NCBI RefSeq assembly: GCF_003048905.1
Contig: NZ_PIRO01000006.1
Coordinates: 1 to 64,000, forward strand
From: Campylobacter concisus
GTDB lineage: Bacteria > Campylobacterota > Campylobacteria > Campylobacterales > Campylobacteraceae
DNA length: 64,000 nt
Reading direction: 5' to 3'
Positions 1 to 64,000 of the stretch are shown piece after piece (within the stretch, counting starts at the first letter, position 1; each line of letters starts with the position of its first letter). A program made the translations under genes and the position numbers. The notes below the pieces were generated by a model, which saw only the letters and a list, made by a program, of their open reading frames with translations, was not told where the DNA came from and did no database searches.

Positions 1-341
1 TTTAGGAAGTGACCAGTTAAGAGTCCCTCGATCTTGCTACCAAGTGGGCAGGCTTTGGGTGAGTCAGAGTGGATCTTAAAAAGTTTTTCTTTATCATTTA
101 CTGCGTTAAAGATTTGAAGGAGGGTTATATCTTTTGGCTCTTTCGCAAGACTCACACCACCAACTCCAGCTACAATATTCACAAGTCCTGCAGCCTTTAG
201 AGTGCCAAGCAGGCGCCTAACGATAACTGGGTTTGTGTTTATGCTGCCAGCTATAAATTCGCTAGTAACCTTTTCGTTTTCAAAAAATTTAGCACATAAA
301 AGCGCGTGTATTGCAGTTGAAAATTTAATGCCAACTTGCAT
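1..341 (-). CDS. Rrf2-family transcriptional regulator (partial, C-terminus outside window)
   Basis: I translated this by hand from an ATG at 341..339 down to the window edge: about 113 residues, no stop reached. The N-terminus (MQVGIKFSTAIHALLC) and a helix-turn-helix with SINTNPVIVRRLLGTLKAAG are typical of Rrf2 winged-helix proteins of the YwnA type. The stretch VAGVGGVSLAKEP is the usual wing, and a single Cys (KACPLGSKI) is visible further on. A Shine-Dalgarno AAGGA lies just upstream. A TATAAT lies upstream of that, so it probably has its own promoter. Rrf2 proteins often sense redox state or iron-sulphur clusters; I do not see the three-Cys cluster motif here, though the end is missing. 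It is the obvious candidate regulator of the adjacent NAD(P)-binding/cupin genes. Confidence 0.85.
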   Translation of the reverse strand, partial: MQVGIKFSTAIHALLCAKFFENEKVTSEFIAGSINTNPVIVRRLLGTLKAAGLVNIVAGVGGVSLAKEPKDITLLQIFNAVNDKEKLFKIHSDSPKACPLGSKIEGLLTGHFL

Positions 342-363
342 GATCGTCCTTAAATTTTTCGTG

Positions 364-369
364 ATTATA
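364..369 (-). promoter_or_regulatory. -10 element for the Rrf2 gene
   Basis: A perfect TATAAT on the minus strand lies about 22 bp before the Rrf2 start codon. No convincing -35 is present, which is normal for Campylobacter sigma70 promoters. It suggests the regulator is not solely dependent on the promoter of the upstream cupin gene. Confidence 0.5.
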
Positions 370-387
370 CTTAAATTTTCTGCCAAA

Positions 388-429
388 GACAGCCAGCTAA
401 ATTTGACTTATGAGCCTTTGCTAGCTGTC
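388..429 (-). terminator. Possible hairpin after the NAD(P)-binding gene
   Basis: Arms GACAGCCAGC (388..397) and GCTAGCTGTC (420..429) pair over 10 bp with one G-T wobble or mismatch. It lies between the NAD(P)-binding gene and the Rrf2 gene. The T-run after it is poor, so it may be an attenuating hairpin rather than a full terminator. Confidence 0.35.
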
Positions 430-441
430 AAATTTATAAAC

Positions 442-1077
442 TCATGCTCTCTCTCCGACGGCGGTAAAGCGCTTTTGGATAAATTTCTTGTTTTTTAGCT
501 CGTCAATGATCGCAAGCGCAAGGTCTGCGTAGCTTATGTAGCTCTCATTTTTTGAGTTTAGTATGAGATCATCCCCGCCAAGCACGTATTTGCCCGTGCG
601 AGCGCCATTTGCGTCGTAGTCGCCTGCTGGACTTACATACGTCCAAAGCACATTTGTGCTACCTTTTAGCTCAAAATATGACTCCGCCGTAGCCTTTGCC
701 ACACCCATATATGCTGCTGGGAAGTCTGGCGTATCCATGACCATAGTGCCTTTGCTATCAACAAATAACGTGCCAGCGCCGCCAACTACGATGAGCCTTG
801 TGTTAGTGCCTTCTAGTAAATTTACTAGGTGGGCGGCCACTTTTTTGTGAAGTGGGAAGGTTTCTTCGCTCCATGCTGCAAATGCGCTAATAACCGCGTC
901 AAAGCCTGCTAAATCAGCCTTTGTAAGCTCGAAAATATCTTTATAAACGACCTTTACGCTTTCGTTTTTATACTCTTTGTTTCTAACGATCGCTGTGACG
1001 TCGTAACCTTGTTTTAGCGCCTCATTTACTAAATTTGCACCGCTTTTGCCGTTTGCACCTATGATTGCTATTTTCAT
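442..1077 (-). CDS. NAD(P)-binding protein (YwnB-like, atypical SDR/NmrA fold)
   Basis: This 211-residue protein opens with a Rossmann beta strand and a glycine motif, IAIIGANGKSGANL (about residues 3-16), that binds NAD(P)H. The middle (DAVISAFAAW, then LIVVGGAGTLF) matches the NAD(P)H-binding family that includes Bacillus YwnB and flavin-reductase-like proteins. There is no classical YxxxK catalytic pair, so it is an 'atypical' SDR whose substrate I cannot name. It lies 28 bp downstream of the cupin gene and is almost certainly co-transcribed with it from the promoter at 1533..1561. The Rrf2 regulator follows. A role in redox or quinone/electrophile stress is an inference from the regulator and operator arrangement. 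Confidence 0.8.
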   Translation of the reverse strand: MKIAIIGANGKSGANLVNEALKQGYDVTAIVRNKEYKNESVKVVYKDIFELTKADLAGFDAVISAFAAWSEETFPLHKKVAAHLVNLLEGTNTRLIVVGGAGTLFVDSKGTMVMDTPDFPAAYMGVAKATAESYFELKGSTNVLWTYVSPAGDYDANGARTGKYVLGGDDLILNSKNESYISYADLALAIIDELKNKKFIQKRFTAVGERA

Positions 1078-1105
1078 TGTTTATCCTTTAAATTTGTCTT
1101 TAAAT

Positions 1106-1480
1106 TTAGAGCCAGCTTGGCTTTACGTCATCAACTATCACGCCGTCGCTCATAGTGTATTGCTCTAGGCTACCGCGTTTTGTCTGGATGCAGATCATTT
1201 TGATGCCGTTTTTGCCAGCTTTAAAGCACCTCTTACCCTCTGGATCTATGCGCACCGCGTCACCTTTGCTTACATTTATCACTTCGCCGTCGATGAAGAG
1301 CTCGCCATCGCCATCAGTGATGATGTAAAGCTCCTCGTTTTGCTTGTGCGCATGGACAAATGGCACGCTTACATTTGCCGCAAGCTCATTTATAGATACC
1401 TCACAGCCAGTTAAATTTAAAGCTTCTTTTAGCTCGACTCTTGGCTCGTTTGCGACCTTTGCAACCTGATAATTTTTCAT
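1106..1480 (-). CDS. Cupin-domain protein
   Basis: This 124-residue single-domain cupin has the metal-binding signature in order: FVHAHKQNEELYIITDGDGEL (about residues 41-61) gives the His-x-His and Glu ligands of motif 1, and the GDAVRIDPEGKRCF segment forms motif 2. The usual second-motif His is not obvious (a Lys/Arg sits there), so metal binding may be partial. Function is unknown. Small cupins next to NAD(P)-binding proteins are common in stress-responsive operons. It is the first gene of the minus-strand unit that starts at the sigma70 promoter just upstream, with an AGGAG ribosome site 7 bases before the ATG. Confidence 0.8.
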   Translation of the reverse strand: MKNYQVAKVANEPRVELKEALNLTGCEVSINELAANVSVPFVHAHKQNEELYIITDGDGELFIDGEVINVSKGDAVRIDPEGKRCFKAGKNGIKMICIQTKRGSLEQYTMSDGVIVDDVKPSWL

Positions 1481-1499
1481 TTTTTCTCCTTATTTTTAT

Positions 1500-1522
1500 G
1501 TTGTAATCTTTTTACTTACAAC
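1500..1522. promoter_or_regulatory. Operator 1: GTTGTAA-N9-TTACAAC
   Basis: A perfect inverted repeat of 7 bp arms with a 9 bp spacer lies just downstream of the predicted start of transcription of the cupin gene (about +4 to +26). The same core and spacer recur at operator 2, with centres about 49 bp apart. This is a roadblock position for a dimeric repressor. Confidence 0.7.
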
Positions 1523-1532
1523 TGATGAGCGA

Positions 1533-1561
1533 AGTATAATAATTTTTTGTTGTAATGTCAA
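1533..1561 (-). promoter_or_regulatory. Sigma70 promoter of the cupin/NAD(P)-binding operon
   Basis: On the minus strand a perfect TTGACA (complement of 1556..1561) is followed, after exactly 17 bp, by TATACT (complement of 1533..1538). A clear -35 is unusual in Campylobacter, so this should be a strong promoter unless repressed. The -35 lies inside the spacer of operator 2 and the right half of the promoter abuts operator 1. Confidence 0.8.
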
Positions 1562-1579
1562 GAGTTACAACAAAAAATT
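1541..1579. promoter_or_regulatory. Operator 2: 15-bp-arm palindrome over the -35
   Basis: The arms AATTTTTTGTTGTAA (1541..1555) and its exact reverse complement (1565..1579) flank a 9 bp spacer. The inner 7 bp of each arm are identical to operator 1. The site covers the cupin -35 and also lies just before the divergent gene's putative -10 (TAGAAT, 1602..1607), so one protein could control both directions. Confidence 0.75.
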
Positions 1580-1622
1580 TCAAATTTTTATAAATTTGGG
1601 CTAGAATTTGCAAAAAATTCTA

Positions 1623-1634
1623 GGAGTAAATTTG
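1623..1634 (+). promoter_or_regulatory. Ribosome site and TTG start of the ABC-type membrane protein
   Basis: GGAG at 1623..1626 is 5 bases before a TTG at 1632. The other in-frame TTG, at 1608, has no such site and follows directly on a TAGAAT -10 (1602..1607), so it would lie at or before the transcript start. This decides for 1632. Confidence 0.65.
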
Positions 1635-2516
1635 CAAAATAACGCCTTTAAAACGCTAAAGAGCATAGCGACCGAGCATAACAAAAAGCTCATTTTGACC
1701 TTTGCTTTGGTGCTAGCAGAGAACGGACTTTTTCTAGCATACCCGATATTTGCGGGCTTTGCGATAAACGCAATCATGCAAGGAAATACGTTAAATGCTC
1801 TCATTTACGCACTTTTTGTGCTCATAGCGTGGCTTGTAGGAGCCATTAGACGCCGCGTGGATACGCAAGTTTTTGCAAATATCTACGCAAAGCTTGCTGT
1901 AAATGTCATCATGAATGAAAAACAAAATGCCAAAGACGACTCCGCCATCATCGCCAGAGTAGCGCTCTCGCGAGAGTTTGTAAATTTCTTTGAGACGCAT
2001 TTTCCTATATTTTTTACATCGGTTATTTCGATCATCGGCTCAGCGTTTATGCTCATTTTTGTTGAGCCAAAGGTCGCTGTGGCGTGCTTTGCCGTAATGA
2101 TCGCTTTTCTTATATTTTTACCAAGATATATTAAGAAAAATGACGACCTTTATCTTCGCTTAAATGACCGCCTAGAAAAAGAGGCAAAGGTGATAGGTGT
2201 TTTTAACAAAAGCACGCTAAATAGGCACTACGATGTCGTTTCTAAATTTCGTATAGCGATCTCAAATAGGGAGGCGATAAGCTATTTTATCATCGGCATT
2301 AGCGCTTCACTGCTCTTTTTGGTGGCGATAATAGTGTTAAGCTCGCAGCAGACAAATGCCGGCCACATCTACTCTGTGATGACCTATATATGGAATTTCG
2401 TCATCAGTCTTGATGACTCGCCAAAGCTCATAGAGGAATTTTCAAATTTAAAAGATATCGGCAAGAGGATCGACGCCCAAAAGAAGGACAATGATGCACA
2501 ACAAGAACGTTCTTAG
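1632..2516 (+). CDS. ABC transporter six-transmembrane-domain protein (no ATPase domain)
   Basis: The protein has about 294 residues from the preferred TTG start. Hydrophobic segments near residues 20-40, 50-68, 125-145, 152-172 and 226-248, separated by charged loops, match the stand-alone 'ABC six-TM domain' family. No Walker A, signature or Walker B motif is present and no ATPase gene follows. It may therefore need a partner elsewhere, or work as a membrane protein without ATP hydrolysis. The 3' end overlaps the CDF exporter gene by 26 bp, so the two are translationally coupled. It is divergent from the cupin operon and shares its operator region. Confidence 0.65.
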   Translation: MQNNAFKTLKSIATEHNKKLILTFALVLAENGLFLAYPIFAGFAINAIMQGNTLNALIYALFVLIAWLVGAIRRRVDTQVFANIYAKLAVNVIMNEKQNAKDDSAIIARVALSREFVNFFETHFPIFFTSVISIIGSAFMLIFVEPKVAVACFAVMIAFLIFLPRYIKKNDDLYLRLNDRLEKEAKVIGVFNKSTLNRHYDVVSKFRIAISNREAISYFIIGISASLLFLVAIIVLSSQQTNAGHIYSVMTYIWNFVISLDDSPKLIEEFSNLKDIGKRIDAQKKDNDAQQERS

Positions 2517-3408
2517 AAATTCATTTTTTCTAATTTTCACGTTTATGATAGTTGAGGCCGTTTTTGGCTTCGTTTCAAACTCGCTTGCGCTTGTTAGCGA
2601 CGCATTTCACATGCTCTCAGACGCTGCGGCTCTCTTTTTGTCGCTGATTGCTTTTAAGATCGCAGAAAAAAGGGCAAATTTACAAAAGACCTTTGGCTAC
2701 AAAAGGGTCGAGATCATCGCTGCTTTCATAAATGCCATCGCTCTTATCGCACTTGCAGTCTTTGTCGTAGTCGAAGCTATCATCAGGCTTTTTAACGAGC
2801 CAGAGATCAAAGCTGAGACGATGCTTTTTGTTAGCATTTTGGGGCTTGTGGTAAATTTAGTCGTGGCTATTTATATGCATAAAAGTGCTGATACAAAAGA
2901 AAATTTAAATATGAAAGGTGCTTATTTGCACGTGCTTGGCGACACGCTTGGCTCGGTTGGTGCCATCGTCGCGGCACTTCTTGTGATGAAATTTAACTTC
3001 ACGCAGGCCGATAGCATCGCAAGTATCTTTGTCTCGCTACTCATCATAAAAAGTGGCGCTAGCTTGCTAAAAGATAGCTTTAATATCCTGATAGAAGCCG
3101 TGCCGCTTAAGCTTGATACGGATGAAATTTTAGGCGTTATAAAGGGCGTAGATGGCGTTAAAATCGTGCATGACCTACATATCTGGGCGATAAATGCTGG
3201 CACAAACGCGCTCATAGCCCATGTGGTGGTGGATGATGCGCTAAGCGTGGCTGAAATTTCAAAGATGATAAAGCGCATCGAGCACGAGCTTTCTCACGTT
3301 GGCATCGGCCATGTCACGCTTCAGTTTGAGAGCGAGAGCCTTGGGCACAAAGATGATCTCATCTGCGAGCTAAATGATGAAGATGATCACTTTGGGCATC
3401 ATCACTAA
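2491..3408 (+). CDS. Cation diffusion facilitator (zinc-type CDF exporter)
   Basis: This 305-residue CDF protein exports divalent metal, probably Zn(II), against protons across the inner membrane. Six membrane segments fill the first 210 residues. The metal site of TM2 is visible as SDAFHMLSD (His and Asp four apart) and that of TM5 as LHVLGD, the His/Asp pairing of zinc-specific members such as CzcD and ZitB. A cytoplasmic ferredoxin-like domain (about 205-285, with HDLHIWAINAG) follows. The tail ends in His-rich HFGHHH, a likely metal-binding element. Two ATGs at 2491 and 2494 are possible starts. Confidence 0.9.
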   Translation: MMHNKNVLRNSFFLIFTFMIVEAVFGFVSNSLALVSDAFHMLSDAAALFLSLIAFKIAEKRANLQKTFGYKRVEIIAAFINAIALIALAVFVVVEAIIRLFNEPEIKAETMLFVSILGLVVNLVVAIYMHKSADTKENLNMKGAYLHVLGDTLGSVGAIVAALLVMKFNFTQADSIASIFVSLLIIKSGASLLKDSFNILIEAVPLKLDTDEILGVIKGVDGVKIVHDLHIWAINAGTNALIAHVVVDDALSVAEISKMIKRIEHELSHVGIGHVTLQFESESLGHKDDLICELNDEDDHFGHHH

Positions 3409-3415
3409 AATTTGA

Positions 3416-3835
3416 GTGAAATTTGACGCAAAAGGCTTAAATTTAATGTTTCGCATAAAAAATGAATATCCAATGGTCGTGGCTATCGGTTTGCTTGGTA
3501 TTTTTATGGATATGGTTCCTCTTATCGCAGTAAATTTCGTAGTAGCCTTGATCTGCGCTCTATTTTGTATGAAAAAGGGCTATATATTCATTTTGTTGCT
3601 GGCGTTAAATTTTGCTCTGTATTTTAATGCCATAGATGCTCCGTTTAAGCAGCCAGAGCTTTGGACTTATCACGTGCCAGTGCTGGCAACTGCGACATAC
3701 GGGCTTAGTGCTTTAGTTTATGCTTCAGCTTTTCTCGCTTTTTTACCGCTTTTTGCTTATCTTTATTTTTTATATTCACTTTGCGTTGTGCTCTGCGCTT
3801 TGCGTAAAAGTTTAAGAGCTAAATTTGAGCTTTAA
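3416..3835 (+). CDS. Small membrane protein, function unknown
   Basis: The reading frame gives up to 139 residues, with four hydrophobic segments (about 20-50, 54-72, 85-108, 110-128) and hardly any soluble part. I do not recognise a family. The frame can start at a GTG (3416) or an ATG (3446); neither has a strong ribosome site. It lies 7 bp after the CDF exporter gene on the same strand and probably belongs to that transcript. Composition and codon use match the neighbours, so it is a plausible real gene. Confidence 0.55.
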   Translation: MKFDAKGLNLMFRIKNEYPMVVAIGLLGIFMDMVPLIAVNFVVALICALFCMKKGYIFILLLALNFALYFNAIDAPFKQPELWTYHVPVLATATYGLSALVYASAFLAFLPLFAYLYFLYSLCVVLCALRKSLRAKFEL

Positions 3836-3924
3836 ATTTAAGCCTTGCTAACCTAGCAAACTCATTTTTACTCAACTTTAACGATTTTTTTTATAAAATC
3901 GCCTAAAATTTAACTAGGGATTTC

Positions 3925-5715
3925 ATGAAAAACATTAGAAACTTTAGCATCATAGCTCACATCGACCACGGCAAAAGCACGCTTGCTGATCGCCTCATTC
4001 AGGAGTGTGGCGCCGTAAGTGACCGTGAGATGAGCAGCCAGATCATGGATACGATGGATATCGAAAAAGAGCGTGGTATCACGATCAAAGCCCAGTCTGT
4101 CCGCCTAAACTACGCAATAAATGGGCAAAATTTTGTTCTAAATTTGATAGACACTCCAGGACACGTCGATTTTAGCTACGAGGTAAGCCGTAGCCTAGCT
4201 AGTTGCGAGGGTGCGCTGCTAGTCGTAGACGCTTCTCAGGGCGTAGAGGCGCAGACTATCGCAAACGTCTATATCGCGCTAGAAAACAACCTAGAGATCA
4301 TCCCAGTCATCAACAAGATCGACCTACCAGCGGCTGACCCTGCTAGGGTAAAAGACGAGATCGAGCACATCATAGGACTTGACTGCTCAGGAGCGATCGA
4401 AGTAAGCGCAAAAACAGGCGTTGGCATAAAAGAGCTGCTTGAAGCGATCATCACGAGGATCCCTGCACCAAATGGCGACGTAAGCAAGCCTACAAAGGCG
4501 CTAATCTACGATAGTTGGTTTGACAACTACCTTGGCGCGCTTGCTCTTGTGCGTGTTTATGATGGTGAAATTTCAAAAAATGATGAAATTTTGGTCATGG
4601 GCACGGGCAAAAAACACATCGTGCTAGACCTCATGTATCCAAACCCTATCGCTCCTATCAAGACAAAAAGCCTTGCAGCTGGCGAGGTTGGCATCGTTGT
4701 TTTGGGGCTTAAAAATGTTAGCGACGTGCAAGTTGGAGATACGATAACGCAGTCAAGAAATCCTCTAAAAGAGCCAGTTGGCGGCTTTGAGAGGGCTAAG
4801 CCGTTTGTTTTTGCGGGACTTTATCCAATAGAAACTGATAAATTTGAAGATCTGCGTGATGCGCTGGATAAGCTAAAGCTAAATGACAGCTCCATTAGCT
4901 ACGAGCCAGAGACCTCGGTCGCACTTGGATTTGGCTTTAGGGTTGGCTTTTTAGGTCTTCTTCATATGGAGGTCGTCAAAGAGAGGCTGGAGCGTGAATT
5001 TGACCTAGATCTCATCGCCACAGCGCCAACTGTGACTTATGAAGTCATCCAAACTGATGGGCTAAATTTAAAGATCCAAAACCCAAGCCAGCTGCCACCA
5101 GTCAATAAAATAGACTCGATCCTTGAGCCATACGTGAAAGCGACTATTATCACTCCAAGCGAGTTTTTGGGCAACATTATCACACTCTTAAACAACCGCC
5201 GCGGCATACAAACGAAGATGGACTACATCACGACTGACCGCGTATTGCTCGAGTATGACATACCGATGAACGAGATCGTTATGGACTTTTATGACAAGCT
5301 AAAGTCAAGCACCAAAGGCTACGCGAGCTTTGACTACGAGCCTAGCGACTACCGCGTGGGCGATCTAGTAAAGCTTGATGTCAAAGTGGCTGGCGAGACG
5401 GTCGATGCGCTCTCTATCATCGTACCTGAGAGCAAGGCGCAGACAAAGGGCAGGGACTTCGTAAAGGCGATGAAAGAGATCGTGCCGCGTCAGCTCTTTG
5501 AGGTGGCGATACAAGCTAGCATCGGCAATAAAATAATCGCTCGAGAAACCGTAAAATCAATGGGTAAAAACGTCACAGCCAAGTGCTACGGCGGCGACAT
5601 CACTCGTAAGAGAAAGTTGCTTGAAAAGCAAAAAGAGGGTAAAAAGCGTATGAAGGCGATAGGAAAGGTGAATTTGCCGCAAGAAGCATTCTTATCCGTC
5701 TTAAAAATAGACTAG
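3925..5715 (+). CDS. lepA: Elongation factor 4 (LepA), ribosome back-translocating GTPase
   Basis: The length of 596 residues is normal for LepA. G1 is AHIDHGKST (about 11-19), G3 is DTPGH (about 77-81) and G4 is NKID (about 131-134). The effector region holds RGITIKAQS. Domain II and the EF-G-like domains III and V follow, and the LepA-specific C-terminal domain ([19 protein letters not shown]) ends the protein, so it is not EF-G or TypA. It binds GTP and acts on stalled or mistranslocated ribosomes at the membrane and in the cytosol. It stands alone between short intergenic regions. Confidence 0.97.
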
Positions 5716-5887
5716 AGGCGTGCCGTGAGCGCCTTTGAATGAGCTTTAAATTTTCTCTCTTCGATGGACTATTTGTCCTATCTTGATCGAAAATTTATGC
5801 GCAACATCCAAAATCATCTCACGACATTATGACTTGTCTTATGCTGTTTTGATAGGTTTAAATACTAAATTTACAAAAAGGAGCACT

Positions 5888-6118
5888 ATGCCATTTGTGA
5901 AAATTTGTGTGACAAAAGAGGGTGATAGCCCAAGTGTGGAGCAAAAAGAGAAGATGATAAGCGGAGTTACAAAGCTAATAAGCGAAATTTTAGGTAGAAG
6001 CGCTCAAAATACCGTTGTCATTATCGATGAGATCGATACGAATAACTATGGCATCGCAGGCGAGAGTGCGAAAAATCTTCGTAAAAAACAAAACGAGCAA
6101 AAGGAAGTAAAATGCTAA
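5888..6118 (+). CDS. 4-oxalocrotonate tautomerase family protein
   Basis: The protein has 76 residues, starting MPFVKICVTKEG. After removal of Met, Pro becomes the N-terminal catalytic base of this family. AAAGGAG sits 5 bases before the ATG, which rules out an upstream in-frame ATG at 5783. The 2-hydroxymuconate/4-OT fold forms small oligomers; the tail (AKNLRKKQNEQKEVKC) is charged. No aromatic degradation genes are nearby, so the natural substrate is unknown. This is typical of chromosomal 4-OT homologues in epsilonproteobacteria. The stop overlaps the start of the next gene by 7 bp. Confidence 0.9.
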   Translation: MPFVKICVTKEGDSPSVEQKEKMISGVTKLISEILGRSAQNTVVIIDEIDTNNYGIAGESAKNLRKKQNEQKEVKC

Positions 6119-6834
6119 GAATGACATTACTGGCAGTTTTTGCAGCTGTCTTTCTAACTGGCTGTGTGGCAAAAGCTAGCCTTTGTCTATCATGTGAAGG
6201 AATAGACGGCGTGCAAAGTACGAGCATAAATAGCGAAGATAAGATGTATTTTGAAGAGGTTATGAGGATACCGGCTGACTGCAGCGCTTGTAAAGGCAGG
6301 GGCGATGGTCTTTTTATAAATGGTGTTAAATACAAAAGTGATGTAGCAATAAACTGCTGCTTGGAAAAAAACATGATCGATACTAATGTTGGATTAAAAA
6401 AGGTTTATTTTCACAGAATCGTTGATGCTAGAAGTAGTGCAAGATCGATATATTACACAGGCGTTGAAGGAAATACTGCAGTTTTTAACTCAAATCCGCG
6501 CCTTGAAGTGCTTTTTTACATGTTTTTGCAGCGTGAGTTAAATTCTCGCGGGATCGTTGTTGTCGATACTCAAACATCGCCTTACACATATAGGCTTGAT
6601 TTTAGATTTGACGAGCTTAGAGGAAACTACTCAGGAAGTTCAGAAATTTTAAATGGACATCTAAATGGGCTTCTTATTCTTTCAAATATAAATTTCAAAA
6701 AAACGTTACCTATCTCGACTAGGCACCATGTGGAGAAGCTAGAGGCTTCAGAGTCTGGTCAGTTTGACTTTTTTATCGCACTTTTGGTTAAACAAGCCGC
6801 GATAAAAGTAGCCGATGAGATCACTAAACTTTAA
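6112..6834 (+). CDS. Putative lipoprotein with clustered cysteines
   Basis: This 240-residue exported protein has an N-terminal signal ending in a lipobox, LTGC (about 15-18), so it should be anchored by a lipidated Cys. The mature part begins with paired cysteines (CLSC, then CSAC about 30 residues on, then a CC pair), which could form disulphides or bind a metal. The C-terminal half (LEVLFYMFLQRELNSRGIVV and onwards) looks like a globular alpha/beta domain, similar in layout to the next gene. It is translationally coupled to the tautomerase gene and followed after 12 bp by another lipoprotein. It resembles, from memory, the Cj0089-Cj0091 lipoproteins of C. jejuni. Confidence 0.6.
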   Translation: MLRMTLLAVFAAVFLTGCVAKASLCLSCEGIDGVQSTSINSEDKMYFEEVMRIPADCSACKGRGDGLFINGVKYKSDVAINCCLEKNMIDTNVGLKKVYFHRIVDARSSARSIYYTGVEGNTAVFNSNPRLEVLFYMFLQRELNSRGIVVVDTQTSPYTYRLDFRFDELRGNYSGSSEILNGHLNGLLILSNINFKKTLPISTRHHVEKLEASESGQFDFFIALLVKQAAIKVADEITKL

Positions 6835-6846
6835 AAAGGAAAAACG

Positions 6847-7404
6847 ATGAATAAATTTAAATTTTTAGCTATTTTTGGATTTTTTGTTTTATTTTTAACT
6901 GGTTGTGCGCCAAGTCAAAGTGTTGTCGCATTTGATCCATATAAGGCTGCTGCGAGCCAGCAAAATAGCGGCTTTGAGGCCTACATAAGCGCAGTGCATG
7001 ATAACCGCAAAAATAAAAGTACCATTGCTACGATCACTGATAGCAAAGGTACCGTAAAAGAATATGTCGTGCTTCAAAACGATCTTGCTACTTATTTTAT
7101 TGATTCGCTCAAAAAAGAGCTTATGGCGCGCGGTGCAAATGTAAATGGCATGGGTGGCGTTGTAGTTGAAATTTTTATCAACGAGTTTGAAGCAAATATG
7201 AGCGGATACGGCACTGATAATACAAAAGGTAATATTAAGATTACACTTAAGATCCAAAAAGGCGATCAAAGCATCGTTAAAAACATTTCAAATAATCAAA
7301 CCAAATTTGAGTTAATTCCCACAGGTGGAGCATTTAAATCATTTTTAACTGAGATCATAAATGATGCCATCAAACGCACAGCAATTGCTATTTTAAATAG
7401 CTAA
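6847..7404 (+). CDS. YajG-like lipoprotein
   Basis: This 185-residue protein has a signal peptide and lipobox LTGC (about 18-21). The mature part alternates predicted strands and a helix (LATYFIDSLKKELMARG) in the style of the YajG/DUF799-type small lipoprotein families. The pattern 'strand, TYFIDSLKKEL helix, GVVVEIFINEF strand' also appears in the preceding lipoprotein, so the two may be partners or distant paralogues. Attachment to the outer membrane is likely; function is unknown. Its stop overlaps the next gene's start by one base, which suggests an operon through the ComF-type gene. Confidence 0.6.
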   Translation: MNKFKFLAIFGFFVLFLTGCAPSQSVVAFDPYKAAASQQNSGFEAYISAVHDNRKNKSTIATITDSKGTVKEYVVLQNDLATYFIDSLKKELMARGANVNGMGGVVVEIFINEFEANMSGYGTDNTKGNIKITLKIQKGDQSIVKNISNNQTKFELIPTGGAFKSFLTEIINDAIKRTAIAILNS

Positions 7405-7973
7405 TGTTTTGTGCGTTTTGCAAGAGCTTTACGCTAAATACATTTTGTAAAATTTGCTCACAAATTTTAAGCGAGCCAAGCCCGATAGTAAGAGAACTAG
7501 AGGGCTTTAAAATTTATAGCTTTTACGGCTACTCTGAAATAAAAGAACTCATCCACTCCAAGCACCAAATGTACGGATATCTTATATATAAAAACTTAGC
7601 CAAATTTGCATTTAATAAATTTGCTAAAAGCTTTAGCTTTCCGGAGAAAGTCTATGCTCTGCCTATAGATGATAGAGTTCATTTTGGCTACTCACACACG
7701 GCTATTTTGGCAAATGCACTAAGGGCTAAAAATCTAAAGCCCATATTTCATGCACTGCATGCAACCAGTAAGATCAGCTATAGTGGTAAGGATTTACAAT
7801 TTAGACAAAATAACCCAAGAAATTTTAAAATCCTAAAAAAGATCACTGCGCCAGTTATTTTGGTAGATGACATCGTAACCACTGGCACTACGATACTTGA
7901 GGCTAAAAACACTCTAGAAAAAGCTGGCGTAAAAGTACTTTTTGCTCTAGTTTTAGCTGACGCTAAATATTAA
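7404..7973 (+). CDS. ComF-family phosphoribosyltransferase-like protein
   Basis: The protein has 189 residues. A four-cysteine zinc-finger-like N-terminus (two CxxC pairs at residues 3-6 and 15-18) is followed by a type I phosphoribosyltransferase domain. Its PRPP-binding loop VILVDDIVTTGTT occupies about residues 151-163. The arrangement is that of ComFC, needed for DNA uptake during natural transformation, where it supports single-strand entry in the cytosol. Campylobacter species are naturally competent, so that role fits. The fold alone cannot exclude a metabolic transferase. It ends the plus-strand unit, facing convergent yggS. Confidence 0.85.
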   Translation: MFCAFCKSFTLNTFCKICSQILSEPSPIVRELEGFKIYSFYGYSEIKELIHSKHQMYGYLIYKNLAKFAFNKFAKSFSFPEKVYALPIDDRVHFGYSHTAILANALRAKNLKPIFHALHATSKISYSGKDLQFRQNNPRNFKILKKITAPVILVDDIVTTGTTILEAKNTLEKAGVKVLFALVLADAKY

Positions 7974-8053
7974 ATTTTAATTTTTTTCAAGTCTTTTTAG
8001 TAAAAATTTATCAAGCTCCAGCAGCAGAGGCAAATCAGACAAAAGCGATAAAA

Positions 8054-8689
8054 TTACAGATAAAGCATAGTGCCAAGGCGGATCATATTTGAGCCACATT
8101 TTATCGCTAGCTCGAAGTCACTACTCATGCCCATTGAGCAGATAGTTGCACCTTTTGGCTTTAGGCTATCAAAAATTTTATAAGTTAGTTTAAAGCTCTT
8201 TTGAATCTCTTTTGGCTCATCCACATGCGCTCCGATACTCATCACACCTTTTAGATTGATATTTTTGCACTCGCTTTGGATACGCTCATAAATTTCTGCC
8301 GCATTTGCTACGCTTACGCCTTGCTTTGTATCTTCATCAGCCGAGTTTATTTGAAGCAAAGTATCTAGCTTGTAGCTAAGCCTTTTATCGACCTCTACAG
8401 CTCTTTCAAAGCTATCGCAGCTTTGCCAAAGTGTGGGCTTTAGGCTTACCATTTGATTTATTTTGTTATTTTGCAAGCGGCCGATCATATGCCATTTTAT
8501 ATCAGTAAAATTTTGTAGTTCTAGCTCTTTTTTGGCTAGCTCTTGGACTCTATTTTCGCCAAAATTTCTTTGCCCCTGTGCGTAAAGCTCTCTTACTTCA
8601 GCACTTGTGACGTTTTTGCTAACGGCGATGAGCGTCACATCTTTGCTTAAATTTTCGATTTTTTCTAGCAGCTCTTTTAAAACTATCAT
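8054..8689 (-). CDS. PLP homeostasis protein (YggS/PLPBP family)
   Basis: The protein has about 211 residues and the single-domain alanine-racemase-type barrel. The PLP lysine sits in LIAVSKNV (about residue 25), followed by the family blocks FGENRVQE, WHMIGRLQNNK and, near the end, MGMSSDFELAIKCGSNMIRLG. It binds pyridoxal 5'-phosphate without known catalysis and buffers PLP supply. Two adjacent ATGs exist (8692 and 8689). A GGAGG is 3 and 6 bases away respectively, so the second is favoured. It overlaps the end of rseP, so the two genes are coupled. Confidence 0.92.
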   Translation of the reverse strand: MIVLKELLEKIENLSKDVTLIAVSKNVTSAEVRELYAQGQRNFGENRVQELAKKELELQNFTDIKWHMIGRLQNNKINQMVSLKPTLWQSCDSFERAVEVDKRLSYKLDTLLQINSADEDTKQGVSVANAAEIYERIQSECKNINLKGVMSIGAHVDEPKEIQKSFKLTYKIFDSLKPKGATICSMGMSSDFELAIKCGSNMIRLGTMLYL

Positions 8690-9798
8690 CATAAACCTCC
8701 GCTTAATCTCATAATGTCATTAAAAGTCGCAAGTACCATTATGCCAAGCAGTAGTGCCCAACCACAGTAGGTGAGCATGATGAGCACTCGCTCATTTACC
8801 TCGCGTCTAAAAATCAGCTCATATAAGTTAAAAAGTATGTGGCCACCATCAAGTGCAGGGATTGGGAATAAATTTAAAACGCCTAAATTTACTGAGATTA
8901 AAGCAACAATCGTCAAAAGTACGCCAAGACTTATTTTTGCGGCTTTTGAAGTGACATCAGCTATCTGTACGATGCCGCCAACTTCTTTTAATGGCACCGC
9001 TCCGCTTACTAGTTTGGTAAAGCTTTTAAAGATTAGTTTTGATGCCTCGATCGTCTCACTAAAGGCAAAATCTATGCCCGCAAGACCAGTGTGGTAAATT
9101 TTTATCACTTCTCCATTTGGAGAGATCCCGATCAATGGGCGTTGCACCTTTTCATTAAATAGATTTATCGTCTCGCCTATCTTTGGTGTTAAATTTATAG
9201 TCATTTGCGAGCCGTTGCGATCTATCAAAATGGTGCTTGGCTCAAGCTTTACATTTTTACTGATCTCATCCCACTCGTTTATCTTTACGCCATTTATTGC
9301 TAAAATTTTATCATTTTTAGCTAGTCCAGCGCTCGCAGCTGCCGAGCCTTCAGCTATGTGGCCGATACTTGGTGCAAGTCTTTCAACTCCGATAAATCCA
9401 AGCAATATATATATAAAAAACGCCAAGATAAAGTTAAAAAATGGCCCTACAAAGAGGATGTAAATTCGCTTTATAGGACTTAGCACGTTGTAGCTGTCCG
9501 CGTCGTAGTTTTTAGCTTTTGGGTCGGTATCGTCTTGACCTTTTAGCTGTACGTATCCACCAAGTGGGATCGCGCTTAGGCAGTAGTCGGTGCCGCCAAC
9601 ATTTTTGGTGTAAATTTTCTCCCCAAAGCCGATACTAAAGGTATTTACCTTTACGCCAAGCGTTCTTGCTGCCAAAAAGTGGCCAAGCTCGTGAAAAAAT
9701 ATGAGAAAACTAATGGCTAAAACGGTCACTAAAAAATAAAATGAATACGCATAAAGCCCAAGACAAAGTAGGGCTAGCGTGAAGAAAATACCTTTCAA
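8689..9798 (-). CDS. rseP: Site-2 intramembrane zinc protease RseP
   Basis: This 369-residue M50 protease has the zinc motif HELGH at about residues 36-40 inside the first membrane segment. A PDZ domain (about 130-205, with ILAINGVKINEWD) follows, and the second active-site motif LDGG lies near residue 320. It cuts transmembrane substrates such as anti-sigma factors and signal peptide remnants inside the inner membrane. The start is a TTG with AAGG 6 bases upstream. No rpoE/rseA pair is nearby, so the substrate in this organism is unknown. Confidence 0.93.
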   Translation of the reverse strand: MKGIFFTLALLCLGLYAYSFYFLVTVLAISFLIFFHELGHFLAARTLGVKVNTFSIGFGEKIYTKNVGGTDYCLSAIPLGGYVQLKGQDDTDPKAKNYDADSYNVLSPIKRIYILFVGPFFNFILAFFIYILLGFIGVERLAPSIGHIAEGSAAASAGLAKNDKILAINGVKINEWDEISKNVKLEPSTILIDRNGSQMTINLTPKIGETINLFNEKVQRPLIGISPNGEVIKIYHTGLAGIDFAFSETIEASKLIFKSFTKLVSGAVPLKEVGGIVQIADVTSKAAKISLGVLLTIVALISVNLGVLNLFPIPALDGGHILFNLYELIFRREVNERVLIMLTYCGWALLLGIMVLATFNDIMRLSGGL

Positions 9799-9994
9799 AA
9801 CTTACCTTTTTTTGAAAAATTGATGAGATTTTAGCCAAAATTTATAAATTTACTCTCAAACGGCGTTTAGCTAAAAATTTCTTTTAGCTAGGAGAAATTT
9901 TTAACTTAATTTTACTTATTTAGAAAATGAAGATTTGATTATTTTATATAAAATTTTGCAAGTAAAAACTTTAGGTCTTACGAACGAAAAAAAT

Positions 9995-10540
9995 TTAGCT
10001 CTTTTTCATCGCCTTTACATAGGCAAAGATATATTCAAACCCAGAATAAAGCGTGAGCGCAACAGCGATCCAGAGTAAAAGTTCGCCACCAGGCCAGCTC
10101 ATCAGTAAAAATCCAACCGCAAACATCTGCGAGACTGTTTTTACTTTGCCAGCCATTGATGCAGCGACCTCGACACCATCACTTGCCATCACGACACGAA
10201 AACCAGTTATAAAAAACTCCCTTACCAAGATGAGATAAACAGCCCAAGCGCTCGCTCTACCAAGCATCATAAGGCCTAAAAATGCAGCCAAGATCAGCAT
10301 CTTATCAGCTAGTGGGTCAAGGATAGCGCCAAGTTTGGTCTTTTGATCCCAACTTCTGGCGATGTAGCCGTCAAAAAAGTCAGTCACCGAGGCGATCACA
10401 AAAATAAGAGCTGCGAAGTAGTTTATCCAGCTTATGTGAATTTGCGTAAAAATTCCTGGCGCATTTACAAGCATAAAAAACATAAGTGGAGCCAGTAGTA
10501 TCCTAAAAAATGCCAATGCGTTTGGTAAATTTAAACTCAC
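9995..10540 (-). CDS. pgsA: CDP-diacylglycerol-glycerol-3-phosphate 3-phosphatidyltransferase
   Basis: The protein has 181 residues and several membrane helices. The CDP-alcohol phosphotransferase motif is complete: D54, D57-G58, A61-R62, then G71, D75 and D79 with the exact spacing DG-x2-AR-x8-G-x3-D-x3-D. It makes phosphatidylglycerol phosphate, the committed step to phosphatidylglycerol and cardiolipin, at the inner membrane. A gap of 196 bp separates it from rseP downstream on the same strand. The region is AT-rich and I see only short palindromes in it. Confidence 0.95.
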   Translation of the reverse strand: MSLNLPNALAFFRILLAPLMFFMLVNAPGIFTQIHISWINYFAALIFVIASVTDFFDGYIARSWDQKTKLGAILDPLADKMLILAAFLGLMMLGRASAWAVYLILVREFFITGFRVVMASDGVEVAASMAGKVKTVSQMFAVGFLLMSWPGGELLLWIAVALTLYSGFEYIFAYVKAMKKS

Positions 10541-10573
10541 AAATATGCCTTTATGCTTAAAATTTCAATCTTC

Positions 10574-11362
10574 TCATTTAAAGGTCGTGCCACCATCTAT
10601 TATAAATGTATGTCCAGTCACCCAGCTAGCCTTAGATGAGCACAAAAATAGACATGCTCCGGCTAGATCAGCAGGCTGTCCCATGCGGTTTAGCGGGCTA
10701 AGCTTTGCTGTCATATCGCGCACCTCTTCGTAGTTGGTAAAGGCTCTTAGTGCATCTGTCTCGATAGGGCCGCCACTTACGACGTTTACACGGATATTTT
10801 TCTCGCCAAGCTCGGTCGCAGCGTATCTTGCCATGGCTTCAACGGCTGCTTTTGCTGTACCGTGACCTGCGTAGTTTTCGATATATACTAAATTTCCAGT
10901 CGATGATAGGCTGATGATGCTACCACCACCCACTTTTTCCATGCGTTTTGCAGCTTCTTGAGTGCCTACAACAAAGGCATTTACTGTTGCTGTAAAGATA
11001 TTGTTTATGCCTCTTGGTTTTAGCTTCATAAATTTAGTGTATCCGCCAGCTACTGCACGACCTGAGATGATAGCATTTGAGATGAAAAAATCAATCCTGT
11101 CAAAATCCTCGTCTATCTTTAAAAATAGCTCTTTATAAGTCTCTGGCTCGAGGATATTTAGTGCATATGCTCTTGCTTTTATCTTGTAAGTAGTCTCAAG
11201 CTCTTTTGCTTGTTCTTTTGCAAGCTCTTCGTTTGAGTTGTAGGTAAATGCTATATTTACACCAGCTTTTGCAAATTCTTCAACTATAGCTCTACCGATA
11301 CCTCTAGTACCGCCGCTGATGACTAGTGTTTTACCTTTAAATTCGTTTAGTGTGTCCTTCAT
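10574..11362 (-). CDS. Short-chain dehydrogenase, FabL-like enoyl-ACP reductase type
   Basis: This 262-residue SDR has the nucleotide motif GGTRGIG (17-23) at the N-terminus and a C-terminal WVTGHTFIIDGG typical of the fatty-acid-synthesis branch. The catalytic pair is Tyr164 and Lys171, spaced by six residues (Y-x6-K). This is the FabI/FabL enoyl reductase signature rather than the Y-x3-K of ketoreductases. Its Ser-rich strand ISLSST precedes the Tyr. It probably reduces enoyl-ACP or a related substrate with NADPH. The start overlaps the stop of dapA by one base, within a long minus-strand operon. Confidence 0.75.
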   Translation of the reverse strand: MKDTLNEFKGKTLVISGGTRGIGRAIVEEFAKAGVNIAFTYNSNEELAKEQAKELETTYKIKARAYALNILEPETYKELFLKIDEDFDRIDFFISNAIISGRAVAGGYTKFMKLKPRGINNIFTATVNAFVVGTQEAAKRMEKVGGGSIISLSSTGNLVYIENYAGHGTAKAAVEAMARYAATELGEKNIRVNVVSGGPIETDALRAFTNYEEVRDMTAKLSPLNRMGQPADLAGACLFLCSSKASWVTGHTFIIDGGTTFK

Positions 11363-12255
11363 TAAAAACCCTTTATTTCGTAATTTTTTATTACTTCTTC
11401 TATCTTTTTAAAATTTTCTTTACTTGGTTTGCAAAGTGGCAAGCGGTACTCCAAAGAGTCGATGAGCCCAGCTAGATACATCGCCGCTTTGATCGGTATC
11501 GGATTGCTTTCGCAAAAGAGCGTTTTATTTATAGTATATAGATTATCGTTTATTAGTTTTGCTTTTTTGTACTCTTCGTTCATTGCAAGGTGTGTAAGCT
11601 CTGAAATTTGATCTGGTAAGAGGTTTGCAGTAACCGAGATAACGCCTTTACCGCCATTTGATATGATAGGATAGTTGATCGCATCTTCGCCGCTAATGAC
11701 TACTAAATTTGGCTCGTGAGCTAGCAGATCTACGCATCTATCTATACTACCTGTAGCCTCCTTGATGCCGTAGATATTTTTACACTCTTTAAAAAGCCTA
11801 AAAACGGTTGCTGGCAAGATATCCACGCCAACTCTGCCAGGAACATTGTAAAGAAGCACAGGGATTTCAATGCTATTTGCGATAGCTTTGTAGTGCTCGT
11901 AAAGCCCTTCCTGTGTTGGTTTGTTGTAATAAGGCGCAACTGAAAGGATACCATCAGCGCCATGGGCTTGAGCAAATTTAGCAATACCAATAGCTTCGTG
12001 AGTGGCGTTACTACCAGCTCCAGCTAGTACTTTTACATTTGTGCCTTTACATGCATCTACGGCTATTTCGATACAAATTCTATGCTCATCATGCGTTAGT
12101 GTTGCACTCTCGCCGGTAGTTCCAACTGGCACAACAACATCTATGCCGTGTTTTATCTGTCTTTTTATTAGTTTTTCAAAACTGACTTCATCCACTTTTT
12201 GATTTTTAAATGGCGTAATGAGTGCGGTCATCGCACCTTGAAGCGAATTTTCCAC
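11362..12255 (-). CDS. dapA: 4-hydroxy-tetrahydrodipicolinate synthase
   Basis: This 297-residue TIM-barrel lyase condenses pyruvate and aspartate semialdehyde on the way to lysine and meso-diaminopimelate. The GTTGES motif (45-50) carries the Thr residues of the proton relay, LLYNVPGR (134-141) carries the Tyr, and IYGIKEATG places the Schiff-base lysine at residue 165. It lies 2 bp downstream of the M16 peptidase gene. Its neighbours in cell-wall and lipid synthesis fit its DAP role. Confidence 0.97.
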
Positions 12256-12257
12256 GT

Positions 12258-13499
12258 TTATTCCTTTTTTAAAATTATTGTTGTGCTGGTTTTTTCATTA
12301 AAATATCTATTTGCTATCTCTTTTAAAAGCTTGGCATCTATCTTATCGATATTTTTTTCAAGCTCATAAAGTGGCTTTATGTCGCCTCTAGCAAGATATG
12401 AGCCATATAAATTTGCGACCTTGCTTGCACTCTCAAATGAGTAAATAAAATCAGTTTTTATCAAATTTTTAACTCTTAAAACATCATCTTTGTCGATTGG
12501 TTTATTTTTTAAATCATCTATGATCTTTAAAATTTCAGCCTCAACCACACTTGCTTCGACATCTGGATTGCAAACTGCTAAAAATATAAATAAATTTTCA
12601 TCAACGCAGCTCATATTATAAGCATAAATTTGATTTACAAGCATGAGCTCATCGATTAGACGTTGCTGTAAAATCGAGCTTTTGCCAGTAGCTAGATATT
12701 CACTGATCGCATTTAGTCCCACTTGATCAGCATGCCTAAAGTCTGGGATCTTATAAGCGATAGCTAGCATTTGCGTTTGGCTATCTTTATAGATGATAGC
12801 CCTTCTAGCGCCGTCTTGCTCAGGCTCTTTGCAGTGTAGTTTTGGGATGGCTCTTTTGTTTTTTATGCCACTAAAATTTTTCTTAGCTAGCTTAAATGCC
12901 TCATCCTTGCCGATGTCGCCACTTATCATCAAAATCGCATTTTTGGGCTGATAATACGTAGCGTGAAATTCTTTTATGTCGGAGATATTCCAGTTTTCGA
13001 TATCTTTTATAAAGCCTATCGGTGTCCAGTGATATGGATGATAGATAAATGCGTGGTTGTAGAGCCTAAAGTAGAGGTATCCCATAGGGTTGTTGTCTGT
13101 TCGCCACCTGCGCTCTTCATGCACCACGTCTCGCTCTGGCTGAAATTCTTTATCTTTTAGGCTTAAATTTTTCATAAGCTCGGCAAAAAGCCCAAGCGTT
13201 TTGTCTAAATTTTCATTTGAGGCTTTTATGAAGTAGTGAGTGTAGTCAAAGCCTGTACTTGCGTTATTTACGCCACCAAAGCCCTTTACTATCTCGTCAA
13301 ATTCGCCAGCACGTAAATTTTTGGTTGATTTGAAATTTAGATGCTCTAGCATGTGAGCGATGCCGCTTTTGCCCATCACTTCGTTTCTTGAGCCAACTTT
13401 GTAAAATACATCGACACTTATCACTTTTGAGCCAGGATTTACTGGTACATGATAAATTTCTAGTCCGTTTTCTAGTTTTGTTTTATTAAATTTTATCAA
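12258..13499 (-). CDS. M16 family zinc peptidase (PqqL/processing-protease type)
   Basis: This 413-residue single-chain M16 protease carries the inverted zinc motif HMLEH (49-53) with a third glutamate ligand in the VVHEERRWR segment (about residue 129, the usual 76-residue spacing). The C-terminal half is a second, inactive M16-like repeat with an Arg/Tyr-type substrate region. It has no signal peptide that I can see, so a cytoplasmic location is likely. Its place between dapA and pyrD matches the C. jejuni neighbourhood. The substrate is unknown. Confidence 0.92.
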
Positions 13500-13510
13500 T
13501 CTTTTGCCTT

Positions 13511-14584
13511 TTATTTTTTAACATTAATACCGACCGCTTCACTAATAGAGGCAAAGCCATCTCTTTTTAAAAGTTCTAAAATTTCTAAATTTATATCTCT
13601 TGCGATCATCGGCCCTTTAAAGATAAAGCTTGTAAAAATTTGCACTAAATTTGCTCCCATTTTTATGCGTTCATATGCTTCTGCACCGCTATCTATGCCG
13701 CCACATGCGATAAGCGTCGTCTTGCCATAAAGTTCGTCTGCCACGGCTTTAAAGATCTCTTTTGACTTTTTAGTGATCACCTTGCCGCTTAGTCCGCCAA
13801 AATCCTTTAAATTTGACGAGTGAGAGAGCGAGTAATCAACGCTTGTATTTGAAACAAGCACGCCGCTAGCGCCGTTTTCTACCGCGCAGCTACAAAGCTT
13901 GATCGCATCTTCGTGGCTCATATCAGGAGCGATTTTAAAGATGATCGGCCTTTTAGTAAGTGGCAAAATGACACTAAAAAGCTCTTTTATAAAATTTTTA
14001 TCTTGCAAGGCTCTTAAATTTGGCGTGTTTGGCGATGAGACGTTTATGACAAAGGTGTCGCAAATTTCACTAAATTCTCTTACTAAAATTTCATAGTCTT
14101 TTATTGCGTCTTCGTTTGGTGTAACCTTGTTTTTACCGATGTTTGCCCAGATAGGTAAAGTATAAGGATAAAGTTTTTTGACTCTATTTTTAATAGCCTC
14201 GCAACCATCGTTGTTAAAGCCCATCGCATTTTGGATGCTCTCTTCGTCTATAAGCCTAAAAAGTCTTGGTTTGTCGTTGCCAGGTTGAGGTTTTGGAGTA
14301 AATGTGCCAAATTCTAAATACCCAAAGCCAAGAGCCGTGAGTGATTCAAACATTGTGGCATTTTTATCAAAGCCCCCAGCTATGCCAACTGGGTTGTGAT
14401 AAGTGCTTGAAAATAAATTTTGTTTTAGTGCATTGTCATCGACCACGCACTTATTTGCTACAAAGCTTAAAGATCCTGGAAAAATTTTATTTGCTCCGAC
14501 CATTGCAAATTCTGCGATTTTATGGGCGGTTTCAGGATCAAATTTAAAAAATATAGATTTTAAAGTATCGTAGTTTAAGCTCAT
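13511..14584 (-). CDS. pyrD: Dihydroorotate dehydrogenase (quinone), class 2
   Basis: At 357 residues this is a class 2 enzyme, with an N-terminal membrane-associated helix (about 1-25) that delivers electrons to quinone. The FMN barrel motifs are visible: AGGFDKNA (68-75), the substrate-binding FNNDGCEAIKNR, the catalytic NVSSPNTPNLR and the phosphate-binding LIACGGIDSG. It forms orotate in pyrimidine synthesis. It lies 11 bp before the M16 gene on the same strand and 53 bp after msbA. Confidence 0.96.
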   Translation of the reverse strand: MSLNYDTLKSIFFKFDPETAHKIAEFAMVGANKIFPGSLSFVANKCVVDDNALKQNLFSSTYHNPVGIAGGFDKNATMFESLTALGFGYLEFGTFTPKPQPGNDKPRLFRLIDEESIQNAMGFNNDGCEAIKNRVKKLYPYTLPIWANIGKNKVTPNEDAIKDYEILVREFSEICDTFVINVSSPNTPNLRALQDKNFIKELFSVILPLTKRPIIFKIAPDMSHEDAIKLCSCAVENGASGVLVSNTSVDYSLSHSSNLKDFGGLSGKVITKKSKEIFKAVADELYGKTTLIACGGIDSGAEAYERIKMGANLVQIFTSFIFKGPMIARDINLEILELLKRDGFASISEAVGINVKK

Positions 14585-14637
14585 TTTAACCTCTTTAAAA
14601 TGCCTAAAAATTTACGCAAATCTTAGCAAAAATCGCC

Positions 14638-16362
14638 TTAAACTAAGGCTTTGCCTTTAAGTTTTGCATAAATTTCATTTCTCTTGCTAAGTTCTTCATC
14701 GCTTCCAATATCAACTATCTTTCCACCACTTAAAACTGCGATCTTATCAGCACTCTCAACCGTGCTTAAGCGGTGAGCGATGACAAAGATGATCTTTTTG
14801 TTTCTTAGGTTGTTTATAGCCTTTGTGATCTCTTTTTCACTCTCGTTATCAAGCGCTGAAGTGGCTTCGTCAAAGATAAGAATTTGTGGGTTTTGATAAA
14901 GAGCCCTTGCTATTGCTATACGCTGTCTTTGACCGCCTGAAAGGTTTGTGCCAAATTCATTTAAGATAGTGTTTATGCCGTTATCTAGTTTACTTACAAA
15001 TTCATAAGCATTTGCCATTTTTAGTGCATTTATCACGGCTTCTTCGTTAAATTCTCTACCGTAAGCCACGTTTTTAGCGATTGTATCGTTAAAGATATAG
15101 ACACGCTGGGTTACAAGTCCGATATTTTGGCGAAGTGAGTGGATTTTGATATCTTTTAAATTTGTCTCATTTATTAAAATTTCTCCGCTATTTACGTCGT
15201 AAAATCTCATAAGTAGATTCATGAGCGAGGTTTTTCCGCCACCGCTTGAACCAACCAGGGCTATAAATTCTGACTTACGAGCCTCCAAATTTATACCTTT
15301 TAAGACCTCTTTGTCGCCGTAGTTTAGGCAGACATCATTAAATTTAATCAAATTTATCTCTTCACTTAACTCTTTTTCGCCATCTTTTATCTCGCTTACC
15401 TTATCCATTAAGAAGAAGGTTCTCTCACTTGCGGCGATGGCGTCTTGCATTTTGTTGTATATATTTACGATGCGTTTTAGTGGAGTGTAGAGCATAAAAA
15501 GTGCAGTTAAAAATGAAAAGAAAGCACCCATGTTTATATTTCCGTCAATGACGTCTTTGCCGCCTATTATGATGACAGCAGCTACTCCGATCGAGCCAAT
15601 TGTTTCCATTAGTGGGCTTACTAGTTGCTCGATTTTTACTGTTTTAAGGTTTAATTTGAAAAATTTGTTATTTTCTTCAATAAAACGTGAATGCTCGTAT
15701 TTTTGGGCGTTATTTGCCTTGATGATCTCGATATTTGTAAAAATTTCACTAAGTGCAGAGGTGATATCAGATGTCTTTTCTTGTGATTTTTTTGAGATTT
15801 TTTTCATCTTTTTAGCAAGGCGCGAGATCGGATAAATCGCTATTGGCATAACAACAAGTGCAAAAAAGGCTAATTTAGGGCTTTGATATATGACTACACA
15901 AAGCAGACCTATGATAGTTACAAGCTCTCTAATAAGCTCAGGTATGATGCTTGAAACAATAGATCTTATGCGCTCTATGTCGTTCGTGGTTCTGCTTATT
16001 AGCTCGCCTGTTCTAAAATCATTAAAAAATTTCATGTCCAAATTTAGTAAATTTTCAACCATCTTTTCACGAAATCTTCTAATCGTATCTTGCCCAATAT
16101 ATGCCGTAAAATAAGCCTGCATAAATGTGCCTATATTTTTTAACACATAAATGGCAATAATCGCACATGGCAGCATATAAAGCAGTATTTCATTTCTTTC
16201 AACGAAAATTTTATTTAATACTGGCTCCACCAGATACGCACTGACCGCTGTTCCGCCACTTGCAAGCCCCATGCCGATGAAGGCTAGGATAAAGTGTGGG
16301 ATGTAGTCTTTAAAATATGGGCCAAAGCGTTTTAGAACATCTTTTAAGCCAAAGTTAGTCAT
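14638..16362 (-). CDS. msbA: MsbA-type lipid flippase (ABC exporter)
   Basis: This half-transporter has a six-helix membrane domain (about 20-310) and an ATPase: Walker [10 protein letters not shown], signature [10 protein letters not shown], Walker [13 protein letters not shown] and switch AHRLST. It flips lipid A-core, and possibly other lipids, across the inner membrane as a homodimer. I place the start at the ATG at 16362, because GGGAG is 8 bases upstream. A start 24 bases earlier lacks this and would overlap cysS more. Overlap with the cysS stop is 8 bp. Some Campylobacter homologues act on N-glycans (PglK), but no pgl genes are nearby. Confidence 0.88.
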
Positions 16363-17749
16363 TATTTTTCTCCCAAACTGCGCCATTTGGTGTATCCATG
16401 ATAGAGATGTTCATCTTTTCTAGCTCGTCTCTTATCTCATCAGCTCTTGCAAAATTTCTCTCTTTTTTAGCTATCGTCCGCTCATCAAGAAGCCTTTTTA
16501 TCTGTTCCTTTTGCTCGTTGCTTACACCAAATTGAAAATACTCCACATAGTTTGTGCTAGCAATGCCTAAAATTTCACTTATAAGCTCCAAATTTGCCAC
16601 TACTTCGGCCTTGTAGGCTTTATCTTTTGGGCTATTATCAAGCCTTTCGTTTGCTGTTTTTACAAACTCATCAACACTTGCAAGCGCTTTTGAAGCGTTT
16701 AGATCATCACTTAGTGCCTCAAGTAGCTCATTTTTAAAGCTCTCGTTTATAGCGCCAGCTTGCACGCCATCAACCCTTTTTTTAAGGCGATAAATTTTAT
16801 CTAGCCTCTTTTTTGAAGCCACTAAGTCTTCATCTGAATAATTAAAATGCGCCCTGTAATGGCTCGTAAGCAAGTAATATCTAAGTACTTCACCATGAAC
16901 GTTTTTTAGGGCGTCTTTTACGAAAAAGCTGTTATTTAGGCTCTTACTCATCTTTTCGTTATTTACTTTTATGAAGCCGTTATGCATCCAGTATTTGCTC
17001 AAATTTTTATGATAGGCGCATCTGCACTGGCTTGCCTCATTTTCATGGTGCGGAAAGAGTAGGTCGATGCCACCAGCGTGGATATCGATCTCAAATTTAT
17101 CATTTTCTTTGTTGCTTAAAAACTCCCTTATCATCGCCACACATTCGGTGTGCCAGCCAGGACGACCCTTGCCAAATGGGCTCTCATACCATTTCTCGTC
17201 AAATTTCCAAAGCACGAAGTCTTTTTCATCTCTTTTCTCGCCAAAACTAGCCACTCGTGCGATTAGATCGGTATTATTATCCTTTCCGCTAATGCTAAAA
17301 TATCCACTATCCTTGCTCGTATCAAAGTAAATTCCATCACTCGTTTTATACGCCACACCTCTATCCATAAGCACCTTGATGTAGCTAATGATCGCATCCA
17401 AGCACTGCGTAGCCTTTGGCTTAAAGTCTGGATCAAGCACGTTTAAAGCGCCCATGTCGCTCTCGTAGTGCGCTATATATTTGTTTGTGATCTCCTCTAG
17501 GCTTTGACCAGTCTGCGCCATTTTATTTAAAATTTTATCGTCGATGTCGGTGTAGTTTCTTGCAAATTTGACCTTGTAACCAAGCGCTTTTAAGACCCTT
17601 CTTAAAAGATCAAAGCTAACGGCTGACTTTGCATGCCCCAAATGTGCGTCGTCATAGACCGTTGGACCGCATAGGTAGATGCTAACTTCACCTTCTTTTA
17701 TTGGGCTAAACTCAACCTTTTCTCTTTTAGAAGTATCAAAAATTCGCAT
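16355..17749 (-). CDS. cysS: Cysteine-tRNA ligase
   Basis: This 464-residue class I synthetase has the HIGH-like HLGH at residues 36-39 and the KMSKS loop at about 266-270. The zinc site starts at Cys27 ([10 protein letters not shown]) and continues with the Cys/His pair in WHTECVAM and HHENEASQ. It charges tRNA-Cys. The stop codon overlaps msbA by 8 bp and the start overlaps the end of murJ by 14 bp, so murJ-cysS-msbA is one tightly packed transcript. Confidence 0.98.
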
Positions 17750-19136
17750 TAAATATATCCTTTAAAAATGTTAAACCAAAATAGAGCAAAACCGCCAAAA
17801 TAGCGATGGCGGCTATAAATTTAGGCTCGATTATAGCTAAAAATCGCTTAGCTCCAAAGGCTCTTATATATAAAATAAGCTGTAAAAATCCCCCAAGTGA
17901 GCTTGCAAATGCAAGGCCAGCAGCTCCAAATTTCTGCATCAAAATGACTGCTAGGATCAAATTTATCACAAGGCAGATGATGGAAATTTTAGCTGCCTCT
18001 TTTTGCTTCATATTTGCGTAAAGCCAAAGTGAGAAAATTTTAGCCAGACCAAATGGCGTAAGCCCCACCAAATAGGCACTTAGCACCTTAGCGCATTCAA
18101 TGGTGTTTGCCCTTACGAAATTTCCTCTCTCAAACAAGAGCCAAATGATAAATTCGCTTAGCACGACACCTGTGATAGTGGCGGCTAGTAGGGCGCAAAG
18201 AAGCAGATAAAAGCTCTTTTTCGTCCAAACTAGGGCGTTTACTTCATCTTTTTGCTTTAAAAGTCTAGTGATCTTTGGAAAAAGCGCCTGGGAGAGCGCG
18301 ATCGCAAAGATGGCAAGCGGAAGCTGAAAAATTCTATTTGCATAAAAAAGGTAGCTTATCGAGCCACTTACTAAAAAGCTAGCCAGCCAAGTGTCCATAA
18401 ATGCGCTTATCTGCATCGAACTTGATCCAAGTAAGCCGTGGTAGAAATTTATGAAAAAGCCTTTGCTACTAGCTTTTTTGCCTTTAAAATATCCGCTTAG
18501 ACCGCCCCAGAAAATTTTATTTAAGGCGTTAAATTTCATAGCGATTAGATGCACCAAAACCTGCAAAATGCCGCCTGCAACGACGCCAAAGCTAAGATAA
18601 AGTGCGACCACGCTCTCGCTCTTGCCACGAGCCAAAAGTAGCGATGCGATCATGGCTAAATTTAGTAGCGCAGTTGAAAACGCAGTCGTTGCAAAGTGCC
18701 CTTTATACTGAAGCAGTGCACCCATGAAAGTGACGATATAAACAAGGGCTAGATAGTAGAAATTTATACGCACAAGCGGCACTGCATCCATGATATTTTG
18801 CTCGCTTAAACCGCTTGCGATGATCTTTATAAAGTAGGGCGTAAATAAATTTACAAGAAGCGTCAAAACGCCTATAAAAAGTAGAAATTTGATGAAAATT
18901 TCAGCCTGAAAGATCGCTTTTTTCTTGCTATTTGCAAAATTTGGCAAAAATGCCTGCGTAAAGGCGCCTTCGCCAAAGATGCGGCGAAATAAATTTGGTA
19001 TCTTAAATGCTATAAAAAAAAGATCGCTAAATATGCCAGCTCCAAGGATAGAAGCTGTTAAAAGGTCTCTTATAAGTCCAAGAATTCTTGAAACCATAAT
19101 GCCAACTGAGTTTGAAAAAAAACCTTTTATAAACAT
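17736..19136 (-). CDS. murJ: Lipid II flippase MurJ (MviN)
   Basis: The 466-residue polytopic protein has about 14 hydrophobic helices. The N-terminus ([19 protein letters not shown]) and the following [18 protein letters not shown] are the family signatures of the MOP superfamily flippase. It moves lipid II to the periplasmic face for peptidoglycan assembly. The gene begins the minus-strand run that continues through cysS and msbA, and is divergent from the FapA-like gene with 123 bp between them. Confidence 0.96.
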
Positions 19137-19259
19137 CGCTCACCTAAATTAAATTTGAAAACGCAATAGTAACAAAAGATGCTTTAAAGCTTACATAACC
19201 CAAATTTAATAAAATTTTGGCGATAATAAGAGCCAAATTTTATGTGAAATGGATCAATT

Positions 19260-21173
19260 TTGAGCGAGAACGTGCAAGAAAACGAGAGATTTTTACCGCC
19301 AACGCAAATTCAAACTTCAACGCCTTATATATCGCTTAAAGAATTAAGCAAGCAACACAGCGTACCGGTAGAATTTATAGATTTTAAAATTTTAGATATT
19401 TTGACTTATTATAAAAATAAAGATAATGAAGAGCCAGTTTTTGTCTCTGAAGAAAATTTAAACTTTTTTGATGATAATGCATTTTATCTTGACGAGACAT
19501 TGGAGATCGAGCAGGTCTATGACGTGGAATTTTTTGATGTTAGGCTAAATGCTGTACCAAAGCTTCCAAAGATAGAAATCGGTGTAAATTCAACAGTTAC
19601 AAAAGTAGTCGCAAAGGTAAAAGCCACAAAAGATTGTGAATACGAACAGCATTACGAAGATAAACTTTTTGAATATATCGCCAAACAGCTTATGAAAGCT
19701 CAAATTTTAATAGGTATAAGGATCGGCAAACTAAAAGATGAGTTAAAACAAATAGCCTCAGTTGTGCATGTAAAGGGCGAACTTGATAAAGACTACATAC
19801 TAAACATAACACAAGGTATAAATCCAAAAAAAGCTACCGATGCAAAGATACTTTACTACTACAAAGATAAACTTGATTCGATAAAAGAGGAAGATAAGGT
19901 TGATTACGCTGATAGAGGTTTTGTTTTTGGCGTGGCACAAGATGAAGTGATAATGGAAGAGAAAAAGTCTCACGAAGGGCAAAATGGCCGTGATGCGAGA
20001 GGCAAATTATTAGCAGTAGAAAAGCCAAAAGAAGATACTGGCAAAGAGATAAGTATAAGCGAAAATATAGAGAGAGTAGAAAATGACGATAGCATAATAT
20101 ACATCGCTAAAAAATCAGGATATGTAGTTGAGAAGAATGGCTCATTTGACATTGAAGAGCGTATAGAGATAAATGAGGCAAATTTTAAAACAACTGGCTC
20201 TATTCAAGCAGGCACTGATACAAATGTGACTTTGGTGGTTAGGGAAACTGATACTATAAAAGACGCCATCGGCACTGGCATCATCGTGGAGGCTGACGAG
20301 ATAGAGGTTAAAGGAAACGTCGGTGCAAATGCGATGGTTAAAGCAAATGAAGTAATAATCGGCGGTCAGACACACCAAAAGGCTAAAATTTATGCAAAGA
20401 ATGCAAAAATTTCTATCCACATCGGTAAGGTTGAAGCTGAAAATGTTGAGATAGATAGGCTAGAAGGCGGAAATGTCGTAGCAAAAAGAGTTAAGATAAA
20501 TAGCGTCGTTGGTGGCTCTATAACCGCTCAAAATATCCAAATAAATACGCTTGGCTCAAACTGCACTATCACAGCTTCACACTTAATAGACGTAAGATAT
20601 CTAAGAGGCACTGACAATAAATTTATAATCGATACTAGCAAAATGCCTGAGAGTGCTGAGGCTACGCAAGAGCAATTAAATAAGATCGAATATACAAAAG
20701 CAGAGCTTGCTTCGCTTCTAAAAAATATTGAAACAAAGAAAAATGTCATAAATGAAAATAAAGACTCGATTTATACCATAAAAGCAAAGGTAGAAGAGCT
20801 CTCAAAAGCTAAAGTGATACCGCCAGTTACCTTCATGAAAAAGCTAAAAGAGTATCAAGGCCTAGTCAATGAATACAATACTTTGCTAAAAATTTTTAAA
20901 GATAAAAAAGAGTTGCTAGCTACTCTAAAAGATGAGCTTGAGATCATGCAAAATGGAATATTTTCTGCAAAAGTGATAAATAGAGGCAACTGGGTTGAAT
21001 TAAATGAGATTAGATTTGTTATCGTTGATCCTCCACAAAATGTCACTTATATCTCAAAGCAAAATGAAACCGCTCATGCCATTACTTTAGAGAAGATCGG
21101 TGATGGTGATGAGGCTGAGTATAAGATCAAAAAGTCAAATAAATTAGAAGACTACACAGATACAAATTTTTAA
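19260..21173 (+). CDS. FapA/DUF342-family polymer-like protein
   Basis: The 637-residue cytoplasmic protein starts at a TTG. Residues 1-160 are acidic and alpha/beta. The FapA region follows (GQNGRDARGKLL, about 240-251), then a repetitive beta-rich stretch (about 300-460) with many GxI/VxA turns that suggest a right-handed beta helix. A coiled coil comes next (about 470-570), then a short beta tail. Members of this family, first named in flagellar placement studies in Vibrio, can organise cell-pole or flagellar components. No motility gene adjoins it here, so its job is inferred from family only. It is divergent from murJ and 14 bp before the ruvA frame. Confidence 0.8.
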   Translation: MSENVQENERFLPPTQIQTSTPYISLKELSKQHSVPVEFIDFKILDILTYYKNKDNEEPVFVSEENLNFFDDNAFYLDETLEIEQVYDVEFFDVRLNAVPKLPKIEIGVNSTVTKVVAKVKATKDCEYEQHYEDKLFEYIAKQLMKAQILIGIRIGKLKDELKQIASVVHVKGELDKDYILNITQGINPKKATDAKILYYYKDKLDSIKEEDKVDYADRGFVFGVAQDEVIMEEKKSHEGQNGRDARGKLLAVEKPKEDTGKEISISENIERVENDDSIIYIAKKSGYVVEKNGSFDIEERIEINEANFKTTGSIQAGTDTNVTLVVRETDTIKDAIGTGIIVEADEIEVKGNVGANAMVKANEVIIGGQTHQKAKIYAKNAKISIHIGKVEAENVEIDRLEGGNVVAKRVKINSVVGGSITAQNIQINTLGSNCTITASHLIDVRYLRGTDNKFIIDTSKMPESAEATQEQLNKIEYTKAELASLLKNIETKKNVINENKDSIYTIKAKVEELSKAKVIPPVTFMKKLKEYQGLVNEYNTLLKIFKDKKELLATLKDELEIMQNGIFSAKVINRGNWVELNEIRFVIVDPPQNVTYISKQNETAHAITLEKIGDGDEAEYKIKKSNKLEDYTDTNF

Positions 21174-21190
21174 GAATAAAAGGTTAAATG

Positions 21191-21745
21191 ATGATAAAAG
21201 CGATCGAAGGTATCGTCAGCAAAAAAGATCCCGCGTTTGTGATACTTAAGACAAATAGCGGCGTAAGCTATGGAATTTTTATCTCGCTTTTTTGCTCAGC
21301 CAAGCTTAGCAAGGGCGAAAAAGTCGAGCTTGCCATAACACAGATCATAAGAGAGGACGCAAATTTACTTTACGGCTTTTTGGATGCAAATGAGCAAAAG
21401 ATGTTTGAAATGCTTATTAAATTAAATGGTATCGGAGCTAGCACGGCTATGGCAGTTTGTTCAAGTCTAAGCTCACAAGCATTTACAAATGCCATAATAA
21501 GCGGTGATGCAGACACCTTTAAAAGCGTGCCAGGCATCGGACCAAAGACCGCTAGACGCATCATAGCTGAGCTGAGCGACGCAAAACTAATAAGTGATGA
21601 GAGCGTGCCAAGCTATCAAAATGAGGCACTTTTGGCACTTGAAGCGCTTGGCTTTAAGCGTGAGAAGATAGTAAAAATTTTGCCTGAGTGCAAGAGTGAA
21701 AATACGAGTGATCTTATAAAAGAAGCATTAAAGAAATTAGGATAA
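21191..21745 (+). CDS. ruvA: Holliday junction branch-migration protein RuvA
   Basis: This RuvA has about 184 residues. The N-terminal OB fold opens [13 protein letters not shown], followed by two helix-hairpin-helix motifs ([15 protein letters not shown] and [17 protein letters not shown], about 73-125). Domain III at the end (about 140-184) contacts RuvB. Two ATGs are adjacent (21188, 21191); the second fits the family's N-terminus and the AAGG spacing better. ruvB and ruvC are not in the window. It is followed after 11 bp by ddl, the same order as in C. jejuni. Confidence 0.96.
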
Positions 21746-21756
21746 GGATTAAAAAG

Positions 21757-22797
21757 ATGAATTTAGGTGTGGTATTTGGAGCAAAGAGCTATGAACATGA
21801 GATAAGCATAGTTAGTGCGATAGTTTTAAAAAATGTCCTAAAGCAAGAGCTAAAATTTATATTTTGCGACGCAAATAGGGACTTTTACTTGATCGAGCAA
21901 AAAGATATGAGAGCAAATTTCTTTAGCTCTGGTAAATACAAAAATTCAAAAAAGCTCATTTTGTCTAAGGGTGGATTTTTCATACACTCTCTCTTTGGCG
22001 ATAAAAAAGTAGAGTGCGACGTCATTATAAATTTGATCCATGGCATGGACGGCGAAGATGGCAAGATAGCGGCACTTTTTGACTTTTACGGCATAAAATA
22101 TATAGGTCCAAGGCTTGAAGTGAGTGCGCTTAGCTACAACAAAGAGCTTACTAAATTTCTAGCGCAAAAAGCTGGTGTAAAGGCGCTTGACTATGAGATG
22201 CTAACTCGTCAAAGTGAGCCAAAATTTCACTATCCTATTATCTTAAAGCCAGCAAGACTTGGAAGTAGCATTGGTGTAAACATAGTGCATGACGCTAGCG
22301 AGCTAGCTTATGCAAAAGACGTGGCATTTGAGTTTGATAAGGATGTGCTTGTCGAGCCTTTTATAAAGGGAGTAAAAGAGTATAACCTCGCAGGCTGTAA
22401 GATAGATGGAAAGATAAAATTTTCTATCATCGAAGAGCCAAAAAAGAAAGAATTTCTTGACTACGAGCAGAAATATCTTAGCTTTTCAAATGAAAACAAG
22501 GTAAAAGAGGCTGAAATTTCTGAAGAGCTAAAGCAAAAGCTTAAATTTAACTTTTCAAAAATTTATGATTGTGGATTTGACGGGGCGATAATTAGATGCG
22601 ACTTCTTTGTGATAGATGATGAGGTCTATCTAAATGAGATAAATCCAAATCCAGGAAGCCTTGCAAACTATCTATTTGAGGATTTTGAAAGCACTTTAAA
22701 TGCTCTTGCAAACTCACTTCCAAGAGAGCGTAATATAAAGATCGATTATAGCTTTATAAACTCGATCACTTCAGTAAAAGGTCGCGGAAAAATTTAG
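21757..22797 (+). CDS. ddl: D-alanine-D-alanine ligase
   Basis: This 346-residue ATP-grasp enzyme makes the dipeptide that MurF adds to lipid II precursors. It begins [19 protein letters not shown], the typical Ddl start. Visible motifs include [21 protein letters not shown], the ATP-grasp [11 protein letters not shown] and the magnesium-binding EINPNPGS near residue 300. It lies between ruvA and the Phd-like gene; murF is three genes downstream, so the cell-wall context is clear. Confidence 0.97.
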
Positions 22798-22861
22798 GCC
22801 ATTTAGTAGATTATAAAGTAGTTTGTGATATTTTACGTAAAATTTTACACAAAGAGCGACA

Positions 22862-23092
22862 ATGGTAACTTTTACAAAAGACGAAATTTATACAGCAACT
22901 GAAGTAGTTAGAAATTTTAGTTCAGTGCTCTCTCGTGTGGGAGCTAATGAATTAAAAAGAGCGGTCATTGTTAAAAATAATAAATTTGAAGCAGTGCTTT
23001 TGAATATGGAAGAATATGAGCGCCTTTGCGAGGCAGTAAGCGTGCTTGAGAGCATTTATACTGCAAAAAAGAGAGAAAACGATGGCGAGTAG
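22862..23092 (+). CDS. Phd/YefM-type antitoxin-like protein, no toxin partner
   Basis: This 76-residue protein starts MVTFTKDEIYTATEVVRNF and has the strand-helix-strand N-terminal fold and the ending VLLNMEEYERLCEAVSVLES of Phd/YefM antitoxins, which bind DNA as dimers. No Doc, RelE or YoeB toxin follows. Instead the next gene is an alpha/beta hydrolase that starts 10 bp inside this one. A similar lone gene lies at this place in C. jejuni, by memory of the Cj0797c region. It may be a transcription factor for the ddl-hydrolase-murF run. Confidence 0.75.
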   Translation: MVTFTKDEIYTATEVVRNFSSVLSRVGANELKRAVIVKNNKFEAVLLNMEEYERLCEAVSVLESIYTAKKRENDGE

Positions 23093-23867
23093 GGCGGTAA
23101 AATACGGCTCAGACGAGTATGAGATCAGCTACGAAGTAGTAAATCCAAAATGTAAAAAAATAGTGCTTTTCTTGCACGGCTGGGGTGCAAACAAAGAGAT
23201 AATGAAAAAGGCTTTTGGGCACTATCTAAACGAGCTTTGCCATGTCTATATCGACACGCCAGGCTTTGGTAAAAGCTCCATTATTGATCCGTTAAAAACA
23301 AGTGATTACGCAAAAATCGTTGAAATTTTCTGTGATGAGCTTGGCATAAAGCCAGATATCATCGTAGGACATAGCTTTGGTGGCAAGGTTGCAACGCTTC
23401 TAAAACCGCCATATCTTGTGCTTTTGAGCTCAGCTGGCATAGTTGTCAAAAAGCCATTTATTGTGCGCACAAAGATCGCTATTTTTAAAATTTTTAAGCT
23501 TTTTGGATTTGGAAAATTTTACAAACTCTTTGCCACAAAAGATGTGAGCGGTATGAGTAGAGTGATGTATGAAACCCTAAAAAACGTCGTTGATGAGGAT
23601 TTTACAAAGCATTTTGCCAGCTTTAGTGGCAAGGCTTTTATATTTTGGGGAGAAAATGACAAGGCAACGCCTATAACAAGCGGAGAGAGTATACATAAGC
23701 TCATAAAAAATAGCTCATTTTTTCCGCTTAATGGTGATCATTTTTTCTTTTTACTTCACGCTAAATTTATAAGTGACGAGATAGAAAAAGGGATAAATTT
23801 TGAGCTAAATGAAGCAAAAAATGTTGTGCTAGATGACGATGAGAGCGGGATTGAGGAGATAAGATGA
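23082..23867 (+). CDS. Alpha/beta-fold hydrolase
   Basis: The 261-residue hydrolase (start ATG 23082, MASRAVKYGS) has the nucleophile elbow GHSFGG (about residues 92-97), an acid in the FWGENDKATP segment and a His in LNGDHFFFL, giving a full Ser-Asp-His triad. An HGWG oxyanion-hole motif sits near residue 30. It could be an esterase, a lipase or a peptidoglycan-related enzyme. It is coupled with the Phd-like gene by 11 bp of overlap and with murF by 4 bp, so all three belong to one operon. The substrate is unknown. Confidence 0.85.
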   Translation: MASRAVKYGSDEYEISYEVVNPKCKKIVLFLHGWGANKEIMKKAFGHYLNELCHVYIDTPGFGKSSIIDPLKTSDYAKIVEIFCDELGIKPDIIVGHSFGGKVATLLKPPYLVLLSSAGIVVKKPFIVRTKIAIFKIFKLFGFGKFYKLFATKDVSGMSRVMYETLKNVVDEDFTKHFASFSGKAFIFWGENDKATPITSGESIHKLIKNSSFFPLNGDHFFFLLHAKFISDEIEKGINFELNEAKNVVLDDDESGIEEIR

Positions 23868-25288
23868 GTATATTTTTAAGCATAAGCACGGTTTTATTTA
23901 TCTTTGCGCTCGCTTTTTATGTGATTACTTGCTTTCAGTGGTTTTCATATAGGCCTGAGCGAGTGCTCTTTTACTTCACAAAGCCTGCTTGGCACGTCTT
24001 TTTCTTTATCGTACCGTTGGTATTATTTTACACGACTGGTAAGTGGTTTTTTATCTATTTTTACTTTGCGCTTTTACCAGCTCTTTATCTTTGGAACAAA
24101 AAACTTGATAAAAAGCTAGTAATTACTGGCAGGATCAAGCACTTTTTTGTAATCCTTGCTTGCGCTATTATCCTAAACTATGCTCTAAATTTCATCATCC
24201 ACAAGGCATTTTTAGCTCCGATGCCACTTTTTGTCTTGGTTGTGAGCCTATTTTTTAGTGAAATTTTAGAAAAGATAAAATTTCAAGGCTTTAAAAACAA
24301 AGCACTTAAAAAACTGGGCGCAAATAAAGATCTAAAAATTATCTTGATCACAGCAAGCTATGGCAAAACTAGTATCAAAAATTTCTTATTTGAAATTTTA
24401 AAAGATAGCTTTGTCTGCTACAAAACACCTCGTAGCGTAAATACAATGGCTGGCATCATCAAAGATATCAATGAAAATTTAAACGAGCAAACGCAAATTT
24501 ACATCGCTGAGGCAGGCGCTAGGCTAAAGGGCGACATCCTAGAGATCACTAAATTTCTAAATCCGCAAATCGTAATCGTTGGCGAGATCGGCGCGCAACA
24601 CATTGAGTATTTTAAAACGCTTGATAATATCCGAGCCACCAAGCTTGAAGCACTTCAAAGCACTCGTTTGCAAATGGCATTTTTACATAGCTCGACAAAG
24701 AAAGAGCCAAGCCAAAATTTAGAAATTTACGATGAAAGTCTAAAAGATATCAATGCAAATTTATATGGAATTTCGTTCACGCTTGATGGCAAGAGTTACG
24801 CTTCGCCGCTGCTTGGCAAATTTAACGCTACAAATTTAGCCGTTTGTATCAAGGTGGCAAGATATCTAAAAATGAGCGATGAGGCGGTAGATAGAGCGCT
24901 ATCTAAGATGAAAAACGTCGAGCACCGCCTAAGCAAGATCGAGGCTGGCGGCAAGCTGATAATCGATGATAGCTTTAATGGAAATTTTTCAGGCATGAGT
25001 GCAAGCTACGAGCTTGTAAGCACCTATACTGGCAGAAAAGTGCTGCTAACACCTGGTATCGTCGAGAGTGACGCGGAGCAAAATGCAAATTTAGCTAAGA
25101 TCATCAACGAAATTTTTGATCTTGTCATCATCACAAGCTCGCTAAATGCTGAAGTTTTACTAAAGCACATCGTAAAGCCAAAGATCATCATCTTAAAGGA
25201 TAAAAATAAAATGCAAGAAATTCTAGCTCAAAATACGCGTGCTGGCGATCTCATACTTTTTTCAAACGATGCACCGAGCTTTATATGA
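23864..25288 (+). CDS. murF: MurF-type ligase with N-terminal membrane domain
   Basis: The 474-residue protein joins UDP-MurNAc-tripeptide to D-Ala-D-Ala in the Mur-ligase family. Unlike the soluble enterobacterial enzyme, residues 1-135 form four or five hydrophobic segments (around 3-25, 43-78, 92-115, 118-134). The ATP P-loop is ITASYGKTS (about 162-170), followed by the Mur central and C-terminal domains (GGKLIIDDSFNGNF, TGRKVLLTPG). The canonical UDP-binding first domain is replaced by the membrane part. This agrees with what is known of epsilonproteobacterial MurF, but substrate use is inferred from context (ddl four genes upstream). Confidence 0.8.
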   Translation: MSIFLSISTVLFIFALAFYVITCFQWFSYRPERVLFYFTKPAWHVFFFIVPLVLFYTTGKWFFIYFYFALLPALYLWNKKLDKKLVITGRIKHFFVILACAIILNYALNFIIHKAFLAPMPLFVLVVSLFFSEILEKIKFQGFKNKALKKLGANKDLKIILITASYGKTSIKNFLFEILKDSFVCYKTPRSVNTMAGIIKDINENLNEQTQIYIAEAGARLKGDILEITKFLNPQIVIVGEIGAQHIEYFKTLDNIRATKLEALQSTRLQMAFLHSSTKKEPSQNLEIYDESLKDINANLYGISFTLDGKSYASPLLGKFNATNLAVCIKVARYLKMSDEAVDRALSKMKNVEHRLSKIEAGGKLIIDDSFNGNFSGMSASYELVSTYTGRKVLLTPGIVESDAEQNANLAKIINEIFDLVIITSSLNAEVLLKHIVKPKIIILKDKNKMQEILAQNTRAGDLILFSNDAPSFI

Positions 25289-25725
25289 AAAAGATAGTTT
25301 TTTTAATCCTAGCTTTAAATTTGGTATTTGGCTTTGATATTGATGATTATGATAGAGGTATTGAGGCGCTAAATGCCGGAGATTACGTAGCTGCGTATGA
25401 AATTTTCTACGATGGCTGTGAGCAAAAAGATGTGCTTTCGTGCGAGGCTTTGGGTGATATGTTTGTAAATGAAGAGATAAATGAGCAAATGGATAGTGAT
25501 CTAAAAAAACACTCAAATATCGAGCTTGGCGTGAGTTATTATATGAAAAGTTGCGACCTTGGCTACCAAAATGCTTGTGATGATGTGATGAGCTTAAGGG
25601 ACGATTTAAACATAAGCCTACCAGCTGGTGTTTATGAAAACGCCAAAGCAAGGTACGATGAGATAAGGCAAGAAGACGAAAAAGAAGAAGCCTTAAGCGA
25701 GCAAAATGCGACTTTGCAAAAATAA
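25285..25725 (+). CDS. Exported Sel1-repeat protein (Hcp-like)
   Basis: The 146-residue protein has a signal peptide (about 1-16, LILALNLVFG) and two Sel1-type repeats. In each, two cysteines eight residues apart (CEQKDVLSC, CDLGYQNAC) match the disulphide pattern of the Helicobacter cysteine-rich proteins. A periplasmic, protein-binding role is likely but unproven. The last 30 residues are acidic and may be disordered. It overlaps murF by 4 bp, so it ends that operon. Confidence 0.7.
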   Translation: MKKIVFLILALNLVFGFDIDDYDRGIEALNAGDYVAAYEIFYDGCEQKDVLSCEALGDMFVNEEINEQMDSDLKKHSNIELGVSYYMKSCDLGYQNACDDVMSLRDDLNISLPAGVYENAKARYDEIRQEDEKEEALSEQNATLQK

Positions 25726-25736
25726 ATTCTCTAGTT

Positions 25737-26750
25737 TTAGACTAGATTTACTTTTAGCGTATGCTCTTTTATGCTTGCTGGAATTTTGCCATTTTCAAGC
25801 TCTATCAGTTCGCTAACTCTTAAAATATAAAAATCCTGCAAGCTTCTGTTTGTAAATTTTTCAAGCTTTTTTGAAAGCGTGTCAAACATATAAAACTCAG
25901 CCTCATTGCTAGCTAGTAAAAAATCAGCCCCGCTATCAAACGCATTAAAGATGGTCTTACTTGCAAATGCAAATGCAAGCTTTTCGTTTACTTTTAAAAG
26001 TTCAAACCCACAAGGAAATTTGATGTTTAGATTTATAAAATTCGCTCTAAATTTATCTAAATTTACAGGGATTTTATCGCTTACGGCTATTTTAAACTCT
26101 TTAAATTTATCCAAGCTCTTTATCTTTTCAAGCTCGTTTTTTGAGGTTTCATCCTCTTTTATCCCTAAAATTTCTTTAAAAAACCTAATCGCTTCGGTAT
26201 AAATTTCGCTTCCGCCAAAGATAAAATCATCAATCTTGCAAGCTATCAAAATACCATTTTCATTGTTGATAAGCCTTACGATCTCATCATTTTTTTCTTT
26301 TTTATAAAGATGATGAGCTAGTATGATAGCAGCTGCACCTATAAAATTTGGCTCGTATTCTCTCACAAAATCAGCATAAAAATATGACTTTAAGCTCGCA
26401 TAAAATTCTTTGTCTGCTTGATCACAAAATTTATCAAATGGCTTAAATTTCTCCCAAAAGTCGTCATCATTTATCTCAAGATCTAAAACCGCTCGTCTTT
26501 CATCAAGTGGCGAAATCACAAGCTCGCCTGCAAATTTTTCATATAAATTTACCAATGGTTCAGCAGTGCTCACTACGACATCATTTACTTTCACAAAGCC
26601 AGTTGTTAGCTGAAAATAGGGATCAATTTTTTTAACATGCAAAAATAGCTCGTCAAGGTTTGCGTAATCTAAAATTTCTAAAAAATATGGTTTAAAATAC
26701 GACAAAATATCCTTGTTTACATTAAATCTAAAAATTTCTATTTTTTGCAT
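25737..26750 (-). CDS. Conserved protein of unknown function (337 aa)
   Basis: I do not recognise the family with certainty. The first 60 residues (IEIFRFNVNKDILSYFKPYFLEI) alternate strand and helix and look like a small beta-grasp or ferredoxin-like domain. The rest is a mixed alpha/beta protein with no membrane segment, signal peptide or clear catalytic motif. The charged composition suggests a cytosolic protein. It is convergent with the Sel1 gene and divergent from thiL, so it is likely a single-gene unit. I recall similar Campylobacter proteins annotated with an uncharacterised domain. Confidence 0.6.
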   Translation of the reverse strand: MQKIEIFRFNVNKDILSYFKPYFLEILDYANLDELFLHVKKIDPYFQLTTGFVKVNDVVVSTAEPLVNLYEKFAGELVISPLDERRAVLDLEINDDDFWEKFKPFDKFCDQADKEFYASLKSYFYADFVREYEPNFIGAAAIILAHHLYKKEKNDEIVRLINNENGILIACKIDDFIFGGSEIYTEAIRFFKEILGIKEDETSKNELEKIKSLDKFKEFKIAVSDKIPVNLDKFRANFINLNIKFPCGFELLKVNEKLAFAFASKTIFNAFDSGADFLLASNEAEFYMFDTLSKKLEKFTNRSLQDFYILRVSELIELENGKIPASIKEHTLKVNLV

Positions 26751-26812
26751 TTGACTCCTTTTTTTGGCTTATTTTATCCTAAAATTAAAAGGAGTTTCAT
26801 TATAATGGCCCG

Positions 26813-27634
26813 ATGGATAAAGAAAATTTCACGATTGAATGCTTTGGTAACGCTTATATTGGCGATGATGCGGCCGTGCTTGGCAAGCAGGTCTTTAGCA
26901 AAGACATCTTTGCTGAAAACTCGCACTTTAGACATGGCTGGCTAAGCATTGAAGAGATTGGCTACAAGGCGATGATCGTAAATTTTTCAGATACGATCGT
27001 GATGAATGCTAGACCAAAATTTGCGCTTCTTGGACTTAGCTTGCCAAAGAATTTTTCGCCGCAGCAAATCAAAGAGCTAAGTGGCGGCATAAACAGAGCT
27101 TGTGATGAGTTTGGTGTAAAGATAATCGGTGGCGACACGATAAGTAGCAAAATTTTAAATATAAGCGTTAGTGTAATTGGCGAGCTAAATGGCAAAGCCG
27201 TGCTTAGGAAAAATGCAAAATACGGCGATCTGGTAGCTTTTACTGGTGAGCTTGGAGGTAGCAAAAAGGGGCTAAATTCGCTTCTAAGGCTGGCTAAAAT
27301 TTCAAAAAACTCACGATTTAAAAAGCCTATTTTAAGAGATAAATTTTTCTACAAAGCAGCTCATCTTATAAACTCCGCTATGGATATCTCAGATGGGCTA
27401 AATATCGATCTTGCTAAGCTTTTAAAGGCTAGCAAAAAGGGTGCTAAATTTACAAAAAAGCTAAGTAAATTTGAGCTTAGTAGCGGCGAGGAGTATGAAA
27501 TTTTATTTACTTTTAGTCCTAAAAATTTAAACGCTATCAAAAGGATCGCCGCAAAAACACGGACAAAGATTAACGTCTTTGCAAAAATTTCACACAAAAG
27601 GTTAAGACAAAATGCAAGAAGCCACCACTTTTAA
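26813..27634 (+). CDS. thiL: Thiamine-monophosphate kinase
   Basis: This 273-residue AIR-synthase-like enzyme phosphorylates thiamine monophosphate to the active diphosphate cofactor. The early IGDDAAVLG motif and the GGDTISS block (about 102-108, substrate and Mg binding) are both visible, and [13 protein letters not shown] is the third conserved block. The protein is about 50 residues shorter than E. coli ThiL, which is normal in Campylobacter. A TATAAT lies only 7 bp before the ATG; the best ribosome site (AAAAGGAG) is 18 bases away, so the start may be leaderless. It overlaps truD by 23 bp. Confidence 0.85.
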
Positions 27635-28736
27635 GCCACTTTATGCACTCACTCATGCGCCTATCGAGGCCTATTTTTCTAAAAATTCAGATGATTTTGT
27701 TGTACGCGAGATACCACTTTATGAGTTTAGCGGTGACGGCGAGCACTTGATCGTTGAAATTTCTAAAAAAGATATGACGACAAGCGACGCTTTGCATGTT
27801 CTTAGTGAAGTTACAGGGGCTAAAATGCGCGACTTTGGCTATGCTGGACTAAAGGACAAGCAGGGTATGACGACACAATTTATCTCAATGTCGCGTAAAT
27901 TTGAGAGCGCACTTGCAAACTTTAGCCACGAAAAGATGAAAATTTTAAGCCTTAATGTGCATAAAAATAAGCTTCGTATCGGACATCTAAAAGGAAATAG
28001 CTTTTTCATCCGCTTAAAAAAGGTACTACCAAGTAATGCCAAAAAGCTAGAGCAAGCATTTGTTAGTATCGATAAAATGGGCTATGCAAACTATTTTGGT
28101 TATCAGCGTTTCGGTAAATACGGCGACAACGCGCAAAGCGGGATGGAGCTACTAAAATCAGGCACCGTAAACGGTAAAAAGAGCAAAAATCCAAAGCTAA
28201 ACGACTTTTTGATCTCGGCATATCAAAGCGATCTTTTTAACCGCTGGCTTAGCAAACGCGTGGAAATTTCTAGGTTTGCGCAGGATTTTAGCCTAGGCGA
28301 GCTAGCTCAAATTTACCCGTATCTGGGTGGCGAAAATTTGAAAAATCTAAAATCACAAAAGAGATTTTTTAAGCTGATAGAGGGCGAAGTTTTAGGGCAC
28401 TACCCGCACGGCAAGTGCTTTTTGTGCGAGGATTTGGACGCGGAGGGCGCGCGCTTTGACGCTAGGGATATCACTAGCTGCGGGCTGATCGTGGGCGCGA
28501 AGGCGTATGAGGCTCAGGGTGTGGCGAGAATGGTCGAGGATCAAATTTTCACGCAGGCAAATGAATACAAAGCTAAAATGACGGGATCTAGGCGCTTTGC
28601 GTGGTGCTATTTGGAGGATGCAAGCTATAAATACAACGAGGAAAAAGCGCACTTTACGATAAATTTTACGCTGCAAAAAGGCAGCTACGCGACGGTGGTG
28701 TTAGAAGAAATCTTGCACAAAAATATCTTTGAGTAG
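27612..28736 (+). CDS. truD: tRNA pseudouridine(13) synthase
   Basis: The 374-residue enzyme isomerises U13 of tRNA-Glu-type tRNAs. The TruD catalytic motif is [15 protein letters not shown], with the nucleophile Asp82, and a second signature is [14 protein letters not shown]. The start overlaps the end of thiL. The last third (from about 28330) is far more GC-rich than anything nearby: bases 28441..28500 are 67% GC by direct count, against 37% in 28021..28080. The protein stays in frame, so this is likely a recombined segment rather than an error. Confidence 0.93.
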
Positions 28737-28743
28737 GGCGGTG

Positions 28744-28764
28744 GCTCGCCTTGCGAGCGCTTTT
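28744..28764 (+). terminator. Possible terminator after truD
   Basis: GCTCGC and GCGAGC pair over 6 bp with a 3-base loop, followed by GCTTTT. The T-run is short, so termination is probably partial. Confidence 0.45.
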
Positions 28765-29129
28765 AAATGATTTTTGCATCTATGCTCGCAAGTGCAAGCA
28801 GAGTATAAATTTTGCTCTGCGATAGGCTGTATTCCTTATTTTTGGACGAAATTTACTTCTTTTGTTTAGCTACGAGCATAGTGACACAGAAAACACTTAA
28901 AACCATCTCGCAAGACTTCACCTTAACTTTCAAGTTTAAATTTTTGTAAATCAAAATCCGCCTCGCCTAACGCTTTTTAAAAGCTGTGAGCAAAACGGTG
29001 CAAAAATTTTGCCTTGTCGTTTTAAGCTCAAATTTGTTCACTAAGACCCATATCTTAACATCACTAAATTTTACCCGTGGAGCAAGACGCGAGCGACGTG
29101 AAATACAAGCGTTTCTAGGCTCGTTTGGA

Positions 29130-29135
29130 TATAAT
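29130..29135 (+). promoter_or_regulatory. -10 element for the peptidase E gene
   Basis: A perfect TATAAT lies 35 bp before the preferred ATG at 29170, giving a leader of about 28 bases that includes the ribosome site AAGGAT. No -35 can be made out. Confidence 0.5.
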
Positions 29136-29169
29136 GGGTTTACAAATTTATATTTTAAAAGGATTAAAA

Positions 29170-29787
29170 ATGGCGAATATTTTTCTTTGCTCTTATTTCG
29201 CGGAGGTTGCAAGTAAGATTAATGAAGTGGTAAAATTTCAAGGCAAAGATATTGTTTTTATCGATACGGCAGCAAAATTTGAAGAGGTGAATTTTTACGT
29301 AGATGAAGCGGTGGAAATTTTAGAAAATTTTGGTGCGAAGCTAAGACGCCTTGACGTCTCTTGCGCCAAGGATTCGGCAGCGCTAGTATCTAGCCAAGAT
29401 GAGCCATCTTGTGAAGATGAAATTTTATCTACCATTAGTCAGTGCGATATCATTTACGTTAGCGGCGGAAATACGTTTTATTTGCTTAACGAGCTGCGAA
29501 AATCGCGCGCCTGGCAAGCCATAAAAGACGCTGTCAAAGCAGGTAAAATTTACGTCGGCGAGTCGGCGGGAGCGATCGTGGCTGCACCAGATACGAGATA
29601 TGCTACGCTAATGGATGAAAATAGCGCGAAAACGAGCGATTTTACAGGGTTAAATTTGGTTGATTTTTGCGTCGTGCCGCACTTTGGCTGCGAGCCTTTT
29701 ACGCAGGCCACGCACGAGATAATGGAGAAATTTGGGAACTTATACGATTTACGACCTATAAATAATGCTGAATTTATTGCGCTTTGA
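29170..29787 (+). CDS. Peptidase E-like serine peptidase (S51 family)
   Basis: The 205-residue class I glutamine-amidotransferase-like protein has the nucleophile Ser132 in GESAGAI and a His171 in VVPHFG, as in aspartyl dipeptidases and cyanophycinases of family S51. A GGNTFYLL block (99-106) is also diagnostic. It should release or cleave Asp-X dipeptides in the cytosol. I chose the ATG at 29170 because AAGGAT sits 7 bases upstream; an ATG 45 bases earlier lacks a site and is too close to the promoter. GC content is raised in parts, as in the truD tail. Confidence 0.85.
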   Translation: MANIFLCSYFAEVASKINEVVKFQGKDIVFIDTAAKFEEVNFYVDEAVEILENFGAKLRRLDVSCAKDSAALVSSQDEPSCEDEILSTISQCDIIYVSGGNTFYLLNELRKSRAWQAIKDAVKAGKIYVGESAGAIVAAPDTRYATLMDENSAKTSDFTGLNLVDFCVVPHFGCEPFTQATHEIMEKFGNLYDLRPINNAEFIAL

Positions 29788-29917
29788 GATAAAATTTTAT
29801 ACGTTCTTTGCGCTAAATATTTACTCAAAGCATTCTATCTGCCTGCAAATTTACCTTTTAAATAAAAGAATATAAAGTTTAAAGTTTTAAAAAACTAGAA
29901 ATTTAAGCCAAAGCCGC

Positions 29918-29923
29918 TATAAT
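29918..29923 (+). promoter_or_regulatory. -10 element of rnpB
   Basis: A perfect TATAAT lies about 8 bp before the predicted 5' end of the RNase P RNA, with no clear -35. This is normal for this genus. Confidence 0.65.
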
Positions 29924-29930
29924 TTCGCTC

Positions 29931-30250
29931 TGGCACGGTAAGCGATCGCTTTTGTTTTTGCAAAAGAGGAAAGTCCGAGCTGCGATAAGACAAGGTTCCA
30001 TCTAACGGATGGCTAGGGAAACCTAAGGGATAGTGTAACAGAAAGCAGACTTCCGCTTCGGCGGTAAAGGTGAAACGGCGGAGTAAGAGCCCACCGGCAC
30101 GCTTGGTAACTTGCGTGGCCATATAAACCCAACCTGCAGCAAGAAGGGATGGTTTTGGTCTTATATTAAAACCCTTCGCTAGAGCTTGTTTGTAAAAGCA
30201 AGCGTAGATAAATGATCGCTCAAGACAGAACTCGGCTTAACGCCGTGCCT
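29931..30250 (+). ncRNA. rnpB: RNase P RNA
   Basis: The M1-type RNA component of ribonuclease P matures tRNA 5' ends. Universally conserved blocks are present: GAGGAAAGTCCGAGC near the 5' end (CR I), ACAGAAA and GGCGGAGTAAGAGCCCACC in the middle, and AAGACAGAACTCGGCTTA towards the 3' end. The closing P1 helix pairs GGCACGG (29932..29938) with CCGTGCC (30243..30249), which fixes the ends within a few bases. The gene is convergent with the fliT-like gene 20 bp away. Confidence 0.96.
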
Positions 30251-30269
30251 TTAAATTTATAAAAATTGA

Positions 30270-30497
30270 TTAGTTTGTTACGTATTTTTGAGCTTTTTGT
30301 AGTTTTATAAGCTCATTTTGGATGTGCGAAGACTTGCTTTTTAAAAGCTCTATTGCGCCGCCAATTAGTGCTTGTGCTTCTTGTGCTGAAGCTAGGGTCG
30401 TAAACATATCCTCACTAAAATTTTGTGATAAAGCAGCTATCTTGCTCGTGTCTTCGTTTATCAATGCTAATTTAAATTCATTGATCCAACTATTCAC
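30270..30497 (-). CDS. FliT-like small protein downstream of fliS
   Basis: The 75-residue protein is nearly all helical and charged, with no membrane segment. Its place directly after flaG-fliD-fliS, overlapping fliS by 8 bp, is the usual place of FliT, the FliD export chaperone. The sequence itself is too short and variable for me to prove that. It is much shorter than enteric FliT (about 120 residues), so only the chaperone helices may be kept. Confidence 0.6.
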   Translation of the reverse strand: MNSWINEFKLALINEDTSKIAALSQNFSEDMFTTLASAQEAQALIGGAIELLKSKSSHIQNELIKLQKAQKYVTN

Positions 30498-30861
30498 CTG
30501 ATGTTACCTCTCTCCATGCTTCTGATAATTGCTTTACAACATTGGTTACTTCATTTAAAGCTGCGACATCGTTTTGAATATTTGCCATAGCAAGAAGCTG
30601 CATCTGTCTTGTATAAAGGCCGCTAAGATAGTGAGCTACATCACCCTGAGAATAATCAAGCGAATTTAAAAGCTCAACAAAAATAGCGTTTGTTCTATTA
30701 ATATAATAAACTTTTTTCTCTATATCTCCAGCTTCTATCGCCTTTTTGGTACGAAATATAAATTTTAAAATTCCGTCATAAAGCATTTCTATTAATTTAG
30801 TTGGGGACTCAATGCCCCCAAAACTAGACTGTGCGTATGCACTATATGCACTTTGATTCAT
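30490..30861 (-). CDS. fliS: Flagellin export chaperone FliS
   Basis: The 123-residue four-helix protein starts MNQSAYSAYAQSS, the classic FliS opening, and has the LIEMLYDGILKFI helix (about 23-35). It binds the C-terminus of flagellin in the cytosol and prevents early polymerisation before export through the flagellar type III apparatus. It is 9 bp after fliD, in the flaG-fliD-fliS transcript. Confidence 0.95.
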   Translation of the reverse strand: MNQSAYSAYAQSSFGGIESPTKLIEMLYDGILKFIFRTKKAIEAGDIEKKVYYINRTNAIFVELLNSLDYSQGDVAHYLSGLYTRQMQLLAMANIQNDVAALNEVTNVVKQLSEAWREVTSGE

Positions 30862-30870
30862 CTTTATCTC

Positions 30871-32631
30871 TTATTTTCTGCTATTTATCTCTGCATCGAT
30901 CATTGATTTTAGTGTCGAGAACTGATTTTCTAAGCTTGCGATGATAGCGTTATACTTGATAAAGCGCTCTTGCATTGTTGTATATTTTTCATCTAAAAGC
31001 TTTTGTGTGCTCTCTTTGTTTTTTGTGATCGACTCATTTTCATCTTTTAACTGATTTTGCATAGCAACCATCGTACCACTTTTGCCAACGACACCATCAA
31101 GCATTTTAGCTAGCTTTGTAAATAGCCCATCTGTTTTTTTAGTTACTGAATTTACAGTAGCTTCATTCATACCTAGAGCTGTTAGAGCTGGAGCTTTACC
31201 TTTTACTTCGATATTTTCACCATCACTTCTTTTTAAAATGATCCTTTTGCCGCTTTGATCAAGGCTAGCTGTCACTCCGTTGATGCCAGCATCGTTTATA
31301 GCTTGTTGAAGTTTTAGTGCATTTTCTTCGGCTGTGGCAGTAGCAGTAGTTGAAAATGTAACTGACTTGCCGTTTATCGTAAGATCGCCAGCTTTTATGT
31401 CTAGTGCTCCAGCACTAACGGTCGATGTTCCCATATAGCTTATTGGCTCGATCTTACTTGATCCCATGAAAAATTTCTGAATCTCTTCAGGATCTTTGCT
31501 AAGAGCTGCGTTAAATTTATTTAGATCAAGCTGAAGCTGACCGTCTTTATCAGGTACTATGCCATATTTACTTAATGCTTTGCCTTCGCTATCTTGTCCA
31601 TTTACAAGACGACCAATGTTTGATCTTAAGCTTGAAATTTCGCTAACGCCTTGGAAAGTGCCAGCTCCCTTTTCCTCGTCATATTTTGTAGCTATGCCAA
31701 GGTTCATAGTCATTAGGTTGTAGTCTTTGATAAATTCTTCAACCGCTTTTATTACCTCTTTTGTATCCTGAGAGACGCTTACGTTTGTTTTGCCGGTTTC
31801 GTTTAATGTAATAGAAATTCCCGGTCTTAAGTCGTTGAAGGTATTTTTGCTTCTTTTTACATTTACTCCGTTATATGTAAATTCCGCATCTTGTGCCTTT
31901 AAAATTCTATTTTTTTCAAAATTTGATGTCATCTTTGGTGTGCCATCAGGATTTGTTAGTAGAGTGCCATTTGCATCTTTATCTTGAAACTGCGTACTAT
32001 CCCAGCCAAGCTTATCTAAAACACCAGCCGTATCATTTGAAAATTTAATAGTCTGTGTTGCACCAGTGTTGCCTGATTGAAGCATGATTTGATTTGATTT
32101 ATCTCCGCCAACGTTTAAAATTCTAGCTTGTAATTTACCGCCACTGATATCATTTATCTTGTCTACAATATCCTGATACGTGGTTGATCTAGTTACGCTA
32201 ATAGAAAATTTTTGTCCATCGATCTCAACATCAAAAGAGCCGTTATTTGTTGCACCTACTAAGCTTGAAGCGTTTTTGAAATTTGAGCTTTGAAATGTAT
32301 CTTTTTGAGCAAGTTTTTGCACATCTATACTAAAATTTTGAACGCTAACGCCATTTGCTGCTGAGGCTGTTACGCTTTTGCCAGCATTATTTGTAGTTCT
32401 TTTTAGATAAAGTGCCTCTCCGCCAAGTGTTTTGCCACTTACATTTACGTTGCTAACTAGAGTTTTTAGAGCTGCAAGGTCTTTTTGTTTTAGGTCGTTT
32501 CTCTCTAGCCTTTTTGTTAAAGGCTTGATCTGTCCTGCCTCATCTGCTTCTTTTAGCTTTTTGATAAGATCGTCATTTAGTCCGCTATTTTTTGTACCGA
32601 TTCCTAAATTTGTTACGTTACCTACTGCCAT
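30871..32631 (-). CDS. fliD: Flagellar filament cap protein FliD
   Basis: The 586-residue capping protein sits at the tip of the growing filament and helps flagellin fold into place. The N- and C-terminal helices (a long coiled C-terminus from about 510 to 586) are conserved. The FliD_N block with GGEALYLKRTTNN and the middle hypervariable domain, including SVSQDTKEVIKAVEEFIKDYN, are recognisable. No signal peptide is present, as expected for type III export. It sits 2 bp after flaG and 9 bp before fliS. Confidence 0.96.
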   Translation of the reverse strand: MAVGNVTNLGIGTKNSGLNDDLIKKLKEADEAGQIKPLTKRLERNDLKQKDLAALKTLVSNVNVSGKTLGGEALYLKRTTNNAGKSVTASAANGVSVQNFSIDVQKLAQKDTFQSSNFKNASSLVGATNNGSFDVEIDGQKFSISVTRSTTYQDIVDKINDISGGKLQARILNVGGDKSNQIMLQSGNTGATQTIKFSNDTAGVLDKLGWDSTQFQDKDANGTLLTNPDGTPKMTSNFEKNRILKAQDAEFTYNGVNVKRSKNTFNDLRPGISITLNETGKTNVSVSQDTKEVIKAVEEFIKDYNLMTMNLGIATKYDEEKGAGTFQGVSEISSLRSNIGRLVNGQDSEGKALSKYGIVPDKDGQLQLDLNKFNAALSKDPEEIQKFFMGSSKIEPISYMGTSTVSAGALDIKAGDLTINGKSVTFSTTATATAEENALKLQQAINDAGINGVTASLDQSGKRIILKRSDGENIEVKGKAPALTALGMNEATVNSVTKKTDGLFTKLAKMLDGVVGKSGTMVAMQNQLKDENESITKNKESTQKLLDEKYTTMQERFIKYNAIIASLENQFSTLKSMIDAEINSRK

Positions 32632-32633
32632 TT

Positions 32634-33029
32634 TTAACTCTCCTTGTCAAAAAGTATTCCGATACTTTCCTTGAAATACTCGCTTATTCTTATAGCTTCT
32701 TTGCTTGGAAGTTGTGTTATCTCTTCGCCAGTTTTAGCATCTTTTACTTGTACGACCATTAAATTTAGCTTCTCATTGTAAGCAAATCTTACATTAGTAT
32801 CGAGCTGCTGCATTTGATAGTTTAGTCTGTCAGTGACCTCTCTTGTTCTTTTGGCAAGCTCTTCGTTGCTAAGTCCGTCTAGCTCGTTAATGTCTTTTGT
32901 TTCATTGTTTTTATCAGCACTTAATTTAACATCAGAATGCTCGATAGGTCTGCTATCTATTTGACGTTGAGCGGATGTGCTCATGCTCGTATCTAGTACC
33001 TGATTTGCTGCTGCCTTAAAGATTTCCAT
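32634..33029 (-). CDS. flaG: FlaG-family flagellar protein
   Basis: The 131-residue protein has a disordered acidic first half and the conserved FlaG block LNYQMQQLDTNVRFAYNEKL, followed by a KTGEEITQLPSKEAIRI segment (about 103-119). In Campylobacter it limits filament length. It is the first gene of the flaG-fliD-fliS unit and has a readable sigma28 promoter upstream. An AAGGAG ribosome site precedes its ATG. Confidence 0.92.
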   Translation of the reverse strand: MEIFKAAANQVLDTSMSTSAQRQIDSRPIEHSDVKLSADKNNETKDINELDGLSNEELAKRTREVTDRLNYQMQQLDTNVRFAYNEKLNLMVVQVKDAKTGEEITQLPSKEAIRISEYFKESIGILFDKES

Positions 33030-33061
33030 AGTTTTACTCCTTAAAACTTACGTTAGTTTCT

Positions 33062-33088
33062 ACATCGGTAAAATTTTAAAATCCTTTA
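33062..33088 (-). promoter_or_regulatory. Sigma28 (FliA) promoter of flaG-fliD-fliS
   Basis: On the minus strand TAAA (complement of 33085..33088) is followed after exactly 15 bp by ACCGATGT (complement of 33062..33069), close to the FliA consensus TAAA-N15-GCCGATAA. The start of transcription falls about 25 bp before the flaG ATG. Confidence 0.75.
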
Positions 33089-33149
33089 GTGTTTATATAA
33101 ATTTTTGATTATTTAGGCTAAAATCGAGCAAAAATTTATAGGAAGAGAT

Positions 33150-33494
33150 ATGAAAATTTCATTTGAGTGCGAGTGTATTTTACTTCAAAAGACACTACTG
33201 CTTTTTTGTGGAAATTTAGCTGCTCATCATAAGGATTGTGATTTTGTAGTGAGTGACCGCGAGATTGCGACAAAAAAACCACTATTTATAATAGGTAAAA
33301 ATGCTCATCTTTCTCATCCTTTTACCAAAATGGCACTTCTTGATACGCTTGAAGAATTTTACTCAGCTATGCAAATTTCAAAAGCAAATGAGCTAAATGA
33401 AGCTAAAAATGAAAAGGGCTTAGAAGATAAAATTTCACTTTTGATAGATAAATTTAAAGCCGATCTTCTTGAAATTCTAAGGGCAAATCAGTGA
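33150..33494 (+). CDS. Small protein of unknown function before rsmD
   Basis: The 114-residue protein has several cysteines and histidines at the N-terminus (CECILLQ, FCGNLAAHHKDCDF) that might bind metal. The rest is alpha-helical and charged with no known motif. It overlaps rsmD by 4 bp. Neither a signal peptide nor a membrane segment is seen. A role in ribosome maturation is only suggested by the coupling with rsmD. Confidence 0.6.
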   Translation: MKISFECECILLQKTLLLFCGNLAAHHKDCDFVVSDREIATKKPLFIIGKNAHLSHPFTKMALLDTLEEFYSAMQISKANELNEAKNEKGLEDKISLLIDKFKADLLEILRANQ

Positions 33495-34057
33495 AGCTTT
33501 ACACTAAAATCTCAAGTGGTAAATTTAAAGGTAAAAGGCTTGAACTGCCAAGCCTAAGCACAACAAGAAGTACAAAAAGTATCGTAAAAGAGTCCTTTTT
33601 TAACGTCATTAGAGATGAAATTTACTCACTTACATTTATAGAGGGTTTTGGTGGAAGTGGCGTGATGGCAAGCGAGGCCGTTAGCAACGGAGCACGTGAG
33701 GCTATCGCTATCGAAAAAGATAGGGCTGCTTTTAAGATCACGCAAAGCAACCTTGCAAGCCTGCAAAGTCCAAATTTAAAAGCGATAAATGGCGATAGTT
33801 TTGCGCTTTTGCCAGATCTTGTAAATTCGCAAAATGGCAAGGTTTTGCTCTATCTTGATCCGCCATTTGACATAAGAGCCGGCTTTGATGATATCTACGA
33901 AAAGCTTGTAAATTTAATCTCACAGCTAAAAAAAGAAAAAATTTACATGATAGTTTTTGAGCACAACAGTGACTTTAAATTTAGCGATGAAATTTCTACA
34001 TATAAGCTTGTAAAATTTAAAAAATTTGGAGCTACTTCGCTCTCTTACTTCCAATAA
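33491..34057 (+). CDS. rsmD: 16S rRNA (guanine966-N2)-methyltransferase
   Basis: This 188-residue SAM-dependent enzyme has the motif I region FGGSGVMASEAVSNG (about 58-72) and the catalytic DPPF motif (near residue 124), which together define RsmD. It methylates G966 of 16S rRNA in the assembled small subunit. The start overlaps the stop of the preceding small gene. Confidence 0.93.
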   Translation: MKLYTKISSGKFKGKRLELPSLSTTRSTKSIVKESFFNVIRDEIYSLTFIEGFGGSGVMASEAVSNGAREAIAIEKDRAAFKITQSNLASLQSPNLKAINGDSFALLPDLVNSQNGKVLLYLDPPFDIRAGFDDIYEKLVNLISQLKKEKIYMIVFEHNSDFKFSDEISTYKLVKFKKFGATSLSYFQ

Positions 34058-34068
34058 TTTATAAAAAT

Positions 34069-34086
34069 TTGGAACATCTTTTGCTT
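34069..34086 (+). promoter_or_regulatory. Sigma54 promoter of flgI
   Basis: TTGGAAC at 34069..34075 and TTGCT at 34081..34085 give GG-N10-GC spacing (GG 34071..34072, GC 34083..34084), matching the sigma54 consensus TGGCAC-N5-TTGCW except at one position. Transcription would begin about 25 bp before flgI, consistent with control of middle flagellar genes by the FlgSR system in Campylobacter. Confidence 0.75.
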
Positions 34087-34121
34087 TAAAACCTAAAATA
34101 GCTAAATTTTTAGGAAAAAAT

Positions 34122-35174
34122 ATGAAAAAATTTTTATCTTTTGTAGCAGCTTCAGTGATAGCTACTTCAGCCTTTGCTACGCAGATAAAAGAGCTTGCAA
34201 GCATAGTTGGCGTAAGAGATAATCAGCTAATAGGTTACGGCCTAGTTGTCGGACTAAACGGCACAGGTGATGGCTCAACGTCAAAATTTACGATCCAGTC
34301 TTTATCAAACATGCTTCAAGGTGTAAACGTAAAGATAAATCCAGATGATATCAAGTCAAAAAACGCAGCTGCTGTTATGGTAACAGCTAAGCTTCCTGCA
34401 TTTGCAAGGCATGGCGATAAGCTTGATGTCGTGATCTCATCTATTGGCGATGCAAAAAGTTTGCAAGGTGGTACTCTTCTCATGACACCACTAAAAGGCG
34501 TTGATGGTGATATTTACGCTTTGGCTCAGGGTGCTTTAAGCATCGGCGGAAAAAGCATGGGTAGATCAGGTGGCAACCACCCAACCGTTGGCTCTATCCT
34601 AAATGGAGCTTTGGTTGAGCGAGAAGTAACTTATGACATTTACAATCAAGATAGCATAAGACTAAGCCTAAAAGATACAAATTTTAAAACTGCTCTTGAT
34701 ATCCAAAATGCTATAAATGCAAATATCTCTGATGATGCCGCAAAGGCGATCGATCCAAGAACGGTTATCGTTAAAAAGCCAGATGATGTTAGTATTATCG
34801 AGCTTGCAAGTGCTGTGCTTGATCTTGATGTGGAGTATAAGCCAGATGAGAAGATAGTGGTTGATGAGAGAACTGGCACGATAGTAAGTGGCATAAATGC
34901 CGTAGTTAGCCCAGTTGTCTTAACGCATGGTGCAATCACAATAAAAATAGAGCCAAATAGCTACGATGAAGCAGCACAAAATGATGTAAATATAGGAAGC
35001 GATACATCTGTCGCACCTAGTCAAAATTTACTTAAAATTTCAGGCGAAAAAACAACCGTTGCAAATGTAACAAGAGCTTTAAATAAGCTTGGAGCAACAC
35101 CAAGCGATATCATATCGATACTTGAAAATTTAAAGCGAGTTGGTGCGATACAAGTTGATTTGGAGATAATATAA
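34122..35174 (+). CDS. flgI: Flagellar P-ring protein FlgI
   Basis: The 350-residue protein has a cleavable signal peptide ([13 protein letters not shown], about 5-17) and assembles in the periplasm around the rod at the peptidoglycan. The family blocks [12 protein letters not shown] and [11 protein letters not shown] are near the N-terminus, and [12 protein letters not shown]-like [17 protein letters not shown] is near the end. It is the first gene of a run ending in flgK. Its start codon directly follows an AGGA site. Confidence 0.97.
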
Positions 35175-35473
35175 TGCAAATAGATAACACCTTAGCGCTA
35201 AATTCATATAATGAAATTTCGGCAAACAAGATAAAAAATGCAAATGCCAAACAAGATGCACTTTTAAAAGAGCAAACTGACGCTTTTGAAGCATTTATGG
35301 TAAAAGCTGTTCTTGATATTGCTTTAAAAGAAGATGATAAGAACTCACTCTATCCAAAAGCCGCTGGCAGCGATATTTACAGGTCTATGTATAATGATGC
35401 TATGAGTAAAGCATTGAGTGGAAATCTTGGTTTTTCAGAACTTTTGTACGATTTTTTAAAGAGAGACTCTTAA
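35174..35473 (+). CDS. flgJ: Rod-assembly FlgJ N-terminal domain protein
   Basis: The 99-residue protein keeps only the rod-binding N-terminal domain of FlgJ ([16 protein letters not shown], then [16 protein letters not shown]). It lacks the C-terminal muramidase domain of enteric FlgJ, as is usual in this group of bacteria. Another glycosidase must open the wall for the rod. Its start overlaps the flgI stop by one base. Confidence 0.85.
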
Positions 35474-35496
35474 GTAAATTTATATTCTGCCGATGT
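35470..35496 (+). promoter_or_regulatory. Sigma28 (FliA) promoter of flgM
   Basis: TTAA (35470..35473), then 15 bp, then GCCGATGT (35489..35496), a close match to the FliA consensus TAAA-N15-GCCGATAA. Its -10 core CCGATGT is identical to that of the flaG promoter. flgM can thus be made both by read-through from flgI and from this late promoter. Confidence 0.65.
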
Positions 35497-35531
35497 AGTG
35501 ATATAAACATTTTATTTTAAGAGGTATGAAT

Positions 35532-35735
35532 ATGATAAGGCCTTTGAACCAAAGACCAAATTTTCAGGCAAATGCGCTAAATAAAAATAGCGATGCCAAG
35601 GTCGAAACTCAGAGTAAAGAAGTAAGAACAAACGAAAACACAAAGCTAAAAGAGATAGCTGATGCCATAGCAAATGGCACTTATCAGGTTGATATCTCAA
35701 AAACGGCTAGGGCTGTGGCTGATGCGTTGCTGTAA
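35532..35735 (+). CDS. flgM: Anti-sigma28 factor FlgM
   Basis: The 67-residue form (ATG at 35532) fits an AGAGG site 7 bases upstream; an ATG at 35526 is too close to the site. The C-terminal half (IADAIANGTYQVDISKTARAVADAL) matches the sigma28-binding region of FlgM. It holds FliA inactive until it is exported through the completed hook-basal body, or, in Campylobacter, also until the filament grows. A FliA-type promoter precedes it, giving feedback control. Confidence 0.9.
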   Translation: MIRPLNQRPNFQANALNKNSDAKVETQSKEVRTNENTKLKEIADAIANGTYQVDISKTARAVADALL

Positions 35736-35748
35736 TTAAGGAATTTAA

Positions 35749-36180
35749 ATGATAAAAAAGCTTTTGGACGAGGCTATAGGCGAGCTTGATGAGCTTATAA
35801 ATTTAACCATACAAGATATCGCAAATATAAAAGAGGCTAAGCATTCAAGCGTTGATGAGAGTGTAAAGAAAAAAAATGCCTTAGTTCGTGCATTTGAAGA
35901 TACAAAAAGAGCACTAGATAAAGAGCTTTTAAAGGTATCAAAAGAGAGCGGTACGACTACACTTGCTAGTGTTTTAGACGATGAAGTGAAGTCAAAGCTT
36001 GTACTTATGCGTTCAAAGCTTGAAAATTTACATAAAGTTAATAAAGAATATGCAAGACATGTTGTTGCTGTTAAAGAATTTTTTGACTCACTTAATGAAA
36101 AAATTTTTGGAACTAAAACAAGTGAATACGGCCAAGATGGAAATAGCATAGATAATAATTTTTATAAATCAAGGGTTTAA
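35749..36180 (+). CDS. FlgN-like flagellar export chaperone
   Basis: The 143-residue protein is helical with coiled-coil character and begins MIKKLLDEAIGELDELINLT. It lies 13 bp after flgM and 3 bp before flgK, exactly where FlgN, the chaperone for hook-filament junction proteins FlgK and FlgL, is found. The sequence alone is too generic for certainty. Campylobacter jejuni has a similar gene between flgM and flgK. Confidence 0.75.
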   Translation: MIKKLLDEAIGELDELINLTIQDIANIKEAKHSSVDESVKKKNALVRAFEDTKRALDKELLKVSKESGTTTLASVLDDEVKSKLVLMRSKLENLHKVNKEYARHVVAVKEFFDSLNEKIFGTKTSEYGQDGNSIDNNFYKSRV

Positions 36181-36183
36181 AAA

Positions 36184-38055
36184 ATGGCTAATATTTTTAT
36201 GTCATTAGGCACGGGTGTTTCAGGACTAAATGCGGCCCAGCTTCAAATAAGTACAACCGGAAATAATATCGCAAACGCTGATAGCAACTACTATACAAGG
36301 CAGCGTGTTGTCCAATCCGCATCTCCAGCGATGAATACAGTACCTGGCGGAGTTGGTACAGGCACGCAAGTAGATACTATAACAAGGCTTCATGATGAGT
36401 TTGCCTACTCAAGACTAAAATACTCATCGTCAAATTTAGAAAATACAGCCTATAAACAAAGGATTTTGCAAGAAGCTACAAAATATTTTCCTGATCTAAA
36501 AGATAATGGAATGGTGAAAGATATTCAGGAGTATTTTTCCGCATGGAATAACTTTGCTTCAAACCCTAATGCAGGTGCTCAGAAAGTAAATTTGATAAAT
36601 AAAGCAAGTGTATTGACCGCAAGTATCAACCGCTCATCAAAGATGCTTTATGATATGCATGAAAAGATTGATGAAACAATAAAAATAAATATAAATGAGA
36701 TAAATTCGCTAGGCAGACAAATAGCAAATATTAATAAGCAAATCCAAAGAATAGAATCAGGTGCGGACGCTGGTATAAAAATAAATGCAAATGATCTTCG
36801 TGATAAACGTGATGAGCTTGAGCTTGCGATGTCAAAGCTGGTAAATACAGCAGTTTATAAAAGCGATCTAAAGAGCAATTCTAGGGTAGATACAGGAATA
36901 ACAGATCAAGGAAAATACTACAATCTAAATATCGGCGGTGTAAGTATCGTTGATGGTGTAAATTTTCATGAAATTTCTATGAGTTCAACTGAAAGTGGAC
37001 GATATACAAAAATTTATTATGAAAGAGAAGATGGCAGAAGAATCCCAATGGAGGAAAAGATTACAGGCGGTAAAATCGGAGCTGCACTTGATCTTAGGGG
37101 TCGAAACTACGAGCCAGATAATGATAAATTTAGCGACGGAACGATCCAAAAATACATTGATAATTTAAATACATTTAGTAAAACCTTGATAACAAGTACA
37201 AATAATATCTATGCCGAATCCGCAGTTGAAATTTCTAACTCAGATCCGATAAGTTATTTAGAAGGCGATAAAACGTTGATGAATCATGATAATAGTATAA
37301 GAAACGGAAGTTTTGAAGCTATTGTTTATGATAACAAAGGCAATGTCGTGGCCAGAAAAACTATAAATGTAAATGGCACGACGACGATGAATGATACAAG
37401 ATATGGCAACTCTATCGTCAAAGACTTTAACTCAAACTCAGATGACAATAAAGACAATAATATGCTAAATGACGTTGATGACTTTTTTGAGGCGTCATAT
37501 TTTTATGATAAAAATACTCAAAAAGGTACATTTTCTCTCATTCCAAAACAAGCTCAAGGGCTTTATAGCATATCGATAGTCGATCACGGTACAAATTTTC
37601 CAGGCGCTGTTGGCATAAATAGATTTTTTTCAGGTACTGACTCAAATAGTATCGGAATAAATCAAAATTTTACCCAAGACCACACAAAGCTTCGTGCCTA
37701 CTCAAAGCCAGTTATCGGAAATAATGAAGTTGCAAATAAAATGATCCAGCTTCAGTATCAAAAGCAGACCTTTTACTCAAGTGGCATAGCGCTTGATAGA
37801 GATGAGACGATAGAGGGATATTACCGTTATCTTACGACTGACATGGCGAGTGATACAGAGGCAAATAATACTATCCACGATACAAATACATCTTTGCAAA
37901 AGACAGCTGAAGAGGAATTTCAATCAACAAGTGGCGTAGATACGAACGAAGAGCTTACAAATTTAATCCGCTTTCAAGCAAGTTATGGCGCGGCGGCAAA
38001 GATCATCACAACCGTTGATCAAATGCTAGATACGCTTCTTTCGCTAAAACAATGA
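36184..38055 (+). CDS. flgK: Flagellar hook-associated protein 1 FlgK
   Basis: The 623-residue junction protein joins hook and filament. The N-terminal block GLNAAQLQISTTGNNIANAD is universal to rod/hook axial proteins. The C-terminus (GVDTNEELTNLIRFQASYGAA) is the FlgK end that packs in the same coiled coil. The middle is variable and contains Asp/Asn-rich stretches. No signal peptide is present, as it is exported by the flagellar apparatus. It overlaps the next gene by 4 bp. Confidence 0.96.
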   Translation: MANIFMSLGTGVSGLNAAQLQISTTGNNIANADSNYYTRQRVVQSASPAMNTVPGGVGTGTQVDTITRLHDEFAYSRLKYSSSNLENTAYKQRILQEATKYFPDLKDNGMVKDIQEYFSAWNNFASNPNAGAQKVNLINKASVLTASINRSSKMLYDMHEKIDETIKININEINSLGRQIANINKQIQRIESGADAGIKINANDLRDKRDELELAMSKLVNTAVYKSDLKSNSRVDTGITDQGKYYNLNIGGVSIVDGVNFHEISMSSTESGRYTKIYYEREDGRRIPMEEKITGGKIGAALDLRGRNYEPDNDKFSDGTIQKYIDNLNTFSKTLITSTNNIYAESAVEISNSDPISYLEGDKTLMNHDNSIRNGSFEAIVYDNKGNVVARKTINVNGTTTMNDTRYGNSIVKDFNSNSDDNKDNNMLNDVDDFFEASYFYDKNTQKGTFSLIPKQAQGLYSISIVDHGTNFPGAVGINRFFSGTDSNSIGINQNFTQDHTKLRAYSKPVIGNNEVANKMIQLQYQKQTFYSSGIALDRDETIEGYYRYLTTDMASDTEANNTIHDTNTSLQKTAEEEFQSTSGVDTNEELTNLIRFQASYGAAAKIITTVDQMLDTLLSLKQ

Positions 38056-38819
38056 ACGAGCTAAAGAGCCTTTTAGACTCACACGTACTTAGTAAAAATA
38101 CAAATCTGGGGCTGTTTGAAGCCCCAGATCCACTTCAGGTAGCCACTAAATTTAAAGAGCCAAACATAGCGCTCATTTGTGCGTTATTTGCTTATGGTAA
38201 TGCAAAAATGATAGTGAAATTTCTAAATTCGCTTAATTTTGGTTTGCTTGATGAGAGTGAGCAAAATATCAAGAAAAATTTATCAAATTTTAAATACCGC
38301 TTTCAAAATGAAAATGATGTGAGAGAAATTTTTATCACTATCTCACGCCTTAAAAAAGAGGGCGAGATAGAGGAAATTTTACGCCAAGGTCTTGCAAAAA
38401 ATGGCGAAATGATAGATGGCGTAAATGAGCTTATTAAATTTATATATAAGCTAAATTCTTACCGCTCTGACGGATATGAGTTTTTCTTTGGTAAGAGTTT
38501 TGATAGGGAGCCACAAAGCCCATATAAACGCTATAACATGTATCTTCGCTGGATGGTTAGAGATAGCGATATTGACCTTGGACTATTTAAAAATTTGCCA
38601 AAAAATAGACTTTTGATACCGCTTGATGTGCATACACATAGAGTTTCTTTAAATTTAGGACTTATAAATAGAAAAAGCTACGATTTCAAAGCAGTCATGG
38701 ATCTTACAAAAAAACTTAGAGAATTTGACGAGTTAGACCCAATAAAATACGACTTTGCACTTTATAGAATAGGGCAGAGTAAAGAGTTAGAAACTATCGT
38801 AAAAAATCTTAATCAATAA
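38052..38819 (+). CDS. TIGR02757-family protein
   Basis: The 255-residue protein matches a family of unknown function found in epsilonproteobacteria and Bacteroidetes, by the block ALICALFAYGNAKMIVKFLNS near the start, the YKRYNMYLRWMVRDSDIDLG block and the LIPLDVHTHRVSLNLGL block near residue 197. The helical layout resembles DNA glycosylases with a helix-hairpin-helix, but the catalytic residues are not confirmed. It overlaps flgK by 4 bp, though it is probably unrelated to motility. Confidence 0.7.
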   Translation: MNELKSLLDSHVLSKNTNLGLFEAPDPLQVATKFKEPNIALICALFAYGNAKMIVKFLNSLNFGLLDESEQNIKKNLSNFKYRFQNENDVREIFITISRLKKEGEIEEILRQGLAKNGEMIDGVNELIKFIYKLNSYRSDGYEFFFGKSFDREPQSPYKRYNMYLRWMVRDSDIDLGLFKNLPKNRLLIPLDVHTHRVSLNLGLINRKSYDFKAVMDLTKKLREFDELDPIKYDFALYRIGQSKELETIVKNLNQ

Positions 38820-38885
38820 AAATTATTGCTAAATTTTTAAATTTAGGGTAGACTTGCCATACAATTTTATCCACAAGGAGCTTGT

Positions 38886-39422
38886 ATGAAAAAAATCGTT
38901 TTACTAAGTGCAGTTTTAGGAACTTTGCTTTTTGCTCACGAAGGTCATCACTTTGATGCGAAAGCTGGAGAGCATCTAGTTATACCTGTTAATGAGTTAA
39001 GCGAGAAGGGCGATAAGAGTGTCGGCGAAGTAGTAGCTGTTAAGACAAACTATGGCGTTGCATTTTTTCCAAATTTAAAAGGACTTACTGCAGGACTACA
39101 CGGCTTTCACATCCATGAAAATGCTGACTGTGGTGCGACTGAAAAAGGCCTTGGTATGAAAGCAGGCGGCCACTGGGATCCAGCTGGTACAAAAATGCAC
39201 TCTTTTGCCTGGGATGATAAAGGTCACAAAGGCGATTTGCCAGCACTTTACGTAGATGCTGAGGGCAATGCGAACTATCCAGTGCTAGCCCCAAAGATAA
39301 AAAGTCTTGACGAGCTAAAAGGTCACTCATTAATGGTTCATGTTGGTGGTGATAATCACAGCGACAATCCAAAAGCACTTGGCGGTGGCGGTGCTAGAAT
39401 GCTTTGTGGCGTTATTAAGTAA
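38886..39422 (+). CDS. sodC: Periplasmic Cu/Zn superoxide dismutase
   Basis: The 178-residue enzyme has a signal peptide (residues 1-17, ending LLFA) followed by a His-rich mature start. The copper/zinc site is built from the [11 protein letters not shown] block, GGHWDPAG and VGGDNHSD. The conserved cysteines (in ENADC and LCGVIK) form the structural disulphide. It removes superoxide in the periplasm, which is common in pathogens that meet host phagocytes. It is a single-gene unit with an AAGGAG ribosome site. Confidence 0.96.
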
Positions 39423-39432
39423 TCACTTTAAT

Positions 39433-39467
39433 AAACGAGTCTTTGAGCTAGATCTAAAGGCTCGTTT
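39433..39467 (+). terminator. Possible terminator after sodC
   Basis: AAACGAG (39433..39439) and CTCGTTT (39461..39467) pair perfectly, and CTTT/AAAG extends the stem by four pairs after a one-base mismatch. The tail is AAATTT, so the T-run is weak. Confidence 0.45.
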
Positions 39468-39575
39468 AAATTTATAAATTTCAAAAATCTCTCATTTTAA
39501 ATATAAAAATTTTACAAAAAGATAAGTACAAATAAATTACAATCTACTTTTATTTCAATTATCAAAAGAGCAAAA

Positions 39576-40337
39576 ATGGATTTTGATCTACTTAGTTATG
39601 TCGTTTTTTTTATAGCTGCGTTTTTAGGTGGTTTTATTGATTCTATCGCTGGTGGAGGTGGGCTTATAACGCTTCCAGCTATTATGGCGATGGGCGTGCC
39701 ACCACACCTTGCACTTGGTACAAATAAGCTTCAAGGTGTCTTTGGTAGCTTTACAGCGACTTTAAATTTCACAAAACGGGGATTAATTAATTATAAAGAG
39801 TGCTTTGTAGGTATCATCTTTACTTTTATTGGAGCTATCATCGGAGCGGTGGTTATCCTATTTTTAAATACAAATTTTTTAAAGATAATTATCCCATTTT
39901 TACTGATTGCTATTTTTATCTATACGCTTTTTATGCCAAAAGTCGGCGAAAATGATAGAGCTGCAAAGATGAATGAAAAACTATTTTATGTAGTTTTTGG
40001 ACTAATGCTTGGCTTTTATGATGGTTTTTTTGGTCCAGGAACAGGCTCTTTTTGGACATTTGCGATAGTGGCATTAATTGGGCTAAATTTAAAAAAAGCT
40101 GTAGCTCATACGAAACTCTTAAATTTTACTAGCAATATCGTTGCTCTTGGCATTTTTATAGCCGGTGGACAGATGCTTTGGGCTGTTGGACTTTTGATGG
40201 CAGTTGGTCAAATTTTAGGCGCATATTTTGGATCAAATCTTGTCATTAAAAAAGAGGTAAAATTTATTAGAACAATGTTTCTAGTGGTAGTAGCAGTGAC
40301 CATTTGTAAATTGATTTTCGATTATTTCAGAGTTTAA
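39576..40337 (+). CDS. TauE/SafE-family sulphite/anion exporter
   Basis: The 253-residue membrane protein has about eight helices. Conserved features are the N-terminal DSIAGGGGLITLPAIM, GTNKLQGVFGSF and, after the centre, GFYDGFFGPGTGSF. These define the TSUP (TauE/SafE) family of anion transporters, which may export sulphite, sulphonates or organic acids. The substrate cannot be told from sequence. A TACAAT -10 lies about 32 bp upstream of its ATG, so it is likely transcribed alone. Confidence 0.85.
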   Translation: MDFDLLSYVVFFIAAFLGGFIDSIAGGGGLITLPAIMAMGVPPHLALGTNKLQGVFGSFTATLNFTKRGLINYKECFVGIIFTFIGAIIGAVVILFLNTNFLKIIIPFLLIAIFIYTLFMPKVGENDRAAKMNEKLFYVVFGLMLGFYDGFFGPGTGSFWTFAIVALIGLNLKKAVAHTKLLNFTSNIVALGIFIAGGQMLWAVGLLMAVGQILGAYFGSNLVIKKEVKFIRTMFLVVVAVTICKLIFDYFRV

Positions 40338-40402
40338 AATTAAAAATGTTTTAACAATAATTTTGTTACAATCACGCAAAATTCTAAATCCAAGGTAAAT
40401 TA

Positions 40403-41086
40403 ATGAAAGATTTGTTTCTATTTTCAAATTTCCTAAATAGCTCCCACGCCTTTATCTATGCGTTTCACTTTCTGCTTGTAGCTTTGATTGTTATCATAGT
40501 TGCTTATATAGCAAGGAGCAAAATGCAGCTTGTGCCAAGAGGTCTTCAAAATATAGTTGAAGCTTATTTGGAGGGCGTTATATCGATGGGAAGAGATACT
40601 TTAGGCAGTGAAAAACTAGCTAGGAAATATCTTCCACTTGTTGCAACTATCGGTTTTATCGTATTTTTTTCAAATGTTGTAGGTATTATTCCTGGATTTG
40701 AGTCACCAACATCAAGTCTAAATTTAACTCTAGTTTTGGCTTTGGTTGTATTTATTTATTACAACTTTGAGGGCATTAGAGAAAATGGATTTTTCAAGTA
40801 CTTTGGACACTTTATGGGGCCTAATAAATTTCTAGCTCCTATTATGTTTCCAGTTGAAGTCATCTCGCATCTTTCACGTGTAGTTTCGCTATCATTTCGT
40901 CTTTTTGGTAATATCAAGGGTGATGATCTATTCTTGCTAGCGATGCTTACACTTGCACCTTGGTTTGCTCCACTTCCAGCTTTTGCGCTTCTAACGCTTA
41001 TGGCTGTTTTGCAAACATTTATCTTTATGATGCTAACTTACGTTTATCTAGCCGGTGCCGTTGCTATTAGTGAGCACGAGCATTAA
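40403..41086 (+). CDS. atpB: ATP synthase F0 subunit a
   Basis: This 227-residue protein forms the proton half-channel of ATP synthase. Helices fill most of the length. The conserved Arg lies in the [15 protein letters not shown] segment (about 168-182) and faces the c-ring. It is separate from the other atp genes, as in other Campylobacter. A TACAAT -10 (40367..40372) and a strong terminator at 41092..41117 bracket it as a single-gene unit. Confidence 0.96.
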
Positions 41087-41091
41087 AATTT

Positions 41092-41117
41092 AAAGCCATA
41101 TTTTTATATGGCTTTTT
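41092..41117 (+). terminator. Rho-independent terminator of atpB
   Basis: AAAGCCATAT and ATATGGCTTT pair over 10 bp with a 4-base loop, followed by a T-run. It is one of the cleanest terminators in the window. Confidence 0.85.
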
Positions 41118-41250
41118 CCTTTTTAAAACTATTTAAATTTTTAAATCACATTCTTTATTTTTCCAGTCAAAACGCTCATTTTTAGATATTTTAAAAGAAA
41201 GTATCGCTAAAATACGCCTTAAAAATTTGTATAAATTTAAAGGTAAAAAT

Positions 41251-42672
41251 ATGTTTGAAGTCGTTATTGGTTTAGAAGTTCACACTCAGCTTAATACAAA
41301 AACTAAAATTTTCTGCTCTTGCTCAACTAGCTTCGGCGATGAGGCAAATACTCATGTTTGCCCAACTTGCCTAGCACTTCCTGGAGCGCTACCTGTGCTA
41401 AACAAAGAGGCTGTAAAAAAGGCTATCAGTTTTGGCACAGCGATAAATGCTAAGATCAATAAAAAATCAGTCTTTAATAGAAAAAACTACTTCTATCCAG
41501 ACCTTCCAAAGGCATATCAAATTTCTCAGTTTGAGATACCTATCGTTGAAGGTGGCGAGCTAATTATCGACGTAAATGGCACTAAAAAACGCATAGGTGT
41601 AACAAGAGCACACCTTGAAGAGGATGCTGGCAAGAACATCCACGAAGAAACCGAGAGTCTGGTTGATCTAAACAGAGCCGGCACACCACTTCTTGAGATA
41701 GTTAGTGAGCCAGATCTTAGAAGCAGCGATGAGGCGGTGGCTTATCTTAAAAAACTACACTCAATCCTTCGCTTTTTAAATATAAGTGATGCAAATATGC
41801 AGGAAGGTAGCTTTCGCTGCGACGCAAACGTCTCTATCCGTCCAAAAGGCGATACCAAGCTTTATACAAGGGTTGAGATAAAAAATCTAAACTCATTTAA
41901 ATTTATCCAAAAGGCGATTGACTACGAAGTAGAGCGCCAAAGTGCAGCTTGGGAAGATGGTAAATACGACCAAGAAGTCTATCAAGAGACAAGGCTGTTT
42001 GACACGACAAATTTAGTGACAAGATCTATGCGTGGCAAAGAGGATAGCGCGGAGTATAGATACTTTCCTGACCCTGATTTGCTGCCAGTTGAGATATCAG
42101 AAGATATGTATAACGAAGCGATAAAAATTCCAGAGCTTGCCGAGCAAAAGGTCGCAAGATATGTTAGCGAGCTAGGCGTAAAAGAGAGTGATGCGCTAAA
42201 TTTAACTCAAAGCGTTGAGATGGCTAGATATTTTGAAGAGTTGATCGCTACTGGAATTCAGCCAAAACTAGCTACTACATGGCTTATAGTCGAGCTTCTT
42301 GGCCGCTTAAATAACGGCGTAACGATCGAGACAAGCCCAGTTAATAGTGCTAAAATGATAAATTTACTAAAACGCATAGAAGATGGAACGATAAGCGGCA
42401 AGGCTGCAAAAGAGGTTCTAGACTACCTAATGGAAAATGACGCGGACGTCGATAGTGTCATCGAAAAGCTTGGCTTAAAACAAGTGAGCGACGACTCAGC
42501 GATTATTGCGATCATAGATCAAATTTTGGTTGCAAATACTGACAAAGTCGAAGAGTATAAAAACGGCAAAGATAAGATGTTTGGCTTCTTTGTCGGTCAG
42601 GTGATGAAAGAGGGCAAGGGTGCCTTTAATCCAGGCAAGGTCAATGAGCTTTTAAAGGCCAAAATAGGCTAA
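41251..42672 (+). CDS. gatB: Aspartyl/glutamyl-tRNA amidotransferase subunit B
   Basis: This is the kinase-like subunit of GatCAB, which converts Glu-tRNA-Gln and Asp-tRNA-Asn to the amidated forms. It begins [14 protein letters not shown], the family start, and has the zinc-binding CSCSTSF plus CPTCL pairs (about 25-45). A C-terminal tRNA-binding YqeY-like tail (about 390-473) ends [16 protein letters not shown]. The ATG at 41251 follows an AAGG site; a TTG 24 bases earlier is less likely. gpsA follows 12 bp downstream. Confidence 0.97.
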
Positions 42673-42684
42673 AAAAGGGCTAAA

Positions 42685-43575
42685 ATGAGCATAGCAGTCA
42701 TCGGAGCTGGCAAGTGGGGCAGTGCGCTTTTTCACGCATTTAGTGAAAATAACGAGTGTGTCATCAGCTCAAGAACGCCAAGAGACATGCTAAATTTTGT
42801 AAGCTTGGATGAAGCCTTGGAGTGCGAATATCTAGTCTGCACGATCCCAACGCAAGCTACAAATTTATGGCTAAAGCAAAACTACAAAAACAAAGGTCAA
42901 AAGATCCTAGTCGCTAGCAAGGGCATAGACACGGCAAATCTTAAATTTTTAAATGAAATTTACGAGGATTTTGTTGATAGAGAAAATTTAGCCTTTCTTT
43001 CAGGGCCGACCTTTGCAAAAGAGATCATGCAAAAGCTGCCTTGCGCCTTGGTGATAAATTCTAAAAACCAAAATTTAGCTTCAAAATTTGCCTCATTTTT
43101 CCCAAGCTACATGAAAGCATATACCTCTGATGACGTGATCGGTGCTGAAGTGTGCGGGGCGTATAAAAACGTGATCGCCATAGCTGGCGGCATCTGTGAC
43201 GGCCTTGGTCTTGGCAACAACGCAAGGGCAAGTCTCATTTCACGTGGGCTTGTCGAGATGGCTAGATTTGGCAAATTTTTTGGTGCAAAAGACGAGACAT
43301 TTATGGGGCTAAGCGGCGCAGGGGATCTTTTCTTGACCGCTTCATCGATACTTTCACGCAACTACCGCGTAGGTCTTGGCATCGCAAGGCACGAGAGATT
43401 AGAGAAAATTTTAAATGAGCTTGGCGAGGTGGCAGAGGGCGTCGATACTGCAAGGGCTATTAGCAAGATCGCTAAAGAAAAGGGCATATACGTGCCGATT
43501 GCCAGTGAGGTTGAAAATATGCTAAATGGCAAAGACGTTTTTGAGAGCGTAAAATCGCTTTTGGGAAGAAGATGA
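42685..43575 (+). CDS. gpsA: Glycerol-3-phosphate dehydrogenase [NAD(P)+]
   Basis: The 296-residue enzyme reduces dihydroxyacetone phosphate to sn-glycerol-3-phosphate for phospholipid synthesis. Motifs are the N-terminal GAGKWGSALF nucleotide fold, FLSGPTFAKEI, the catalytic-lysine block CGAYKNVIAIAGGICDGLGLG and GLSGAGDLFLT. At about 296 residues it is slightly short of the E. coli enzyme (339) but full for Campylobacter. It overlaps nagZ by 4 bp. Confidence 0.96.
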   Translation: MSIAVIGAGKWGSALFHAFSENNECVISSRTPRDMLNFVSLDEALECEYLVCTIPTQATNLWLKQNYKNKGQKILVASKGIDTANLKFLNEIYEDFVDRENLAFLSGPTFAKEIMQKLPCALVINSKNQNLASKFASFFPSYMKAYTSDDVIGAEVCGAYKNVIAIAGGICDGLGLGNNARASLISRGLVEMARFGKFFGAKDETFMGLSGAGDLFLTASSILSRNYRVGLGIARHERLEKILNELGEVAEGVDTARAISKIAKEKGIYVPIASEVENMLNGKDVFESVKSLLGRR

Positions 43576-44627
43576 AAACTTTTAAATTTATACTTTTTGT
43601 GGCTATTTTTGCTCTGGGGCTAAACGGCGCTGAAGTGAGCCTAAGAGCCAAAATCTCGCAGATGATAATGGTTGGTTTTAACGGAGCTAGCACAAAGGAC
43701 GCTGCGTTTCGCGCGATGTTAAGCGACGCTGGATACGAGAGATTTGGCGGAGTAATACTACTTGGCAGAAATGTCACCAATAAAGCCCAGTTAAAAGCTA
43801 GCATAAAAGCTATCAAAGAGAAAAGTCCTAAAATTTTCATCGCTATCGACGAAGAGGGTGGCAACGTAAGCCGTATGAAGGATAAGAGCTTTGAGGGCCC
43901 GTATCCTAGCGCATACGAGGTCGCAAGCACGCTTGATATCAAAAGCGCTTATGATCTCTACTCAAAAATGGCTATAAATTTAAAGGAGTGTGGCATAAAT
44001 TTAAATTTCGCCCCAGTGGTTGATCTGCACGACGAAAACTCGCCGATAATTGCTGCAAAGCAAAGGGCGTTTAGCGAGTATGCAAGCAAGGTAGTGATCT
44101 ACGCTGATGCCTTTATGGACGCATTTAAAGAGCAGGGCATCCTAACGACACTTAAGCATTTTCCAGGGCATGGTAGCTCAAAAGAGGACTCGCATAAAAA
44201 TAAGAGTGAGGTCACGCTAAGTAAAGATGCACTTTTGCCATATAAAGACGCCATAAGCACTGGTAGAGCGCAGATCATCATGGTCGGACACCTTTTTGTA
44301 AAGGGCATCGACGAGGACAATCCAGCCACACTTTCTAAAAAAATAATAACCGATCTCTTGCGAAATGAGCTTAAATTTAATGGCGTAGTCATCAGCGATG
44401 ATATGCTGATGAAAGGCGTTGGCGACGAAGCTTTGGCTCAAAAAGTGGTGAAATTTATAAACGCTGGTGGCGACATCTTGCTCTTTAGCGAGTTCAAGAT
44501 AAATAACCAAAGAACGGCCGATCTAGTCGCTCAAATCATAGTTGATGCAGTAAACGAGAAAAAGATCAGCAAAGAGCGAATCGATGCTTCATATAAGAGG
44601 ATAATGGCTCTAAAAGCGAAGCTTTAA
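43572..44627 (+). CDS. nagZ: Beta-N-acetylhexosaminidase (glycoside hydrolase family 3)
   Basis: The 351-residue protein has an N-terminal signal-like segment (about 1-18), so it may be exported rather than cytosolic. The GH3 catalytic region shows AIDEEGGNVSRMK, KHFPGHGSSKEDSH (the His/Asp acid-base loop) and ISDDMLMKGV with the nucleophile Asp. It removes GlcNAc from peptidoglycan fragments. It is convergent with the mcrC gene, 15 bp apart. Confidence 0.9.
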   Translation: MKTFKFILFVAIFALGLNGAEVSLRAKISQMIMVGFNGASTKDAAFRAMLSDAGYERFGGVILLGRNVTNKAQLKASIKAIKEKSPKIFIAIDEEGGNVSRMKDKSFEGPYPSAYEVASTLDIKSAYDLYSKMAINLKECGINLNFAPVVDLHDENSPIIAAKQRAFSEYASKVVIYADAFMDAFKEQGILTTLKHFPGHGSSKEDSHKNKSEVTLSKDALLPYKDAISTGRAQIIMVGHLFVKGIDEDNPATLSKKIITDLLRNELKFNGVVISDDMLMKGVGDEALAQKVVKFINAGGDILLFSEFKINNQRTADLVAQIIVDAVNEKKISKERIDASYKRIMALKAKL

Positions 44628-44642
44628 ATTTGACTTTTAAAG

Positions 44643-45836
44643 TTATGTTAGTAAATTTGCGTTATTTTCATCTTTTTCAAGATCAAAATATAAAATTTCA
44701 AGTTGCATATTTTTTTCATATTCAAATTTCATAGGCTCTTGTTGTATGCCGTCTATCTTTGGATAGATGAGGTATAGCTTGCCGTCACACTGATGCTTTT
44801 TTCCGTAAGCATATAGCTGATACAAGTCGGCTTGTGAGATATCATCTTTTGAGCTTATGATTTTCCATTTTGTGTCGGCTATAAATTTGCCTTCTAAAAA
44901 TATATCAGGTCTCAGTTTGAAGCTTTGTGGATTTTCTACGAGGTATTTTTCTGAGTGTTGTAAAATAGTGCATGGAAAGCTTTTCTTTATAAAATTTCCA
45001 ACATAGCTTTCAAAGAGTGCATTCATATCAAATAGCAAAGCAAAGGCTAGATCATCGCCCTTGTGCGGAGTAAAAGAGTTGCCAAGCAAAAAGATCTTGC
45101 ACCATAAAAGAGTTTGCTCGTAGTGCTTTACTTGGCGGTTTATGACAAGCTTTGCAAAGAAATTTTTATAATCCTCACGCTCCGAAACCTCATCAAATAT
45201 AAATAAAAGCTCGCGTATTTTTTGCTGATTTTTACTAGAATTTGACTTTTTGTATAGAAATTTAAGCGTCATTTTTATGATCCTATTTATCTTTATATCG
45301 CTTAAAAATTCGCTGTATCCTACGTAAAACCGCTCTTTGTGGATGCTATTCCTTTTGATCTGCTCGTTTATATTAAGCTTTCCTTTTAGGAAATTTAGGT
45401 TCTCCTCTAACGCCACATAGTCGCTTTTTATCCCCTTTTTTACAAGAGCTTCAAGCTCACTTAAAAACATATAGATGAAAATTTCCAAAAGCGGTAAATT
45501 TTGTATTTTTAAACTGGCTAAATTTGAGCTTTTAAATGGGAAATTTTTTAACGTCTTTAGCATTTTTATAAAAACCGCTTTTGATCTTTCGGCGTCGGTT
45601 TTGTCTGCTATTTTTGGCAAAATTTCTATCGTTAAGCCACTTTTTGTCTGCAAAACACCGACATAGTTTCTAGCCTGTATAAATTTTCCACCAACCCCGC
45701 TTGCTATCCTTAAAAACGGAGCATTTTCATCGCTATTTTTAAGGATAAAATTTTCTATATCGTCAAAGTCTTTTTTGCCTACATCATGTTGATATATACG
45801 CTCAAACTCAGTTATCGTTAGCTGACTTTGCTTCAT
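44643..45836 (-). CDS. mcrC: McrC-type subunit of a type IV restriction system (nuclease)
   Basis: The 397-residue McrC homologue has an N-terminal domain that binds the McrB ring (about 1-170) and a C-terminal PD-(D/E)xK nuclease. The catalytic residues can be read: Asp311 (LRPDIF) and Asp321-x-Lys323 (ADTK), followed by the family block QADLYQLYAYGKKHQC. It supplies the cutting activity once the McrB motor has located modified DNA. The gene overlaps mcrB by 29 bp, a typical two-gene unit. Composition is somewhat more AT-rich than the surrounding genes. Confidence 0.92.
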   Translation of the reverse strand: MKQSQLTITEFERIYQHDVGKKDFDDIENFILKNSDENAPFLRIASGVGGKFIQARNYVGVLQTKSGLTIEILPKIADKTDAERSKAVFIKMLKTLKNFPFKSSNLASLKIQNLPLLEIFIYMFLSELEALVKKGIKSDYVALEENLNFLKGKLNINEQIKRNSIHKERFYVGYSEFLSDIKINRIIKMTLKFLYKKSNSSKNQQKIRELLFIFDEVSEREDYKNFFAKLVINRQVKHYEQTLLWCKIFLLGNSFTPHKGDDLAFALLFDMNALFESYVGNFIKKSFPCTILQHSEKYLVENPQSFKLRPDIFLEGKFIADTKWKIISSKDDISQADLYQLYAYGKKHQCDGKLYLIYPKIDGIQQEPMKFEYEKNMQLEILYFDLEKDENNANLLT

Positions 45837-47850
45837 CTACTTGACTACTTGTTAAATTGTAAATTTTTAGATAGTTTTGCTCATCATAAAAAGCTTCTTT
45901 ATCTATTTCGTATAAAATTTTGTCGTTTATGTAGTCAGTGCCACTTTTAAATAAAGCATTTTCTGGCTTCTTTTCTTTGATAAATTGACTATAGCCTAAA
46001 ACAAGCCTTATTTTTTCCCAATCATCATAAAAATACTCCTGCAGTAGCGGTAAAATTTTATTTTCAAAGATCGAGGCTAGCTCTTCTATATCAGCGCCAT
46101 CTTTTAGCGACATAAAATAGGCGTGTCCTATCGTATGATCTCTGTCGTAAAGATATTCTATACGCTCGTTTATAGTTTTTAGCATAGTATTAAAATCTAT
46201 CTCGATTTCTTTAGGATCAATATCCTTATCCTTATATTTTATTTTAATGGTTCCCAAAAGCTCAGGTTGTGGCATCATTTCGACAAATTCAAATCTTCTT
46301 CTAAGTGCCGTATCCATGAGGGCTATACTTCGATCCGCCGTATTCATCGTGCCTATGATGTATAAATTTGACTGTACTCCAAATTTCTCTTTTGAGTATG
46401 GTAGCTCAACCATTATCTCGTCATCTGCCCCGAGCCTTTTTGATGGCTCTATAAGAGTTATGAGCTCACCAAAAATTTTAGATATATTCCCGCGATTGAT
46501 CTCGTCGATGATTAAGACATAGTTTTTAGAGCTATTATCTACTATGTATTTTTGTATATCTAGCCTCATGTCATCAATTATCTTTGGTTCATATGATGAA
46601 TATGTGTACTCTTCACCATCAAACAATACTCTTTTAAGCTTGCTGTATGCGACAGACATGGGCGACGAACCGTTTTTTGCGCGAACGACTATAGATGGAG
46701 TTGTGTTTTTATATAGATAAAATTCATACCCAGTTTGAGTAGTTAAAACTTTACTTGATGGCGATGTAGAGTATTCTGGTAAAGTCAAAACATAGCTATC
46801 GTATAGCTCCTTAAAATTCTCCTCATTTATGATTTTGTTGTCATCTTTTGTTTTTACTATTATCTCATTTTTCTTTTTTGCTACTTGGCATAGAGCCTTA
46901 AATACGCCATCCTCTACTTCGTATTTCAAATTTCCGTTGGTATCATTTTTAGCCTTAATCCCCTCGACAAATTCTTCATATCCATAGCTTTGATGAAATG
47001 TGATAAATTTTATTTGTCCTTTTTCTACATACTCTTTAAATTTAGATCTATCATCAGAAGCATTGCCTTCTATTATTTCTAGTGCTTTACGAACAACGCT
47101 ATATGTCTTTCCAGTTCCAGGAGGACCGTATAAAATTTGATTTAGTGATAAAATTTCTCTTTTTTGTTGTAAAGTGTCATTCTTTTCTAAAGTCATATCT
47201 TTATCAGTATCCTCATTGTTTAATATGTAGTTTATACTTTTTTGCGATTTTATTTCACGTTTACCTTGGATATTTTTAAGATTTTCGTATTTGTCTAAAA
47301 TTATTCGAGATAACTTATTTTGATTTGTAAATTTTAAGAATCTTAGATAAATAGTGCGTTTGTCTTGTGAAATATTTTCCACTTCTGCTTTCACTACAAT
47401 AGCAGCAATCGGCTCACCTGAATAAATATAAACAATATCTCCTTCTTTAATTTCTGAAAGCTGTAAATATCCATCTTTTCTTTCATTGTCCCATTGAGTA
47501 ATATTGTTTTGCTTAAATTCTTCAATAGAATCAAATATTTCTTTTTTATTTGTAAATACCCAATATCGTTTCATATTCGCCTCGCTATTTTTAAATTCTA
47601 TATATTTATTTACTGCTGAATTATAGTCAGTAAAAAGCTTTTTGGTTTTTCCAGATTTTAAAAACTCTTCTTCTAAATATTTTGGGTTTTTACTTTTTGA
47701 GTTGTAATAATCAAAAATAGAGTAAACTTTATTTTCTTCTAAAAATCTAATAAAGCTTTTTAAAAAAGATTGATAGGATTGAGCGGAGTTTTTGCCTATT
47801 TCTTTTTCGCAGTAAGCCTTGAAATTTTCATAATCTATATATTCATTCAT
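45808..47850 (-). CDS. mcrB: McrB-type AAA+ motor with EVE/PUA-like reader domain
   Basis: The 680-residue protein has three parts. Residues 1-90 are helical and resemble the SAM-like N-terminal domain of tyrosine integrases (SAQSYQSFLKSFIRFLEEN). Residues 95-212 form an EVE/PUA-like domain (RYWVFTNKKEIFDSI, then LSEIKEGDIVYIYSGEPIAA), the sort that binds modified cytosine or adenine. Residues 235-640 are the McrB GTPase: Walker A GPPGTGKT (242-249), HQSYGYEEFVEGI, Walker B LIIDEINRGN (446-455) and the signature NTADRS (503-508) with LRRRF. It hydrolyses GTP and drives the McrC nuclease. The 5' end is extremely AT-rich (21% GC in 47641..47760), a sign of transfer. Confidence 0.9.
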   Translation of the reverse strand: MNEYIDYENFKAYCEKEIGKNSAQSYQSFLKSFIRFLEENKVYSIFDYYNSKSKNPKYLEEEFLKSGKTKKLFTDYNSAVNKYIEFKNSEANMKRYWVFTNKKEIFDSIEEFKQNNITQWDNERKDGYLQLSEIKEGDIVYIYSGEPIAAIVVKAEVENISQDKRTIYLRFLKFTNQNKLSRIILDKYENLKNIQGKREIKSQKSINYILNNEDTDKDMTLEKNDTLQQKREILSLNQILYGPPGTGKTYSVVRKALEIIEGNASDDRSKFKEYVEKGQIKFITFHQSYGYEEFVEGIKAKNDTNGNLKYEVEDGVFKALCQVAKKKNEIIVKTKDDNKIINEENFKELYDSYVLTLPEYSTSPSSKVLTTQTGYEFYLYKNTTPSIVVRAKNGSSPMSVAYSKLKRVLFDGEEYTYSSYEPKIIDDMRLDIQKYIVDNSSKNYVLIIDEINRGNISKIFGELITLIEPSKRLGADDEIMVELPYSKEKFGVQSNLYIIGTMNTADRSIALMDTALRRRFEFVEMMPQPELLGTIKIKYKDKDIDPKEIEIDFNTMLKTINERIEYLYDRDHTIGHAYFMSLKDGADIEELASIFENKILPLLQEYFYDDWEKIRLVLGYSQFIKEKKPENALFKSGTDYINDKILYEIDKEAFYDEQNYLKIYNLTSSQVDEAKSANDN

Positions 47851-47897
47851 ATTTATTCCTTTAAATTTAAAATTTTATAAAATGTTTAGAGCCACTC

Positions 47898-48350
47898 TCA
47901 CAACCCATCAAATTCTTTTTTTAGTTCGTCCCTTAGCTCTTCGGCTCTATCTTCGCCATTTTTGAAATTTATCTTTATAAAGCTATCAAGCTCGTCCAAG
48001 ATCGCAAAGAGTTCGCTCTCCCAGCTTAAATTTTCTTTCTTTGATAAAGTTTCCAGTTTTTCTCTTATTTGCTCTAAGATATCTAATGCTTTATCTTTAC
48101 CAGACTCACTATTTAGCGCATCTTCAAATAAAATATCTTGCCTTAAGGCGTTTATTTTTTTAAATATTACGTTGCAAAATTTTGGATATTTCTCAGCATT
48201 GCTTAAATTTTCTAAAACCTCCTGTGCGGCCTTTTGATAAGCTGGCTCCGCTCCCTCTTCGTCGAGCTTTTTGGTTAGTTTTTGTATCTGAAAATATAAA
48301 ATAAGCGCTGCAAAAAACGCAAGCAGCAAATAAATCGTCACATTATTCAT
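47898..48350 (-). CDS. Membrane-anchored helical protein of unknown function
   Basis: The 150-residue protein has one N-terminal membrane helix (about 4-22, IYLLLAFFAALILYFQI) followed by about 125 charged, helical residues, partly coiled coil (KALDILEQIREKLETLSKK). I do not recognise it. It starts inside the end of the rarD-like gene (8 bp overlap) and lies 47 bp before mcrB on the same strand. It could belong to the permease transcript, or serve the restriction module as a regulator or effector; neither is shown. Confidence 0.55.
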   Translation of the reverse strand: MNNVTIYLLLAFFAALILYFQIQKLTKKLDEEGAEPAYQKAAQEVLENLSNAEKYPKFCNVIFKKINALRQDILFEDALNSESGKDKALDILEQIREKLETLSKKENLSWESELFAILDELDSFIKINFKNGEDRAEELRDELKKEFDGL

Positions 48351-49173
48351 TTTTACTCCTTTTTCTAAATTTATCTATGCTAATTATTGCGAGTGCCAGC
48401 CAGATCATACAAAACGAGATGACCTTGTAGCCGTCTAAATTTTCGCCGTAAATGAAGACCGCACAAAGGATCGCGATGGTTGGCGAGATGTATTGCAAAT
48501 AGCCAATCGTTGTTAAATTTATCCTTGTTGCCGCTGCGTTAAAAGCGACAAGCGGCACGATGGTTACGATGCTTGAAGCGATCATTAAAAGTGAGTCTTC
48601 ATTTAGTCCAAAGTGGCTTTTACCTAAAAATGCTATGTAAAAAACGTAGGCAAGTGCAAATGGGAACATAAAAAATGTCTCTATAAAAAGTCCGTTAAAT
48701 GCGCCAATCTTTGCCATCTTTCTAACTGCTGCGTAAAATCCAAATGAAAGCGGCAAGATAATGGAAACTAATGGCAATCCGCCTTGAGCATAAATTTGTA
48801 CGCTAATGGCTAAAACGACTATGCAAATGGCTAAAATTCCGCTTTTATTTAGCCTTTCTTTAAAGATGATAACACCAAGAAGCATGCTTATTAGTGGATT
48901 TATAAAATAGCCCAGGCTTGTGTCTAAAATTTTGCCATTGCTAACAGCATATACATAAACGCCCCAGTTTGTAGTGATAAATATACCACTCAAAAATAAG
49001 GTTTTTAGCGAACGAATATCTTTAAGTAAAGTAAAAATTTCGCCCATTTTGCCACTAAAATAAAGCACTCCAGCCATTAAGAAAAATGACCAAATGACCC
49101 TATGAGCTAAAATTTCATAAGCATCGACATCTTTGCTAAAGAGGTTGAAATAAACCGCCAAAAACCCCCACAT
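48343..49173 (-). CDS. RarD/EamA-type permease, start region damaged
   Basis: This 276-residue permease (from the internal ATG at 49173) has about nine helices and the RarD block EILAHRVIWSFFLMAGVLYFSG early on. The reading frame carries on upstream of that ATG with the expected start of the family (NESQKGVILALSAFF), but no ATG, GTG or TTG lies in frame before a TAA. An ATG overlapping the previous stop is out of frame. So the true start is lost or uses a rare codon; a small indel at 49211..49216 would explain it. Function is unknown: RarD proteins are named for chloramphenicol sensitivity. Confidence 0.7.
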   Translation of the reverse strand: MWGFLAVYFNLFSKDVDAYEILAHRVIWSFFLMAGVLYFSGKMGEIFTLLKDIRSLKTLFLSGIFITTNWGVYVYAVSNGKILDTSLGYFINPLISMLLGVIIFKERLNKSGILAICIVVLAISVQIYAQGGLPLVSIILPLSFGFYAAVRKMAKIGAFNGLFIETFFMFPFALAYVFYIAFLGKSHFGLNEDSLLMIASSIVTIVPLVAFNAAATRINLTTIGYLQYISPTIAILCAVFIYGENLDGYKVISFCMIWLALAIISIDKFRKRSKNE

Positions 49174-49213
49174 AAAAAAGGCGCTAAGCGCGAGAATAAC
49201 GCCTTTTTGGCTC

Positions 49214-50101
49214 TCATTTAGTCTTGGTATTTTTGTCGCCTTTTATAGAATTTATACTATCTATCATCAAAAGTGTGACCGAGATGGCTAGGCAGATCAT
49301 TAAAAAGTATGAGCTTTTCTCCAGTCTCTCGCCGATAGCAAATGAGACAAAAAGCATCATTATAGGCTCAAAATATGTAAGCAAACCTAGTACATTTATC
49401 GGCACGAGCGTGCTTGAGAGGATCTGGGCGATGAGGGCTATGCCGCTGATAGCACCAAGCAAGATGAGTAGATAGTAAATGTTTGGATTTTGGCTCATCA
49501 CGTAGTTCATATCGGCTGTGAGCGCAAAATAAAATGAGAATAAAAACATAAAAATTATCTCTATAACAAAGCTTGAGAAATTTGCAAGGTTGTAGTACTT
49601 TCTAATGGCAAAATAGACTGGATAAAGGCAAAAAACTACAGCGCTCTCCCACGAGATGCCGCCGCTTAGTATAGCTGTGCTAAAGACGCCAAGGGCTGCA
49701 AAAAATATCGAGGCTAGCTTTGTTTTAGAGAGGTGCTCTTTAAAAAATATCCGTCCAAAAAGGACCATGACTATTGGCATGATGAGGTAGCCGATAGAGA
49801 CTTTTAGCGCTGATCCGTTGCTTGGAGCCCAGAGATAGAGCCACATCTGAAATGAGACAATGAGCGAGGTAGCTAGTAAAACTAGTAAAATTTTAGGTTT
49901 TAGCTTTATTTTTAGAAGTAAAAATTTGAAATTTCGCTGCTGTTTTAACAAAAAAATGGCTGCGATGACAAAAGGCATGGCAAAGATCATGCGGTATCCA
50001 ACAAGAGCTTGCGTGCTGATGGGGTTCATGAGCACTGACATGTAGTAGATGCAGTTAAACAAAACAGATGCCAAAAGCGAATAAAATATGCCTTTTATCA
50101 T
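49214..50101 (-). CDS. EamA/RarD-type DMT-superfamily permease
   Basis: The protein has about 295 residues with ten predicted helices and the RarD-type block (ALVGYRMIFAMPFVIAAIFLL). The ATG at 50101 (MIKGIFYSLLA) is preferred: an AAGGAG site is 12 bases upstream, whereas a longer form from a TTG at 50152 has an unusual hydrophilic lead and no site. It is a paralogue of the next gene downstream (about 40 bp away), with which it shares orientation. The substrate is unknown. Confidence 0.82.
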   Translation of the reverse strand: MIKGIFYSLLASVLFNCIYYMSVLMNPISTQALVGYRMIFAMPFVIAAIFLLKQQRNFKFLLLKIKLKPKILLVLLATSLIVSFQMWLYLWAPSNGSALKVSIGYLIMPIVMVLFGRIFFKEHLSKTKLASIFFAALGVFSTAILSGGISWESAVVFCLYPVYFAIRKYYNLANFSSFVIEIIFMFLFSFYFALTADMNYVMSQNPNIYYLLILLGAISGIALIAQILSSTLVPINVLGLLTYFEPIMMLFVSFAIGERLEKSSYFLMICLAISVTLLMIDSINSIKGDKNTKTK

Positions 50102-50202
50102 GAAAAAATTCTGCTCCTTTTTGGGTAAATTTAAAGTAGCGATTGTAGGCAAAATATCTTTAATAGCCCATTAATGGCTTTTATTTTTTAAGTTTGCCGT
50201 GA

Positions 50203-50208
50203 TATAAT
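50203..50208 (+). promoter_or_regulatory. -10 element of the DAHP synthase gene
   Basis: A perfect TATAAT 38 bp before the aroF ATG in the divergent region with the EamA permease. No -35 is seen. Confidence 0.5.
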
Positions 50209-50245
50209 CAGCGTCTAATTTAAGGCAAAAAAGATAGGAAAATAA

Positions 50246-51586
50246 ATGACTTGGAACCACGATAGCTGGAGAGAATTTAGTATCTTGCAACAACCAAAAT
50301 ACCCAGATTTAAAAGAGCTTAAAGAGGTCGAAGAAAAATTAAAATCACTTCCTCCTTTGGTATTTGCTGGTGAGGCTAGAAGTTTAAAAGAAGAACTTGC
50401 AAAAGTTTGTAATGGCGAGGCATTTTTGCTTCAAGGTGGCGACTGCGCTGAGAGCTTTACAAATTTTAATGCAAACAACATCAGAGATATGTTTAAGGTT
50501 TTACTTCAAATGGCGATAGTTTTAACCTTTGCTGGTGGCTATCCAGTGGTCAAAGTGGGCCGCGTGGCAGGGCAGTTTGCAAAGCCTAGAAGTAGCGATT
50601 TTGAAGAGGTAAATGGCGTTAAGCTTCCAAGCTATAGAGGTGACATCATAAATGGCTTTGAATTTGACGAAAAGGCAAGAGTGCCTGATCCAAAACGCAT
50701 GATCGAGGCGTATTATCAAAGTGCATCTACGATGAACTTACTTAGAGCCTTTTCAAGAGGCGGTTTGGCCGACCTTCATCAAGTGCATAAGTGGAATTTA
50801 GGCTTTGTTAAAAAGCCAGAGATCGGCGAGAAATACGCAAAACTAGCTGATGAGCTAACAAAGACGCTTTCATTTATGGCAGCTTGTGGCATCACTTCAG
50901 CAAATACGCCAGTCATAAATCAAACCGCGGTTTATACATCTCACGAGGCGCTTTTGCTACCTTATGAGGAGGCATTGACTAGGGTTGATAGTCTTAGTGG
51001 TGAGTGGTATGACTGCTCGGCTCACATGCTTTGGATAGGTGAGAGAACACGTGGTATAAACGACGCTCACGTACATTTTTTAAGCGGCGTGAAAAATCCT
51101 ATTGGCGTGAAGATCGGACCAAGTGCAAAGGCTGAAGATGTCGTCGCACTTGCAAATAAGCTAAATCCAGAAAATGAAGCTGGCAGACTAAACGTGATAA
51201 TCAGAATGGGTGCTGATAAGATAGGCGAAAATTTACCAAAAATTTTAAGAGAGCTAAAGAGAGAAGGGCTAAATATCGTTTATAGTATCGATCCGATGCA
51301 TGGCAACACCGTAAAAACCTCAAATAACTACAAAACCAGAGAATTTGACAAGATAATAAGCGAAGTTAGAAGCTTTTTTGAAATTCACAAAGCTGAGGGC
51401 ACAAGGGCTGGCGGCGTACATCTTGAGATGACAGGACAAGACGTGACTGAGTGCACGGGTGGGGCATTAAATATCACTGAAAGCTCGCTTGAGCAAAGGT
51501 ATGAAACACAATGTGATCCAAGACTAAATGCTGATCAGGCACTTGAACTTGCGTTTTTGATGGCTGGTCTAGTTAAAAAAGCTTAA
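50246..51586 (+). CDS. aroF: 3-deoxy-7-phosphoheptulonate synthase, class II
   Basis: This 446-residue plant/mycobacterial-type (class II) DAHP synthase makes the first shikimate intermediate from PEP and erythrose-4-phosphate. The block QGGDCAESF (about 67-75) has the metal Cys, followed by [16 protein letters not shown] and [11 protein letters not shown]. The substrate arginine is in [10 protein letters not shown]. The C-terminal [13 protein letters not shown] and [11 protein letters not shown] complete the active site. It stands first in a plus-strand run. Confidence 0.96.
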
Positions 51587-51610
51587 AATTTATAAAATTT
51601 GGAGAAAAAG

Positions 51611-52567
51611 ATGGTAAATGTTTATGATCTAATCGTTGTTGGTGGCGGACCCTGTGGAATTGCTAGCGTAGTTGAGGCAAAAAGAAATGGCTTAAACAAC
51701 GTTTTGCTTCTTGAAAAAGGCGATAATCACAGCCAAACGATAAGAAAATTTTATAAAGATAATAAACGCGTAGATAAAGAGTATAAAGGGCAAGATAGCA
51801 CGATACATGGCGTAGTTTCATTTGAGGATGGCACGAAAGAGAGCACGCTTGATTATTTTGACAAGCTGCTTGATACTGAAAAGATCGAAGCTTTTTTTAA
51901 CTCTGAAGTAGAGAGCGTGAAAAAAGATGGAGAAAATTTTAAAGTAACTACCTCAAAAGCCGTCTATGAAGCTAAAAATGTGATGATATCAATTGGCAAA
52001 ATGGGACGACCAAATAAGCCTGATTATAAAATCCCGCCTTCACTAAACTCAGTTGTAAATTTTAACCTTGATAGCTGTACGAACGGCGAAAAGGTGCTTG
52101 TTGTAGGTGGCGGAAACTCAGCAGTTGAGTATGCGATCGAGCTTTGCCAATACAATAAAACCACAATCGCTTATAGAAAAGATAATTTTAGCCGCGTAAA
52201 TGAGACAAATTTAAGTGCACTTTGGGAGCTAGAAAAGCATGGTAAGATAAAAGTTAGACTAAATCACGATATAAAAGAGATAGATAACGAATCAGGCAAA
52301 GTTAGAGTGCATTACGAAAATGGCAAAATTCGTGTTTATGACAGAGTTGTCTATGCGATCGGTGGCTCAAGTCCGGTTGATTTTTTACAAAAATGTCAGA
52401 TAAAAATCGATGAAAAAGGTACTCCAATAGTTGATAGTAGTTACCAAAGTAGCGTGCCAGGACTTTATGTGGGTGGTGATATCGTGCTAAAAAATGGCGG
52501 CTCAATAGTCGTTGCTCTAAATCACGCTCATCACGTCATAAAAGACATTTTAAAGGGCAAGGCATAA
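51611..52567 (+). CDS. TrxB/YpdA-like NAD(P)H-flavin oxidoreductase
   Basis: The 318-residue protein has an N-terminal FAD motif (VVGGGPCGIASV, about 8-19) and a second Rossmann motif (LVVGGGNSAVEYAIEL, about 163-178), as in thioredoxin reductases and YpdA. The redox CxxC pair of thioredoxin reductase is missing: only lone cysteines appear. It may therefore reduce a disulphide-independent partner such as ferredoxin, a low-molecular-weight thiol or another quinone/flavin acceptor. GGAG 6 bases before the ATG fixes the start; a TTG 12 bases upstream is unlikely. Confidence 0.78.
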   Translation: MVNVYDLIVVGGGPCGIASVVEAKRNGLNNVLLLEKGDNHSQTIRKFYKDNKRVDKEYKGQDSTIHGVVSFEDGTKESTLDYFDKLLDTEKIEAFFNSEVESVKKDGENFKVTTSKAVYEAKNVMISIGKMGRPNKPDYKIPPSLNSVVNFNLDSCTNGEKVLVVGGGNSAVEYAIELCQYNKTTIAYRKDNFSRVNETNLSALWELEKHGKIKVRLNHDIKEIDNESGKVRVHYENGKIRVYDRVVYAIGGSSPVDFLQKCQIKIDEKGTPIVDSSYQSSVPGLYVGGDIVLKNGGSIVVALNHAHHVIKDILKGKA

Positions 52568-52569
52568 GC

Positions 52570-54822
52570 TTGATAAATAAAATTTTACTAGCTATTTTTT
52601 GTTTGATAGCTGGCTTTTGCCTATCGTTTTTTAAATCTCCAAAAGAAGATGAGACACCAAAAGATACTAATCAAACGATTTATTCTATAAATTTTGATAA
52701 TTTGCCAGAAGAAGAGAGACAAAAATATATCAGCAAAGACGATCTTTACGAATATGGCGGATATATAACTCCAAAAAGCTATATCCAAAATTTTACTGAA
52801 ACGAACGATCAAAATTTATCAAATGATGTAAATGAACTTCAAGAACAAGTTCGTGAGCTAAGTAAAAAAAATAAAATTTTAGCTACTGATAATGTCGATA
52901 TCAGCGAGAAAAATTTAGACTTTATAAGCAAAATTTCAGAGATGAAAAAAAATATCGAAAATGAAAAAAATGAGATAGTTGAAAAAAATCAAAAGACGCT
53001 AGGCGAGCTTGAAGCACAACATTTTGAAAATATACAAACTCTCACAAAACGGCTAAATGAAGCTCAAGCTGATATGATAGAGAGCTCAAAAGCCTATGAA
53101 AAAAAGATAATAGACCTTGAAAATGCGATAAATGAGGCAAAAAATGGCGATGAAAGTAAGGTAAAAGATATCGAAGCAAATTTTGCTAAATTTAAAGAGG
53201 CAGCTGAGGCAAATTACACAGCTTTAAAAGAGCAAAATATAGAGCTAAATACGACGCTGGCTCAAAAAGACGCGCTAATAAAAGAGTATGAAAATACTCA
53301 AAATGAAAAAGATAAAAACGAAAAAAGAGAAATTTTGCTTTTAAAAGAGGAGATCGAGCGAGCAAAAAATGACGCTAAGACACAAAAATTTAGCTATGAA
53401 AAAGAGATAAATGCACTAACTGATGGCTTTGAAACACAAAAAAGTGTTATGGAGGATGAGCTTTCAAAAAAGGCAAATAAGATAATTGATCTTGAGGAAG
53501 CGCTTGAGTCAAATCAAACTGCCTTAAAAGATAGAATTTATGAGCTTGATGAGATAAAGAAAAATTTAAACTCAAAAGATTTGGCAGTTGAAAACTATAA
53601 TGGTAAAAATTTAGAGCTAAACGCCTCTCTTGCGGCACTTCATAAAAGTTTTAATGATTTAAAAGAAAAAAATCTTAAAAGCGAGCAGGAAAATAAACTC
53701 GCAAATGAAAATATAAATTCGCTTAAAAAAGAGCTTGAGCGAGTAAATTTGATAAATAAAAAGCTAGAGAAGCAAACTTTAGATGCAAATGCAAGTTTAA
53801 GTGAGCTAAATAAAAAGCTAAATTTGAGTGAAGAGAGCCTTAAAAATGCACGAGATGAACTAAAGACGCTTGATACAAAGACAAATAAATTTTTAAAAAC
53901 TTTATTTGAGCAAAATCAAACTATCTCTTTGCAGACTCAAAAGCTTGGGTTAAATGACAGCGAGTTGAAAAATTTAAGTGCAAAGATAAATTTAAAAGAT
54001 GAAAAGATAAAAGAGCTGGAAAATAATCTCACGCAAACAAGTCAAACGCTAGCAGCAAAGCAAAGTGAGCTAGAAGCTCAAAAAAGAACGCTAAAGATCG
54101 ATATGCAAAATTATGAAATTTTGCGTCAGCAAATAAATATTTTGCAAAAGAAGATAGCTGATACGTCGGCTCTTTTTGCTGATAGCAATAAAAGTGGCGG
54201 TAAAAATTTACTAAGCTTACAAAATGAGCTTGAAAGTGCAAAACATAAGTTAAACGAGAGCAATAAGACGATTGAGAGGTTAAATTCTAAAATAAATGAA
54301 CTTAGCTCATCTAGCGTAAAAGGAAGTCCAGTAAATGCCAAGATCATCGAACTTCAAAAAGATATCGAGCAAAATTTAAACAGGCAAGATGAGCTTGAAA
54401 ATGAAAATGTAAATTTAAAAAATATCTTGCAGGCGACAACTAAGCCAGAGACGCCAACAAAGCTAGTTTTGATCTCTAGTCTTGAGTGCGATGACATGGA
54501 CGCAAAAGATAAGGTTAGCGTGATGTGTAAGAATAGAGTGAGCGAATTTTTGCAAAGATTTAACTCAAACTACCTTTATGAGATAATTCCGATCGTAGAT
54601 AAGAAAAATTTTGTCATCCCATCAAATGTGGCTCAAAGCATCAAAAAAGACGATCTTGGCAGGCTAAATAGCTATGTAAATTATGGCGTTGGCAAAGAGC
54701 GTGCAAAGGCAGCAGCCGAGCTTATAAAAGAAGAATTTGGCGATTTTGCAAGGATCAGCTTTAGCTCAGAAGTGATCGTAAAAGATGTCACGCGCGGCTT
54801 TATCATCAAGGTTTATAGATGA
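52570..54822 (+). CDS. Large membrane-anchored coiled-coil protein
   Basis: The 750-residue protein begins with one membrane helix (about 4-18, ILLAIFCLIAGFCL), then a long, almost continuous coiled coil (about 85-625) rich in Glu, Lys, Asn, Leu. The final 120 residues form a globular domain: SLECDDMDAKDK, then GVGKERAKAAAELIKEEFG and ISFSSEVIV. This last part recalls the OmpA-like fold, but the usual Asp and Arg peptidoglycan-binding residues are not clear. The protein probably spans from membrane to periplasmic wall. It starts at a TTG. It overlaps the methyltransferase gene by 4 bp. The function is not known. Confidence 0.7.
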   Translation: MINKILLAIFCLIAGFCLSFFKSPKEDETPKDTNQTIYSINFDNLPEEERQKYISKDDLYEYGGYITPKSYIQNFTETNDQNLSNDVNELQEQVRELSKKNKILATDNVDISEKNLDFISKISEMKKNIENEKNEIVEKNQKTLGELEAQHFENIQTLTKRLNEAQADMIESSKAYEKKIIDLENAINEAKNGDESKVKDIEANFAKFKEAAEANYTALKEQNIELNTTLAQKDALIKEYENTQNEKDKNEKREILLLKEEIERAKNDAKTQKFSYEKEINALTDGFETQKSVMEDELSKKANKIIDLEEALESNQTALKDRIYELDEIKKNLNSKDLAVENYNGKNLELNASLAALHKSFNDLKEKNLKSEQENKLANENINSLKKELERVNLINKKLEKQTLDANASLSELNKKLNLSEESLKNARDELKTLDTKTNKFLKTLFEQNQTISLQTQKLGLNDSELKNLSAKINLKDEKIKELENNLTQTSQTLAAKQSELEAQKRTLKIDMQNYEILRQQINILQKKIADTSALFADSNKSGGKNLLSLQNELESAKHKLNESNKTIERLNSKINELSSSSVKGSPVNAKIIELQKDIEQNLNRQDELENENVNLKNILQATTKPETPTKLVLISSLECDDMDAKDKVSVMCKNRVSEFLQRFNSNYLYEIIPIVDKKNFVIPSNVAQSIKKDDLGRLNSYVNYGVGKERAKAAAELIKEEFGDFARISFSSEVIVKDVTRGFIIKVYR

Positions 54823-55526
54823 TCTTGGCTCAGCTAAAAAGTGGCTATCGCTACAACAGCGATACACTGGTACTTTATGATTTTATAAGCTCAAGTTTGA
54901 AAAATTTTTCTGGCAGGATTTTAGACGTTGGTGCAGGGTGCGGGATACTTGGGCTTTTACTTAAACGCGACTTTAAAAATTCCAGCCTAAGCTTGCTTGA
55001 TATCTTACAAATAAATGGTGAAATTTCTAAATTTAATGCCAGTAAGAACGGCTTGGAGGCAGAAATTATAAATGTTAATTTTGCAGATTTTAAAGATAGT
55101 GAGAAATTTGACCTCATCGTATCAAATCCGCCATTTTATCACGAGGGTGCAAAGCAGAGCGAAGATGAGCATATAAAGGCTAGTAGATACACAAGCTCTT
55201 TGGGTTTAAAAGACTTTATAAAAGGTATAAGTGTAAATTTAAAACCTCACAAAAGGGCGTTTTTTTGCTATGCACCTGATGATCTTAGTCAGATTGTAGC
55301 GTGCCTAAAAGAGTTTAAGCTAAATTTAGTAAGCCTAAAATTTATTCATACAAAGGCTGATAAACCAGCAAATTTAGCCTTGTTTGAGGTAAGAAATAAT
55401 TCAAACTCAAAGTTAAAAATTTTGCCACCTTTGGTAATGAGCGAAAATGGCTCGCATACAAAAGAGGCGATTGAAATTTTTAAAAAAGCTGATACAAAGA
55501 GCATCGATTATCAGGAGCTAGCGTGA
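54819..55526 (+). CDS. TrmN6-type N6-adenine methyltransferase
   Basis: The 235-residue SAM-dependent enzyme has motif I LDVGAGCGILGLLLKRD (about 36-52) and the catalytic NPPFY motif (SNPPFY, near residue 105) of N6-adenine enzymes. The layout matches the tRNA1(Val) A37 methyltransferase. It probably modifies tRNA. The start overlaps the coiled-coil gene by 4 bp and the stop overlaps the next gene by 4 bp. Confidence 0.8.
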   Translation: MILAQLKSGYRYNSDTLVLYDFISSSLKNFSGRILDVGAGCGILGLLLKRDFKNSSLSLLDILQINGEISKFNASKNGLEAEIINVNFADFKDSEKFDLIVSNPPFYHEGAKQSEDEHIKASRYTSSLGLKDFIKGISVNLKPHKRAFFCYAPDDLSQIVACLKEFKLNLVSLKFIHTKADKPANLALFEVRNNSNSKLKILPPLVMSENGSHTKEAIEIFKKADTKSIDYQELA

Positions 55527-55888
55527 GGGTGCAAGGCTTTAACTATGAGTTTGATGCCAGCTTTTGTGAGAGCTGCGGCGGCAAGTGTTGCACGGGAGAG
55601 AGTGGCTACATCTGGATAAATGAAGAAGAAATTTCAAAATTTTGCACTGCATTTCATATGAGTAAAGATGAGTTTGAAAAGCAGTTTTTAATAAGAGTTG
55701 GTCTAAGGTGTAGCATAAAAGAGAAGCCCTATGAAGATGGCTTTGCTTGTGTATTTTTTGATGAAAAAAATAAAAACTGCTCAGTTTATGAGCTAAGGCC
55801 ACAGCAGTGTAGGACTTTTCCGTTTTGGAATTATTTTAAAAAAAATTTAAAGGAGCTAAAAGCAGAATGTATTGGCGTAAAATTTTAG
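55523..55888 (+). CDS. YkgJ-type cysteine-cluster protein
   Basis: The 121-residue protein has the family cysteine cluster near the start (CESCGGKCC, about 15-23) and further cysteines later (FACVFFDEKNKNCSVYELRPQQCRTFPFW). This fits a zinc- or iron-sulphur-binding fold of the YkgJ/UPF0153 family, sometimes linked to Fe-S delivery. It starts at a GTG overlapping the previous gene. Its coding sequence overlaps the TPR gene by 22 bp. Confidence 0.82.
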   Translation: MRVQGFNYEFDASFCESCGGKCCTGESGYIWINEEEISKFCTAFHMSKDEFEKQFLIRVGLRCSIKEKPYEDGFACVFFDEKNKNCSVYELRPQQCRTFPFWNYFKKNLKELKAECIGVKF

Positions 55889-57132
55889 TATTTTTTATGA
55901 GCGTATTTTTTAACTCGCAGCTACTTTTGGCTGATGATAATAAAAGTATAAATTTACGTCTAATGCAGGCTTTATTGTTTCAAGATAGTGGAGATGTGAA
56001 TGCTAGCATTCAAGCTTACTCAAACATTTTTAAAGATACAAATCAAAAAGCTTATTTAAAAGAGGCGATCAAACTCGCCTTTGCTACAAAAAATGAAAAT
56101 TTAGACGCTTTGATAAGTGAAGGCGAAAAAAGTTTAAAAGACGATAGCGATTTTATCCGTATAAAGGTAGCAAATTTAGTAAATCTTTCAAAGCTAAATG
56201 AGGCTAAAAGTTTAATGCAAGAGCTTGCTACAAAAGAGCCAAATGCTCAAAATTTACTCATGCTTGGCACAATTTGTATGATGCAAAATGAAACAACGAC
56301 TGCACTAAAATACTTTGAAGAGGCATACTCACTAAAGCAAGAAGAAGAAAATTTGCTCCGCATCGTTGATATTTTGATAAATCGCATGGATAAGATAAAA
56401 GACGCTACAAAATATCTTGAAAAATTTAGAGATGAACAAGGCTGCACGCTAAAGACTTGCGAGCTTTTGGCTGAAATTTACTCTCAGCAAAGAAATTTCC
56501 CAAAAGTGATCGAACTCTTTGAAGAGCTTTATGAGCTAAATCACGATACTTCGTATATTGATAAGATCGTGCAGTTTTTTATCTATGATAAAAATTACAA
56601 AGCAGCAATTGAAATTTTAAAAAAATATAGCTACAACGATATAGCGCTTATGGATCTTTATGCGGCAACTAGTAATTTTGGTGATGCATATATACTTGCT
56701 GTTAAAATTTATAACGATAGCAGGGATTTAAATTTTTTAGCAAAAGCCGCGATTTACGAATACGAGATGAATAAAGATAACTTGAACGAACAAAAAATGG
56801 CTGAAATTTTAGATAAATTTGAAGCTAGCGTGCCAAAACTAGAAAATGATATGTTTTTTAACTATTATGGCTACTTGTTGATAGATCATGATATTGACCC
56901 TAGAAAGGGTATAGAGCTTGTGCAAAAAGCGCTTGCTATCTCGCCTGAGTCGCCTTATTATGAGGATTCGCTAGCGTGGGGATATTTTAAACTTGGTGAG
57001 TGCAAAAAGGCAAAAAGCATTATGCAGCATGCGATGAAAGATGTTGATTTTAGGACTTCAAAAGAGGCAAAAGAGCATTTGCACCTAATAGAGCGCTGTA
57101 TAATAAATCTAAACAAAAGGCTTAAAAAATGA
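55867..57132 (+). CDS. Exported TPR-repeat protein
   Basis: The 421-residue protein has a signal peptide (about 1-22, ending LLLADDN). The rest is a string of helical pairs ([50 protein letters not shown]), typical of TPR scaffolds. A last pair near residue 355 reads [21 protein letters not shown]. It is probably periplasmic and mediates protein contacts; partners are unknown. It overlaps trpC by 4 bp, so it sits in the same transcript. Confidence 0.8.
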
Positions 57133-57914
57133 TACTTGATGAGATAATTAAAAAGACTAAAGATGATCTTGAAAAAAGAAAAGCAGACTTCCCTGAGGAG
57201 TGGCTTGGTCGCTCACTAGCTTATAACCCATACGTGCCAAGAGATGTTTTAAGTGCGCTTAGAGCAAGTCAAAACGAGCCGATAAAAATAATAGCTGAGA
57301 TCAAAAAAGCAAGCCCAAGTAAGGGGGTGATAAGAGAAGACTTTGAACCTATAAAAATCGCTCAGGAATACGAGCCATACGCAAATGCTTTTAGTATCTT
57401 GACTGAGCCACATTGGTTTAAAGGCAACATCGAGTATATCACTCAAGTTAGGCGCTACGCATCAAGGCCGATCCTTAGAAAAGATTTTATCGTTGATAAG
57501 TATCAAATTCTAGAAGCTCTTGTTTATGGGGCAGACTTTATCTTGCTCATCGCAAAAGCACTAACTCAAAATGAGCTAAAAGAGCTTTTAGACTACGCTC
57601 ATCATTTAGGGCTCGAGGTTTTGGTTGAAACTCACGACGCGAGTGATGTGAAAAAGGCTATCTTTGCAGGAGCAAATATAGTAGGTATAAATCACAGAAA
57701 TTTAGATGATTTTACGATGGATATGAGCCTTTGCGAGAAGCTCATACCACTTTTGCCAAATGGCAAGATAATAGTCGCTGAAAGCGGTCTTTACGAGCAT
57801 GAACAGCTTAGGCAGCTAAGCAAAATAGGCGTAGATGCTTTCTTGATAGGAGAGCATTTTATGAGGCAAGACGATATAAAAAATGCCGTCAAAAAGATAA
57901 AGGAGGGCGAGTAA
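57129..57914 (+). CDS. trpC: Indole-3-glycerol-phosphate synthase
   Basis: The 261-residue TIM-barrel enzyme makes indole-3-glycerol phosphate for tryptophan. Motifs are the N-terminal [15 protein letters not shown] (about 56-70), [11 protein letters not shown], and [13 protein letters not shown] in the middle, plus [12 protein letters not shown] near residue 218. It stands apart from the other trp genes. It overlaps the HIT gene by one base. Confidence 0.96.
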
Positions 57915-58396
57915 TGCAGCACCTTTGTGCTCCTTGGAGAAGCGAATACTTTAGTGCCAAAAAAGATAGCTGTGTTTTTTGTGATGTTATAAACTCAGAT
58001 GATGATGATAAAAATGGTGTGCTTTTTCGAGCTAAACATTGTTTTGGGATTATGAATTTATATCCGTATTCTCCAGGTCATTTTATGATAATACCAAACC
58101 ACCACACCGATAAGATCGAAGAGCTTGACGAGCAGACTTGGTTTGAGATGAGTAAATTTGTAAGGCTTGGAGTTGAAATTTTAAAAAAAGAGCTTTATGC
58201 TAATGGCGTAAATATAGGTATGAATTTAGGCAAGGCCGCAGGAGCTGGCATAGCTGAGCACGTGCATTATCACCTTGTGCCAAGGTGGAATGGTGATACA
58301 AATTTTATAACCACCATCTCTGATGTGAGAGTAAATGGCACGCCATTTTATCCGCTTTTTGAGAAACTAAAAAAGGCATTTAGTGCCGTTATTTGA
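57914..58396 (+). CDS. HIT-family nucleotide hydrolase
   Basis: The 160-residue protein has the histidine triad HVHYH (about 117-121) in the block GAGIAEHVHYHLVPRW and is similar to Ap4A phosphorylase/hydrolase HIT proteins. An N-terminal CVFCDVI pair may bind zinc. It cleaves dinucleoside polyphosphates or nucleotide conjugates in the cytosol. It is overlapped at the end by mnmH (14 bp). Confidence 0.92.
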   Translation: MQHLCAPWRSEYFSAKKDSCVFCDVINSDDDDKNGVLFRAKHCFGIMNLYPYSPGHFMIIPNHHTDKIEELDEQTWFEMSKFVRLGVEILKKELYANGVNIGMNLGKAAGAGIAEHVHYHLVPRWNGDTNFITTISDVRVNGTPFYPLFEKLKKAFSAVI

Positions 58397-59381
58397 GCTT
58401 GATGTAGAGCAGTGGCTAGAGAAAAGAAGCTCTTTTGAAATTTTAATAGACGCAAGATCGCCACATGAATTTTTATATTCGCACATAAAAGATGCCATAA
58501 ATTTATACGCTTTAAATGATGCAGAACATAAAGAGGTAGGCACGCTCTATAAAAGCGATAGATCCCTAGCAAAGAGCCTTGGTGCAAAATATATCTGCAA
58601 AAATTTACAAAATATCATTGATGAGGTTTATAAAAGAGCCAAGGTTGGTTCAGCTATTGGCATCTACTGCGCTAAAGGCGGGCTTAGATCAAATTCTGTT
58701 GGCTATGTTCTAAGCATGATAGGATATAGAGTTTTTAGGCTTAGTGGTGGCTATAAAGCTTATAGAAATCACGTTTTAGAATTTCTAAATCGACCTTTGA
58801 GCACAAAATTTATCACTCTTTTTGGAAATACTGGCTGCTACAAAAGTAAGCTCATAAGAGCTCTAAGCCCGTCAATAGACCTTGAAGCTATGGCAAATCA
58901 TTTAGGCTCTGTCTTTGGAGCGATAAACGGCGTGCAGCCAAGCCAAAAAAGCTTTGAAGATGCGTTATTTGAAAAGCTCACAACGCTAGAAGATAAAATT
59001 TGCTTTATTGAGGGTGAGAGCAGAAGGATAGGCTCATTAAGTCTGCCAAAAAGTCTTTATGAGGCGATGCGTAGTGGCATAAATGTCGAAGTGAGCGCAA
59101 GTTTAGAAAAAAGAATTTCTTGTATAGTAGATGACTATAAAAGTGTGGATAAAACCTTTTTTGACAAGTGTATGAAGAAAATTTCACCATTTATCGATAA
59201 AAAAGCTAGAGATGAAGCTGTGGCTAAATTTAATGAAAATGACATTGCTAAAGTAGCTGAAATTTTACTCACAAAATACTACGATAAAGTCTATAAGAAA
59301 AATGAAAATATTAATGTTTTTATAAATTCTGATAACTTTGACGAGACCGTTAAAAAGCTAAATGATATAAAAATGAAGTAA
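58383..59381 (+). CDS. mnmH: tRNA 2-selenouridine synthase
   Basis: The 332-residue enzyme (SelU/YbbB) exchanges the sulphur of 2-thiouridine in tRNA wobble position 34 for selenium using selenophosphate. A rhodanese domain carries the active Cys96 in IYCAKGGLRS. A P-loop-like domain follows (GNTGCYKS, about 148-155). This implies selenium use in the organism, so selD should be elsewhere in the genome. It begins at a GTG that overlaps the HIT gene by 14 bp, ending the transcript at an AT-rich hairpin. Confidence 0.93.
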   Translation: MPLFELDVEQWLEKRSSFEILIDARSPHEFLYSHIKDAINLYALNDAEHKEVGTLYKSDRSLAKSLGAKYICKNLQNIIDEVYKRAKVGSAIGIYCAKGGLRSNSVGYVLSMIGYRVFRLSGGYKAYRNHVLEFLNRPLSTKFITLFGNTGCYKSKLIRALSPSIDLEAMANHLGSVFGAINGVQPSQKSFEDALFEKLTTLEDKICFIEGESRRIGSLSLPKSLYEAMRSGINVEVSASLEKRISCIVDDYKSVDKTFFDKCMKKISPFIDKKARDEAVAKFNENDIAKVAEILLTKYYDKVYKKNENINVFINSDNFDETVKKLNDIKMK

Positions 59382-59424
59382 AATTTTAGACTTAATTTAA
59401 TTAAAAAAATTAAGCCTAAAATTT
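59381..59424. terminator. AT-only 18-bp hairpin after mnmH
   Basis: Arms AAATTTTAGACTTAATTT (59381..59398) and its near-exact complement (59407..59424) pair over 17 of 18 positions with an 8-base loop. The stem has almost no G-C pairs. The arm starts on the last base of the mnmH stop codon, so it is likely a transcription terminator or mRNA-end stabiliser. The next 230 bp up to ilvB hold only AT-rich spacer. Confidence 0.6.
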
Positions 59425-59657
59425 ATACAAATGAGTTTTGTCTCTTAAAATTTTATAGTCTTTGCTCACTTAAATTTATCAATTTTACTAAAAATAATAT
59501 GTTTAATTTTATGTAAAATATTTTGTATTATTTTTCTAAACTAGTTAAAAAAATTTCAAGAAAATCAAAGCAATACCTAAAATTCGCTAGAAAGTTAAAA
59601 TGGATTTAAAATGCTTTGGGATATAATCTGCGATAAATTTATCAAAAGGCTAAAGTG

Positions 59658-61355
59658 ATGATAAAACAGATTTCTGGTTCACAGATGATAAGCGAAGCCT
59701 TGCACGAAGAGGGCGTTGAGATAGTTTTTGGCTATCCTGGCGGTGCAGCTTTAAATATCTACGACGAAACATACAAGCAGACTTATTTTAAACACGTCTT
59801 GGTTCGCCACGAGCAAGCAGCCGTTCACGCGGCCGATGGATACGCTAGGGTTAGTGGTAAAGTTGGCGTTGCTTTTGTGACAAGTGGCCCTGGCTTTACA
59901 AATGCTGTCACTGGCCTTGCAACAGCTTATAGTGATAGCATACCGATCGTGCTTATAAGCGGTCAGGTGCCAACATTTATGATCGGTACAGATGCTTTTC
60001 AAGAGATCGATGCAGTCGGCATTTCACGCCCCTGTGTTAAGCATAACTTCTTGGTTAATAGCGTTGAAGAGCTACCTCGTATCATAAAAGAGGCCTTTTA
60101 CATCGCAAGATCAGGCCGTCCAGGACCAGTTCATATCGATATCCCAAAAAATATCACATCAAGACTTGGAGATTTTGTATATCCAAAAGAAATTTCTATT
60201 CCAAGTTACAAACCGACATATAAGGGCAACTCAAAACAGATAAAAAAAGTAGCAGTTGCGATAAATGAAGCTAAAAGGCCGCTTCTTTACATCGGTGGTG
60301 GCGCGGTCGCATCTGGAGCTAGCGAGATCATCCGTAAATTTATGAAAAAAACTGGTATTCCAGCAGTCGAAACGCTTATGGCTCTTGGCGTGCTTGATGC
60401 AAAAGATGAGCTAAATTTAGGCATGGCAGGCATGCATGGTAGCTACGCTTCAAATATGGCTTTAAGCGAGTGCGACCTTCTCATCTCGCTTGGAGCTAGA
60501 TTTTGTGACAGGATCACTGGCAGGACGGATGAGTTTGCCAAACATGCAAAGATTATCCACATCGACATTGATCCAAGCTCTATCTCAAAGATCATAAATG
60601 CCCATTTTCCGATAGTTGGTGATCTTACAAACGTGCTAACCGAGCTTTATGAAGAAGTCAATGCAAAGCCTGAAAACTACGCACCATGGAGAGAAATTTT
60701 AGATAGATATTCTAAACTAAATCCACTTGGCTACACAGATAGTGACAAGGTCTTAAAACCACAATGGGTCATCGAAGAGACCGCAAAGATAGCAGGAGCT
60801 GATGCGATAATCTCAACAGATGTCGGCCAGCACCAAATGTGGGTGGCGCAGTTTTATCCGTTTAACCGAGCAAGACAGCTTGTCACAAGCGGCGGACTTG
60901 GCACAATGGGATATGGCCTCCCTGCAGCGATCGGCGCAAAATGTGCAAAACCAGACAATCTTGTTATAAATTTTACAGGCGATGGCTCAATACTTATGAA
61001 TATCCAAGAGTTAATGACGGCTCATGAGATAAATATGCCCGTTATAAACATCATTTTAAACAACAACTTCTTAGGCATGGTTCGTCAGTGGCAGACATTT
61101 TTCTATGAAAAACGCTACTCATCGACTGATCTTAGCTTGCAGCCTGATTTTGTAAAGATAGCTGAAGGATTTGGCGGAATTGGCTTTGTTTGCAAGAGCA
61201 AGGATGAGTTTAGAAAGGCTTTAAAAGAGGCGATCGATAGCAAAAAATCAGCGATGATCGACGTTAGGATCGACCGCTTTGAGGATGTGCTTCCTATGGT
61301 TCCAGCTGGAGCTGCGATTTATAATATGATATTAAAGAGCAAGGAAGAAAAATGA
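59658..61355 (+). CDS. ilvB: Acetolactate synthase large subunit
   Basis: The 565-residue thiamine-diphosphate enzyme condenses two pyruvates, or pyruvate and 2-oxobutyrate, in valine, isoleucine and leucine synthesis. The catalytic Glu is in LVRHEQAAVHAADGYAR, the TPP/Mg binding motif is GDGSILMNIQEL, and the block ARFCDRITGR precedes it. The ATG at 59658 is favoured over a GTG at 59655 by the AAGG spacing. It overlaps ilvH by 4 bp. Confidence 0.97.
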   Translation: MIKQISGSQMISEALHEEGVEIVFGYPGGAALNIYDETYKQTYFKHVLVRHEQAAVHAADGYARVSGKVGVAFVTSGPGFTNAVTGLATAYSDSIPIVLISGQVPTFMIGTDAFQEIDAVGISRPCVKHNFLVNSVEELPRIIKEAFYIARSGRPGPVHIDIPKNITSRLGDFVYPKEISIPSYKPTYKGNSKQIKKVAVAINEAKRPLLYIGGGAVASGASEIIRKFMKKTGIPAVETLMALGVLDAKDELNLGMAGMHGSYASNMALSECDLLISLGARFCDRITGRTDEFAKHAKIIHIDIDPSSISKIINAHFPIVGDLTNVLTELYEEVNAKPENYAPWREILDRYSKLNPLGYTDSDKVLKPQWVIEETAKIAGADAIISTDVGQHQMWVAQFYPFNRARQLVTSGGLGTMGYGLPAAIGAKCAKPDNLVINFTGDGSILMNIQELMTAHEINMPVINIILNNNFLGMVRQWQTFFYEKRYSSTDLSLQPDFVKIAEGFGGIGFVCKSKDEFRKALKEAIDSKKSAMIDVRIDRFEDVLPMVPAGAAIYNMILKSKEEK

Positions 61356-61819
61356 GTATCAGAAGAACGATTTCGGTTATAGTTTTAAATGAACACGGCG
61401 TTTTAGCTAGAATTTCTGGGCTTTTTGCGGGCAGGGGCTACAACATCGATACGCTCACCGTTGCTCCGATACCTGAGAGTAACTTCTCAAGGCTAAGTAT
61501 CGTAACAAGTGGCGACGAGAGAGTTTTAGAGCAGATCGTAAAACAGCTTCACAAGCTCATACCAACGTATAAGGTCATAGAAAGTGGCGAATTTGTCGAA
61601 AAAGAGATGGCTCTTGTGAAAATTCCGCTTGGTGAAAATTTTGCTGGCCTTGAAGCGATACTAAAAGCATACAACGGTATCGTGACAAACACAAATGAAA
61701 ACTACATCGTTGTCATGGTGGCTGACGATGCGAGTAGGATCGAGAGCTTTTTAAAATCAATAAAGAAATTTAACCCAGTTGACGTCGTGCGCGGCGGATC
61801 TGTGATAATGGATATATGA
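61352..61819 (+). CDS. ilvH: Acetolactate synthase regulatory small subunit
   Basis: The 155-residue ACT-domain protein starts RRTISVIVLNEHGVLARISGLFAGRGYNIDTLTV, the standard IlvH opening. It binds valine for feedback inhibition and activates the large subunit, with which it forms the enzyme. Its start overlaps ilvB and its end overlaps lpxD by 4 bp, so the three genes are coupled although lpxD is unrelated in function. Confidence 0.96.
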   Translation: MSIRRTISVIVLNEHGVLARISGLFAGRGYNIDTLTVAPIPESNFSRLSIVTSGDERVLEQIVKQLHKLIPTYKVIESGEFVEKEMALVKIPLGENFAGLEAILKAYNGIVTNTNENYIVVMVADDASRIESFLKSIKKFNPVDVVRGGSVIMDI

Positions 61820-62772
61820 TGAAACTAAGTGAAATAGCCTCAAAAGTAAATGCTACTTTTAGCGGAGAAGATATAGAAATTTTTGCCTTAAATTCTTTAA
61901 AAAATGCAAATAAAGCTGAGCTAACATATTGCGACGGCGAGAAGAATGCAAAATTTATAAGCACATCAAACGCTGGAGCCATATTGGTGACAAAATCGCT
62001 TTTAGACTTGGTGCCAGCTGGTATGGTCGCACTTGTGTGTGATAACCCGCACCTTGCATTTGCCTTGCTTAGTAAAGATTATGCTAAGCCACTTTTTTGT
62101 GAGCCAAAGCCATCAAATATCGCCAAGAGTGCAAAGATAATGCCAAATGTCTATATCGGCTCAAATGTGAGCATTGGTGAAAATACGATAGTCATGGCTG
62201 GAGCATTTTTGGGCGATAATGTGACTATCGGCAAAAACTGCATCATCCACCCAAACGTAGTCATTTATAACGACTGCGTCATCGGTAACGAGTGTCATCT
62301 GCTGGCAAACTGTGTGATCGGAAGCGATGGCTTTGGTTATGCACATACAAAAACTGGCGAGCATGTAAAAATTTATCATAATGGCAATGTTGTTTTAGGC
62401 GATTATATCGAGATCGGTGCTTGCACGACGATAGATCGTGGTGTTTTTGAAAGCACAGTGATCGCAAACTACACAAAGATAGATAATCTTGTTCAAATAG
62501 GCCATAACTGCGAGCTTGGAAATGGCTGCCTAATCGTCTCACAAACTGGCCTTGCTGGCTCAACAGTACTAGGTAGAAACGTCGTAATGGGCGGACAAAG
62601 CGGCTCAGCTGGTCATGTAAAAGTGGGCGACTTCGCGCAGATCGCTGCACGTGGTGGCGTTAGCAAAGACCTGCCTGGTGGCAAAAAATACGCTGGAGCT
62701 TATCCGATAATGGAGCTTTCAGATCAGTTTAAACTCCAAGCAAAAATTTTGAGATTTTTTAAGAAAAATTGA
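61816..62772 (+). CDS. lpxD: UDP-3-O-acylglucosamine N-acyltransferase
   Basis: The 318-residue left-handed beta-helix enzyme adds the N-linked acyl chain in lipid A synthesis. Hexapeptide repeats run from about 100 to 285, with the catalytic His in QIGHNCELG (about 234-242) and the fold's GSDGFGYA block. The N-terminal domain (about 1-95) binds UDP-GlcNAc. It terminates at the strong hairpin at 62777..62811. In a standard Campylobacter, lpxD acts before the lipid A flippase MsbA seen earlier in the window. Confidence 0.96.
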   Translation: MMKLSEIASKVNATFSGEDIEIFALNSLKNANKAELTYCDGEKNAKFISTSNAGAILVTKSLLDLVPAGMVALVCDNPHLAFALLSKDYAKPLFCEPKPSNIAKSAKIMPNVYIGSNVSIGENTIVMAGAFLGDNVTIGKNCIIHPNVVIYNDCVIGNECHLLANCVIGSDGFGYAHTKTGEHVKIYHNGNVVLGDYIEIGACTTIDRGVFESTVIANYTKIDNLVQIGHNCELGNGCLIVSQTGLAGSTVLGRNVVMGGQSGSAGHVKVGDFAQIAARGGVSKDLPGGKKYAGAYPIMELSDQFKLQAKILRFFKKN

Positions 62773-62776
62773 TTGC

Positions 62777-62811
62777 AAGCTTTTGCGAGCTTAAAATCGC
62801 AAAAGCTTTTT
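62777..62811 (+). terminator. Rho-independent terminator of ilvB-ilvH-lpxD
   Basis: Arms AAGCTTTTGCGA (62777..62788) and TCGCAAAAGCTT (62797..62808) pair perfectly over 12 bp around an 8-base loop, followed by TTTTT. It is a strong terminator, possibly bidirectional with the ackA gene facing it. Confidence 0.9.
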
Positions 62812-62921
62812 ATCTCGTAGCCTAAAAATAATGCTAATTCTATTTTAAAACGAACTAGACTTAAAATTTATATGTTAAGTTTGGCAAAATACAAAATAAC
62901 TATTTTATTTTAAGCAACTAT

Positions 62922-64000
62922 TTATTTGGCTTTGTTCTCTTTTATTACTCTAGCCGTTTCTATCGCGATTTCTAGCTCTTCATTTGTTGGGATGATGAGT
63001 GTTTTTATCTTAGCGTCATCCCCGTCTATGCATCTCTCGCCTCGCATGTCTTGGAAATTTAGATCGTGATTTATGTGAATGCCAAGATGCTTTAATTCGT
63101 CACAAATTTTTTGCCTTGTATTTGGTGCGTTTTCTCCTATGCCACCGGTAAATATGAGCGCATCAACGCGTCCTAAAATGGCGTAATATGAGCCAATATA
63201 TTTTTTTACTCGGTAGCAAAACATCTCAAAAGCAAGCTTTGCTCGCTCGTCATTTTGCATTTTAGCCACAACCTCTCTCATGTCGCTTGAGCCACAAATT
63301 CCAAAAAGTCCGCTTTTTTTGTTTAAAAAGTTGTCAATCTCATTCCATTTTAAAACACCGATATTTAGCAAGTAGATGACTACTGCTGGGTCCATATCGC
63401 CACTTCTTGTGCCCATTATGAGCCCTTCAAGTGGGCTAAGCCCCATCGAGGTATCGATACTTTTGCCATTTTGTACTGCACAGGCTGAGGCGCCGTTACC
63501 TAGATGAAGTGAGATAGCGTTAAATTTATCAAATTCTATGCCAAGCATTTTGGCCGCTTGCTTGCAGACGTATCTATGCGATGTGCCGTGAAAGCCGTAT
63601 TTTCTGATATGATGAGTCTTGCAAACGTCATAAGGTAGAGCGTAGCGGTAGGCGTACTCTGGCATGCTTTGATGAAATACCGTGTCAAAAACGACCACGT
63701 GAGGCACATTTTTGCTCTCTTTCATTGCGTTTTTAATGCCAGCAAGGTGCCCTGGGTTATGAAGAGGGGCAAGTGGACTTATCTCCTCGATCTTTTTGAT
63801 GACGCTCTCATCAACGATCATCGAGCTAAAAAAGCTCTCGCCGCCGTGAACTATCCTGTGTCCGATACCATCAAGCTCGCTTAGATCGTGCAAGGTGTGT
63901 GAAGTGACAAAGAGCTCGTTCATCGCCTCAAGTCCGTCATGGTGGTCTTTTATGAAGCGTTTTATCTCGTAGGTTTCACCATTCGCTTTTAGTACCGCTC
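62922..64000 (-). CDS. ackA: Acetate kinase (N-terminus outside window)
   Basis: The reading frame stays open to the end of the window, so the gene continues upstream; the visible part is about 359 residues. Family blocks are GHRIVHGGE (phosphate/acetate site), [20 protein letters not shown]-type [20 protein letters not shown] and, near the end, [10 protein letters not shown] and [10 protein letters not shown]. It interconverts acetyl phosphate and acetate with ATP. The gene is normally paired with pta, which should be just upstream (outside the window). It faces lpxD across a terminator. Confidence 0.96.

Follow-up and report, generated by a model that had tools for sequence, protein, structure and literature searches.

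We describe a two-gene McrBC operon of Campylobacter concisus in which the McrB protein combines a predicted SAM-like helical domain of the tyrosine-recombinase core-binding type, an EVE domain and an insertion (INS) within its AAA+ GTPase. The operon lies in the stretch of DNA that was analysed, here called the window, which comprises positions 1 to 64,000 of contig NZ_PIRO01000006.1 (assembly GCF_003048905.1). On balance we judge it probable that the pair constitutes a modification-dependent type IV McrBC restriction system whose reading apparatus is composite and exchangeable. Comparison with the corresponding loci of relatives shows the site to be a defence hotspot, at which strains, as read from their sequences, swap putative reader modules and keep the GTPase-McrC core. 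The features are collected in Table 1.

Table 1. Features of the McrBC locus, in window coordinates
Feature	Position	Strand	Basis or remark
Left flank, glycoside-hydrolase-like gene	43572..44627	plus	present in 26/26 neighbour loci
mcrC, 397 aa, PD-(D/E)xK nuclease	44643..45836	minus	PF10117 6.8e-92; PD at aa 310-311, DTK at aa 321-323
mcrB, 680 aa	45808..47850	minus	SAM-like + EVE head, McrB GTPase (AAA+), INS inside GTPase
NTAD (NxxD signature), aa 503-506	46333..46344	minus	groups with the E. coli enzyme rather than with the NxD clade
DEINRG (Walker B region), aa 449-454	46489..46506	minus	motif
INS, aa 331-436, in GTPase between FHQSYGYEEFVEG and Walker B	46543..46860	minus	unclassified alpha/beta fold; overlooked in the first-pass annotation
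Walker A GPPGTGKT, aa 242-249	47104..47127	minus	motif
EVE domain (PUA superfamily), aa 93-222	47185..47574	minus	PF01878, profile, Foldseek; C-terminal NIQGKR conserved
Predicted internal start, GAGG + 5 nt + ATG at Met93, SAM/EVE border	47572..47583	minus	equivalent SD-ATG sites in other alleles
SAM-like helical domain (tyrosine-recombinase core-binding type, predicted), aa 1-92	47575..47850	minus	PF02899 in homologues, AF2 model, profile matches
Right flank, 150-aa protein of unknown function	47898..48350	minus	

The McrBC operon and its composite McrB

The mcrB reading frame is complete and opens with an ATG preceded by AAAGGA, and its product matches the McrB chains of the PDB, which are solved McrB GTPases, at an E-value of 1e-65. 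It displays both the Walker A and B motifs and the Nx(xx)D motif of the McrB GTPases, with the clade distinction between NxxD and NxD being that of PMC11090510. The intact mcrC gene lies 3' of mcrB in the same operon, overlaps it by 29 nt, supplies the PD-(D/E)xK nuclease expected of a McrC partner, and is the sole PF10117 gene of the host genome. No repeat tract in either gene exceeds seven bases.

The second part of the head, for which the first-pass annotation had proposed an EVE/PUA domain at residues 95-212, is indeed an EVE domain, with borders slightly wider than first drawn. Its PF01878 score of 23.7 bits (aa 93-223) exceeds the curated cut-off of 23 by a small margin, and a profile built from our alignment A2 matches 2ar1 (1.7e-7; PH1033 was also matched) and 2eve (0.007). 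Structure prediction, which that annotation had advised for residues 1-215, was carried out with AlphaFold2 on aa 1-235 from 19 sequences (pLDDT 86) and yielded a PUA-type fold preceded by five N-terminal helices; the top PDB matches of this model in Foldseek were 2ar1, 2gbs and 2eve, followed by ASCH and YTH structures. An iterative search with the EVE domain wandered to ribosomal protein S1 (L154-L176) and was discarded.

For the region in front of the EVE domain, the sequence comparisons make kinship with the core-binding domain of tyrosine recombinases likely, in keeping with the earlier proposal for residues 1-90. The helices of the model span residues 7-18, 20-39, 45-54, 58-65 and 70-91. 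The window protein itself scores 15.8 against PF02899 (Phage_int_SAM_1), below the cut-off of 22.3, which is reached by the heads of homologues (22.7 in L007; 23.8 in G027, the latter obtained when genomes were searched independently with PF02899). A profile built from ten of these heads retrieves the recombinase-like ORFs L232-L234 at 1e-4 to 6e-4, and two of these, L233 and L234, score above the cut-off for both PF00589 and PF02899 and are thus true tyrosine recombinases. Alignment of the head with recombinase domains by hhalign gave a probability of 68%, over 34 columns and in a shifted register, against 9.8% for the best of 100 column shuffles. Fold searches of the head against PDB and viral structures were dominated by the EVE domain, so they lend no direct support to the SAM-like domain; the viral search returned weak matches and no integrase. 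The catalytic domain PF00589 is absent from McrB in Pfam searches, leaving the grip domain alone, and no relatives of the head were found in searches of plasmids, phages and viral contigs. Several candidates were set aside: an iterative search seeded by the SAM-like domain that wandered to unrelated ORFs (L104-L113), an integrase (L103) matched mostly outside its SAM domain, and two MAG proteins (L005, L011) with a helical segment, EVE and McrB, whose N-termini were not recognised by the SAM profile.

The border between these two domains bears a predicted internal start. In E. coli the short form of McrB is made by internal initiation (PMC12707154), and most of the alleles that we compared, whatever their head, have, 15-20 codons before LYGPPG, an ATG that is in frame and accompanied by an AAGGA-like sequence. 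Among non-redundant McrBs a Shine-Dalgarno sequence accompanies 35 of 70 linker ATGs, whereas the count for the other internal ATGs is 34 of 705, statistics that are inflated by the relatedness of the alleles; outside this genus group the figures are 16/43 and 30/523 (p 1.4e-8, indicative only, as these sequences are likewise related). The linker ATG of the window protein has no well-spaced Shine-Dalgarno sequence, and the Met93 start sits where EVE begins and where the SAM-only alleles start internally. Given this placement of GAGG-N5-ATG, the EVE domain seems to have been added after the SAM-like domain together with a start of its own.

The segment that we term INS can be recognised as an insertion because relatives lacking it show an uninterrupted GTPase between FHQSYGYEEFVEG and Walker B. 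Pfam offers no match for it and the PDB sequences nothing convincing (best 0.005, to an unrelated polymerase), and its confidently modelled fold (pLDDT 85) finds nothing in the PDB below an E-value of 0.4. Within the phylum it turns up in 15 of 397 genomes, in varied positions: inside the GTPase (L003, L004, L006), behind a SAM-like domain (L115, L230), or N-terminally, with one more domain following it (L053, L184). As it lies in the GTPase here and in the head in relatives, it looks like an exchangeable module. L230 is a near mirror image of the window McrB, with a SAM-like + INS head and a module of another kind, the WKMSLG type, in its GTPase. Alignments mixing the SAM-like domain and INS, made for a combined fold model, were dropped, since they superimposed one domain on the other. 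INS-type modules were also observed in three proteins other than McrB (L187, L188, L189), which are 455-463 aa long and contain coiled-coil and membrane-like stretches. At L235:8160-11745 (G476), one or more GmrSD_N-type genes lie directly 3' of a McrBC whose head is SAM-like + INS, an arrangement reminiscent of the genes found in place of McrBC at the Campylobacter hotspot described below.

Module exchange at the locus

We compared 26 loci of relatives (L119-L144) that share the flanking genes of the window, the flanking proteins being 80-99% identical. Three of them are empty, with 116 bp between the left-flank and right-flank genes; four hold other restriction-type genes, namely GmrSD_N/DUF7834-type pairs (three loci) and an Eco57I-type methylase accompanied by one other gene (one locus). 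The remaining 19 carry McrBC in the same orientation as the window and between them show three types of head and at least three kinds of insert in the GTPase. The SAM-like domain sits directly on the GTPase in nine of these alleles, seven have a MISDDLK... type of head and three a MVSWQERL... type. Inserts in the GTPase comprise a stretch of about 130 aa after Walker A (six alleles), the WKMSLG module (three) and another (one). The first of these follows Walker A directly (L124, L130, L136, L139, L140, L142) and has no Pfam identity.

Homology with the window at the DNA level typically extends from the left flank across mcrC as far as about 46525, at Walker B, where it stops; it resumes at about 46941 and stops again at about 47170, at the edge of the P-loop. 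In the SAM-bearing alleles it picks up once more at about 47584. Such breaks recur at module edges across alleles. Among the hotspot loci compared, an EVE domain between SAM-like domain and GTPase is confined to the window allele. The search for the same domain order in other genomes, which the first-pass annotation had called for, found the SAM + EVE pairing, and likewise the full SAM + EVE + INS combination, only in the window McrB among the collections searched. That annotation had also regarded the N-terminal segment as unfamiliar; this holds for its pairing with EVE and not for the SAM-like head as such, which occurs without EVE in nine of the 26 neighbour loci. McrC, the allelic hotspot and the internal start at Met93 had, like INS, gone unnoticed there.

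The GTPase insertion of L119, L121, L138 and L147 was considered as a further EVE domain and rejected: it has neither Pfam nor PDB support, the hhalign probability of 88% covers 32 columns only, and we name it the WKMSLG module. L147:6612-8234 (G001), at another site, encodes a McrB with a WKMSLG-type module in its GTPase and an N-terminus that joins the first SAM-like residues to the last EVE residues in the manner of a deletion scar. Some alleles are interrupted, three in mcrB (L123, L134, L138) and one in mcrC (L142). Phase variation is not evident as the cause, there being no long repeat tracts at the breaks.

Tentatively, we propose that the reading apparatus has two slots, the head and the site in the GTPase beside Walker B. 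EVE, INS and WKMSLG-type modules might be shuffled between and within these slots, with a DNA grip of recombinase origin common to all, such that strains of one species complex would keep the motor-nuclease core and vary detection, much like the variation of HsdS in type I systems.

Proposed mechanism and rival explanations

McrB hexamers translocate DNA, driven by GTP, and McrC cuts it. Going by its sequence motifs and by the mechanism of the family, the window McrB would act as the GTP-driven translocase and McrC as the nuclease, and restriction of modified DNA is most likely their function, given what is known of the family. Most likely, the EVE domain would flip and hold a modified base in phage DNA entering the cell, as in VcaM4I; the SAM-like domain would grip the flanking duplex in the manner of a recombinase core-binding domain, adding affinity or sequence context; and INS, judging from its place-trading between head and GTPase, would serve, close to the motor, as a second reader or as a module contacting DNA. 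Initiation at Met93 is predicted to yield in addition a short EVE-GTPase form devoid of the SAM-like domain, a counterpart of McrB-S of E. coli. The host genome encodes a single C5-type cytosine methyltransferase (G000:C1:949075-950061, L237; PF00145 2.4e-85) and two N6-type methylase ORFs. The reader must therefore spare these marks, and a broad 5mC reader, which would lead to self-attack, is unlikely.

SAM-like helical folds are also known to mediate protein contacts, and the domain is the only head in nine relatives, which have no known modified-base reader in the head; it might thus serve as an oligomerisation or protein-contact module, for instance binding McrC or a phage protein, with EVE alone reading DNA. 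We regard this as less likely, because its sequence relatives are the DNA-binding core domains of tyrosine recombinases and it holds the head position that other alleles give to other putative specificity heads. It is somewhat easier to conceive of INS as a structural or regulatory insertion rather than a reader, a possible if not the favoured interpretation: INS sits in the AAA+ core beside Walker B, its fold matches no DNA-binding domain, and it is present also in the coiled-coil/membrane-like proteins L187-L189. Against this, it trades places with head modules (L115 and L230 have it behind a SAM-like domain, L053 at the N-terminus), the same insertion site is used by other putative specificity modules in sister alleles, and Bell et al. 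deem such GTPase insertions of McrB likely specificity domains (PMC11090510).

Two further rivals concern the target of the system as a whole. Domains of the EVE superfamily are able to bind RNA, which is also the predicted target of some McrB relatives (PMC11090510), so that an RNA target, or action through translation as in the CoCoNuTs, might be entertained; it appears very improbable, as the NxxD motif belongs to the E. coli-type groups and not to the NxD clade, Pfam searches show McrB to be without the coiled-coil and cold-shock domains that typify CoCoNuTs, and McrC is an ordinary PF10117 protein. The CoCoNuT combination of an NxD-clade GTPase, coiled coil and RNA-associated domains is accordingly absent. 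Scarcely more probable is a site-specific system akin to LlaJI, reading an unmodified sequence and needing partner methyltransferases: a recombinase-type SAM-like domain could read sequence, and LlaJI illustrates that McrB-like enzymes can do so (PMC12707154), but EVE is a family of modified-base readers and no methyltransferase gene, and hence no cognate partner, adjoins mcrBC among the ORFs at 38000-56000.

Relation to known systems and significance

The preferred reading, that of a modification-dependent McrBC, places the window system beside several known ones. With McrBC of E. coli K-12 it shares the NxxD AAA+ GTPase, the PD-(D/E)xK McrC, the two-gene operon and, by prediction, the internal start for a short McrB; whereas the head of the E. 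coli enzyme is DUF3578/ADAM, that of the window protein is SAM-like + EVE, and INS is added in the GTPase. Fusion of EVE to McrB is the commonest EVE defence fusion, often with extra domains (Bell et al. 2020, PMC7641849), and the window protein resembles these in having EVE in front of the GTPase. It differs from them in the SAM-like domain before EVE and the insertion in the GTPase, a combination unmentioned in the main text of that study. Hence the architecture singled out by the first-pass annotation is already described as regards the EVE-McrB fusion, while SAM + EVE + INS was not found in the main texts of the literature. A recombinase-type McrB head, INS and module-by-module swapping were likewise not found in the main texts, supplements apart, of the literature searched.

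The EVE-HNH endonuclease VcaM4I flips 5mC and 5hmC into a pocket formed by P24, W82 and Y130 (PMC7897488); it shares the EVE reader with the window McrB, a likeness drawn at the level of the domain rather than residue by residue in the pocket, and differs in having another nuclease and no GTPase. McrB of Thermococcus gammatolerans, whose YTH head reads 6mA, also has a head of the PUA superfamily, and YTH folds figure among the PDB matches of the window head, which by sequence is EVE; no SAM-like domain is reported for the T. gammatolerans protein in the literature searched. The tyrosine recombinases (XerH-like, PF02899/PF00589) have the core-binding SAM-like domain related to the window N-terminus, joined in their case to the catalytic integrase domain that the window protein lacks. 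In Campylobacter jejuni, deletion of mcrB rendered strain CAMSA2038 sensitive to 17 of 43 phages, and divergent McrB N-termini occupy one locus in two strains (PMC8713573). That study deals with the same family, with divergence at one chromosomal position and demonstrated restriction of phages; it compared two strains, without module structure.

The targets of McrB heads and the origin of new specificities constitute a largely open field, to which the putative recombinase-type grip domain and INS bring additions to the candidate sensors of modified DNA. The internal start of the short McrB is suggested to persist across very different heads. Moreover, as a single species complex offers some 20 natural alleles that share one core and differ by swapped modules, the targets of individual modules should become assignable by comparing alleles on the same phages.
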